Source: Melioribacteraceae bacterium (GTDB lineage Bacteria > Bacteroidota > Ignavibacteria > Ignavibacteriales > Melioribacteraceae). From it: a stretch of DNA of 43,099 bases. The stretch spans positions 1 to 43,099 of the forward strand of contig JALSTI010000208.1 of assembly GCA_026983795.1 (NCBI GenBank). The letters are read 5' to 3'. The position numbers and the translations under genes are program-made. The notes beneath the pieces were generated by a model that saw nothing but the letters and a program-made list of their open reading frames with translations, was not told the DNA's origin and did no database searches. Below are positions 1 to 43,099 of this stretch, piece after piece; the first letter of the stretch is position 1; each line of letters opens with the position of its first letter.

Positions 1-40
1 TTTTTTACTATATTCAAATTAATTTTTTTTAAGGCTAATT

Positions 41-1015
41 TTGTTTCAAACTGAAATAATACATTTTATACAATCTTTTGCAAATCCTTTAATTACCGCC
101 ATAATGATTTTTATCACCGGTTTGGGATACGAAGAATTTCTTGCTTTTTTCTTAATAACTTTTTTGTTTGGAATAAATTTTAAAAAAGGATTTTATTTGG
201 TACATATTGTTTTAATTACCGGCATAATAACGGAATTTTTTAAACAATTAATTGCTTATCCAAGACCATACGCTGTCGATTCGGGAATAAAACTACTCGG
301 TAAAAACATACCAAACAATTCCCGGTTTTTACAAAAAGGAGCTAAAGGATTTTTCCAATTATTGCCTGAGGAAGTTGTGCAATATTATAGATCTGTAAAA
401 AATCCTTCGTTCGGAATTCCATCGGGTCATACCAGTACAGCTGTAACATTATGGACCTCAATCATATTGTTATATAAAAATAAATACGTACGGATCCTTT
501 CGGCGTTCTTAATTCTGTTAATTCCGTTATCCCGCATGTATCTTGGTTTGCATTTTTTAGCAGGTGTTTTGGGTGGCTATGTTTTAGGTGCTGTAATTTT
601 AATTGTTATATACAGAGTATCATTCAAATACGATTTCTTTTACTCTGCATATCCAAAAAATACGGCAGCTCTTATTTATCTTCTCGGTTTTCCTATTCTG
701 CTGCAGATTCTGATTCCCGGGAGTTATACGCAACTGCAAGGCGGCTTATTAGGTTTTAACGCGGCATTCGTATTGTTAAAAGCTTCGGGTTTGCCCGTAA
801 TCAGAAATTCCTTAATCAAAAGAATTGCGAATGTTATTTTAGCTTTGGTTACATTTTCAATTTGTTCATTATTAGTATCATTAATATTCTCCGCATTCGG
901 CAATAATCATTTTAATATTTTGATATTTCTAAAGTTTGCGTTAATTACGTTTGCAGGATTATACTTAACTTCCATTATCTCAATAAAAACAGGACTTATG
1001 CAACGTAACAATTAA
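41..1015 (+). CDS. PAP2-superfamily membrane phosphatase
   Basis: A membrane phosphatase of the PAP2 (type 2 phosphatidic acid phosphatase) superfamily, 324 residues with about seven hydrophobic segments. The three family motifs are visible: K68-x6-R75P76, P127-S-G-H130, and S164-R165 with H171. They line up the phosphohistidine chemistry used on lipid phosphates or polyprenyl pyrophosphates. One deviation: the Asp that normally follows the last His (SRx5Hx3D) is Gly175 here. The start is a TTG preceded by TAAGG at about six bases; the first in-frame ATG would cut into the first helix. The C-terminal third (about residues 200-324) is extra hydrophobic sequence beyond the usual domain. Substrate unknown; undecaprenyl-pyrophosphate recycling or phospholipid phosphate removal are both possible. 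It stands alone ahead of a short gene on the same strand. Confidence 0.85.
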   Translation: MFQTEIIHFIQSFANPLITAIMIFITGLGYEEFLAFFLITFLFGINFKKGFYLVHIVLITGIITEFFKQLIAYPRPYAVDSGIKLLGKNIPNNSRFLQKGAKGFFQLLPEEVVQYYRSVKNPSFGIPSGHTSTAVTLWTSIILLYKNKYVRILSAFLILLIPLSRMYLGLHFLAGVLGGYVLGAVILIVIYRVSFKYDFFYSAYPKNTAALIYLLGFPILLQILIPGSYTQLQGGLLGFNAAFVLLKASGLPVIRNSLIKRIANVILALVTFSICSLLVSLIFSAFGNNHFNILIFLKFALITFAGLYLTSIISIKTGLMQRNN

Positions 1016-1082
1016 ATTATTTGCTATTTGTAAATTAATTATTTACTTTTTAGCACACTCAATAACAAAAAGAAAGGGAAAT

Positions 1083-1688
1083 ATGAAACCGGTAAAAAAT
1101 ATTTCATTTACAATCTTAATTTTACTTATTCTTTCACAAACGGCGCTTTTCTCTCAAAACGAAAACCAACAAAAGATGAGTCCCGAACAAAAAGCATGGA
1201 TGGAATACATGATGCCTGGTCCAATGCAGAAAATTCTTGAGAAGAATGTTGGGAAATGGAAAACCGTAAGCAAATTCTGGCAGTCTCCCGAAGCCGAAGC
1301 AATGGTTTCTGAAGGGATAGCCGAGAGCGAAATGATTTTAGGCGGAAGATATCTAAAATCAACTTATCACGGCACGGCAATGGGAATGCCGATGGAAGGA
1401 CAATCTTTAGATGCATTTGACAAAGCATTGGGAAAATTTCAGAGTATTTGGATAGATAATATGGGAACCGGAATTTCAACTTCGGAAGGAACCTACGATA
1501 AAGCCTCGAACACAATAACATATAAAGGAAGCATGGTGGATCCTGTTTCGAAAAAGAAAGTTACTTATAAAGCGGTTGTAAAATTTTTAGATGACAATAC
1601 TCATGTTTTTGATATGTACATGACGCATGCCGGGAAAGAATTTAAAAGCATGGAAATTAACTACACGCGAATACCGGATAAAAAATAA
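1083..1688 (+). CDS. DUF1579-like secreted protein
   Basis: A 201-residue protein with an N-terminal signal peptide (hydrophobic stretch at about residues 8-24, cleavage plausible after FSQ). The rest resembles the DUF1579 family: a lead segment rich in Met (MSPEQKAWMEYMMPGPMQ), a GKW motif, then a repetitive beta-rich lipocalin-like barrel with GGRYLK, YDKASNTITYKG and a final SMEINYTR strand. Function of the family is not established, so none is assigned. An AAAGAAAGGG ribosome binding site lies just upstream of the ATG. It ends at a strong hairpin shared with uvrB, which converges from the other side. Confidence 0.8.
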   Translation: MKPVKNISFTILILLILSQTALFSQNENQQKMSPEQKAWMEYMMPGPMQKILEKNVGKWKTVSKFWQSPEAEAMVSEGIAESEMILGGRYLKSTYHGTAMGMPMEGQSLDAFDKALGKFQSIWIDNMGTGISTSEGTYDKASNTITYKGSMVDPVSKKKVTYKAVVKFLDDNTHVFDMYMTHAGKEFKSMEINYTRIPDKK

Positions 1689-1700
1689 CAATAATCATTT

Positions 1701-1728
1701 GTGTGTCTTTTGATCTTAAAAGACACAC
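1701..1728. terminator. Bidirectional rho-independent terminator
   Basis: A perfect 11-bp inverted repeat: GTGTGTCTTTT at 1701-1711 and its complement at 1718-1728, with a 6-base loop, followed by a T-run on the plus strand and A-rich sequence on the left. It sits between two convergent genes (DUF1579-like and uvrB) and can end both transcripts. Confidence 0.85.
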
Positions 1729-1735
1729 TTTTTAT

Positions 1736-3748
1736 TTACTTAATCAACTTTTGCAATTTCTCTATTTCATCTCTTAAATAAGCTGCTTTTTCAAATTCCA
1801 AATCTTTTGCGGCGGCAAGCATTTCTTCGGTCATTTGGTCAATTAAATCTTTCTTCTGATCTTTGGTCATATATTTAATTACCGGTTCAGCCACCTTTGT
1901 AAATGAAGTTTCGGAACCGTATTCTTTTTTCCTAACATCTGCAATTGACGTAGAAGATAAAATTTCATCTTTAGATTTATAAATTGTTTTGGGTGTTATT
2001 TTATGCTTTTTATTATACTCAAGCTGTAATTTTCTACGGCGGTTAGTTTCGTCAATTGTTTTTTTCATAGAATTCGTAATTTTATCGGCATACATAATTA
2101 CTTTTCCCTCAACATTTCGCGCCGTTCTTCCTGCAGTCTGCATTAACGAGCGTTCGCTTCTAAGAAATCCTTCTTTATCGGCGTCAATTATTGCAACGAG
2201 TGAAACTTCGGGTAAATCCAAACCTTCGCGGAGTAAATTCACTCCTACCAACACATCAAAATCACCTATTCTCAAATCTCTGATTATTTCCACACGCTCG
2301 AGTGCATCAATATCGCTGTGTATATATCTCACTTTTATATTAAGTTTATCCAGATAATCAGTCAAATCTTCAGCCATTTTCTTTGTTAACGTGGTTACCA
2401 AAGTCCGCTCGTTTTTTGCTACACGTTCTCTAATTTCACCAATTAAATCATCAATTTGACCTTTAATAGGACGCACTTCAATTTCAGGATCCAACAATCC
2501 AGTAGGACGAATTACTTGTTCCACCACAGCGCCGCCGGTTTTTTCAAGTTCGTACGGACCCGGAGTAGCACTTACAAAAATAACCTGATTAACCAAATTC
2601 TCGAACTCGTCGAACTTTAACGGGCGGTTATCCAATGCAGAAGGTAATCTGAATCCATACTCGACTAAAGTTTCTTTACGCGCCCTGTCGCCGTTATACA
2701 TTCCTTTTATTTGTGGCACGGTTACATGGGATTCGTCAATTATAAGAAGAAAATCTTTTGGAAAATAATCGAACAAACATGCAGGTCGCGAACCCGGAGG
2801 TCTGCCGTCCATGTGTCTGGAATAATTTTCCACACCCGAACAGTAACCTATTTCTTTCATCATTTCGATATCGTATTTTGTTCTTTGTTCCAAGCGTTGA
2901 GCTTCCAAATACTTTTCTTCCGACCAGAAATACTTTAGTCTTTCTTTTAATTCTTCCTCAATCGTTTTAATTGCCCTGTTTACTTGGTCTTTAGTTGTTA
3001 CAAAATATTTTGCCGGATAAATCGGCACGCTTTCCACTTCCTTTATAAAATTACCGCTCATCGAATCAATCAATGAAATTTTTTCAATTTCGTCATCCCA
3101 GAATTCTATTCTAACGGCTTCTTCGTATTGATAAGCGGGAATTATTTCAACTACGTCGCCGCGGGCTCTAAAAGTCCCCCTCGTAAATTCGAAATCATTT
3201 CTTACATAATAAATATCCACCAATTGACGTAATAAATTTTTCTTTTCTATTTGTTGGCCTTTTTTAATGAAAAGAATTTGTCTTGCATATTGATCGGGAG
3301 CTCCGATTCCGTATATGCAACTTACGCTCGCAACAATTATTACATCCCGTCTGCCTTCAATCAATGATGTTGTTGCTTTTAATCTTAAACGGTCAATTTC
3401 TTCGTTTACCGAAAAATCTTTTTCAATGTATAAATCACTTTTAACCACATAAGCTTCGGGCTGGTAGTAATCATAGTAACTGATAAAAAACTCAACGGCA
3501 TTATTCGGGAAAAACGATTTAAACTCCGAATAAAGCTGTGCGGCAAGCGTTTTATTCGGAGAGATAATTAATGTGGGTTTATTGACCTTAGCAATTACAT
3601 TCGATATTGTATATGTTTTACCGCTTCCGGTAACCCCCAACAATACTTGATGTTTTTCCCCGGCAAGAATTCCTTTTGTTAATTCTTCAATTGCTTCCGG
3701 CTGGTCGCCCGACGGTTTATAATTAGATATTAATTCGAATTTTTCCAT
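1736..3748 (-). CDS. uvrB: UvrABC system protein B (excinuclease subunit)
   Basis: The damage-verifying helicase-like subunit of nucleotide excision repair: it is loaded by UvrA, opens DNA with its beta-hairpin and recruits UvrC. Seen in order: N-terminal [11 protein letters not shown], Walker A GVTGSGKT, the beta-hairpin region with [11 protein letters not shown], the DESH Walker B box, helicase motifs V/VI ([22 protein letters not shown]) and a C-terminal UVR motif that contacts UvrC. Length (about 670) is normal for the family. The frame is open to a TTG at 3760, but the ATG at 3748 gives the standard N-terminus (MEKFELIS), so I chose it. It is transcribed leftwards, away from the esterase gene, and shares a terminator with the gene at 1083. 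Confidence 0.98.
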
Positions 3749-3923
3749 TCGATTTTTCAATTTTGTGTAAATAATAAATATATAAATATTACTTTTCTGC
3801 TAAAAGGAAAATCAAATTATTTTTTTTGTTCCACAAGATTAAATTCAATTAATATATTTTCTTGCTATTTCTTTTTTATTAATCTAATTTTTTAACAAGA
3901 AATTAAAAATTAAAAGGAAACAA

Positions 3924-4658
3924 ATGTACAGGGAAATAAGAAAATGGTACAGTCCTAATCTGAATAAAGATATGGAAATAGCGGTTTACGGTCATTACGG
4001 ATTTGCATTGTTGATGTTTCCAACAGCCGGAGCCGATTTTTTAGAATACGAAAGATTTCAAATGATAGATTCGATTCAACCTTTTATTGATTCCGGTAAA
4101 TGTAAAGTTTTTTCGATCAACAGTATAAATAACGAGAGCTGGTTGAACAAACAAATGTATCCGCCGCATAAATCTTTGCGTCACGGGCAATATAACCAAT
4201 ACGTTGTTGGTGAAGTTGCACCGTTTATTTTTGATCATTGTAAAGGAAATGTTCCAATAATCACAACCGGAGCTTCACTTGGAGCTTATCATGCGGCAAA
4301 TACATTTTTCAGAAGACCCGATATTTTCCGCGGAACTATTGCAATGAGCGGAGTGTATGATTTAAAAGAATATTCCGGCGGATATTATGATCAACATGTA
4401 TATTTTAATTCACCGGTGGAATATTTACCGAACGCCACTGATGAAACTTATCTTAATCAAATGAGAAATAACTTGGGTATTGTTATAGCTTCGGGACAAG
4501 GCGAATATGAAGACCCAAACGCATCTGTGAGATTGTCTAATATTCTAAACTCTAAAGGAATTCGTCATTGGCTAGACCTTTGGGGTTACGATGTAAAACA
4601 TGATTGGCCGACTTGGCGCGATATGCTGCCTTATTTTTTAAGCAAAATAAATATTTAA
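3924..4658 (+). CDS. Putative alpha/beta-hydrolase esterase
   Basis: A 244-residue cytoplasmic protein of the putative esterase (esterase D/antigen 85-like) group; no signal peptide. The nucleophile elbow is G116-A-S118-L-G120, the likely catalytic His is H226 in the sequence KHDW near the C-terminus, and the acid is probably in the GEYEDP segment near residues 193-198. Length fits a single alpha/beta-hydrolase domain without a lid. A good AAAAGGAAAC ribosome binding site precedes the ATG. SufE follows 42 bases downstream on the same strand, so the two may be co-transcribed, although no functional link is evident. Substrate cannot be told from the sequence. Confidence 0.85.
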   Translation: MYREIRKWYSPNLNKDMEIAVYGHYGFALLMFPTAGADFLEYERFQMIDSIQPFIDSGKCKVFSINSINNESWLNKQMYPPHKSLRHGQYNQYVVGEVAPFIFDHCKGNVPIITTGASLGAYHAANTFFRRPDIFRGTIAMSGVYDLKEYSGGYYDQHVYFNSPVEYLPNATDETYLNQMRNNLGIVIASGQGEYEDPNASVRLSNILNSKGIRHWLDLWGYDVKHDWPTWRDMLPYFLSKINI

Positions 4659-4700
4659 ATATATTAACTTTAAATTTACTTAACAAACAAAAACAATAAG

Positions 4701-5135
4701 ATGGGAATAAGAGAAAACGAAGAGAAGATTATTAAAGATTTTCAAAATCTTCAAACTTGGGAAGATAAATACAAATACATTATCGATTTGGGAAAAGAGT
4801 TAAATGAATTTCCTGAAGAATACAGAACCGATAAATACAAAATTAAAGGTTGCCAATCCCAAGTTTGGCTGCATGCTGATTTTAAAGACGGTAAAATTTA
4901 TTTCCAAGCCGATAGCGATGCAATGATTGTTAAAGGATTGGCTTCAATGCTTTTAAAAGTTTATTCCGGACATTGTCCGTCTGAAATTTTATCATCGCCA
5001 CCCGAATTTTTGAAAGAAATCGGCATTTCGCAACATCTTTCTCCAACCAGAAATAATGGATTAAGTTCTATGCTGAAACAAATTCAAATGTACGCTCTTG
5101 CGTTTAAAACGCTTGAAAACAAAAAGTCTAAATAA
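4701..5135 (+). CDS. sufE: SufE family cysteine-desulfuration protein
   Basis: Takes persulfide sulfur from the cysteine desulfurase SufS and passes it to the SufB scaffold for iron-sulfur cluster assembly. The conserved acceptor cysteine is C51 in IKGCQSQVW, the family signature; upstream are the helical WEDKYKYIIDLGK and the LP/EFPEEYRTD segments that typify SufE. At 144 residues it has the family's usual length. No other suf gene is in the window, so sufBCDS must lie elsewhere. The protease gene downstream starts 10 bases after this stop, so the two are probably on one message. Confidence 0.93.
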   Translation: MGIRENEEKIIKDFQNLQTWEDKYKYIIDLGKELNEFPEEYRTDKYKIKGCQSQVWLHADFKDGKIYFQADSDAMIVKGLASMLLKVYSGHCPSEILSSPPEFLKEIGISQHLSPTRNNGLSSMLKQIQMYALAFKTLENKKSK

Positions 5136-5145
5136 CATTATATCC

Positions 5146-6888
5146 ATGATGAAGAATTTTCTTACTCTTGCCGGTTTGACATTTCTAATAATTCTCAATT
5201 CATGTTCCACAACGGAAAAATCAGCAAAAAGGCAAAAAAATAATTTGTATCAAAACACTACTCTTAGTAAGATTATTAAAGTTAAACCGGAACATAGAAC
5301 TTTTATTACGCCGGAAGGAGAATTAAAAGCCTTGTTTGTTTTTGTCCAATTCGATAACGATTCTACATTTAAAAGTAAATATTGGAAATACGATACATTA
5401 AATTTACCGGATTGGACAAAAAATATAGTTAATCGAAATTCCGGAAATTATTTTCCATACAAAAACCTTTCACAATATTATTTTGAAATGTCACGCGGGA
5501 AATTTATTATAACCGGGGATGTTTATCCTAAATTGGTCAGACCGAAATATGACGAAAGTCATTACAAAAACATCTCGGAAGTTAATTACGAAATACTAAA
5601 ACGGCTGGACGATAAAATAGATTTTTCCAAATATGATAATTGGACAAAAAAAAGAGACAATACTTTCATTAAAAAACCGGACGGAAAAGTTGATATGATT
5701 TATCTTATTTACAGAAATTTTTCAAATAGACTTTTCTTTAATAACGGTTGGACCGGCATTGCTCATTTATATTTAACCAAAGATATAAAAACTAATGACA
5801 ATGTTACAATAAAAACCGGCAGACTTGATAAAGGTTCGGGAATCGTAATCCGCGGTGGTAAAAACGGATTTTATTGGTTAAAATATGTTGCCGCACACGA
5901 ATTAGGACATTTTTTATTCGGCGCGGGTCATATTGAAAACGTAACTGACCTTGCGCTTATGACGGGCGGTCCTGTTTGGAATGCAAGCCGCGGAATGCAC
6001 TCATGGGAAAGAAATTACTTAGGATGGATTAACTACCGCAATGCGGTTCTGAATAAAGACAGTTCATATATACTTTCCGATTATATAACAACCGGTGACG
6101 CATTAAGACTGAAATTAAACGAGAAAGAATGGTTTGTTTTGGAAAACCACCGGCATCTCAGTGTGCATGATAAGTCCGGCGATAAAGGAATTTATATTTA
6201 TCATATCACACATGCAAGTTCTTACTCTCCTAAAATTACCGTTGAATGTGCCGATGGGAATTGGGATTTTAAAATTGATAAACAAAAACATAAATTGATT
6301 AAACTAAAACCCAACCTTTACGGACAAAACGAAATGAATTTTAGAAAGATGGTGAACGGTAAAAATTATGCGTGTTTTAAACCGCTTTATAAAAGTAATG
6401 CTGCATGGGGTGATAAAAACGATGCATTCGATTTAACTTACAATAATGTTTTCTCGCCCGTCAGTAATCCTTCATCAAAAAATAAAAGTAAAATAAATTT
6501 CACGATAGAAGTTGTTTCGAAGAAAGGTAAAAACTATAAGGTTAAATTTTATTTTAAAAATCCCTACGAAGGAAAACCTTCGAAACCATATATTCTAAAG
6601 ACAAAAATTAATAAAAGGAATTTCCCTACTATTATATGGAAAAAAAGTAAAGAACCGGATTTAAAACTTTATAAAATTTACATTTCTACAAAGCCCAAAA
6701 ATAAAAGTATGAAATTCCAACTGTTAGAAACAGTTCCGGTTAAAAAACAAATTAATAATTTAATTAAATGGACGGATACTAAACATAGAATAAATGGCTT
6801 AAGCAGTTATTATATTTATACAATTTCTGCTGTTGACAAAGATAACCATGAATCGGTTTTAGCGGAACCGGTGAAAGTATACAGATAA
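5146..6888 (+). CDS. M6-like metalloprotease lipoprotein with C-terminal FN3-like domain
   Basis: A secreted, probably lipid-anchored metallopeptidase. The frame is open from 5098 inside sufE, but starting at the ATG at 5146 (or 5149) yields a lipoprotein signal with a lipobox ending in NSC, so I chose that start. The middle carries the zinc motif HELGH, then a Met-turn-like LMTGG, and the RNYLGWI plus WFVLENH segments typical of the immune-inhibitor-A-like M6 family. The third zinc ligand is unclear: M6 proteins usually have HExxHxxGLPD, whereas here the next His is at motif position 12 (HELGHFLFGAGH). The last 100 or so residues look like one fibronectin III-like domain (ends in YYIYTISAVDKDNHES). 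Role unknown; extracellular protein degradation is likely. Confidence 0.8.
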   Translation: MMKNFLTLAGLTFLIILNSCSTTEKSAKRQKNNLYQNTTLSKIIKVKPEHRTFITPEGELKALFVFVQFDNDSTFKSKYWKYDTLNLPDWTKNIVNRNSGNYFPYKNLSQYYFEMSRGKFIITGDVYPKLVRPKYDESHYKNISEVNYEILKRLDDKIDFSKYDNWTKKRDNTFIKKPDGKVDMIYLIYRNFSNRLFFNNGWTGIAHLYLTKDIKTNDNVTIKTGRLDKGSGIVIRGGKNGFYWLKYVAAHELGHFLFGAGHIENVTDLALMTGGPVWNASRGMHSWERNYLGWINYRNAVLNKDSSYILSDYITTGDALRLKLNEKEWFVLENHRHLSVHDKSGDKGIYIYHITHASSYSPKITVECADGNWDFKIDKQKHKLIKLKPNLYGQNEMNFRKMVNGKNYACFKPLYKSNAAWGDKNDAFDLTYNNVFSPVSNPSSKNKSKINFTIEVVSKKGKNYKVKFYFKNPYEGKPSKPYILKTKINKRNFPTIIWKKSKEPDLKLYKIYISTKPKNKSMKFQLLETVPVKKQINNLIKWTDTKHRINGLSSYYIYTISAVDKDNHESVLAEPVKVYR

Positions 6889-6970
6889 AATTTTATAATT
6901 CTACTATTTACACAGAAAAATATTGTAAAAATTAATTATAATTCGGTTCTACATTTTGGAAATATAATAT

Positions 6971-7044
6971 GCCCCGGTAGCTCAGCAGGATAGAGCAACA
7001 GTTTCCTAAACTGTGGGTCGGAGGTTCGAATCCTCTCCGGGGTA
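6971..7044 (+). tRNA. tRNA-Arg (anticodon CCT)
   Basis: A 74-base cloverleaf. The acceptor stem pairs GCCCCGG at 6971-6977 with CCGGGGT at 7037-7043 (G-T at the end), discriminator A at 7044. The anticodon arm is ACAGT/ACTGT around loop TTCCTAA with anticodon CCT at 7005-7007; the T arm carries TTCGAAT between GGAGG and CCTCT. CCA is not encoded. It reads AGG codons. It is the boundary between the housekeeping part and the polysaccharide part of the window. Confidence 0.97.
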
Positions 7045-7212
7045 CATTACAAATTGAGTTTTCATCCAGAAACTTTTATATTCCAATCTGATTTACATTC
7101 CATATTCATCCCAAACAGAAGAATTATCATGAATACATACGTGCTTGACAAAGTCCCGGAGCTATTAAAGTGAAAGCTTTTTAAAGAGAAGGAAATTAAT
7201 ACACAATTAACT
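7045..7212. other. Intergenic stretch after the tRNA with a short open frame
   Basis: No recognised gene. Directly after the tRNA a plus-strand frame is open for 42 codons (7045-7170, stop TGA at 7171-7173). The tail from the ATG at 7129 reads MNTYVLDKVPELLK. It has no visible ribosome binding site and is too short to identify. It could be the remnant of a gene inserted at the tRNA 3' end, or chance. Confidence 0.3.
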
Positions 7213-7479
7213 TTATCTTATAATTCTTTTCAAGTTTAACAATAGTCTTATTGTAAAAAAAACAATAAAACCGAAGGTAGAAATATAAAGATCGGATAAT
7301 CCGACATTCAAAATGTAGAGGGGACTGAAGATTGAAATGAATATTTTCGTTAAAATTAAACCCGTGAACAAAAATGCAAATCCTATTAAACCGCTCCACA
7401 AAGGTCTAAGGAAAAATAGGTCAAAGTAATATTTTAGTTCTTTGGAATACTGTTTGGTATTGGTTATCTCATTCATCAC
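7213..7479 (-). CDS. Small two-helix membrane protein, unknown
   Basis: An 88-residue hypothetical protein. Residues about 27-50 (PLWSGLIGFAFLFTGLILTK) and 58-82 form two hydrophobic segments, with a charged N-terminus (KQYSKELKYYFDLFFLRP) and a basic tail (LKRIIR), as expected for an inner-membrane protein. The start is GTG at 7479 or ATG at 7476; neither has a clear Shine-Dalgarno, which lowers confidence. I do not recognise the family. It lies in the sparse zone between the tRNA and the polysaccharide genes. Confidence 0.5.
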   Translation of the reverse strand: MMNEITNTKQYSKELKYYFDLFFLRPLWSGLIGFAFLFTGLILTKIFISIFSPLYILNVGLSDLYISTFGFIVFFTIRLLLNLKRIIR

Positions 7480-7594
7480 ATTTTTTTTATTGTTAGGTCC
7501 TGTAATTTTAACATCTATAATTATGCCACTTTTAAAATGTATATTTTAGGTTAAATTGGTAAGAAATTAAAAAATGATTTGCCTGAAAATAATT

Positions 7595-7630
7595 AAATTA
7601 TGCCTGAGAAAATAATTTCAGGCATAATTT
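7595..7630 (-). terminator. Hairpin terminator downstream of the 61-residue gene
   Basis: A perfect 13-bp inverted repeat: 7595-7607 pairs with 7618-7630 around a 10-base loop. It lies just past the stop of the small gene at 7644, in the right place to end its message. A further partial copy of the left arm (TGCCTGAAAATAATT at 7580-7594) sits next to it. Confidence 0.6.
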
Positions 7631-7643
7631 TATAAATGGATTT

Positions 7644-7829
7644 TTATGAAAAATATACGAATGAAAATACTAATAATAAAAAGTAAAGGGCTGTTAAACC
7701 AACTTTCACTAATATATTTCTTTTTATGGAACGTTGGAATAACTCTTCATCTTCAATTGCATTTTTCTTTATGAAATCCCCTTGAGCCGGGTCCCAATCA
7801 TTTATCTTTATCTCATTTAGTTGTTGCAT
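7644..7829 (-). CDS. Small C-terminally anchored membrane protein, unknown
   Basis: A 61-residue hypothetical protein. The N-terminal 35 residues are polar and acidic (NDWDPAQGDFIKKNAIEDEE), then a basic patch (RSIKRN) leads into one hydrophobic helix at about 40-60, so it is probably tail-anchored in the inner membrane. The ATG is preceded by a good AAGGAAATAA ribosome binding site, and a perfect hairpin follows the stop, both of which support a real gene. Family not recognised. A link to the polysaccharide genes 250 bases to the right is possible but unproven. Confidence 0.62.
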   Translation of the reverse strand: MQQLNEIKINDWDPAQGDFIKKNAIEDEELFQRSIKRNILVKVGLTALYFLLLVFSFVYFS

Positions 7830-8076
7830 TTATTTCCTTTATTGTTTTTCGAAAAATTCAATTATTTAATTCTTACTATCGAAATATTCCAATTTTTGTT
7901 TAGTTCTTTATAATCGATTTAGTTTTTTATTTATAGTCAAATAAAATGCCATTGTGATTTGCATCAAATTCTATTAAAAAAGAAGTTAATTTATTCATAT
8001 GCTTTCAGAAATGTATCAAATTGCGGATTTCATGTCCCATTAAGATGCAAAATCTACAATAAACTTCCGGCTAATA

Positions 8077-8598
8077 TTACCGTGTTACACGAATTACAAG
8101 CAGAGTCAGATTAACAACCGCCACAAAAATCCTTAACGAAATGTTAAACCAGTCCTTGAAATAAAGTTTAGGCGAACCGGGAACAATTAATATATCTTTA
8201 GCAATTAATTTTGGAACCGTTCTGTTTTTGATCTCAATTTTATCTTCCCAAAGCAGGTCTTCAAAATTGAATTTAAACATTTGTTGAGTAGAATCTGGCA
8301 GAACGCGGTAGAGCCTAAGGTCGTCCAAATGTGAATTACCGGTAGGACCGCCGGCATAAGAGAGCAAATCAATAAGATTTGTATAAATTGGGACTAAATA
8401 TCTACCGGGATATTTAATAAAACCCCACACGGAAACCTTCATATTTACTGCTTCGGGATCTGAATAATCGTAAAACCCTCCTTGACGTTGATAAAGGCTT
8501 TTATATGCTGCGCCTAATTCAACATCTTTAATTTGGGCAAAACCGGAGTTATAACTGATAAAAGACAGCACAAGTATGAAAATAATTTTTTTAAGCAT
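8077..8598 (-). CDS. Short SLBB-domain polysaccharide-export-type protein
   Basis: A 173-residue periplasmic protein with a signal peptide (cleavage plausible after FAQ, residue 22) and one SLBB-type beta-grasp domain: VSVWGFIKYPGRYLVP, then LIDLLSYAGGPT and a VPGSPKLYF end. It closes with a hydrophobic helix (about 150-170) that could anchor it. SLBB domains are found in OPX/Wza exporters of polysaccharide, but those also carry an N-terminal polysaccharide-export (PES) domain and a lipobox, both absent here. It is encoded just downstream of a WbaP-like initiating transferase, so a role in export or assembly of the same glycan is likely. It may be an accessory partner to a full exporter elsewhere. 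Confidence 0.8.
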   Translation of the reverse strand: MLKKIIFILVLSFISYNSGFAQIKDVELGAAYKSLYQRQGGFYDYSDPEAVNMKVSVWGFIKYPGRYLVPIYTNLIDLLSYAGGPTGNSHLDDLRLYRVLPDSTQQMFKFNFEDLLWEDKIEIKNRTVPKLIAKDILIVPGSPKLYFKDWFNISLRIFVAVVNLTLLVIRVTR

Positions 8599-8691
8599 GG
8601 GGTTCCTCTTAAAATAAACTTTTATAGGTAAAATTATTCAAATTAATTGAAAATTGGAAATATTTAATAGTAGAAATAAAATTAAATCTTT

Positions 8692-10134
8692 TTATTCACC
8701 ACCTTTAGAAAATAACATTACAGGAATAGTTTTAAATAAAACTTGTAAATCCAGCCATGGGGACATGTTGTTAATATAATATAAATCCAATACAACCGAA
8801 TCTATAAACGAAACTTTACTTCTACCCCAAACTTGCCAAACCCCGGTACAACCCGGCAGTACATTAACCCTTCTCTTTTGCCAGCTATCATAATTTTCAT
8901 ATTCATAAGGCAACGAAGGGCGCGGACCAACCAAACTCATATCTCCTTTAATTACATTGAACAGTTGGGGCAGTTCATCTAATGATGTTTTCCTTAGTAT
9001 TTTGCCTATCCATGTAACTCTACTTTGATTAATTATTTTTGTTCCTTTTTCATGCGGTTTGCTGTTTTTCATAAAATCTATCATCTTTTGCTTTCTTTCT
9101 TCATCATCTTCATTTTCAACTCTCATGGATCTGAATTTATAAAACTCAAATTTATATCCGTTTTTTCCCACTCTAATTTGTTTGTAAAATATTGGTCCCG
9201 GTGACGAAAGCTTAATTAATATTGCAATTATGAGCATTATGGGAGAAAGCACTAGTAAGACAACAATAGATATAAGTGTATCGAAAAATCTTTTAACTGC
9301 AAGCATAAAATTATTGTTATAATGAGGCGAAACACCTAAAACAGGAATGCCGGCGTATTTTTCAGTAGAGGTATTTACTTTTTGCGTCACAACATCAAAC
9401 AATTCCGAGCTTAATTTTACACTTATATTCAGTTTATTGCATTCGTCTAAAATTTCAAGAAGTCTGTCGTAATTAATATTATCAACAGCAATTAATACTT
9501 CGTTTACTTTATATTCCGTTTTAATCCGGGGAAGGTCTTCAATTCGCCCAATAATTTTCATTCCGTGAATAATTTCATTTTTTTTCGCTTCCCTGTCAAC
9601 CACAAATCCTTGAATATTTAAACCTTCGGGATTTTCAAACAATAATTTTGTAGCTAATAATTTTCCTGCGTTTCCATCTCCAACTATTACTATGTTATTC
9701 TTAAACGAACGATTTAATCTTAATAAGATTGATCTGAATAATCCGACTCTGAAAATAAATAGTAAAGGAATTGCAATAAGACAAAATATGAAAATAATTA
9801 ATCTTGAATCGAGAACCTCGGAAGATTTTACAAGATGTGAAATTACTACAATATTTAATGTACCGTAATAAAGAGATTTAATAATTGCCGTTAGGTGTGC
9901 AGAACGGTTAAGGATTATATTGATTTTGTATAATCCGTTTATTTGAAAAATAATAATAAAAAATAACGTTGCAATTAAGAAAAGAAATAAAATAGGTAAC
10001 GCAGCATCTACAAATTGGGAAAGGTTTAATGATTTATCGTATCTTACAAAATAGGCAGCCAGCAAAAACGCAAACGACAAAATACCAATATCGGCAAGCG
10101 TAAAATAATATTTGTACTTAGGAATTTTATTCAT
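8692..10134 (-). CDS. Undecaprenyl-phosphate sugar phosphotransferase (WbaP/CpsE type)
   Basis: Starts glycan repeat-unit assembly by moving a sugar-1-phosphate from a nucleotide sugar to undecaprenyl phosphate at the inner membrane. Architecture is the full polytopic form, about 480 residues: four or five N-terminal helices, a Rossmann-like CoA_binding_3 domain (IVIVGDGNAGK), a re-entrant helix (KRFFDTLISIVVLLVLSP), then the catalytic domain with SPGPIFYKQIRVG, FEFYKFRSM, LRKTSLDELPQL, N-IKGDMSLVGPRP and PGCTGVWQVWGRS. The Asp-Glu pair of SLDELPQ is the catalytic dyad of this superfamily. The frame opens with TTG at 10140; the ATG at 10134 is the more likely start. The sugar cannot be told, although WbaP-type enzymes commonly use UDP-Gal or UDP-Glc. 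Confidence 0.93.
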   Translation of the reverse strand: MNKIPKYKYYFTLADIGILSFAFLLAAYFVRYDKSLNLSQFVDAALPILFLFLIATLFFIIIFQINGLYKINIILNRSAHLTAIIKSLYYGTLNIVVISHLVKSSEVLDSRLIIFIFCLIAIPLLFIFRVGLFRSILLRLNRSFKNNIVIVGDGNAGKLLATKLLFENPEGLNIQGFVVDREAKKNEIIHGMKIIGRIEDLPRIKTEYKVNEVLIAVDNINYDRLLEILDECNKLNISVKLSSELFDVVTQKVNTSTEKYAGIPVLGVSPHYNNNFMLAVKRFFDTLISIVVLLVLSPIMLIIAILIKLSSPGPIFYKQIRVGKNGYKFEFYKFRSMRVENEDDEERKQKMIDFMKNSKPHEKGTKIINQSRVTWIGKILRKTSLDELPQLFNVIKGDMSLVGPRPSLPYEYENYDSWQKRRVNVLPGCTGVWQVWGRSKVSFIDSVVLDLYYINNMSPWLDLQVLFKTIPVMLFSKGGE

Positions 10135-10328
10135 ATCCAAATTATATTAATTTCAATTATAATTTACCACAAAAAAATGTTTAATCTAATTTATTTCTTT
10201 ACAAAGATTATACCTTCCGGTCAAATTCTAATTTCAATACGTTTAATAAAATTATTTTGATTCATATTAAAATATTTAAGATAAATCAAACTAGTATTTT
10301 CCTTTAATTTAATAAATGTGCATTAAAA

Positions 10329-10357
10329 AAGCCGACAAAAATTTCTTTAGTCGGCTT
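10329..10357 (-). terminator. Rho-independent terminator of the Wzc-like gene
   Basis: On the minus strand, stem AAGCCGAC/GTCGGCTT (8 bp; 10350-10357 with 10329-10336) is followed by a run of T, just past the stop of the gene at 10376. It separates the wzc-like gene from the phosphotransferase gene. Confidence 0.85.
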
Positions 10358-10375
10358 ATTAATAATTAACCAAGC

Positions 10376-12628
10376 TTATACTTTTGACCATTCTTTTTGT
10401 TTGGTTTCTTCCGCCCTATGATAATATTTTGTATGGTTGTATTTATTATATGATCTATAACCGGTTGTATTGTAGTCAAAATTATTCAGCACAACACCTA
10501 CAAACGATTTTTGACCGTTTTTAGTCATTAAGTCAACTGATTCAATCAACCAGTCAACCTGCGTGGTTGTAGCGAAAACTACTAAAATTGAAATATCAAC
10601 AAGATGCGAAAGAATTTCGGCATCCGTAATAGTCATGACAGGCGGCGAATCTAAAATTACGACATCATATTCTTGTTTTAATTTTTGTAAAAAGTCTTTC
10701 ATTTGTGCTGATGATAAAATTTCGGACGGATTAGTAGGTATTGTTCCCGCTGCAATATAATATAAATTTTCGATCGGGGTTTTCCTTATTACCTCTGAGA
10801 ACGACGCTTGTTTGAAAAGATAATTAGTAAATCCGGGGGAATTAATTCCATTAAACACAGCATGAATTCTGGGGATTCTTAAATCACAATCTAATATTAA
10901 AGTTTTTTTACCGGACTGAGCAAAACTTGCTGCCAAATTTGCCGCAACTGTCGTTTTCCCCTCTTGTGGTGCCGAAGAAGTAACAAGAATTGTCTTTGCT
11001 CCGTCTGTAAGTTTAGAAAATTGAATTCTTGTTCTTAATGATCTATAAGCTTCACCGGCAGCAACTTCATTAAATCCTTGCACAAATATTTCATTTTTTA
11101 TTTCATCCCGTTTGTAATTTTTCTTAAACTTTGGGATCCAAGCTATTACATTTAGGCCAAGATTTTCAATATCGTCTGGAGTTTTAACTGACTTATCGAA
11201 ATAATCCTTAAAAAAGACGAATCCAAATGCAACCCCAAATCCTAAAATTAAACCGAGTATGGAAATCAATAAACGGTTAGGTTTTGCAGGGCTGTAAGCA
11301 GGCTCTGCCGGACTCATTACAAGAACATTTCCCGGGGTTGATTGTTCATTGATCAAAGCTTCTTGATATTTATTTTCCAAAACCAAATAAAGTTTTTCCA
11401 AAGCTTTTCTTTTTCTTTCCAATCTTGCTAAATCCAACGCTTTTTTAGGCAATGCATTAAACTTCTGATCATATGATTTTAATACTTCATTTAATTGATT
11501 ATAGGAAGATAACAAGGTTTGATATTTAACTTGCTTTTCTAAAATTTTCTCTCCCAATTTTTTAATTTCTGTAGGGCTGGCTGCTAAAGCCTTTGACTGA
11601 TATTCCGCGATAGCTTGATTAAGTTTTTGTTTTAATCTGTTAATTTTTTGGTTATATTGCTGAATAAGCGCATTACTACCCGAACCTGAAGCCATAACTC
11701 TATTTTTTTGGATTTCTATATTTGTGATTTCTTCTTGTATCGCTTTAATGGTTGGTTCCGAAGCTTGTCCTTCCAAATATGGAGTTAACGTAGGATCCTT
11801 TTTAGCCATTTCACTTTTATACTGATTTAGAGCTGTTTTTGCAGCGGATAATTCAATTTTAACCCTTTCTTTTTCAGATTCGAAATTGGCATAAGTATTA
11901 ACCAATTCTGTAGCCTGTTGATCCAAGACTGCTCCGCCCGTCTGTAATTGATAGGCTTTTACATTATCTTCAGCTAATATTAATTCGTTTTGAATTTCAT
12001 CTTTTTGTTCCGCTAGAAAATCTTTTACTTTCGTTATTTGTTTTCTGCTGTCTTGTAAATTAAATTTTCTATAAACATCCGCATAAACATTTGCAACTAA
12101 AGCAGCTTCTCTTGGAGAAGAAGATTCTACTTTAATTTCCACAAAATCTAAACCGTCTTTTTGCTTTATTTCAACTTTGTCTAACAAAGTACTGGCTAAT
12201 GATTTATAGGATTTTAGCGTGGGTTGCTGTTTACTGAATAAAGAAGAATGCTGTCTTAATATAACATTAAAATCGTCAGTTTTTTGTAGATTTTTAAATG
12301 AATCAATTAATACTTGTGCAACCATTTCGCGAATAGTTTTATTCTTCATTATTTCAATTTGATTCGCAATAAATCTATCGGTACTGGCATTTCCAAATGT
12401 AGCGGGAAATGGAGAGTCTAAAATGTTCTGTCCTTCACTCTTTTTTATTCTTAATACAGTTTCACTTTTATATACGTCTTTAGCAGTCATGGCATAAATT
12501 AAAGTTACGCCAAATATTACTAAACTAATAATGAGAACAATAGTTAAATTAGAACGAATCAGATTCCAGTAATTTAATGTGGTCTTTACTTCAGTTCTTT
12601 TTTTCGAATTTGAAAATCTATTATTCAC
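10376..12628 (-). CDS. Wzc-like polysaccharide co-polymerase / BY-kinase
   Basis: Controls polymer chain length and export through a Wzz domain plus a bacterial tyrosine kinase. Order: N-terminal helix (LTIVLIISLVIFGVTLIYA), periplasmic Wzz region, long coiled coil (about residues 200-420), proline-rich stretch and second helix (PAEPAYSPAKPNRLLISIL...), then the kinase: Walker A APQEGKTT, Walker A' LILDCDLRIPRI, Walker B VVILDSPP, about 200 residues from the end. The tail has six tyrosines in its last 32 residues (YNTTGYRSYNKYNHTKYYH), the usual autophosphorylation cluster. The frame opens at a TTG at 12658, but a GTG at 12628 has AGGAG five bases upstream (12634-12638) and is preferred. It is its own transcription unit. 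Confidence 0.95.
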   Translation of the reverse strand: MNNRFSNSKKRTEVKTTLNYWNLIRSNLTIVLIISLVIFGVTLIYAMTAKDVYKSETVLRIKKSEGQNILDSPFPATFGNASTDRFIANQIEIMKNKTIREMVAQVLIDSFKNLQKTDDFNVILRQHSSLFSKQQPTLKSYKSLASTLLDKVEIKQKDGLDFVEIKVESSSPREAALVANVYADVYRKFNLQDSRKQITKVKDFLAEQKDEIQNELILAEDNVKAYQLQTGGAVLDQQATELVNTYANFESEKERVKIELSAAKTALNQYKSEMAKKDPTLTPYLEGQASEPTIKAIQEEITNIEIQKNRVMASGSGSNALIQQYNQKINRLKQKLNQAIAEYQSKALAASPTEIKKLGEKILEKQVKYQTLLSSYNQLNEVLKSYDQKFNALPKKALDLARLERKRKALEKLYLVLENKYQEALINEQSTPGNVLVMSPAEPAYSPAKPNRLLISILGLILGFGVAFGFVFFKDYFDKSVKTPDDIENLGLNVIAWIPKFKKNYKRDEIKNEIFVQGFNEVAAGEAYRSLRTRIQFSKLTDGAKTILVTSSAPQEGKTTVAANLAASFAQSGKKTLILDCDLRIPRIHAVFNGINSPGFTNYLFKQASFSEVIRKTPIENLYYIAAGTIPTNPSEILSSAQMKDFLQKLKQEYDVVILDSPPVMTITDAEILSHLVDISILVVFATTTQVDWLIESVDLMTKNGQKSFVGVVLNNFDYNTTGYRSYNKYNHTKYYHRAEETKQKEWSKV

Positions 12629-12658
12629 TTTTACTCCTAAAATTATTTGCTTTACCAA

Positions 12659-13013
12659 TAAATTTTATTAGTGCGCTTTAACACCAATAGTAAAATATTA
12701 TAAAATAAAAATCAATCTCTACAAAGAAAATATAGTATTATAATATCGAAGATTTTATTAAAATATTTAATGTTTTTAATTTATGATATTTTTTTTAAAA
12801 AGTCATCCGTAATTGTTTTTTGTTTTTCCTAACAAGCAAAATTTATGCCCATTAAATCATTGTTTCATTTTAATAATTTAATGGAAAAATAGCCTTAAAT
12901 TTTGATATTGATCATACAACCAATACTTAAATTGAGTTTCATTCCACTTTACTTTAAAAAAATTATCATAATAACTCCCTTTGTGTCTCTTATTGAGAAA
13001 TAGTTGCATTAAA
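12659..13013. promoter_or_regulatory. Intergenic region carrying the wzc upstream signals
   Basis: About 350 bases without a gene, very AT-rich. It must hold the promoter for the leftward wzc-like gene because a terminator lies at its right end. A 9-bp inverted repeat (CCATTAAAT at 12849-12857 and ATTTAATGG at 12876-12884) could be an operator. No -10/-35 pair could be fixed with confidence. Confidence 0.4.
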
Positions 13014-13046
13014 AAAGCCGCCCGAATTTTAAATTTGGACGGCTTT
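13014..13046 (-). terminator. Rho-independent terminator of the LamG/T9SS gene
   Basis: Minus-strand stem AAAGCCGTCC/GGGCGGCTTT (one G-U pair) followed by TTTAATGCA, starting about 40 bases after the stop of the gene at 13089. The flank shares a 16-base match (TGCATTAAAAAAGCCG) with the wzc terminator. Confidence 0.85.
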
Positions 13047-13088
13047 TATACTGGGAGTCAATCAAGAAAAATATCTATTTTCTTGAAA

Positions 13089-15923
13089 CTATTTTAGTAA
13101 GATCATCTTCTTACTATCAACAAATTTCTTTCCATTATTGCCTACGGCATTTATGGTATAAATGTAAATTCCACTCGTCAATTGAGAAGCATCAAAATTT
13201 ACCGTATGCCAACCGGCGCCAAAATTATTTCTTGCTAACTCAATCAATCTTTGACCCAGTAAGTTATAAACCGTAATTGTTACATCCGCTTTTTCAGGTA
13301 ATCCGAATCTAATTGTGGTAGAAGGATTAAACGGATTCGGATAGTTTTGCTTAAGACTGAATTCAGTGGGTAACGATTCTCCCTCATTTTCAACCCCAAC
13401 CAAAACATCTATCAAAAATTCGTTACTGTATTGTGAAACGGTATCTTTATTAAATGCATATACACGATACAAATACGAAGTAGAATCTGATACATTTACA
13501 TCCATATAACTTGTTGAATCTTGAGCAACTGTGTCAACAACTTCAAAGGTGGAACCGACTGCCGTGCTTCTTTTTTCAATTACAAATCCGTCTTCATTAT
13601 CGGAATTATCTACCCAAGTTAATACGGGAACTCCGAATTGAGGATGTAATGAACCAGCCAAATCGGTTGGTGCATTAATTGGTACAATTACTGTCGTAAC
13701 ATTTAATGTGTCACTATAATAGGAATAATTAATGGAATTAAAAGCTTTTACTCTGTAATAATAAGCAGTATTACTAAGTACGGTAGAATCTACGAAATTT
13801 GTAGTATTAGCTGTCAACGTATCCAGCACAACGAAATTCGAAGGATCATTTGTAGAACGTTCTACAACGAACCCATCTTCATTGGTTGAATTATCTGTCC
13901 AACTAAAAGCAACCACACCTGGATTATTTGATACTAAGGTTAGGTTACTGGGTGAATTAACAACTCCAAATGGACCTAATTCATAGTTATGTGTTATTTC
14001 CTGTTGACTTAAAGAACGCGGGAAAATAGCGATATAATTTAATAATCCTAACCAAGGTCTAGAATCAATTAGCTCATTACCTAATGAAAGCCTGTATGTA
14101 TTATTCCAATTAGAAAAGTCACCGTTAGCAGCCATCGATGCTACGACTTGTCCGTTTATATAAAGTTTTCCGCCGTTTGTGTTATCGTATGTATAAACTA
14201 CATATTGGAATCCTTGACTAACCATTCCGGCCGGGCTTGATAATGCAGGGACACCGTTATCATCCGTACCCGAAGTTCTGGTCCTGAACTCATAACTACT
14301 TCCATTTTGGAGTAGAGAGAAGTTTCTGTAAAGTCCGTCTTGAGAAACGGTTAGAATACGTGCCGGACCGCTTTGTGAAGTATCAGCCGGGGCTATCCAG
14401 GCTTCCACTGTCAAAGCATTACTTGCCGTACATTCATTATAAATTTTGGTAGCTGCCGTTCCGGATAAAATTGTTGGTTCCGAAACAATCTTTAAACCGT
14501 TTAAGTTCCAAGATACAGCCGACGGGGAATTGATTGTTAAATCCAACGGAGTACCAAAACCGGAAACATCAGAGACAGATTCTCCACTTCCCTCGTTAAA
14601 TTTATAAAGCGCTACCACGCCATCGGTTACTCGGCTATCAGGTAATAAAACATTTAATTGAGCAGGATTGCTCGCAGTACTACCATCTGAATTTGATATT
14701 ATACATCTATAGGAACCGGAATCACTTTGTTGAATATCAAATATGGTATAGGTCTTTGATGTTGCTCCTGTAATATCTGTACCATTTTTCTGCCATTGGT
14801 AGCTCATCGGATTTGTACCAACAGCCTCAACTGAGAATGAGACCGTATCACCGGCAAATGCATATTGATCACTCGGTTGGTTAATAATATAAGGCGTAGT
14901 TTCATGATTGACACCTAAAGAATAATTTTGGTTCACTTCCACATCGGTTAAGTGTCTATTATAAATTGAAAGCAAATAATATTCCCCTAACCAAGGTAAA
15001 CTGGCATCTTTTTCATTTGCAAGAAGTAACTTGAACGTATCATCCCAATTGGAAAAATCTCCCGATGAAGTTCCTGAACTATCTACTACTCCGTTTATGT
15101 AACATTTCCAATTTCCATTGGCATCTCTGGTAAAAACAATATGTGTAAGCTGGGTGTTTACAGCTCCCACACTTGAAAAGCCCACAGAAGGTAAACCGTT
15201 ATTATCTGTTGCCGTGGTTCTGGCTCTGAATTCATATGTAGTTCCGAAGACCGGACCCATTGCAAAGTTTCTGGCTGACAGTCCGCTGGAGTTAGTTACA
15301 ATATTACGCATTCCGGAAACATTGTTTTCATCAGGTCTTACCCAAGCTTCAATTGTTATTTCATTACTTGATTTACAAGCCGAGATTATTTTAGTTGCTG
15401 GATCAAGTGATCTAATAATACTACTACCATTTATCTTTAATCCATAAGGTGTCCAGCTTACCGCATCAGGAGTTGATATTCTTAATTTTAAAGGTGTTCC
15501 AACTCCGGAATGATCATTTATGTTAATTCCGCTTCCTTCATTAAAATCATAAAGGACCTGAATACTATTTTGAATTCTTACTCCGCTTTCACTCACATAC
15601 AGTTTAACCGTATTAGTTTCAACCGAACCCTGTGAATTTGATACAACGCAAGAATATGTTGAATTGTTATCTCCAATAACGGTCGGAGGGACAGTATAAG
15701 ACGGTGTATCGGATAATGCTATATTTACACCATCTTTTTTCCATTGATAATGTAATGTATCGGCACCGGTAGCTACAACCGTAAATGTAGCGGTCTGACC
15801 GACAATAGTTCCTTGATCAACCGGTTGTTGAACAATAGAAGGCGCTTGTCCGAATACAAGCATGTTGAAGCTGCTGAAAATTACGAATAATGCAGCTACC
15901 CAAAATGTTTTTCCTATTTTCAT
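13089..15923 (-). CDS. Secreted Ig-LamG-Ig-LamG-FN3-FN3 protein with T9SS sorting domain
   Basis: A 944-residue cell-surface protein. Order: signal peptide (1-26, cleavage after FGQ), Ig-like 1 (27-111, with YQWKKDG and YSCVVSN), LamG/concanavalin-like 1 (114-337), Ig-like 2 (343-426), LamG 2 (430-651), FN3-like 1 (656-745) and 2 (749-841), and a type A T9SS C-terminal domain (855-944: QNYPNPFNPSTT ... YNLLGQ ... SGIYIYTI ... KKMILLK). There is no catalytic domain, so it is probably a glycan-binding or structural adhesin; LamG folds often bind carbohydrate. AGGAG lies seven bases upstream of the ATG. It is the last gene after two GT2 genes, with 48 bases between, so polymer synthesis and this surface protein are probably co-expressed. 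Confidence 0.9.
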   Translation of the reverse strand: MKIGKTFWVAALFVIFSSFNMLVFGQAPSIVQQPVDQGTIVGQTATFTVVATGADTLHYQWKKDGVNIALSDTPSYTVPPTVIGDNNSTYSCVVSNSQGSVETNTVKLYVSESGVRIQNSIQVLYDFNEGSGININDHSGVGTPLKLRISTPDAVSWTPYGLKINGSSIIRSLDPATKIISACKSSNEITIEAWVRPDENNVSGMRNIVTNSSGLSARNFAMGPVFGTTYEFRARTTATDNNGLPSVGFSSVGAVNTQLTHIVFTRDANGNWKCYINGVVDSSGTSSGDFSNWDDTFKLLLANEKDASLPWLGEYYLLSIYNRHLTDVEVNQNYSLGVNHETTPYIINQPSDQYAFAGDTVSFSVEAVGTNPMSYQWQKNGTDITGATSKTYTIFDIQQSDSGSYRCIISNSDGSTASNPAQLNVLLPDSRVTDGVVALYKFNEGSGESVSDVSGFGTPLDLTINSPSAVSWNLNGLKIVSEPTILSGTAATKIYNECTASNALTVEAWIAPADTSQSGPARILTVSQDGLYRNFSLLQNGSSYEFRTRTSGTDDNGVPALSSPAGMVSQGFQYVVYTYDNTNGGKLYINGQVVASMAANGDFSNWNNTYRLSLGNELIDSRPWLGLLNYIAIFPRSLSQQEITHNYELGPFGVVNSPSNLTLVSNNPGVVAFSWTDNSTNEDGFVVERSTNDPSNFVVLDTLTANTTNFVDSTVLSNTAYYYRVKAFNSINYSYYSDTLNVTTVIVPINAPTDLAGSLHPQFGVPVLTWVDNSDNEDGFVIEKRSTAVGSTFEVVDTVAQDSTSYMDVNVSDSTSYLYRVYAFNKDTVSQYSNEFLIDVLVGVENEGESLPTEFSLKQNYPNPFNPSTTIRFGLPEKADVTITVYNLLGQRLIELARNNFGAGWHTVNFDASQLTSGIYIYTINAVGNNGKKFVDSKKMILLK

Positions 15924-15971
15924 AAAAGAACTCCTGTATTTTTTTATATGATGTTTAGTTAATTATTAAGT

Positions 15972-16982
15972 TTATAAATTATTTAGTTCTTGCGAAGGTT
16001 CTTTAATTATTTTTTCACCAATTTTGTCAACATTGGTTTTGGGAGAAATAACATCTTCAATTATATAATCTTTTATATCTTTGGCATGGGTAAAAATTAT
16101 TAATTCCCCTATCAATCCTATAGAAAAGGCTAAAACGCCAAAAACTATGAGCAATATACTGACCAATAAAATTGGTCTATCGGCAAGAGGCACACCTAAA
16201 AAGGCTCTTTGAATAAAGAGGTAAATTCCTAGTATTAAGCCCAACAGGAAAATAATTAAACCCGAACTTCCGAAAAACCTTATCGGTTTCTTAGTAAATT
16301 TCACTAAAAAGAACATTGAAATTAATTCGAGGAATCGTTGCACATAATTTTGCAAAGGATAAAAAGATTGCCTTATATCCTTTTTATGCTGTGTAACCTT
16401 AACTTCTTTTACCTTAAAACCGTAACGCCAAGCCCAAAGCGGTAAAAACCTGTCTTGGTCACCATACATGTAAATAGTTTCCAATACTTCACGCTTAAAC
16501 GCCCTTACATTACATTTTAAATCATGAAATTTAATTCCGAGAAACAATTTAATTACAGAATTGAACATTTTGGATTGAAGACTATTTAAAGCACTGTCGA
16601 GCCTCGGGAATCTCCACCCGACTGCCATATCGTTTGTTTTTAGTGTATCAACCAATTTTTTATAATCTTTTGCCTCAACTTGGTAATATGAAGGAAGAGT
16701 TAAAATGTATTTTCCGTTAGAATTGTTAAAGCCAATTTCCAAAGCTGTTGCGTCTCCAAACCACCTTCCTAATTTTATAATTTTAACTTTTTCGCCGTTT
16801 TTGTTCAGTTCCAGTAATTGATCATAAATTTCCGGAAGCGCTCCATCTATCACATAAACAACCTCATAGTCTAATCCTGTGTTTTCCAGTCCCTTTTTGT
16901 ATTCATAAAACAAGGATTTTGGATCATCGTAATAATATTTTTCATAGTAAACAACAATTGCAGATATAATATCAGATTGCAT
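15972..16982 (-). CDS. GT2-fold glycosyltransferase paralogue, probably inactive
   Basis: A 336-residue homologue of polyprenyl-phosphate hexosyltransferases (DPM1/GtrB group): cytoplasmic GT-A domain, then two C-terminal helices (about 237-257 and 270-297). It aligns along its length with the next gene (for instance LDSALNSLQSKMF with QDNALSRKLPSKI). However, the metal-binding DGD (residues 94-96 of the neighbour) is replaced by PSY (97-99) and the nucleotide-binding DDGSTD by IDGALP. The usual GT2 chemistry therefore looks lost. The frame is intact and shows no decay, so it may be a non-catalytic partner of the neighbour or use different chemistry. It lies 22 bases after the active paralogue. 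Confidence 0.85.
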   Translation of the reverse strand: MQSDIISAIVVYYEKYYYDDPKSLFYEYKKGLENTGLDYEVVYVIDGALPEIYDQLLELNKNGEKVKIIKLGRWFGDATALEIGFNNSNGKYILTLPSYYQVEAKDYKKLVDTLKTNDMAVGWRFPRLDSALNSLQSKMFNSVIKLFLGIKFHDLKCNVRAFKREVLETIYMYGDQDRFLPLWAWRYGFKVKEVKVTQHKKDIRQSFYPLQNYVQRFLELISMFFLVKFTKKPIRFFGSSGLIIFLLGLILGIYLFIQRAFLGVPLADRPILLVSILLIVFGVLAFSIGLIGELIIFTHAKDIKDYIIEDVISPKTNVDKIGEKIIKEPSQELNNL

Positions 16983-17004
16983 AAAATTACGTTCCCAGTA
17001 TATG

Positions 17005-17940
17005 TTAAAACTTATATTTGAAATTGTACATATTTTCTATTTTGATATTCCCGCTTCTATAAATCAGATGACTGATAATACCAAAAAACAATAGTGTAAG
17101 ACTTAAAACTCCAAAAAGAATACTGATTCCCAAAGTGACAACCACAGTTTCTTGATGAAATACAGTAATCTGAACTATGGAAATTAAAAAAGCCAAAACA
17201 CACAAAAGTCCGCTTATAAACGAAGCAGCTCCGAAACTGAAAAGAGGTTTTGAAAAAGATGAGAATACAGTTTTAAGAGCAAATAAATCCAAAATAACTT
17301 TATAAATACGGGATAATCCGTACTTGGAAGAACCGTATTTCCGTGGATGGTGTTTGACTTTTATTTGTGTAAACTTTGCGCCGGCTAAAGCTGTAATAAC
17401 CGGCAAAAGTCTGTGCATCTCAGAATACATCGGAAAATTATTTATAATTTCCGCTTTATAAGCACGAATGGCACAACCGTTATCTTTTACAGGAACTCCA
17501 GTAACGGTTCTAACTAACCAATTGGCTATTTTTGACGGTAATTTTCTGGATAATGCATTATCTTGACGATTATAACGCCAACCCAAAACAATATCATTAC
17601 CCTCTTTAAGTTTTTCGATCATGTTTCCAATATCTTCAGGGTCATTTTGTAAATCGCCATCCATTGTTACTATATATCTTCCACTTGCATGTTGGAAACC
17701 AGCATGAAGCCCTGTTGTTTGCCCGTAGTTTCTTTTAAGTTTCACAACTTTTACGTTTGTACTATTCTGAGTCAATTGTATTGCTTTTTCTAACGTTCTG
17801 TCCGTACTTCCGTCATCAACAATTATCAATTCATAAGTATAATCAAGCTTACCCATTGCTTTTGAGACAGCTTCGTATAAGGGAATAATTGATTCTTCCT
17901 CGTTATAAAAAGGTATTACAATGGATATATCCATATACAT
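17005..17940 (-). CDS. Polyprenyl-phosphate glycosyltransferase (GtrB/DPM1-like GT2)
   Basis: Transfers a sugar from a nucleotide donor to polyprenyl phosphate on the cytoplasmic face, giving a lipid-linked sugar for later use outside. 311 residues: GT-A domain with IVIPFYNEE, VDDGSTDRT (D42-D43), the metal-binding D94-G-D96 in VTMDGDLQNDPEDI, the GWRYNRQD loop, then two C-terminal helices (about 233-260 and 266-292), the classic GtrB layout. It is the first gene of a unit that continues with its degenerate paralogue and the T9SS LamG protein. No GtrA-like flippase is next to it. An ATG at 17940 or 17934 could be the start. Confidence 0.93.
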   Translation of the reverse strand: MYMDISIVIPFYNEEESIIPLYEAVSKAMGKLDYTYELIIVDDGSTDRTLEKAIQLTQNSTNVKVVKLKRNYGQTTGLHAGFQHASGRYIVTMDGDLQNDPEDIGNMIEKLKEGNDIVLGWRYNRQDNALSRKLPSKIANWLVRTVTGVPVKDNGCAIRAYKAEIINNFPMYSEMHRLLPVITALAGAKFTQIKVKHHPRKYGSSKYGLSRIYKVILDLFALKTVFSSFSKPLFSFGAASFISGLLCVLAFLISIVQITVFHQETVVVTLGISILFGVLSLTLLFFGIISHLIYRSGNIKIENMYNFKYKF

Positions 17941-18482
17941 ATTTTTGTTTTATAATTTTTAAAGAATAATCATAAATCGTGCCGTACTAAAATGCGTACT
18001 ATGAATTATGTTATTATCGGATATAAATAAGAATTATTTAATATTATTGATTTTCTTTTCAATAAAAACAATTTTAATTAATGCAAGTAACAAAAAAAAA
18101 TTATAAAGAGCAACTAAATATTTTATTTTTAAGAAGATAGAACATTTTACTTAAAGTAAATTCTTTGCACGGTTTTTATAGAGTTCGCCCTCAAAAACCC
18201 GTCTTTGAATTCACAGGAAGTTGGAAAAAATGCTTAATAGCTTAAGATTTTACTGATTTGCTTAAAAAGTTGGAAATACTTTTAAGATAAGAAGGAATAT
18301 TTAGAATAGATTTAAGGTAAGCCAATGTGGATATAAAAATTTTCTTAAAATAATATGTAAGAAAAAAAATGTAAAAAAATTTTACAGAACAATATCCTTT
18401 TTACATAAAACTTTGCTTTTTTATTTACCGGATAAAGTAAACCGGCCTATTATAAAAGTCTTAGTTAAAATTACATCATAAG
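17941..18482. promoter_or_regulatory. AT-rich 540-base gap
   Basis: No gene could be supported here on either strand. By position it should hold the promoter for the GT2/GT2/LamG unit that reads leftwards and the end of the SGNH gene transcript. A short GC-rich patch (CCGG repeated at 18429-18443) forms only weak hairpins, and no clear rho-independent terminator or promoter pair was found. Confidence 0.4.
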
Positions 18483-21167
18483 TTATTTTACTAAGATTAA
18501 CTTTTTTACTTTACTGAACCGAAGTTTATTATCATTCGAAAAAGCTTTAAATGAATAAAAATAAATTCCGGAAACCAGATTCCCGGCATTAAAAGTTATG
18601 GAATATTTTCCTGGTTGCTCTATTGTATTAACTAAATCACGAATTTTTTGTCCTAATGAATTATAAATAGTTAATTTTACATTACTTTCAACCGGAAGAG
18701 AATATGATATAGTTGTAGTTGGGTTAAACGGATTAGGATAATTTTGCGAAAGTGCAAATTGAGTCGGTAACTCTTCACCTTTTGTATCTTCAACAGGAAC
18801 TAAAAATAGTGTTACCGTGTCACTGGGTTCAGATTTTACATAATCCGTATAAGAAAAAACACGGTACTGATATTGTAAAAAGTTTTTTTGCGTTGAATCG
18901 GTATAAGATGTAACATTAGATGCAACCGTATCAATAACCTTGAAAACCGAATCATTATTTGCCGGACGCCCTTCTATAATAAAACCGTTTTCCACATTTG
19001 AATTATCGTCCCAAAATATATTAACTACGCTCGAATCTATTACTAATTTTGCAGTTACATTACTGGGTTTTGAAATTTTGGTCACGCCGTCCAATCCAAA
19101 AGAATAATTATGAACAACTTCCGAATTATTTAAAGCCCTGTTATATACAGCGGTATAAAACAATGTGCCTTCCCACGGTCTTGCATCCGTAAATTCATTA
19201 CCCAGACCGAATGAATATGAACTATTCCAATTGGAAAAATCGCCGCTTACATTAAGACTACTAACCTCCACACCATCAATAAAATATTTTGATTCACCGT
19301 TTTTATTATGTGTATAAACGACTTGAGTAAGTTTCAAGGATGAAAAAGCAGTGCTATTTAATGCCGGTTTGCCATCCAAATTAGTACTTGTAGTTCTCAA
19401 ACGTGTTTGGAAACTACTGCTGTCTTGGCTCATAGTAAAATTTCTTTCATCTTTATTTTTAGAATAGGTAACAATTCTTGCCGGACCGTATTGAACTTGC
19501 AAGCTTGGTAACAGCCAAGTTTCGATTGTTATTTCATTCGATTGAGTACAAGAATCGTAAATTTTTGCAGGAGGGGATCCGGAGGATATTAAAGCACCCG
19601 ATTTAATTTTCAAGCCCAGCGGCACCCAATCAATTTTACTTGTATCGTTAATTTGTAAATTTAAGGGCGACCCGACACCGGATATATCATCTACAAACTG
19701 TCCGGCGCCTTCGTGAAAATTATATGCCACTTGAATTCCAGCCAAAACCTTTTTGTTTTGAGGAGTTACATAAAGCGTTACCTCATCAGTAAAAACTGAA
19801 GCGGCTTTATTATAAACTTCGCATACATATTTTGAACCGCTATCGGATAATGAAACAGAAGAAAGCGAATATGTAGAAGCATTGGCACCACTTATAATAG
19901 CACCGTTTTTATACCATTGGTAATGCATACCGGTTGTATCCGTAACTGAAACCGAGAAACTCGCGCTCTCACCTTCAAACACACCTTGCGAAAGCGGTTG
20001 TTGCGAAATTACAGGAGGGCTTCCTAAAATCAACTTTATGGTATTAAACCAAACATTTGCCATCTTCAAGTAACCCTTTTCGTTAGGGTGCAATTCCGAA
20101 GACATATCGCCGGCAATACCATCGCCAATAGTACCGATGGAATCTATGGTATAATCAAAACCGGGAATACTTTCCATATTCACAATTCTTATATCATCAG
20201 GGTAATGAGGATTAGCAGGATTTATAACTCTATCTAATGCCATATTTTCAACACTATCATTAAATACCGTCACATAACTTTGATTCGGAGACCTATTAAT
20301 AATTCTAGCAAGAACAACAGTAATATGTCTTCCTGTAGAATCCTCATATCTATCTATTTCATTTAATATATCCTCAACATCCCACGGACTTGTACCTCCA
20401 GTTTCGTTGTTGCCGTTTGTTCCTATATGTAAAAGAATGATATCAGCTGGATAAGTTTCCAAATAAGGACCAGGAGTTACAGTATCATTTACCGAAGGTG
20501 GAATTTGCTTAATACCGGTCTTAAGTAAATATGCTAATTGATGATCTTTAATTCCGGGAAAACCTGCATTTCTATCAAAATTCGATGGTAGAAAATTCCA
20601 CCCTGAATGCTCGCTACCGGTAAATTCAAATTGATATCCTGCTGTTATCAATGAATCGTATAAAAAATAGCGATATCCTTTTCTGTCTCCGTCCGTAAGG
20701 TTACCATTTGTAATACCGAATGTGATAGAGTTTCCCAAAGGCATTATAATAGCCGGTTTAAAAGTTCCGGTTATTTGAGTGCTATTAGATTTATTCAAAC
20801 TACTGTTGTAAATTACATTAAAAAACGAATCACTTACATCAAAATATTTTCCCGTTTTATCCTCAACTTTTATAATAATGTTTTTGTTTATGAGATTCGG
20901 AATTCTCCAACTTATCGTACCCAAATCAGCCGGAACATTTTTATATATTAAATTCCAACTTTTACCATTATCTATTGAATAGCTTAAATTTACCCTATTA
21001 ATATTTTTCGCTTTCCAGGATATTCCGTAATACAACCCGGCTTTAAATTTTTCACCGCCATTCGGTGAAACTAAACGTAAAGATGTTTGTGCGAACGAAT
21101 AATTATTTAATAAAAATAAAGCACATAAAATTAAGCTGCCAAGTTTGATAAAAGAGTGTTTTTTCAT
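18483..21167 (-). CDS. Secreted SGNH hydrolase with Ig, LamG, FN3 and T9SS domains
   Basis: An 894-residue surface protein. Signal peptide (1-26), an N-terminal Kre9/KNH-like beta domain (about 28-120, SPNGGEKF ... ISWKAKN), an SGNH/GDSL esterase domain (about 138-382), Ig-like (385-467), LamG (473-694), FN3-like (700-787) and a T9SS type A sorting domain (803-894). Catalytic blocks: Ser147 in PLGNSITFG, Gly205, GTN at 249-251, His360 in ELHPNEKGY. The Asp expected three residues before His360 is Ser357, with Glu358 next to it. SGNH enzymes of this kind often remove acetyl groups from polysaccharide, so deacetylation of the local polymer is a fair guess. AGGTGG precedes the ATG. Its Ig-LamG part matches both modules of the protein at 13089. 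Confidence 0.9.
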   Translation of the reverse strand: MKKHSFIKLGSLILCALFLLNNYSFAQTSLRLVSPNGGEKFKAGLYYGISWKAKNINRVNLSYSIDNGKSWNLIYKNVPADLGTISWRIPNLINKNIIIKVEDKTGKYFDVSDSFFNVIYNSSLNKSNSTQITGTFKPAIIMPLGNSITFGITNGNLTDGDRKGYRYFLYDSLITAGYQFEFTGSEHSGWNFLPSNFDRNAGFPGIKDHQLAYLLKTGIKQIPPSVNDTVTPGPYLETYPADIILLHIGTNGNNETGGTSPWDVEDILNEIDRYEDSTGRHITVVLARIINRSPNQSYVTVFNDSVENMALDRVINPANPHYPDDIRIVNMESIPGFDYTIDSIGTIGDGIAGDMSSELHPNEKGYLKMANVWFNTIKLILGSPPVISQQPLSQGVFEGESASFSVSVTDTTGMHYQWYKNGAIISGANASTYSLSSVSLSDSGSKYVCEVYNKAASVFTDEVTLYVTPQNKKVLAGIQVAYNFHEGAGQFVDDISGVGSPLNLQINDTSKIDWVPLGLKIKSGALISSGSPPAKIYDSCTQSNEITIETWLLPSLQVQYGPARIVTYSKNKDERNFTMSQDSSSFQTRLRTTSTNLDGKPALNSTAFSSLKLTQVVYTHNKNGESKYFIDGVEVSSLNVSGDFSNWNSSYSFGLGNEFTDARPWEGTLFYTAVYNRALNNSEVVHNYSFGLDGVTKISKPSNVTAKLVIDSSVVNIFWDDNSNVENGFIIEGRPANNDSVFKVIDTVASNVTSYTDSTQKNFLQYQYRVFSYTDYVKSEPSDTVTLFLVPVEDTKGEELPTQFALSQNYPNPFNPTTTISYSLPVESNVKLTIYNSLGQKIRDLVNTIEQPGKYSITFNAGNLVSGIYFYSFKAFSNDNKLRFSKVKKLILVK

Positions 21168-21291
21168 TATCCACCTCGAAAGACTGAAAAATCAAAATTT
21201 TCTGTACAATAGAATTTAAAAATTATGAACAAAAAGTTACTAAGTAACAAATCGAGAATTATGACTAAATATTAGCTCTATAAAAATGCCC

Positions 21292-21320
21292 AAATGTTGA
21301 TAAAAATTATCTTAACATTT
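21292..21320 (-). terminator. Candidate terminator after the C25-like gene
   Basis: AAATGTTGATAA at 21292-21303 can pair with TTATC-tt-AACATTT (to 21320), a 12-bp stem with a 2-base bulge, 20 bases past the stop of the gene at 21342. The T-run after it is short and not immediate, so efficiency is doubtful. Confidence 0.45.
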
Positions 21321-21341
21321 CTAAAAAAAATTACTTTAAAT

Positions 21342-22664
21342 TTAGAACTGTTTATAAATGCTTGAATAATGTGAAGGTAGTTTTAAAGTCCCGTCGCCAA
21401 GCAAAACCGCCTTATAAATACTTTTCCCGGCTTTTATCCTTTCTTCAACATTAGGATGATAGAAGATAGAGATTTTATCGTCTGAAATTTTTGTTAAATA
21501 AGACAAGGCTTTTTTCCAAGACATACCGATAGAATTACCCCGTGCTATATAATCGTATAATTGCTTAGAACCAACAGAACCGCTATGTTGTGTTCCGGCA
21601 ATAGCCACTAATCCGTAACCGCTAAAAAGGTAAGTTCCGCCTAAATAGTTTGGGAAATCATGCCGTCCAACCTCAGAAGTTAGCAAATGGTAAAAAAGCA
21701 CTTTAGGTTGAATCGAAATAATGTCTTTCCAACTTACATCATTGGAAGTATTAATTTTATCCGAATACTCGGCAATTAATTTTCTGCCTTCGCGTGTATT
21801 CCATAGTTTAGTGTCTATTTCGTTATTAAAATGACTAAAATGATGAATTCGAGGCCCTGAAAAAACATTAATTACTCCCCATTCATAACCATCTTTCGAA
21901 TTAAGAAATCGTCTAAGAGAATTTCCTAAAGTATCGGTGAATTCTTGCCGGTCAATATTCTTATACAATTTTTCCGGGAAAGCTCCCCAATCTGATTTTT
22001 TTAATTTAACACCAGCGGAAACCACAAAGGCTTTATGAGCAGGTAAATCCATTTTACCCGTACGGTAATTATGGTTTTTCCGAAAATATTTTCTTAACAG
22101 AACTATCTCATTTCCCAAATCAGTTAACATATCCGCCCTGATGCGGCTAACCCAAATTTCAGGAGTTCTATTATCATTGTAATTAAATTCTCTTCTAATA
22201 CTGTTCAAGAAATCATAATTAGTGTCTTTATGTTGATCATTTACCCCATCTTGGTTACTATCAGTCCAAATACCGTCAAGATCCATATAATAAAAGTCCG
22301 AAAGATAATCATGCCAATACGGATCCCCTTTGTCTTTAGTAGTATTAAAAAGCGGTGCCGAAATTTTTCCTATAAACACCGAACCTATTAATTTATAATC
22401 TTTTTGATAATTTTTTTTCAATATCCGTCTAATTACCGAACACGAAGTTGTATCTGTAACATTACTGTTAATTTCAACCGAATATCCTTCATTTTGCAAA
22501 TCTTTTCTATATGTTTTAATACTTGCTTCTAACGGTTTGGTTAAACGGTTTTCTACCAGAATTAAAATCCTCTTTTTACCGTTTTCCATAGCGTTTTCTG
22601 AGAAGTAACCCAGAAAACTTAGTACAAAAATTAAAACTACCAATATGAACCGAAATTTATTCAC
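21342..22664 (-). CDS. C25 (gingipain-fold) peptidase-like protein, probably non-catalytic
   Basis: A 440-residue exported or membrane-anchored protein (hydrophobic 5-21). The body resembles the C25 caspase-like family: VFIGKISAPLF, FYYMDLDGIWTDSNQDGVND, PEIWVSRIRAD, NYLGGTYLFSGYGLVAIAGTQ and the terminal LLGDGTLKL, which parallel segments of C25 relatives. In those relatives a catalytic Cys follows the LFYHLL-type strand; here it reads T329-S330, and the His region is PRIHHF (H274/H275). The protein may therefore be inactive or have a Ser/Thr-based site. It has no T9SS domain. It sits between a T9SS protein and the deacetylase, and is probably the last gene of the big leftward cluster. Confidence 0.65.
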   Translation of the reverse strand: MNKFRFILVVLIFVLSFLGYFSENAMENGKKRILILVENRLTKPLEASIKTYRKDLQNEGYSVEINSNVTDTTSCSVIRRILKKNYQKDYKLIGSVFIGKISAPLFNTTKDKGDPYWHDYLSDFYYMDLDGIWTDSNQDGVNDQHKDTNYDFLNSIRREFNYNDNRTPEIWVSRIRADMLTDLGNEIVLLRKYFRKNHNYRTGKMDLPAHKAFVVSAGVKLKKSDWGAFPEKLYKNIDRQEFTDTLGNSLRRFLNSKDGYEWGVINVFSGPRIHHFSHFNNEIDTKLWNTREGRKLIAEYSDKINTSNDVSWKDIISIQPKVLFYHLLTSEVGRHDFPNYLGGTYLFSGYGLVAIAGTQHSGSVGSKQLYDYIARGNSIGMSWKKALSYLTKISDDKISIFYHPNVEERIKAGKSIYKAVLLGDGTLKLPSHYSSIYKQF

Positions 22665-22731
22665 TACTTTTTACTTGCATTGTTTTTTGAAAATAAGTTT
22701 GCAAATATAGGGAAATTCGCCAAATATTTCT

Positions 22732-23916
22732 TTAAAATATTTTTTCGCCGGAAAGTCTACGTTGCATTTTGTATTTATAAATAGAAAGCAAACTGCGCCT
22801 GCCATTACCCGGAAGCCTAAAAATAAAATCGTTTTTTATCCTGGTAATAAAATAAGGATCATCTCCAATCTTATTAATCTTTTTATTATCCAAAACTCCC
22901 CAAAAACAACTTTTAATATCTAATTCCTTACATACTTTTATGGTTGCATCACTGCCTTTAGTCCACGGAAGGCACAAATGATTACCTGCTTTATTATCCA
23001 AATGTTCTTGAATTTCTTTACGGGAAAGTTTTAAATCCGTGTAAACATCATTAATTGAATTTTCGAAGCGTCTAAAAAACGAATCATTAGCCGATTCTTT
23101 TTTAATAAAATCAATTATTCTCTGCTTCCAATCAATTTTTTGCTTTGTCGATTGGTTAAATATTTCTTTGCAGGCAGATATAAAGTTACCGGTCACTTCA
23201 AGTTTCGGACCACCCAGCATCAAAGGTGCAGACTCAAATACCGGTAACCCGATAAAGTCGGATAACACAGGTTGTTTTTGAATATTCTCAATTTTGTAAT
23301 ATGGTGATCCTATAAAATTATATTTTAAAAAAGGCGTACCGGGTTCAATAAAATCGACTACGCTTGTATTGATAAAAACCTCTTTATGAAATAAAGTATG
23401 AGATTCTATATTTACAAAACCGGAAAAATACATTTCTTTAATCTCATTCCACGAACATAATAAATTATCATTGGGATCAATTTTATTAATATCTTCCAAA
23501 CTGCAATTGCCATTCCAATAATTATTTAAGTTAATCCTACATTTATCAGTTGTTTCGGTAACCCCGGGAATAACAAAAACAGTAGCATGCATTTGATATT
23601 TAGCTAAAAGCGGATAGGCATATCTCCACACACTCGACCGCGCGTCGTCAATTGTTAATAAAACTAACTTTTTATCATCAGAAGGTTTATTCTTAACTAT
23701 TAAATCGTAAAAGTCATAAATAGTTAGAGTTTTATAATTATTTTTTTTCAAATATTTTAAGTGAGATTCGAATAAAGCAGGATCAATTGTATGGTAAACA
23801 AAAACGGGGATTCCATTTAAAATTTGAAAATTATTTCTGGCAAAAATAAACCGGGGATAACCAAAAAAAATTGCTTTTAACTCTGTTGAGTATTGACTGA
23901 TTAATGTATGTTTCAT
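22732..23916 (-). CDS. Polysaccharide deacetylase (NodB/CE4-like)
   Basis: Likely removes N-acetyl groups from a glycan by metal-dependent hydrolysis. The CE4 motifs are visible in a 394-residue protein: T88-I-D-D-A92 in place of the usual TFDDG, with D90/D91; H173 and H177 in ESHTLFH; and a late LPWTKG motif of the NodB fold. The region PVFVYHTIDP near residues 37-46 matches the first strand of such enzymes. An insertion of about 90 residues lies between the second and later motifs. No signal peptide is evident, so it probably acts inside the cell or at the inner membrane on lipid-linked intermediates. It is 12 bases after the GT2 gene upstream in the same cluster. Confidence 0.85.
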   Translation of the reverse strand: MKHTLISQYSTELKAIFFGYPRFIFARNNFQILNGIPVFVYHTIDPALFESHLKYLKKNNYKTLTIYDFYDLIVKNKPSDDKKLVLLTIDDARSSVWRYAYPLLAKYQMHATVFVIPGVTETTDKCRINLNNYWNGNCSLEDINKIDPNDNLLCSWNEIKEMYFSGFVNIESHTLFHKEVFINTSVVDFIEPGTPFLKYNFIGSPYYKIENIQKQPVLSDFIGLPVFESAPLMLGGPKLEVTGNFISACKEIFNQSTKQKIDWKQRIIDFIKKESANDSFFRRFENSINDVYTDLKLSRKEIQEHLDNKAGNHLCLPWTKGSDATIKVCKELDIKSCFWGVLDNKKINKIGDDPYFITRIKNDFIFRLPGNGRRSLLSIYKYKMQRRLSGEKIF

Positions 23917-23928
23917 ATAATAATAAAT

Positions 23929-24978
23929 TTAAGGCAATATTTTTTTAATTATTGCCCAGTAAACATTTAGAACGGATATGAAAGCATTAATACCATATTT
24001 GATTATTTTATGCTTTTCTATTAATACTGGAGCAATATAAATATTACCGGAAAATAACACGTCTTTATCAGAAACAACTTTTATACTTTGAACAAATTTT
24101 CTTTTTTTCAGAATAAAAGGAAATCTCTTTATAACAAGCAAATTCCCTTTAACATATTGCGGGAAAATTCCTTTCATTATCACAAAAATAAACTGTAACA
24201 ATTCATAAGCCATAAATGCTGGAATAAGCAGTAAAATAAGAGATACTGAATAGTGCGTCAAAATAAAAACCCATCTGTTATAAGTTTGTCCAATCACTCT
24301 GAATTTTCGATTTGTTACAACTAATTTTTCTTCATGCAGTGCAAAAGCAGAAGGAATATATAAACATTTGTAACCGGCTCTTAAAAGTCTTTGATAAAAT
24401 TCTCCATCACTACCCCATCCTTGTAATAAATTTAGATCGAAGCCACCAACAATATCTATAATTGAACGCCGGAGCAAACAAATTCCACTTCCGGAGTTCA
24501 AGCTAACTTCGGTGTCATTTTTATAAATTTTATCTCTCTGATCTGAGATAGCAGCACCTATAAAATGTACTTTTGTTCCGGCAATATATACTTTATCCGG
24601 CTGATCCCAATACATCATTCTTGGAGTACAAGTAGCAATATTATCATCAGATTTCATATACTCAAGAAGATTACTTAAACAGTTCTCATCATATTTTAAG
24701 TCATTATCAGTAATAAAAACAAATTCACTTTTTGCCATTTCAAGAGCTTTGTTTCTTAATACATTAGCTCTTTTTGAATTGTACGGTAATATGTATATTG
24801 GAATTTCAGGGTAACGTTGTTTGATTAAATCCAGGGAATCGTCTGATGAATGATCATCCAAAACAGTTATTTTAACTTTAACGTTCTTAGAATTATACAA
24901 GGATTCTATAGTTGATAGAACTGTATTTTTCCCGTTGTAATTAATAATGAAAACTTCAATAGTATTTTCATCTATCAT
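23929..24978 (-). CDS. Family 2 glycosyltransferase with membrane segment
   Basis: Adds a sugar to a growing lipid-linked oligosaccharide. 349 residues: GT-A domain with FIINYNGK, VLDDHSSDDS (D41/D42), the metal-binding D91-N-D93, a GSGICLLRRS acceptor-side strand and the GWGSDGEFYQR motif holding the putative catalytic base. A hydrophobic stretch at about 240-275 (VSLILLLIPAFMAYELLQFIFVI) is likely a membrane hairpin, which fits rhamnosyl- or other inverting transferases of this type. It lies 12 bases from both neighbours in the packed cluster. Donor and acceptor unknown. Confidence 0.9.
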   Translation of the reverse strand: MIDENTIEVFIINYNGKNTVLSTIESLYNSKNVKVKITVLDDHSSDDSLDLIKQRYPEIPIYILPYNSKRANVLRNKALEMAKSEFVFITDNDLKYDENCLSNLLEYMKSDDNIATCTPRMMYWDQPDKVYIAGTKVHFIGAAISDQRDKIYKNDTEVSLNSGSGICLLRRSIIDIVGGFDLNLLQGWGSDGEFYQRLLRAGYKCLYIPSAFALHEEKLVVTNRKFRVIGQTYNRWVFILTHYSVSLILLLIPAFMAYELLQFIFVIMKGIFPQYVKGNLLVIKRFPFILKKRKFVQSIKVVSDKDVLFSGNIYIAPVLIEKHKIIKYGINAFISVLNVYWAIIKKILP

Positions 24979-24990
24979 TTTGTTATTTCT

Positions 24991-25998
24991 CTACTTATTA
25001 ATCTTATTTTCTAAAACAGGTGATTTTTCCACTTTGTGTTCAATTTTGTTATGCGAAGAATTATAAAATAAAAAGATTAATCCGCCTAAAGCAGATATTA
25101 GAGTATTTATAAAAGAACTTGTAAAAGACACCACTACAGAGTCATTCATCGCTATGCCAACCAATGCAAAAAAAGCAATAAATGTACCTTCTCTAACTCC
25201 TAAACCACCAATCGAAATCGGAATCATTATTATTAACATTATAATTGGTATAAAGAGGAGAAAATAAAAAATAGGGATATGGATATTAAAGGATAGTGCT
25301 ATAAAATAGTAAGTAAGAACTCTTGTTATTTGAACAGCTACACTGATAATAAACGATAAAATTAAAGTCTTAGGATATTTTTTATATTCCAGAATTGATA
25401 AATGCAAATTGGTAATTACTTCAGATATTTTTTTTAGTTTAAGTTTGTTGATTAATTTATTTATTAAGTAAACTGTTTTTTCTTTTTGAAAGAAGTAGAA
25501 AATAATTACTATTGCTACAAAAGTAAATAAAACGTAAAATTTAATATTTATTTTGGAAACCAGATCCCCTGCTAAAAATACAGCAATTACCCCAAGGAGC
25601 ATAAGAGAAAATATTCCTAAGATACGATCAACAAAAACCGAAGAGATACTTACGGATTTCTCCGAATTACTTTTAACTAAATAGTAACCTCTTACTACAT
25701 CGGTACCAAGACTTGACGGTAGAAACAAGCCCCAAAATGCCCCAATAAAGTTTATAAAAAAAAGATTAATAAAAGATACTTTTATGCCTCTAGCCCAAAT
25801 TAGGAGATTCCATTTGAGTGTTAATTCAGCACGCTCTACAATATTTAATACCATTGCTAAGCATAACAAAAGGTAATTAGCTGATTTCAAAATTTTTGCA
25901 ACTCCGTTCCAATCCACATTAGCAATTATGAGAGTGAGAACTATTATACTAACACCGGCTTTCAGAACAAAGATTAATCTTTTCTTGGGAACTGTCAT
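24991..25998 (-). CDS. LPG-synthase-TM/UPF0104-like integral membrane protein
   Basis: A 335-residue protein with about eight or nine helices of the lysylphosphatidylglycerol synthase transmembrane (AglD2/UPF0104) family, whose members include MprF-type flippases. The signature PISIGGLGVREG at about residues 261-272 is clear, as is the LPSSLGTDVVRGYYL loop. In glycan clusters such proteins are thought to move lipid-linked sugars or lipids, though function is not proven for most. No typical Wzx flippase is seen in the window, so this is a candidate transporter of the lipid-linked intermediate. It is tightly spaced with the GT2 gene. Confidence 0.88.
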   Translation of the reverse strand: MTVPKKRLIFVLKAGVSIIVLTLIIANVDWNGVAKILKSANYLLLCLAMVLNIVERAELTLKWNLLIWARGIKVSFINLFFINFIGAFWGLFLPSSLGTDVVRGYYLVKSNSEKSVSISSVFVDRILGIFSLMLLGVIAVFLAGDLVSKINIKFYVLFTFVAIVIIFYFFQKEKTVYLINKLINKLKLKKISEVITNLHLSILEYKKYPKTLILSFIISVAVQITRVLTYYFIALSFNIHIPIFYFLLFIPIIMLIIMIPISIGGLGVREGTFIAFFALVGIAMNDSVVVSFTSSFINTLISALGGLIFLFYNSSHNKIEHKVEKSPVLENKINK

Positions 25999-26049
25999 AA
26001 ATTTAGCTCATGAAAATTAAAATTTTATTTTTATAAAGTTTATTTGTTA

Positions 26050-27693
26050 TCAATTTATTTTTATATTTAGAATTTTCTCGGCATTTTTATAATATATTTT
26101 TTGCAATACCGAATCAGGCAAATTAATACCATAAATTCTCCAGCTACCTTGATTTATTGCACCTTGCATCGGATATTTTATATACTCATTATCCGTTTCT
26201 AAAAATTCAAAATATGCTTGGTAAAACTTCTCTACCGTCCAACCCTTAACTCCAAATAAAGACCCGCCATCCGTACCGAACAGAATTCTATCTTGGTATT
26301 TTATAAAAAATTTCCGTGCGGTGTAAGGTTGTCTTCCTAATTCAGATAAAACTGTACTAATTTCTACATAATAATTAGGAAATGTATCTAAAAGATATGC
26401 CACGTAGGTCAAATCATCAGCATTCATTCCCATATGGCAGCCGATGAAAATTGTGTTGGGATGTTTTCTGAAAACATTTTCCCGGTCTTTAATTAAAGTA
26501 TCTCGCGGCGGAATTATGCCCGGAGCATAATGACTAAATATTGGATATTTACTAAGCATAATATATCTTTCATTATGTCTATCGATAGGTTGGAAATTTG
26601 CAGGGACATCAATCATATGCCATAAAATTGGAATACCAAGCTCTCCTGCTTTAGACCATAACGGGTCTATGCGCGGATCATCAACGGGAATAACTTTACC
26701 GGTTTCATCTCTGGTTCTCAGACCAAGATATTTCCATATTTCTCCATCACCTTTAGCCCCTTTTTTTACTGCATCTTCAAGCATTTTTGGTAAATTAGCA
26801 AGTTCTTGATTAGTCATTATATTAGGAGGAAACCCAGTCGGGAAAAAGATAATAAACCGATCGGGATATAGCTTAACATATTTTTCCGCATTATCCCTGA
26901 ATCCATCCGTATTAACAATTATTTTCACACCAACAGAATCCATAGATTTAACTAAACGGTCAGGTTCCAAAAATTTATAGTCCCTTCCTGTTTTAAAGGC
27001 AGATGCTAAATGAAAATTAATATCTATAACAGGATATTTTGCTTTAGTAATTACTTTTCTTTTAACTTTTAAAGTAGATATTGGATCAAAATCCGATAAT
27101 AAAATATCTTGACCCAATATCAATTCCAACAGCTTGCCATATTTTCCCGGTTTAAAAATAATGTTCCTGGGATATTTAATATTAATATAAGTTACTTTGA
27201 TAAGGAACGCGAACAAAAGAATACCAAACAGTGAAATACTAATACACAAAGATTTTTTTGCCTTTGAAGAACGTTTAACTAAAACCAATAGAGGAACAAT
27301 TAAAAATAAACAACCAAAAATCAGTGTAATTATTTGATAAAAAAGCAACCTTGCTTTACCATCTTTGCTTAAAAATTTTATTGTAGAAAAATTTTCTATC
27401 GAATAATGGGGTGAAAAAAACATTCCGGTAATAATAAGTATTATTCCTATTACCGATAAACCTATTAAATAATGATTTAGCCTTTTTTCTTCCGGAAGTC
27501 TACTGAATATGAGCCCTAAAATTACAATTGTTGAACCGAGGATAATTAAATAATGCTTAATCAATTCGATTTTTACCATTCTCCATTCGGATTTTGCGGT
27601 AACGTGGACAAGTTCGCCCGGACTAATAAATAATCCGGCAACTAAGATTAATCCCCCTAAAATTACTAATAGAATTAATGGTTTTTTGAACAT
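26050..27693 (-). CDS. Membrane-domain/amidohydrolase fusion protein
   Basis: A 547-residue protein that joins about five N-terminal helices (roughly residues 5-25, 47-65, 75-93, 115-140, 148-170) to an Amidohydro_2-like TIM-barrel from about residue 215. Metal-site elements: DINFH (the usual DxHxH, here with Asn in place of the first His), a WHMID His, GCHMGMN and FGTDGG near the end. The combination is unusual; amidohydrolases are normally soluble. The reaction is unknown: hydrolysis or decarboxylation of a small ring compound, or of a modified sugar, are possible. It lies in the middle of the glycan cluster with an AGGAG ribosome binding site, which suggests a role in making or modifying the glycan. 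Confidence 0.8.
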   Translation of the reverse strand: MFKKPLILLVILGGLILVAGLFISPGELVHVTAKSEWRMVKIELIKHYLIILGSTIVILGLIFSRLPEEKRLNHYLIGLSVIGIILIITGMFFSPHYSIENFSTIKFLSKDGKARLLFYQIITLIFGCLFLIVPLLVLVKRSSKAKKSLCISISLFGILLFAFLIKVTYINIKYPRNIIFKPGKYGKLLELILGQDILLSDFDPISTLKVKRKVITKAKYPVIDINFHLASAFKTGRDYKFLEPDRLVKSMDSVGVKIIVNTDGFRDNAEKYVKLYPDRFIIFFPTGFPPNIMTNQELANLPKMLEDAVKKGAKGDGEIWKYLGLRTRDETGKVIPVDDPRIDPLWSKAGELGIPILWHMIDVPANFQPIDRHNERYIMLSKYPIFSHYAPGIIPPRDTLIKDRENVFRKHPNTIFIGCHMGMNADDLTYVAYLLDTFPNYYVEISTVLSELGRQPYTARKFFIKYQDRILFGTDGGSLFGVKGWTVEKFYQAYFEFLETDNEYIKYPMQGAINQGSWRIYGINLPDSVLQKIYYKNAEKILNIKIN

Positions 27694-27726
27694 TTACTGA
27701 TAACTCCTATGAAAAATTTCAGATTT

Positions 27727-28473
27727 TTAATGTAGACGGGTCTTTAAAATTTTAGCAGGAACACCGCCTGCAATGGAATATTGCGGAACTTCGCCTGAGA
27801 CAACAGCTCCGGCAGCTATAACGGAACCCTTTCTTACCTTACTGCCGTCTAACAAAACAACGTGTGCAGCTATCCAAACGTCCTCTTCCGTTAACACTCC
27901 TCCTTTTCCTTCAAAGTCCGGTTGTTGATTTATCGGAATATCTGTCCGTTCTAACTTATAATTTCCACCTCCTACAATGTATGAATAAGCGGCAATTAAA
28001 TTATCTTTACCAATTATCACATTGTTAGATGAAAAAATTTCGCAATTGAAACCCACGTTTGCTCTTTCTTTTAATGTAATATTACCCCCTTTACAACTTA
28101 ATATTGAATTGCGGCCTATAAAAACTTCGTCGTCTAATACTATTCCTTCATTGTCAGAACCTTTAGCATCGAGCAATACATTATCGTCAATAATAACATT
28201 ATTACCAAGTTTAATTTTTTGGGGATGTCTTAAAACTATATTTGCGCCAAACACCGCGCCTTTTCCAACTTTACCCAATAACATAGGATAGAATTTACCT
28301 CTTAGAAAAACACCCAAAGCACCGGGTATCCGGGAGAAAAATAAAACTATTAATTCATATTTGATTAAATAAGATAATTTTGTGCTGCCTATAACTAAAT
28401 CCATATACCTTTGAAGTTTTGATTTTTTCTGTCCGGAAATAGAATTTTGAATTTTAAAATCTTTGTTACTCAT
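27727..28473 (-). CDS. Hexapeptide-repeat acyltransferase (WbbJ-like)
   Basis: Probably O- or N-acetylates a sugar of the repeat unit using acetyl-CoA in the cytoplasm. A 248-residue left-handed beta-helix protein: stacked repeats of the (I/V)-G-x4 kind (VIIDDNVLLD, EVFIGRNSIL, NITLKERANVGFNC, NVIIGKDNLI) and the family ending WIAAHVVLLDG, GSVIAAGAVVS, YSIAGGVPAKILKTR. The first 50 residues are helical and basic. It is 13 bases after the SDR gene. Acceptor sugar not identifiable. Confidence 0.88.
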   Translation of the reverse strand: MSNKDFKIQNSISGQKKSKLQRYMDLVIGSTKLSYLIKYELIVLFFSRIPGALGVFLRGKFYPMLLGKVGKGAVFGANIVLRHPQKIKLGNNVIIDDNVLLDAKGSDNEGIVLDDEVFIGRNSILSCKGGNITLKERANVGFNCEIFSSNNVIIGKDNLIAAYSYIVGGGNYKLERTDIPINQQPDFEGKGGVLTEEDVWIAAHVVLLDGSKVRKGSVIAAGAVVSGEVPQYSIAGGVPAKILKTRLH

Positions 28474-28486
28474 TTTTATTCACCGT

Positions 28487-29467
28487 TTACAATAAATTGT
28501 TTTTTTTATACCATTCGGCAGTTCTTTTTAATCCTTCATCCAAACTGACTTTAGGCTTATATCCCAAAATTTTCTTTGCCTTACTTATATCGAAAGCTCT
28601 GTCCTTAATAAAAAAATCAATTCTTCTTCTATAAATTGGAGGGGTGATTTTTAAAGGTTTACAAATAAACTCGCAAAGGGCTCCTGCAAACCAAACCGGC
28701 CAAACAGGTATTGATTTTGTTGGAACAGGTTTGTTTAATACTTTTGCAATTTTTTCTACTAATTCTTTTAATGTAAGATAACCTTCGCCACCAATTGTAA
28801 ATACTTCGTTATTAGCTTCATCTTTTTCGCCAGCCAAAGCTATTCCTTCTGCCAAATCCTCTACATATGTTAAATGATATAAAACGTTTCCATCTCCTAT
28901 CATTCTGAACTTACCGTTGTATATGTATTTAAATAGTTTTAAAAATCTAGTATCACCGGGACCATATATTCCAACAGGTCTAACGACCGTACCGTGTAAA
29001 TCATTATTTTTAAAAAATTCCAATGCCAGTTGTTCCCCCTCAACCTTAGATTTCTGATAATAATCACCTGGATTATAAGGGTCTTCTTCCTTTGCCGGCG
29101 GATTTTTAATATACCCTTGGACGCCAACCGTACTACAATGCACAAATTTTTTTACTCCCGCATTTTTAGCGGCAACTAATAATTTTTTTGTTCCCTCCAC
29201 ATTTACATCCCAAAAATAACTTTGAGGCACATTTTCAATGCGGAAAGCCGCACCTACATGAAACACAATATCTATTCCCTCCATAAAACCGATATCAATT
29301 TCATCTTTAGCCAAGTCAGCGTAAACAAGTTCAATATTTAGTCCCATTAAATTTTTAAGATCACTGGTTTTTCTGACCAACGCTCTAACTTCATAACCTC
29401 TATTCAATAAATTTTTCACTAAATAACTACCGGTAAAGCCGCTTGCGCCAGTAACAAATGCTTTCAT
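28487..29467 (-). CDS. NAD-dependent epimerase/dehydratase (extended SDR)
   Basis: Interconverts or oxidises a nucleotide sugar or polyprenyl-linked sugar. 326 residues: G7-A-S-G-F-T-G13 NAD-binding motif, the CSTVG strand (S112/T113), Y137-x3-K141 catalytic pair in YYQKSK, and RPVGIYGPGD. It follows the GlpD-like gene with a one-base TAATG overlap (29467), which points to translational coupling and a shared pathway. The substrate could be a UDP-sugar (dehydratase/epimerase) or a glycolipid; related proteins include many hypothetical hydroxysteroid-dehydrogenase-like SDRs. Confidence 0.88.
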   Translation of the reverse strand: MKAFVTGASGFTGSYLVKNLLNRGYEVRALVRKTSDLKNLMGLNIELVYADLAKDEIDIGFMEGIDIVFHVGAAFRIENVPQSYFWDVNVEGTKKLLVAAKNAGVKKFVHCSTVGVQGYIKNPPAKEEDPYNPGDYYQKSKVEGEQLALEFFKNNDLHGTVVRPVGIYGPGDTRFLKLFKYIYNGKFRMIGDGNVLYHLTYVEDLAEGIALAGEKDEANNEVFTIGGEGYLTLKELVEKIAKVLNKPVPTKSIPVWPVWFAGALCEFICKPLKITPPIYRRRIDFFIKDRAFDISKAKKILGYKPKVSLDEGLKRTAEWYKKNNLL

Positions 29468-31002
29468 TAAACTTTTCCTTCTTTATTAATCAATTTTTGA
29501 TATCCTCTTTTTTTGTAATAATCTTTAAGTTTTTCGATTTCAGCGAGTTCTTCTTCACTATTCCACTCAAACAGTTTACAAATTTCCCTTGCAACATTCA
29601 GTGCATTACCGGGGTTGTCTCCAATAGTCGTTCTTCTTAAAAGTAAGTCACTTAGATGAACCACATATTCATTTTCAATTTTATACTTTAGTACATCCTG
29701 CCAATTTCTTTTATCCTTTTCAGGATTCCAATCAAAATCGAATCTTCCATATTCCAAATCGGAAGATACAGGGAAGGTTAATTTTTTAACGCTGTTAATT
29801 ATATTTTTATCGAAAATGGCGCTTAATACCTTTTCCGCAACCAATCTGGAAGTGGTTAATTTAACGCCTGATAAACTATACAGACCATCAGGTCCGCCAT
29901 ATTTTTTATGATTAATTATTACTTCCCTTACAGCCAACTCATCATCGCCTTCATACTTTGCAGGAAGCAATCCCGAATAAATTTGAAGAATTTCGGAACG
30001 TTTTAAATTTAAATTTGGTAAAGAAAGATTTAAATCGTCAATAAAATCCGATAAACTTTTTTCCGTCGGCATGGGGAATTCGCTTAATTTATTCCATGGT
30101 TCGTGAATTGTACCGGCTAAAAATTTACCTTTCCAGGGTCTTATAAAATAAGTCCTTGCATCTTTTTTAGGCGGAGTAACAGCCAGCGCGTAACTGGATA
30201 ATTGTTTTCTATCGAATAGAACATTTGTTGCAATTGAGTATTTGAACAAATTTTTGAAATCTTTATGAAAATATTGTGCCAGCGTACGGCTCCAGGGACC
30301 CGTTGCATTAATAACTATATTAGATTTGAATTTGTATTCATTTCCCGATTCCGAATCCAAGGCAACCACACCAGAAATTTTATCCCCGTTTTTCAGTATG
30401 TCTTTAACTTCCATATAGTTAATTGGAGTGCAGCCATTATTTGCAGAGGTTTTAAGAATTTCCATAAGTACTATTTGCGAATCGGGTATTGAACCGTCAT
30501 ACCATAACGCCCCTCCCGCTAATCCGTTCAAATAAATGTCGGGGAATAATTTTCTTACTTCATTAGCCGGAACAACTTTGCCGGAGTTTATACGGTTTTC
30601 ATTGTTAACATTTTTGTTTCTTGAAAAAGATAGAGTATCGTTCAGTTTTAATGCAATTTTTAGTATCGAAGTTCTTTTTACTCCTTTGTTATAAAGCGGC
30701 ATAATACAAGCAATGGGCTCGGTAAGTTTTGGGAAGTTTTTAAGGAACCATTTCCTTTCGGCTACCGATTCTTTGAATCTATGCAAATCAAGCGATTGTA
30801 AATATCGCAACCCACCGTGTATTATTCTTAAACTGTTAAAACTTGTAGCCGAACCAAAATCATTTTTTTCTAACAATAAAGTTTTTATTCCCCTTCGCGC
30901 AGCTTCGTACGCAAGCATTACTCCATAATACCCGCCGCCAATAATAATAGCATCGTACTCTTTTTTTAATGCACTTTCGATACTTTTACGAATTTTAGTC
31001 AT
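29467..31002 (-). CDS. GlpD-like FAD-dependent glycerol-3-phosphate dehydrogenase family protein
   Basis: A flavoprotein of the FAD-dependent glycerol-3-phosphate dehydrogenase family. 511 residues: FAD-binding I-I-G-G-G-Y-Y-G at about 20-27, the family box IIHGGLRYLQ, and a C-terminal DAO_C-like domain with DLLLRRTTIGD. A true GlpD feeds glycerol-3-phosphate electrons to quinones. Its placement in a glycan operon, joined by a TAATG overlap to an SDR, suggests a specialised oxidase of a sugar or a glycerol-phosphate decoration. No other glycerol gene is near. The family assignment is firm; the substrate is inference. Confidence 0.85.
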   Translation of the reverse strand: MTKIRKSIESALKKEYDAIIIGGGYYGVMLAYEAARRGIKTLLLEKNDFGSATSFNSLRIIHGGLRYLQSLDLHRFKESVAERKWFLKNFPKLTEPIACIMPLYNKGVKRTSILKIALKLNDTLSFSRNKNVNNENRINSGKVVPANEVRKLFPDIYLNGLAGGALWYDGSIPDSQIVLMEILKTSANNGCTPINYMEVKDILKNGDKISGVVALDSESGNEYKFKSNIVINATGPWSRTLAQYFHKDFKNLFKYSIATNVLFDRKQLSSYALAVTPPKKDARTYFIRPWKGKFLAGTIHEPWNKLSEFPMPTEKSLSDFIDDLNLSLPNLNLKRSEILQIYSGLLPAKYEGDDELAVREVIINHKKYGGPDGLYSLSGVKLTTSRLVAEKVLSAIFDKNIINSVKKLTFPVSSDLEYGRFDFDWNPEKDKRNWQDVLKYKIENEYVVHLSDLLLRRTTIGDNPGNALNVAREICKLFEWNSEEELAEIEKLKDYYKKRGYQKLINKEGKV

Positions 31003-31038
31003 TTTTCTTTTGTAAAATTTTTCCGGTTAAATAAAATC

Positions 31039-32913
31039 TTATAACCACCGTCTTTTCCAATCGTGAAAAACAATTAACGACCACAATATGTGGCTATGAT
31101 TTTTTTCCCCTGCCAGATGTTCGCTTTTCAATTTTGCGATTATTTCAGGGTCAAAAATGCCGTCGGATTTAATAGTGTTTTCATTTAATAAATCTTCCAT
31201 TAAAGGTCTAAATTCATTATTAAGCCAATTTTTTATAGGTATTGAAAATCCTTCTTTGGGACGGTAGATACTTTCTTTAGGAACGCGTTTAGCGGCAACT
31301 TTTTTAAGTATTATTTTTGTTTCATTAGCATTGGTTTTAAATTTAGAAGGGATCTTAAAAGCCAATTCGACTAAATCTTTATCTAAAAACGGAACTCTTG
31401 CTTCAAGCGAAACGGCCATAGACATTCTATCTACTTTTGTTAATATGTTATCTACCAAATAACTTTTCACATCCACGTATAAACTTTTGTTAAGCTCTTC
31501 ACGTTTACCTGCTCTGTTAAATAAATTAAAAATGTGTGATTCGGCAGGGTGACTTATTTGTTGTAAAGTTTCATTAGAAAACAAACTTTGTCTTATTGAA
31601 TTATTAAGGAATATTCTCCAGCGCGCATGCGACAATCCCTTATCATGTTCCAAACCTTCAATAAATCGCTTTGATTTATTAATTAAACCCTTCTTTTTTG
31701 CCGTAGGTTTCAAAGAATTGATTAAAGGTTCAACAAACCCTTTACGTAAAAACGCAGGAATTCTGCCAAACTGTTTTGCTTTTTCATCGGCAAGATATGT
31801 TTCGTAACCTCCGAACAATTCATCGCCCCCATCGCCGCTTAAACTAACGGTAACATATTTCCTGGCAAGTCTTGAAACTAAAAATGTAGGAAAAATTGAA
31901 AAATCACCAATAGGATCATCCATATATTGCATTAGTTGGTTAAACAGATTAAGCACATCCGGTTTAATTATTTCGTCCTTATGGTCAACTTTAAGATAAT
32001 TAGCAACTTTTCTTGCCCAATCTAATTCATTGTAAGTAGGATCGTCGAAACCTATACTGAATGTTTGGGCATTTCCCATTGCGGAAACGATTAAGGAGGA
32101 ATCAACTCCGCCCGACAAAAATGCACCTAACGGTACATCACTTATCATTTGCATGCGTGTTGATTTTTGAATTTGATACTCAATTTTTTCAATCCAATCC
32201 GATTCGGATAAATCAAACTGATTTTCTTCGTAAACGGGAATGTCCCAATATTCTTTGGGCTGGTTGACAGGATTAGCTAAATCAACCTTTAAATAATGAG
32301 CAGGTTCTAATTTGCTAACTGAATTAAATAAAGTTGCTCTTCCGGGAATATACTCCCATGAAAGGAATTCATTAAGAGCATTGAAATTAATTTCCTTAGG
32401 CACTAGTTTACTTTCCAGAATAGCTTTAATTTCGGACCCGAAAATTATTTTGTCATTTAAAAAAGAATAATATAAAGGTTTTATTCCTATATGATCCCTT
32501 ACCAAATAAAATTTATTTTTTTTAATATCGTGCAGAGCTATTGCAAACATTCCATTCAGATGTTTAGGGAACTCATCGCCATATTCTTCGTAAGCATGTA
32601 CAATAACTTCGGTATCCGTATGCGTACGGAATACATGCCCTTTTTTCATTAGTTCTTCTTTGAGTTCCGGGAAGTTATAAATTTCCCCATTAAATACAGT
32701 CCACACCGATTTATCTTCATTATAAATCGGTTGACTTCCACCTTTAAGATCGATAATCGATAATCTTCTCATTCCTAAAGCTGCGCCGGCATGAATGTTC
32801 ATACCCGCTTCATTAGGTCCGCGATGATATAATGTATTAACCATCGCACTTAACATATCCCTTGAAATTGGGGGAGAGTTATGAAATGTAACTACTCCGG
32901 CTATTCCGCACAT
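31039..32913 (-). CDS. asnB: AsnB-type glutamine-dependent amidotransferase
   Basis: Uses glutamine and ATP to amidate a carboxylate. The N-terminal glutaminase has Cys2 as nucleophile (MCGIAGV) followed by LYHRGPNEAG; the C-terminal synthetase has the P-loop-like SGGVDSS and LSGDGGDELFGGYETY. Length 624 is normal for AsnB. In polysaccharide clusters AsnB homologues are often thought to amidate uronic acids, so it may act on a sugar rather than on aspartate; asparagine synthesis cannot be ruled out. It lies one base from the upstream GT4 gene (32915) and 36 bases from the GlpD-like gene, clearly in the operon. Confidence 0.92.
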   Translation of the reverse strand: MCGIAGVVTFHNSPPISRDMLSAMVNTLYHRGPNEAGMNIHAGAALGMRRLSIIDLKGGSQPIYNEDKSVWTVFNGEIYNFPELKEELMKKGHVFRTHTDTEVIVHAYEEYGDEFPKHLNGMFAIALHDIKKNKFYLVRDHIGIKPLYYSFLNDKIIFGSEIKAILESKLVPKEINFNALNEFLSWEYIPGRATLFNSVSKLEPAHYLKVDLANPVNQPKEYWDIPVYEENQFDLSESDWIEKIEYQIQKSTRMQMISDVPLGAFLSGGVDSSLIVSAMGNAQTFSIGFDDPTYNELDWARKVANYLKVDHKDEIIKPDVLNLFNQLMQYMDDPIGDFSIFPTFLVSRLARKYVTVSLSGDGGDELFGGYETYLADEKAKQFGRIPAFLRKGFVEPLINSLKPTAKKKGLINKSKRFIEGLEHDKGLSHARWRIFLNNSIRQSLFSNETLQQISHPAESHIFNLFNRAGKREELNKSLYVDVKSYLVDNILTKVDRMSMAVSLEARVPFLDKDLVELAFKIPSKFKTNANETKIILKKVAAKRVPKESIYRPKEGFSIPIKNWLNNEFRPLMEDLLNENTIKSDGIFDPEIIAKLKSEHLAGEKNHSHILWSLIVFHDWKRRWL

Positions 32914-32914
32914 A

Positions 32915-34099
32915 TTATAACGAATCCAATAATTTTTTCAATTTATTTTTATAAACCGATCTGGAGTATTCATTTTTATAAAGTTCCAATGCATTATTAA
33001 CTTTAACCTTAGCCAAATCTTCATTTTGAATTGCGGCTAAAATTCCTTTTGCCATATCTTCGGGATTAGGATTAACAAGAAAGGCTACATCATCGGTTAA
33101 AACTTGAGTATGCGAATAAATATTTGTCGCAACCAAAGGTTTGCCAGAAGCAAGCTGTTCGTAAATTTTAAGGGGTGTATTCGTTCCGTCGCTCCTTGGA
33201 GAGACCAAAATATCGGCTTTGTTTGTAAATTCTTTAGCCAGTTTCTGCGCTACTCTACCGGTAAATTTTATATTCGAATCCACGTTATATTTTTGGGCTA
33301 ATTGCGAAAAACTTTCGACTTGTTCTTGAGTACCTCCGGCAATAAGAAGTTTAACATTTTTAGTTTGCCTAACGACTTTTTGCATTGCTTTAACAAGAAT
33401 ATCTATTCCTTGATACTTTTCTAATGTTCCGGCATAAACTATTAATTTTTGACCATTTTCAACGAAACCGTTCAAACCGTCAAAGTTATCTTTTCCGGGG
33501 TTTGAAGCCGCAATTTTATTCTTCAATCTTACATCTTCAAAAATCGAGTTTTCAATTAAGAAATGCTTGTCTTTATCTTTGATAATACCGTTTACATAAT
33601 CCCTCAAATCCGGACAAATAGTAATAACCGCATCAGCATTTTCCAAACATTTATCTTCCAAATATTTAAATATGTTTATAATAATTTTAGAAGTAGTAAA
33701 CTTAAAATTAGTAAGCTGTTGCGGAAGACTGGAATGCATATCATAAATTAATTTAAATTTAAATACCGGTTTAAGAAAAAATGCAAAAAATATAGCCTCT
33801 TCATGAGCATGAACAAAATCGTATTTATTTTTTATTAACAATGAAATCATTTTTGCTATAATAAACAGATCTAAAAACAATTTTAAGAAAGAAGGACCTA
33901 ATTTAACATTTCCTAAAGCTTTAAACCTTGGAATGCGGATAATATTTACATTATCTATATCAACATCCTGACCTTCTCCGTAAGTTAGCAAATCCATTTT
34001 AACACCAAGCTCGGAGCTGATAAGAGTTCTGTAATAAACACTAAAGGGAGTTCCTCTGGGCGAAAAAAACGGTTGCGGCGCTATAACTAATGCTTTCAT
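32915..34099 (-). CDS. Family 4 glycosyltransferase
   Basis: A retaining glycosyltransferase of GT-B fold, 394 residues. The N-terminal domain has FSPRGTPFSVYYRT and the VHAHEE acceptor-side motif; the C-terminal domain has IVYAGTLEKYQGIDILVKA, VKLLIAGGT and KIYEQLASGKPLVATN. The usual E-x7-E is replaced at the first Glu by the TPLKIYE variant common in WcaL-like enzymes. It presumably adds a sugar to the repeat unit. Overlap with the neighbours is nearly complete: 1 base to asnB and 7 to the PHP-like gene. Confidence 0.92.
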   Translation of the reverse strand: MKALVIAPQPFFSPRGTPFSVYYRTLISSELGVKMDLLTYGEGQDVDIDNVNIIRIPRFKALGNVKLGPSFLKLFLDLFIIAKMISLLIKNKYDFVHAHEEAIFFAFFLKPVFKFKLIYDMHSSLPQQLTNFKFTTSKIIINIFKYLEDKCLENADAVITICPDLRDYVNGIIKDKDKHFLIENSIFEDVRLKNKIAASNPGKDNFDGLNGFVENGQKLIVYAGTLEKYQGIDILVKAMQKVVRQTKNVKLLIAGGTQEQVESFSQLAQKYNVDSNIKFTGRVAQKLAKEFTNKADILVSPRSDGTNTPLKIYEQLASGKPLVATNIYSHTQVLTDDVAFLVNPNPEDMAKGILAAIQNEDLAKVKVNNALELYKNEYSRSVYKNKLKKLLDSL

Positions 34100-34106
34100 T
34101 TGAGTT

Positions 34107-34928
34107 TTAATTATCCTTCTTTTTTCTTTTATAAATTTGCATAAAAATTTGATTTTTTAAGAACATTAACGGTGATTCCAACGAAATAAAAGTTTTGGGC
34201 TGTTTATTCAAAATTTTTACTTTACTCAAAAAATCGTCAAAAGGTTTTATTAAATTTAACTTTCCATCTAATATAAATCCTGATTTACCAGCATTTTTCA
34301 TGCCGCTTTTTACAGGCAAAGGATCACTGCCGGGCAAATTAAAAATTTGTTTGCTTCTACCCAATTCAATAAGTCCGGGTTCCGACCAAAAGACCGGTCG
34401 ATTACCGTTATCCCCTAAAAACACATCTCCGTTATGAGCGGACAAAATAATTTTTTCTATAATTTTTCCTCTTACGCCGGTCCATTTTCCTGCTCCCCAA
34501 GGCAAGACGGGAATTTTATTAAGATCGTTTACTTTTTCAATAACTTCGTTTACCGGTAAACCGTCATTTATTTTCTCTTCTAATCCAATGGCAAGAACTT
34601 CCAATTTTTCGGATGTAACAATTTGTCTTCCTGCAAAAACTATAATAGTATCGTTATCGTCTGAATTGATTTTAATGCTATTTGAATTTTCTGTTAATGA
34701 AAATTTCCAATTCTTAATTTTTGTATTACTGACCGCATAATTTTTCAGTTTATTAAAATAATCAACACCTTCCGATTCCGTAAAACAAATAACTTTAGCT
34801 ATTTCTTTAGCGTAACCTAAATCTTGCGCTTTACGTAAAAAATTATTTCTGGTATATTCTAAAAACAAGCCTAAATCAAAGCAGTCGTGAAAATGTACGT
34901 GACCATCAACTAAAATTAATTCATTCAT
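34107..34928 (-). CDS. PHP/amidohydrolase-like metal-motif protein, unknown
   Basis: A 273-residue protein that I cannot assign to a named family. Its N-terminus, LVDGHVHFHDCFDL (residues 6-19), has the D-x-H-x-H type metal-site motif seen in PHP-domain and amidohydrolase proteins. Further features: LPWGAGKWTGVRG (about 142-154), VFLGDNGNRP (about 169-178) and a basic C-terminus (KRKKKD). It lies between the GT4 at 32915 and the polyprenyl-phosphate prenyltransferase, so a phosphatase or hydrolase step on the lipid-linked sugar would fit the context. That is inference only. Confidence 0.7.
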   Translation of the reverse strand: MNELILVDGHVHFHDCFDLGLFLEYTRNNFLRKAQDLGYAKEIAKVICFTESEGVDYFNKLKNYAVSNTKIKNWKFSLTENSNSIKINSDDNDTIIVFAGRQIVTSEKLEVLAIGLEEKINDGLPVNEVIEKVNDLNKIPVLPWGAGKWTGVRGKIIEKIILSAHNGDVFLGDNGNRPVFWSEPGLIELGRSKQIFNLPGSDPLPVKSGMKNAGKSGFILDGKLNLIKPFDDFLSKVKILNKQPKTFISLESPLMFLKNQIFMQIYKRKKKDN

Positions 34929-34989
34929 TCTTAAGTTTAATTTTTTAGATTAAAAGGAAATTAAAATTGTCCGTCCTGTTTGAAAACAT

Positions 34990-35856
34990 TTAATATACAA
35001 TTAATAAAAAGACAGCTAACCAAGAAATTATTATTAATTGGAGGAGTTTATCTTTTAGAAATATTTTAATTGGATCAGCGCTGTTATTTTCAACAAAAAT
35101 AATCTGCATATACCGTAATATTCCTAAGAGTACAAATAGAACTGTGAAATATAATTTATCCGTATTAAATCTTTTTATAACATCGTCTGAAATAGTGTAA
35201 AGGATATAACAAACAATTACAACGGCTGACATAATAATCATACCGCTATTTACAAATACTAAATTATAACCATCAATATTTTTACGAATTTTGTTACCCT
35301 CGCCAGCTAAAATTATGTTATCACGTCGCTTAGAAAGGGCTAAAAAAAGTGAGAGTAAAAAAGTAATAAGTACAATCCACATTGTTACCGGAACATTTAT
35401 GCTTTCGGCTCCTGCAAAAACTCTTAATACAAAACCTGAAGAAACAATAAATACATCCGCTATCGCTATATGCTTTAATCCAAAATTATAAAAGATATTT
35501 AATACATAATAAATCAACATTATAAATAACAGCTTTATTGTAACTAAATATGCAAGCGTAAATCCGATGCATGCCAAAGCAATCAAAACTTTTATGGCTG
35601 AAGATATTGATATCTCTCCATTTACAATTGGTCTTTTACTCTTTTCGGGATGTTCTTTGTCTTCATCAATATCCTTTATATCATTTAGTATATAAACGGA
35701 GCTTGCAATTAACGAAAAAACAATAAATGCAAAAATAGATCTTTCAAGTAATTTGAATTCGGCAAACTTCAGCGAAAAAAATAACGGAGATAAAACAAAA
35801 AAATTTTTAATGTAATGACTAGGCCTTAATAACCTCAAATAACTTTTAAGTTTCAT
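34990..35856 (-). CDS. UbiA-family polyprenyl-phosphate phosphoribosyltransferase-like protein
   Basis: A 288-residue integral membrane prenyltransferase. The first Asp-rich motif is N58-D59-x2-D62-x3-D66 followed by EHPEKSKRP, characteristic of decaprenyl-phosphate 5-phosphoribosyltransferases (Rv3806c type); the second region has DVFIVSSGFVLRVFAGA and SKRRDN. These enzymes join phosphoribosyl pyrophosphate and polyprenyl phosphate to give a lipid-linked 5-phosphoribose, the start of arabinofuranose donors. Standard UbiA quinone enzymes have a different first motif, hence this choice. The later DprE1/DprE2 partners are not recognisable in the window. Confidence 0.82.
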   Translation of the reverse strand: MKLKSYLRLLRPSHYIKNFFVLSPLFFSLKFAEFKLLERSIFAFIVFSLIASSVYILNDIKDIDEDKEHPEKSKRPIVNGEISISSAIKVLIALACIGFTLAYLVTIKLLFIMLIYYVLNIFYNFGLKHIAIADVFIVSSGFVLRVFAGAESINVPVTMWIVLITFLLSLFLALSKRRDNIILAGEGNKIRKNIDGYNLVFVNSGMIIMSAVVIVCYILYTISDDVIKRFNTDKLYFTVLFVLLGILRYMQIIFVENNSADPIKIFLKDKLLQLIIISWLAVFLLIVY

Positions 35857-36137
35857 ACATAAGAGGATATTATTTACTTGTAAATTAAACAGCTGTAATA
35901 AATTATACCGATACTAAAATTACAACTATTTTTTAATCACACCGGCCGGTAAAGAAAAAATGAGAATATTAATTACCTAATTTTGTTACACAAAAAGTTC
36001 ATTATACATTATAATTATTTTATTAAGATATGATTTTGAAGTTTTGGATAATAGTTAATTTTGCTTAGTTGTATTGGATATATTTTTTTAATAAAACAGA
36101 TATTAAATTTCCAAGTAAGAATAACTCTCAACTTCTG
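35857..36137. promoter_or_regulatory. Largest gap inside the glycan cluster
   Basis: 281 bases without a gene between the UbiA-like gene and the GT4 at 36138, in a cluster otherwise spaced by a few bases. It contains a perfect 10-bp palindrome ACCGGCCGGT at 35941-35950. It may hold an internal promoter for the leftward genes; no boxes could be fixed with confidence. Confidence 0.35.
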
Positions 36138-37316
36138 TCAGTGTTCTATATCTTCAATTATATTTAGAAAACGTTTATTCATAATCTCAGACGAAATTTT
36201 CATATAATCTTTATAAGCATTTTGAACTTGTAATTTCCGGATTTCAGGGTTATTACAAACAAAGATGATTTTATCAGCCAGTTCTTTGGGATTTCGAGCT
36301 TTAACAAAGAACAGACTTTCGTCGGAAAAAATTGATTCGGCAGGCCTAAGCCTTGAAGTAACTACAGGAATACCAGAAGCAACATATTCAAATAATTTTG
36401 TTGAGAATGCCAGTTGCATAAAAAAATCATCTATGTAAGGAACAATTCCCAAATCGGCTTCTTTTATTTTAGTATAAATACTCTCTAAACTTTCACGTCC
36501 GTTCAATATCACATTTTTTTCTAATCCCAGTTTTAAAATCAATTTTTTCAGTACAAGTTTATATTCCGTATCGTAAAAACCATAAATATTCAATTTCGTA
36601 TTTGGTATAACATCCACTATGTATTTCATAGCTTTTATTGCAACATCAATTCCAAATCGTTCGGCAATTGATCCGTGGTAAATAATTTTTAGATCAGTAT
36701 CTATTTTTTCAAACTTTCTCTGATTATCGAATTTGAAAATCTTTGTATCAGCCGAATTAAAAATTATAGTAATTTTATTTTCTTTAATCTTTCTTTCCAG
36801 TAGTTTTTCTTTAAACCCCGGACTGGCAACAATTATTTTATCTGCATAATAACAAGAAAAATTAGCAAGAAGAACAACTAATTTTCTAAAAATTTTTCGT
36901 TTCTTATTATTCCATTTAGAATCAAATAATTCAACGGATGTATCCCTAATATCCAAAATTATTTTTGCGCCAAATAACTTTTGAATAACTGTTGTAAAAA
37001 CCAAAAACTCCGGTAATGTATGAACAATAACTATATCATATTTTTTAGCAAGGCTTAATTTTTGAAGTTTAAGAAAAGCCGGGATACTAAACTTTACGGT
37101 ATTAAATATATACTTAATTATAGTATCTTTTCTAGCAGGTGTGGAAACTCCGTAAATAGTGACATTATTTCTAAGGTTAATACTCTTTTTTTCATCCAGT
37201 TGACAAATAACATCTATATAAAAATCATTGTCTTCCAGAATAGATACTTGCTGTTGCAATCTAGTATCATTCTCATAAATAAATTTCGATATAATACACG
37301 CGTTTTTTGTTTTCAT
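36138..37316 (-). CDS. Family 4 glycosyltransferase
   Basis: A GT-B glycosyltransferase of 392 residues. N-terminal domain: IVIVHTLPEFL and KIILDIRDTSVELF; C-terminal domain: IIYHGSIAERFGIDVAIKAMKY, LNGRESLESIYTKIKEADLGIVPY and the donor-binding FSTKLFEYVASGIPVVTSR. It resembles WcaL/RfaB-like transferases. The classic E-x7-E is only half kept, which is normal for the KLFEY subgroup. It is followed by the 281-base gap, so it may end a sub-operon of the GT4/ligase genes to its right. Confidence 0.92.
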   Translation of the reverse strand: MKTKNACIISKFIYENDTRLQQQVSILEDNDFYIDVICQLDEKKSINLRNNVTIYGVSTPARKDTIIKYIFNTVKFSIPAFLKLQKLSLAKKYDIVIVHTLPEFLVFTTVIQKLFGAKIILDIRDTSVELFDSKWNNKKRKIFRKLVVLLANFSCYYADKIIVASPGFKEKLLERKIKENKITIIFNSADTKIFKFDNQRKFEKIDTDLKIIYHGSIAERFGIDVAIKAMKYIVDVIPNTKLNIYGFYDTEYKLVLKKLILKLGLEKNVILNGRESLESIYTKIKEADLGIVPYIDDFFMQLAFSTKLFEYVASGIPVVTSRLRPAESIFSDESLFFVKARNPKELADKIIFVCNNPEIRKLQVQNAYKDYMKISSEIMNKRFLNIIEDIEH

Positions 37317-37402
37317 TATTTAGTTTATATTCAGAAAATGATATCTTTTAAGCACCCGTTTCAATAAAAAATATAATATTATAAAAATTTACACAAAAAG
37401 TT

Positions 37403-38539
37403 TTAACTATGTATCAAAGAATTAAATATTTGAGAATATTTTTTCTCATTCTCAGACCATTTAAATTGATCTTTGATTGTCGAAATTCCCTTCAATTTAT
37501 CGATATATGTATTTGATTTAACATCAAAATCAATTTTAGATTTTAATTCTTCCAAGTTATTGATAAAATACCCCGTATTGTATTTTTGTATAAGTTCTTT
37601 TGCTTCGCCAGGTACATTTGTAATAAGAGGTATATTATGTGAAAGCGCTAAATATAAAGTATTTGGAGCAGTATACTCGAAATATTTTCTTTTATCATTC
37701 AGATAATAAATTATAAAATCGATATCGTGCATATACTTTCTGATATTCTTTTGCCAACCCAGATAATGAATTCTTTCATTGTTTGAAGACATTTCTGAAA
37801 TCAACTTTTCATGTTTACCAACACCGGCTATAAAAAAATGAATATTTTTATTTTTTATTAATGAGTTAATTATTGTGTCAACCGGTCTTTCATCAAAATT
37901 AATTACGCCAAAATAGCTTATTAGCACACCATCTTCAGGAATAGAATATTTTTCTCTTAAACTTATAACTTCTCCATCGTAAGGATCATACCAGTTGCCA
38001 ATTATATGAATATCTTTATTTTTTATATAACCGGAATAAAATTCTTTTCTTTTTTCGTTAACTACTATAATTTCATCGGCAAATTTGATTAATTTTTTCT
38101 CAACAAAAAATATAATTTTACTTAAAAACGGAGGATATTTTTCCCACTCCATTAAATGATAGATTTCATGAGCATCATAAATAAGGGGCTTTTTATTTTT
38201 AAATTTAAGATAAACGCCCAAGGGGAGCATTAAAAAATCATGGATATAAAAAAAATCAAAACTTGTATTAAGGGATTTAATTTTATTAATTCCCTTTCTA
38301 AAAAATTTGAACAGATCGAATATCTTTTTTATTCCCTGTTGCTTTCCAGCAATTATTTTAATTCTATGTATTATAAAATTTGCTTCCCTTTCAATTTCGG
38401 GCAGTTCACCCTCTTGATCCCAACATATTAATTCCACATCAAATCCGAGTTTAATTAAAGAATTAATTTCTTTCTGAACTCTAAGGTCGGGATAAAAAGC
38501 ATTATCCAATATCATTAATATTTTCTTTTTATTGTCCAA
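37403..38539 (-). CDS. Divergent family 4 glycosyltransferase
   Basis: A 378-residue GT-B protein: N-terminal IIAGKQQGIKKIFDLF, DFFYIHDFLMLPLG and PLIYDAHEIYHLMEW; C-terminal LISYFGVINFDERPVDTI, HFFIAGVGKHE and HDIDFIIYYLNDKRKYFEY. The second Glu of the usual E-x7-E signature is missing (EYTAPNTLYLALSHNIPL), so donor binding may differ. Start: TTG at 38539 is in frame and adjoins the previous stop; an ATG at 38515 is the alternative. Presumably adds one sugar of the repeat unit. Confidence 0.88.
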   Translation of the reverse strand: MDNKKKILMILDNAFYPDLRVQKEINSLIKLGFDVELICWDQEGELPEIEREANFIIHRIKIIAGKQQGIKKIFDLFKFFRKGINKIKSLNTSFDFFYIHDFLMLPLGVYLKFKNKKPLIYDAHEIYHLMEWEKYPPFLSKIIFFVEKKLIKFADEIIVVNEKRKEFYSGYIKNKDIHIIGNWYDPYDGEVISLREKYSIPEDGVLISYFGVINFDERPVDTIINSLIKNKNIHFFIAGVGKHEKLISEMSSNNERIHYLGWQKNIRKYMHDIDFIIYYLNDKRKYFEYTAPNTLYLALSHNIPLITNVPGEAKELIQKYNTGYFINNLEELKSKIDFDVKSNTYIDKLKGISTIKDQFKWSENEKKYSQIFNSLIHS

Positions 38540-38540
38540 A

Positions 38541-39764
38541 TTAATTTAATTCCTTAAGATCATTATACAAAATTTTATATTTCTCAATTACTTTATGCGG
38601 TTCAAGGTGAGATATACTTTTCCTTATTTTTTCTCTGTTCCAATTATTACCCAAACATTTCTCAATTTTAACAGCAAGATCGTGGGAATTATTAGGTTGG
38701 ACTAAAAATCCATTTTCGCCCTCATTTATAATAGAGGGAATACCTCCAACATTAGAAGCAACCACCGGTGTTCCACAAAATAGAGATTCAACAACTACAT
38801 TAGGAAGTCCTTCACTCTTACTAGGCAAACAAAAAACGTCGGTTGCGTTATAATAATTAATTAATTCATCACTTAAAAGCGGTCCTAAAAAAAACACATG
38901 ATTTTCAATTTTTTTCAACTCAGTTAACCGCCTTAAGTTTCCTTCCTCGGTTCCTGAACCTGCTATAAATAACAATAAATTGCTGTTATTAGTTAGTAGA
39001 ATATCGAATGCCTCAATTAGAACGTCAACATTTTTTACAGGAATTAATCCACCGGCAAAGAAAACTACCTTTTTATTAATTTCGATGCTTAACAATTCTC
39101 TGCAATACTGCTTGTCTTTTATAATAAATTTATCAGTTTCGTAAATATTATCAATCTGCATTATTTTACTTTGATTCAAATTAATATTTTTATCTTTACA
39201 TTTATCAAATAAATCATTAGTTACAGCCGTAACTTTATTGGCACTAAGTAACAGTTTTTTAGCGGCTTTCCAAAACTTGGAACCAATATTCAATCTGTTT
39301 ACATCACTGCCCATCAAAGAGATTATAAAAGGAATATTGTATTTTTTTGATATTAAATTTGCCATAGTTCCCGCCGGGAAAATCCAATTAGCATGAACAA
39401 TAGAATTGGGAGTGACAATTTCAGCAATATATTTCCGTGCCTGAAAGTAAGAGAACCATCCTTCAATATGATGGAATTGTCCTCTGGGTAATCTAAAATA
39501 TCTTAAATAAATAACTTCGAAGTTTTTGAGCTTTTTAAAGTCGGATGATTTTTTCGAATAATTTTCTTTCCAATCGTTATAAATTTTTTTCCAATCTTTC
39601 CAATATTTAATCATTTCAATAACAGGAGGTGAAGCAGGGTATAAACAAATAACATATATTTTAAAATACTTTGACAATTCTTTTACTGTTCTATAAATGT
39701 ACATTCCTTTGGTATTAGCAGAGTTACTAGGAAATTCCGGTGTAAGCCAAATAATGTTTATCAT
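38541..39764 (-). CDS. Family 4 glycosyltransferase
   Basis: A 400-residue GT-B transferase. N-terminal domain: IIWLTPEFPSNSANTKGMY, HANWIFPAGTMANL; linker SLMGSDVNRLN; C-terminal domain: VVFFAGGLIPVKNVDVLIEAF, LLLFIAGSGTEEGNL and SKSEGLPNVVVESLFCGTPVVASNVGG with a complete E-x7-E. It is very typical of retaining GT4 enzymes that use NDP-sugar donors. A TTG at 39773 is upstream in frame, but the ATG at 39764 gives the usual first strand and is preferred. One base separates it from the next gene. Confidence 0.93.
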   Translation of the reverse strand: MINIIWLTPEFPSNSANTKGMYIYRTVKELSKYFKIYVICLYPASPPVIEMIKYWKDWKKIYNDWKENYSKKSSDFKKLKNFEVIYLRYFRLPRGQFHHIEGWFSYFQARKYIAEIVTPNSIVHANWIFPAGTMANLISKKYNIPFIISLMGSDVNRLNIGSKFWKAAKKLLLSANKVTAVTNDLFDKCKDKNINLNQSKIMQIDNIYETDKFIIKDKQYCRELLSIEINKKVVFFAGGLIPVKNVDVLIEAFDILLTNNSNLLLFIAGSGTEEGNLRRLTELKKIENHVFFLGPLLSDELINYYNATDVFCLPSKSEGLPNVVVESLFCGTPVVASNVGGIPSIINEGENGFLVQPNNSHDLAVKIEKCLGNNWNREKIRKSISHLEPHKVIEKYKILYNDLKELN

Positions 39765-39829
39765 AATGGGCAAAATGTTAGAGGTAGTTTAGGGAATATT
39801 TACTTAAAGTTTGACTTATAAAGAATATC

Positions 39830-41191
39830 TTAAGTATCTTCATTATCAATTTGATTCTTTGAATGTAAAATATCGCCAATAATACATCCGAATATAAAGT
39901 AACTTGAAGCGCTAGTTATTTCGGAATTTTGTGCAAAGGAATATACAAGTACCATTATTATAAGATATACAAACGGGAGATAAATTTTATGATGCTTTGA
40001 TTCTCTTATTGCTGCAACTATTAAGGCAGTTATTAAAATTAAAAAAAGAATTAATCCTAAAATTCCTCTCTCCAATAAAATTATTAAATATCCGTTATGA
40101 GGCGCCAACCTTTGGTATATATTATCATTTTTGGCATAAATTTTCATAGCAATATCTAAATAACCTTTTGGACCTAGGCCAAATAACTGATCGGACAAAT
40201 CAAGATTAACAAATTTATCAAAATCATGCTGCCATCTGGCAGACCTAAATTCCATACTTCCTCTAATCCGGTTCCCGGTCCATTTATTAAAATCTGCTTT
40301 TTCCTCGCCGAACATCTGCAAAGGTTCTTCATATAATCTGTAATAAATAGTATGAAGAAAGGTATTTTCCTTTGATTGGGATAAAAATCCGTTATAAACA
40401 AAAAAGAAACCAACCAATACTGCTACTGTTGCTATTCCCAATTTTGCTATTTTTTTAATATTATGCCTTAAATCCGATTCTATAAAGGTCATAACTATAA
40501 TAGTCACTAATATTGCTAATAATGCGCTTCTTGAAGTGGATATAAAAACACCGGCCAATAAAATAACACCTAAAGCAACCAGCAGAAAGCGGTTTATCTT
40601 AATATGGTACCATATTAAATATATATAAATAACACCCATACCAGCCAAGAACCCTGGATAATTATGGTTCAATACTATCATTCTACCTAATAAAAGGTCC
40701 GGTATTCTTACAACATCCAATGTTCCAATTATTAAAGAATTGACTATTAAATCAAATGAACTAAAAAGCCCGGCTAAGATTATTCCGATAAAAACAGATT
40801 TTTTGCCGACTTCATTTTTAACTAAAATAAATCCTAAAACTAAGTTAATAAGTGGTAAAACCACATTTTTTAGATTTTTTACTATACCTTTGGCATTGAT
40901 TATGGGATCTATTAATATTAATAAAGTAAATACTACAATTAACCAAAAAAATTTATTTTTCAGGAGACTATTATTTACCAACTCAAAATTTTCTTTATCA
41001 AAAAAATAAAGTCTTACAAACAATAGTAATAATAACAAACCACGTGCATCAAGGGGCAGAGGAGTTTCGAAATTAAATTTGTAAAGCAACATAAATACTA
41101 TAACAGCACCAAATTTATACGGCTGTTCTATCACAAAAAAAACAGACAGAATAGCAATTAAACCAATAATTGAATATAAAATAATTTCCAT
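39830..41191 (-). CDS. O-antigen ligase/polymerase family protein (Wzy/WaaL-like)
   Basis: A 453-residue membrane protein with about twelve helices and a long periplasmic loop at about 285-360. Family features (PF04932 group): a conserved RSALLAI region after ISTSR and the loop ending RLAPHNGYLIILLERGILGL, where the His of PHNGYL is typical. It either joins repeat units into polymer (Wzy) or attaches glycan to an acceptor (WaaL); sequence alone does not tell them apart. Its place among six GT4 genes in a Wzc/WbaP locus favours polymerase. It is 13 bases after the GT4 to the right. Confidence 0.88.
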   Translation of the reverse strand: MEIILYSIIGLIAILSVFFVIEQPYKFGAVIVFMLLYKFNFETPLPLDARGLLLLLLFVRLYFFDKENFELVNNSLLKNKFFWLIVVFTLLILIDPIINAKGIVKNLKNVVLPLINLVLGFILVKNEVGKKSVFIGIILAGLFSSFDLIVNSLIIGTLDVVRIPDLLLGRMIVLNHNYPGFLAGMGVIYIYLIWYHIKINRFLLVALGVILLAGVFISTSRSALLAILVTIIVMTFIESDLRHNIKKIAKLGIATVAVLVGFFFVYNGFLSQSKENTFLHTIYYRLYEEPLQMFGEEKADFNKWTGNRIRGSMEFRSARWQHDFDKFVNLDLSDQLFGLGPKGYLDIAMKIYAKNDNIYQRLAPHNGYLIILLERGILGLILFLILITALIVAAIRESKHHKIYLPFVYLIIMVLVYSFAQNSEITSASSYFIFGCIIGDILHSKNQIDNEDT

Positions 41192-41203
41192 TATATCTTT
41201 TAC

Positions 41204-42337
41204 CTAGTTAAAAGAAGTTTTCGTACTATTTTTCATATCATTTAAAAATTGAATAGCTAAATATTTTGGATTATGATATTTAATAATATAGTTTCTGCAT
41301 TTTTCGTGATAATCCTCATACCTGCCGGAAAGTATAAATTCTCTTATAATTTCCGGCAATGATTCATAATTGTCTGCTACAATACCAAGATTAAAATCCG
41401 TAATCAGGTTATCTGGATTAACATTTTTTGTTGTAATAACCGGAACTCCCATTGCCCAAGCTTCTAAAAAAGTATTTGTAAAACCTTCTAATCTGGAAGT
41501 ATTTAATAAACAGTATGCATTACTTAAAAATCCAGGTATTTTATTATTATTTAAATGTCCTAAAAATTCTACATTATCAAGATTTTTCAATTCTGCAAGA
41601 CCTTTATTTGTGTCCTCATCCGAATCAACTAATTTTGTACCAACAATTTTGAATTGAAACTGGGGAAGTTTTTTTGCAACTGAAGCCAAAGCTAATAAAT
41701 TCTTTTCATACCTAAAATTCCCAATCCATGCTATATATTTTCCATTAGATTTGCTATTGATAGTTTCTTTAATTTTATATGGATTATAAAGTATTGAAAT
41801 ACTTTTTTTAGGATACTTTTTTTTCAGAATTTCGTATTGATATTTATTTTGGCAAGATATATGATCAGCCAATCTAACACCTAAATAGTAAAACATTAAA
41901 TAAAATTTCGAGATATTATATTTAATTCGTCCGTCAACATCCATGTCGCTGGCAATTCTGTGTATAAACGGTATTCTTAGTAATTTAGCAATAATCGCTA
42001 AAATACCGCTAAATCGATTTGCGCATTCTTGAACAATATAATCGGGAGAATATTTTTTAACGGCCCAAAATAATAAAGGAAATTCGTATGTTATAAATTT
42101 AATTTTTGGAATTCCTTTATTTAATTTAAAACTCTCAATAATATCAAAATCAACAGATTTAGTAATTATATTTTTTGCTCCTTTCCAAGTTAATAATGCG
42201 GGTTCACAACCAATCTCTTTAAAGGAGTTTAACCAAGTTAACCATTCAACTGCAGCCCCACCTACCGGTTTAGATATTTCACTTAATAAATAGGGCATTT
42301 GCATATCAAAATATAATATTTTACAATTTCTATACAT
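41204..42337 (-). CDS. Family 4 glycosyltransferase
   Basis: A 377-residue GT-B glycosyltransferase. N-terminal domain carries GGAAVEWLTWLNSFKEIGCEP and FIHRIASDMDVDGR; C-terminal domain has YIAWIGNFRYEKNLLALASVAKK, FKIVGTKLV, FLGHLNN and LEGFTNTFLEAWAMGVPVITTKN with the full E-x7-E. It resembles capsule-type transferases in other EPS loci. Five bases separate it from the gene to the right, in the same operon. Donor and linkage unknown. Confidence 0.92.
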   Translation of the reverse strand: MYRNCKILYFDMQMPYLLSEISKPVGGAAVEWLTWLNSFKEIGCEPALLTWKGAKNIITKSVDFDIIESFKLNKGIPKIKFITYEFPLLFWAVKKYSPDYIVQECANRFSGILAIIAKLLRIPFIHRIASDMDVDGRIKYNISKFYLMFYYLGVRLADHISCQNKYQYEILKKKYPKKSISILYNPYKIKETINSKSNGKYIAWIGNFRYEKNLLALASVAKKLPQFQFKIVGTKLVDSDEDTNKGLAELKNLDNVEFLGHLNNNKIPGFLSNAYCLLNTSRLEGFTNTFLEAWAMGVPVITTKNVNPDNLITDFNLGIVADNYESLPEIIREFILSGRYEDYHEKCRNYIIKYHNPKYLAIQFLNDMKNSTKTSFN

Positions 42338-42342
42338 AAATT

Positions 42343-43099
42343 TTAATATAACATACTAGCATAAAGTTTTTCAATTTCGTGGGTTTTTAATTTCGCATTA
42401 AACTTATTTTCAACTAGTCTTCTGGCTTCTTTTCCTATACGGAGCTGTAAATTTTTATCGGTCAATATTTCAATTATTTTTTTCGAAAGAATATTGGAAT
42501 CGTTAGGTTCAATTAAAAATCCATTTAAACCATCAACAATTATTTCTTTTGGTCCGCCAATATTTGTTGAGATGACCGGTTTTTCCATGGCCATAGCTTC
42601 TATAATAACCCTTCCGAAAGGTTCCGGTTTTATTGATGTGTGCACCGCAATTGTAAATTTTTCCATCAATTTATTAATATTTGAAACGCTACCAAGGAAT
42701 TCAACATATTCTTGAATATTTAAATCTTTAACTTGTTTAATTAAATTGTTTTCATTAGAACCTGACCCGATAAATTGAAATTTTATATCAGGGAATTCCA
42801 TAACAATATTAGGAACAGCCTCTAATAGAACTTGTTGACCTTTCCATTCTTCTAACCTGCCAACACATCCGATAATAATTTTATTTAATTTAATATCCAC
42901 AGGCTTAAACCGTTCAATATCTACGCCATTGTAGATAGTTATACATTTGCTTATATCTATTCCGTTATTTACATATTCTTCTTTAACAAAATCTGAAATG
43001 CATATTATTTTATGAACAAACTTTGATAGTATTACATCAATCTGAATAGGTTTATGCAGTCCTCTATTATGGCTTATTATTTTTTTCCCAGTTATAATT
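42343..43099 (-). CDS. Family 4 glycosyltransferase, 5' part cut by window edge
   Basis: The C-terminal 250 or so residues of a GT4 enzyme; the frame is open to the right end of the window, so the N-terminus lies outside. A GTG at 42900 is only an internal codon: upstream in the same frame are NRGLHKPIQIDV, ISDFVKEEYVNNGID and ITIYNGVDIERFKP, the classic GT4 linker and start of the second domain. Then IIGCVGRLEEWKGQQVLLEA, FQFIGSGSNE and PEPFGRVIIEAMAMEKPVISTN with full E-x7-E. It continues the transferase array. Confidence 0.92.
   Translation of the reverse strand, partial: IITGKKIISHNRGLHKPIQIDVILSKFVHKIICISDFVKEEYVNNGIDISKCITIYNGVDIERFKPVDIKLNKIIIGCVGRLEEWKGQQVLLEAVPNIVMEFPDIKFQFIGSGSNENNLIKQVKDLNIQEYVEFLGSVSNINKLMEKFTIAVHTSIKPEPFGRVIIEAMAMEKPVISTNIGGPKEIIVDGLNGFLIEPNDSNILSKKIIEILTDKNLQLRIGKEARRLVENKFNAKLKTHEIEKLYASMLY

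Follow-up and report, generated by a model that had tools for sequence, protein, structure and literature searches.

Two surface proteins encoded inside a polysaccharide locus of a Melioribacteraceae genome share an Ig-LamG block, which stands in tandem in protein A and is joined to an SGNH domain in protein B, and in related genomes of the order the same LamG module again lies among polysaccharide genes. We hypothesize that both proteins, which carry T9SS sorting domains, act on the polysaccharide made by the cell's own locus, as matrix lectins with a docked deacetylase; we consider the chances of this reading to be about even. The window referred to below is the whole stretch of DNA that was analyzed, 43,099 nucleotides in length, and its relevant features are collected in Table 1.

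The genes of the locus, all on the minus strand, encode an SLBB export protein, WcaJ-like and Wzc-like proteins, GT2 glycosyltransferases, a GT4 glycosyltransferase, a Wzy-like ligase/polymerase, an AsnB-like amidotransferase, an epimerase, a hexapeptide acyltransferase, and a polysaccharide deacetylase. This gene set is a surface polysaccharide locus, which our preferred explanation takes to be of the Wzx/Wzy type. Cotranscription of the protein A gene with GT2b is plausible because the two lie on the same strand with a gap of 48 bp; the protein B gene is 542 bp from GT2a. Between the protein B gene and the polysaccharide deacetylase gene is an open reading frame (21342-22664, minus strand) for a 440-amino-acid exported protein with a subthreshold C25 (gingipain/PorU-type) match, and no ortholog of it was found in the loci of the congeners. 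The AsnB-like protein (31039-32913, minus strand) scored 629 bits against the XrtA/PEP-CTERM amidotransferase model, for which the cutoff is 817, and this match in a T9SS-linked locus points to kinship with exosortase-type EPS loci.

Table 1. Features of the two surface proteins and of the surrounding polysaccharide locus in the window
Feature	Position	Strand	Remark
SLBB (Wza-like) polysaccharide export protein	8077..8598	-	
WcaJ-like initiating sugar-phosphate transferase	8692..10140	-	77-78% in congeners
Wzc-like chain-length/kinase protein	10376..12658	-	
Surface protein A, 944 aa	13089..15923	-	ORF and domain matches
T9SS sorting domain of protein A, residues 861-934	13122..13343	-	
Ig-LamG block 2 of protein A, residues 343-650	13974..14897	-	Used for structure model
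Ig-LamG block 1 of protein A, residues 27-337	14913..15845	-	
GT2b, GT2 glycosyltransferase	15972..16982	-	Partner of GT2a
GT2a, ArnC/PgfS-like GT2	17005..17940	-	Conserved pair with GT2b
Surface protein B, 894 aa	18483..21167	-	ORF and domain matches
T9SS sorting domain of protein B, residues 810-876	18540..18740	-	
Ig-LamG block of protein B, residues 384-691	19095..20018	-	
CE3-like SGNH domain of protein B, residues 133-383	20019..20771	-	
Hexapeptide acyltransferase-like gene	27727..28473	-	
Sugar-core genes: epimerase, FAD oxidoreductase, AsnB-like, GT4, 34107 ORF	28487..34928	-	

From its N terminus, protein A consists of a signal peptide, two Ig-LamG blocks, two FN3-like domains, and a T9SS type A sorting domain, and protein B of a signal peptide, an N-terminal beta domain, a CE3-like SGNH domain, one Ig-LamG block, an FN3-like domain, and a T9SS sorting domain. 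Pfam matches in both proteins were to Ig_3/I-set, Laminin_G_3, a weak FN3, and Por_Secre_tail, with GDSL/SGNH in protein B; no beta-prism or FG-GAP match was returned by Pfam for either. The three Ig-LamG blocks are 40 to 43% identical to one another over 308 to 313 positions (BLAST E values of 1e-72 to 1e-80), a likeness that far exceeds chance. The original prediction described a block of about 310 residues used three times in two proteins, one without an enzyme domain and the other with an SGNH hydrolase, and the open reading frames, coordinates, identities, and Pfam matches all agree with it. A search of the contigs of this genome found no further full copy, the three of this locus being the only ones. 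Recent duplication of the blocks was considered and ruled out, the module positions of protein A being orthologous across the genus.

Surface export of both proteins is well founded because SprA (877 bits), PorU (986 bits), and sorting tails are all encoded in the genome. Both tails score above the TIGR04183 cutoff of 23 bits (39.1 and 29.4 bits) and both N termini are hydrophobic and, as judged by eye, signal peptide-like, which is the combination looked for in T9SS type A cargo; the claim that these are surface-bound proteins with T9SS sorting domains is upheld to this extent. Ninety T9SS sorting tails were counted in the genome. Four of them are encoded 10 kb or less from a GT2 gene, a lower bound given the short contigs, and two of the four are proteins A and B; a polysaccharide locus is therefore not the usual site of a T9SS gene in this organism.

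The LamG parts matched Laminin_G_3 (PF13385) with E values of 3e-37 in the protein with two blocks and 3e-15 in the protein with one (128.7 and 57.3 bits against a gathering threshold of 27.6). An AlphaFold model of block 2 of protein A (pLDDT 93.2, pTM 0.85) shows an Ig domain followed by a concanavalin-like jelly roll. Structure searches placed the LamG part of the model with concanavalin-like and LamG-like domains at Z scores of about 20, and the matches of the model also included sialidase lectin domains. The nearest solved LamG domain is domain 4 of the arabinanase AbnA (5HON; Z 20.2, 2.8 Å over 193 residues), which was solved with arabinotriose and has the same jelly roll; it differs in being part of a secreted degradative enzyme and only 18% identical to the LamG block, and the likeness is one of fold. 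Clostridial neurotoxin binding domains, also among the PDB matches, were set aside as sharing the jelly roll only (9 to 18% identity). The modeled fold is of a carbohydrate-binding type, from which sugar binding cannot be read by likeness alone; LamG jelly rolls generally bind proteins as well as sugars. The FNEGSG / DFSNW / NE..PW / NYxxG pattern, proposed earlier as a shared feature, is indeed present in all three blocks but is not particular to them, since of 57 positions conserved among the modules of the order, 50 are the same in LamG modules that have no glycan locus nearby. As judged from these alignments, the pattern is a general signature of a LamG subfamily and not a locus-specific one.

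For the SGNH domain of protein B, a sequence search returned 2vpt (E value of 3e-6), and the best structural matches of its model, which is of moderate confidence only (pLDDT 63), were the CE3 esterases of Talaromyces and Clostridium thermocellum (5b5l/5b5s, Z 14.8; 2vpt, Z 14.7; next match, 13.1), making CE3 the closest fold. Block I of CE3 enzymes has the motif GXSXT (PMC9487903); it reads GNSIT in protein B and GNSIT or GDSIT in 11 of 11 aligned sequences. The HIGTN and HPN..GY blocks are also retained in protein B, and no aligned homolog has lost any of the Ser, Asn, and His blocks. At triad position His-3, protein B has Ser in place of the Asp found in most relatives, and one homolog from L008 has Ala; the catalytic Ser and His themselves are present. 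The solved CE3 esterases CtCes3-1 (2VPT) and TcAE206 (5B5S) share with protein B the fold, the GXSXT block I, and the C-terminal His block, whereas protein B stands in a biosynthetic locus, is joined to an Ig-LamG block, and has Ser for the triad Asp. By sequence and predicted fold the domain is CE3-like, and for that reason its predicted chemistry is likelier to be de-O-acetylation than chain cleavage; the trimming of the polymer that had been ascribed to this enzyme fits poorly.

Scans with the whole block were swamped by common Ig-only matches, and the later searches used LamG alone. With this profile the module was found in 11 of 146 genomes, namely, the window's own and relatives of it. 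At least one copy lies among glycan genes in 10 of the 11 carriers; the eleventh copy (G032) is on a 3.7-kb contig, too short for its neighbors to be judged. Within the order, the module as a rule adjoins either the GT2a/GT2b pair or a gene for an O-acyltransferase. The congeners G001 and G003 have, on one contig, the order hexapeptide acyltransferase, SGNH-Ig-LamG, GT2a, GT2b, (Ig-LamG)x2, WcaJ, SLBB, and pieces of this set are spread over three contigs in G002; in all three, the gene directly 5' to SGNH-Ig-LamG is an ortholog of the window's hexapeptide acyltransferase gene (72 to 73% identical). In G021, WcaJ is preceded by the GT2 pair and a two-module protein. Different polysaccharide gene sets adjoin the module in G007, G039, G005, G120, and G129, with genes for Wzx, MBOAT, carbamoyltransferase, pyruvyltransferase, and nucleotide-sugar enzymes, and one copy (G129:C181) adjoins a two-component system rather than glycan genes. 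Hexapeptide or MBOAT acyltransferases occur in most of the carrier loci, and linkage to biosynthetic, not degradative, genes is kept across six genera. T9SS-tailed protein clusters, in which some of the proteins bear SGNH, were also seen inside polysaccharide loci of G007 (L124, 7649-20000) and G120 (L128, 5134-14862).

In a sample of 395 genomes from the phylum, the only carriers outside the family were four genomes in which LamG is part of a single large protein, encoded by an open frame of 1,191 to 2,976 codons with nonglycan genes around it. LamG with the same signature was found away from glycan loci in L007, G178, G186, G480, and G375. Because the four phylum carriers are unlinked and the conserved positions are so largely shared, the module type is general and its linkage to polysaccharide loci is particular to this order. 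Within the order, the linkage to polysaccharide loci is close and conserved, but the description of the module as dedicated does not hold as a general statement, since the same LamG subfamily occurs elsewhere in Bacteroidota/Ignavibacteriota in unrelated large surface proteins that are not encoded near glycan genes. Among the genomes behind loci gathered earlier, 3 of 25 had a match, and viral contigs gave weak LamG matches only (24 to 34%). The Ignavibacteriae contig L007 (507-16231) bears, outside glycan genes, a row of large FG-GAP/Ig/LamG proteins with an identical dockerin-like C terminus throughout.

The sugar core of the locus and the surface proteins have different affinities. Judging by AsnB, which is 38% identical to the window's in the congeners G001, G002, and G003 but 73 to 76% identical in the other genera G007, G021, and G039 (67% in G129), the sugar core has been exchanged between congeners; the oxidoreductase, epimerase, and GT4 follow the same pattern where seen. 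The core type thus differs in congeners and is alike in other genera, and the export and T9SS genes around it form a frame that stays fixed. The surface proteins, GT2 pair, WcaJ, and SLBB are nearest to the congeners' versions (48 to 80%). Each module of protein A forms a clade with its counterparts in congeners (four congeners for block 1), the block 2 clade also takes in G007, and the module of protein B groups firmly with G002 only. Close orthologs of GT2b (at least 47% identity) are present in 8 of the 146 genomes, seven of which carry the module (Fisher P of 1e-8 by genome and 2.6e-4 by genus, uncorrected for kinship). No module was detected in the eighth, G016, where the GT2 pair follows a different T9SS-tailed protein, and no close GT2b was found in the assemblies of the carriers G005, G007, G032, and G129. 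In the G016 locus (L150), a 5,559-base run of N (1801-7359) lies upstream of the T9SS gene preceding the GT2a/GT2b pair. Coevolution of the modules with the core was looked for and not seen, the modules following the species lineage; from these comparisons, the modules are tied to species and GT2 pair rather than to the core. If the cell's own polymer is bound, the target should be its conserved part, and the lack of core tracking counts against a strictly polymer-specific reading.

Secreted proteins of this general kind are known elsewhere. RbmA, RbmC, and Bap1 of Vibrio cholerae are secreted matrix proteins, of which RbmA is encoded in the region of the vps polysaccharide clusters and RbmC bears carbohydrate-binding-type domains (PMC4551309, PMC3161981). 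Proteins A and B resemble them as secreted, predicted matrix proteins encoded beside polysaccharide genes, but the Vibrio proteins have beta-prism, FG-GAP, or FnIII domains, with no LamG named, and use type II secretion; a fused esterase, present in protein B, is not reported for them in the cited texts. The FnIII dimer, beta-prism, and FG-GAP domains of the RbmA/RbmC type were not found in proteins A and B by Pfam, and the two sets, unrelated by sequence, may be alike in function without common membership. CdrA of Pseudomonas aeruginosa is an extracellular protein that binds Psl, a polysaccharide of the same cell, and so consolidates the matrix (PMC4551309), but it is a beta-helical adhesin of unrelated domain makeup. 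RemA of Flavobacterium johnsoniae is a T9SS-exported surface lectin that binds rhamnose and galactose and promotes aggregation (PMC11205867); it differs as a gliding adhesin with another lectin domain and, in the cited texts, no polysaccharide locus. Locus-linked or surface lectins acting on polysaccharide therefore exist, none with this architecture by the tests made.

In the mechanism that we propose, the Ig-LamG block would be a carbohydrate-binding module on an Ig spacer. The tandem modules of protein A would retain or cross-link the polymer at the cell surface, and the module of protein B would hold the CE3-like esterase on the polymer, where it would remove O-acetyl groups added by the locus acyltransferase. 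In three congeners an acyltransferase gene directly adjoins the SGNH gene, and most other carrier loci contain acyltransferases too, which fits such an acetylation-deacetylation pair. What the modules recognize would be a conserved portion of the polymer, built with GT2a/GT2b, rather than the exchangeable sugar core. Against this mechanism stand the unlinked LamG modules of the same signature, the absence of core tracking, the Ser in place of the triad Asp, and the pLDDT of the SGNH model, as well as the four carriers without a close GT2b and the G129 copy beside a two-component system.

It is possible, as a minority reading, that these are ordinary glycan-foraging or adhesive proteins, in which the module binds a foreign polysaccharide such as acetylated xylan, the CE3-like domain deacetylates it, and the position in the locus is accidental or serves regulation only. 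Those CE3 enzymes whose activity is known act on acetylated xylan (PMC9487903), Melioribacter roseus degrades complex carbohydrates and has CBM-FN3-Por enzymes (PMC3534657), the nearest LamG structure belongs to an arabinanase, and the module does not track the core. However, the linkage across six genera, together with the GT2 pair, is to biosynthesis, and a Pfam scan returned no glycoside hydrolase above threshold for the window proteins that it covered. It is unlikely that the LamG block binds no sugar and serves T9SS surface proteins as a structural part or a site for protein binding, with its conservation reflecting the fold. Glycan-linked and unlinked modules share most conserved positions, and such jelly rolls can bind proteins, but the block carries a conserved polar set (R104 N105, R118-x-R120-T, and N127-G-x-P) on and after one strand, which would be unusual for a purely structural role.

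We regard as improbable a reading in which protein B is no hydrolase; its SGNH domain would then be either an O-acetyltransferase or a dead enzyme that binds sugar, and the two proteins would have no function beyond that of lectins. The substitutions at His-3 would be explained in this way, and SGNH folds include AlgX, which is linked to alginate O-acetylation (PMC9487903), but the Ser, Asn, and His blocks and the GXSXT motif are retained, and many CE2 enzymes are thought to use a Ser-His dyad (PMC9487903).

No paper that joins LamG, exopolysaccharide, and T9SS, and none that describes this architecture, turned up in the literature searched, although one may exist elsewhere. If proteins A and B do act on the cell's own polysaccharide, a more specific proposal, which we make tentatively and hold to be doubtful, is that Melioribacteraceae and their kin have a two-protein T9SS matrix system, in which a tandem lectin and a docked de-O-acetylase read a conserved branch or linkage that GT2a/GT2b lay down in the capsule, so that retention stays fixed while the core is swapped. 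How cells of the Bacteroidota type hold a freely exchangeable polysaccharide on their surface is poorly known. Modules that are fixed with the species and the GT2 pair while the core is replaced predict that, on a polymer that varies, the element recognized stays the same; if this is true, the T9SS lectin-esterase pair would be a second design beside the matrix proteins of Vibrio.
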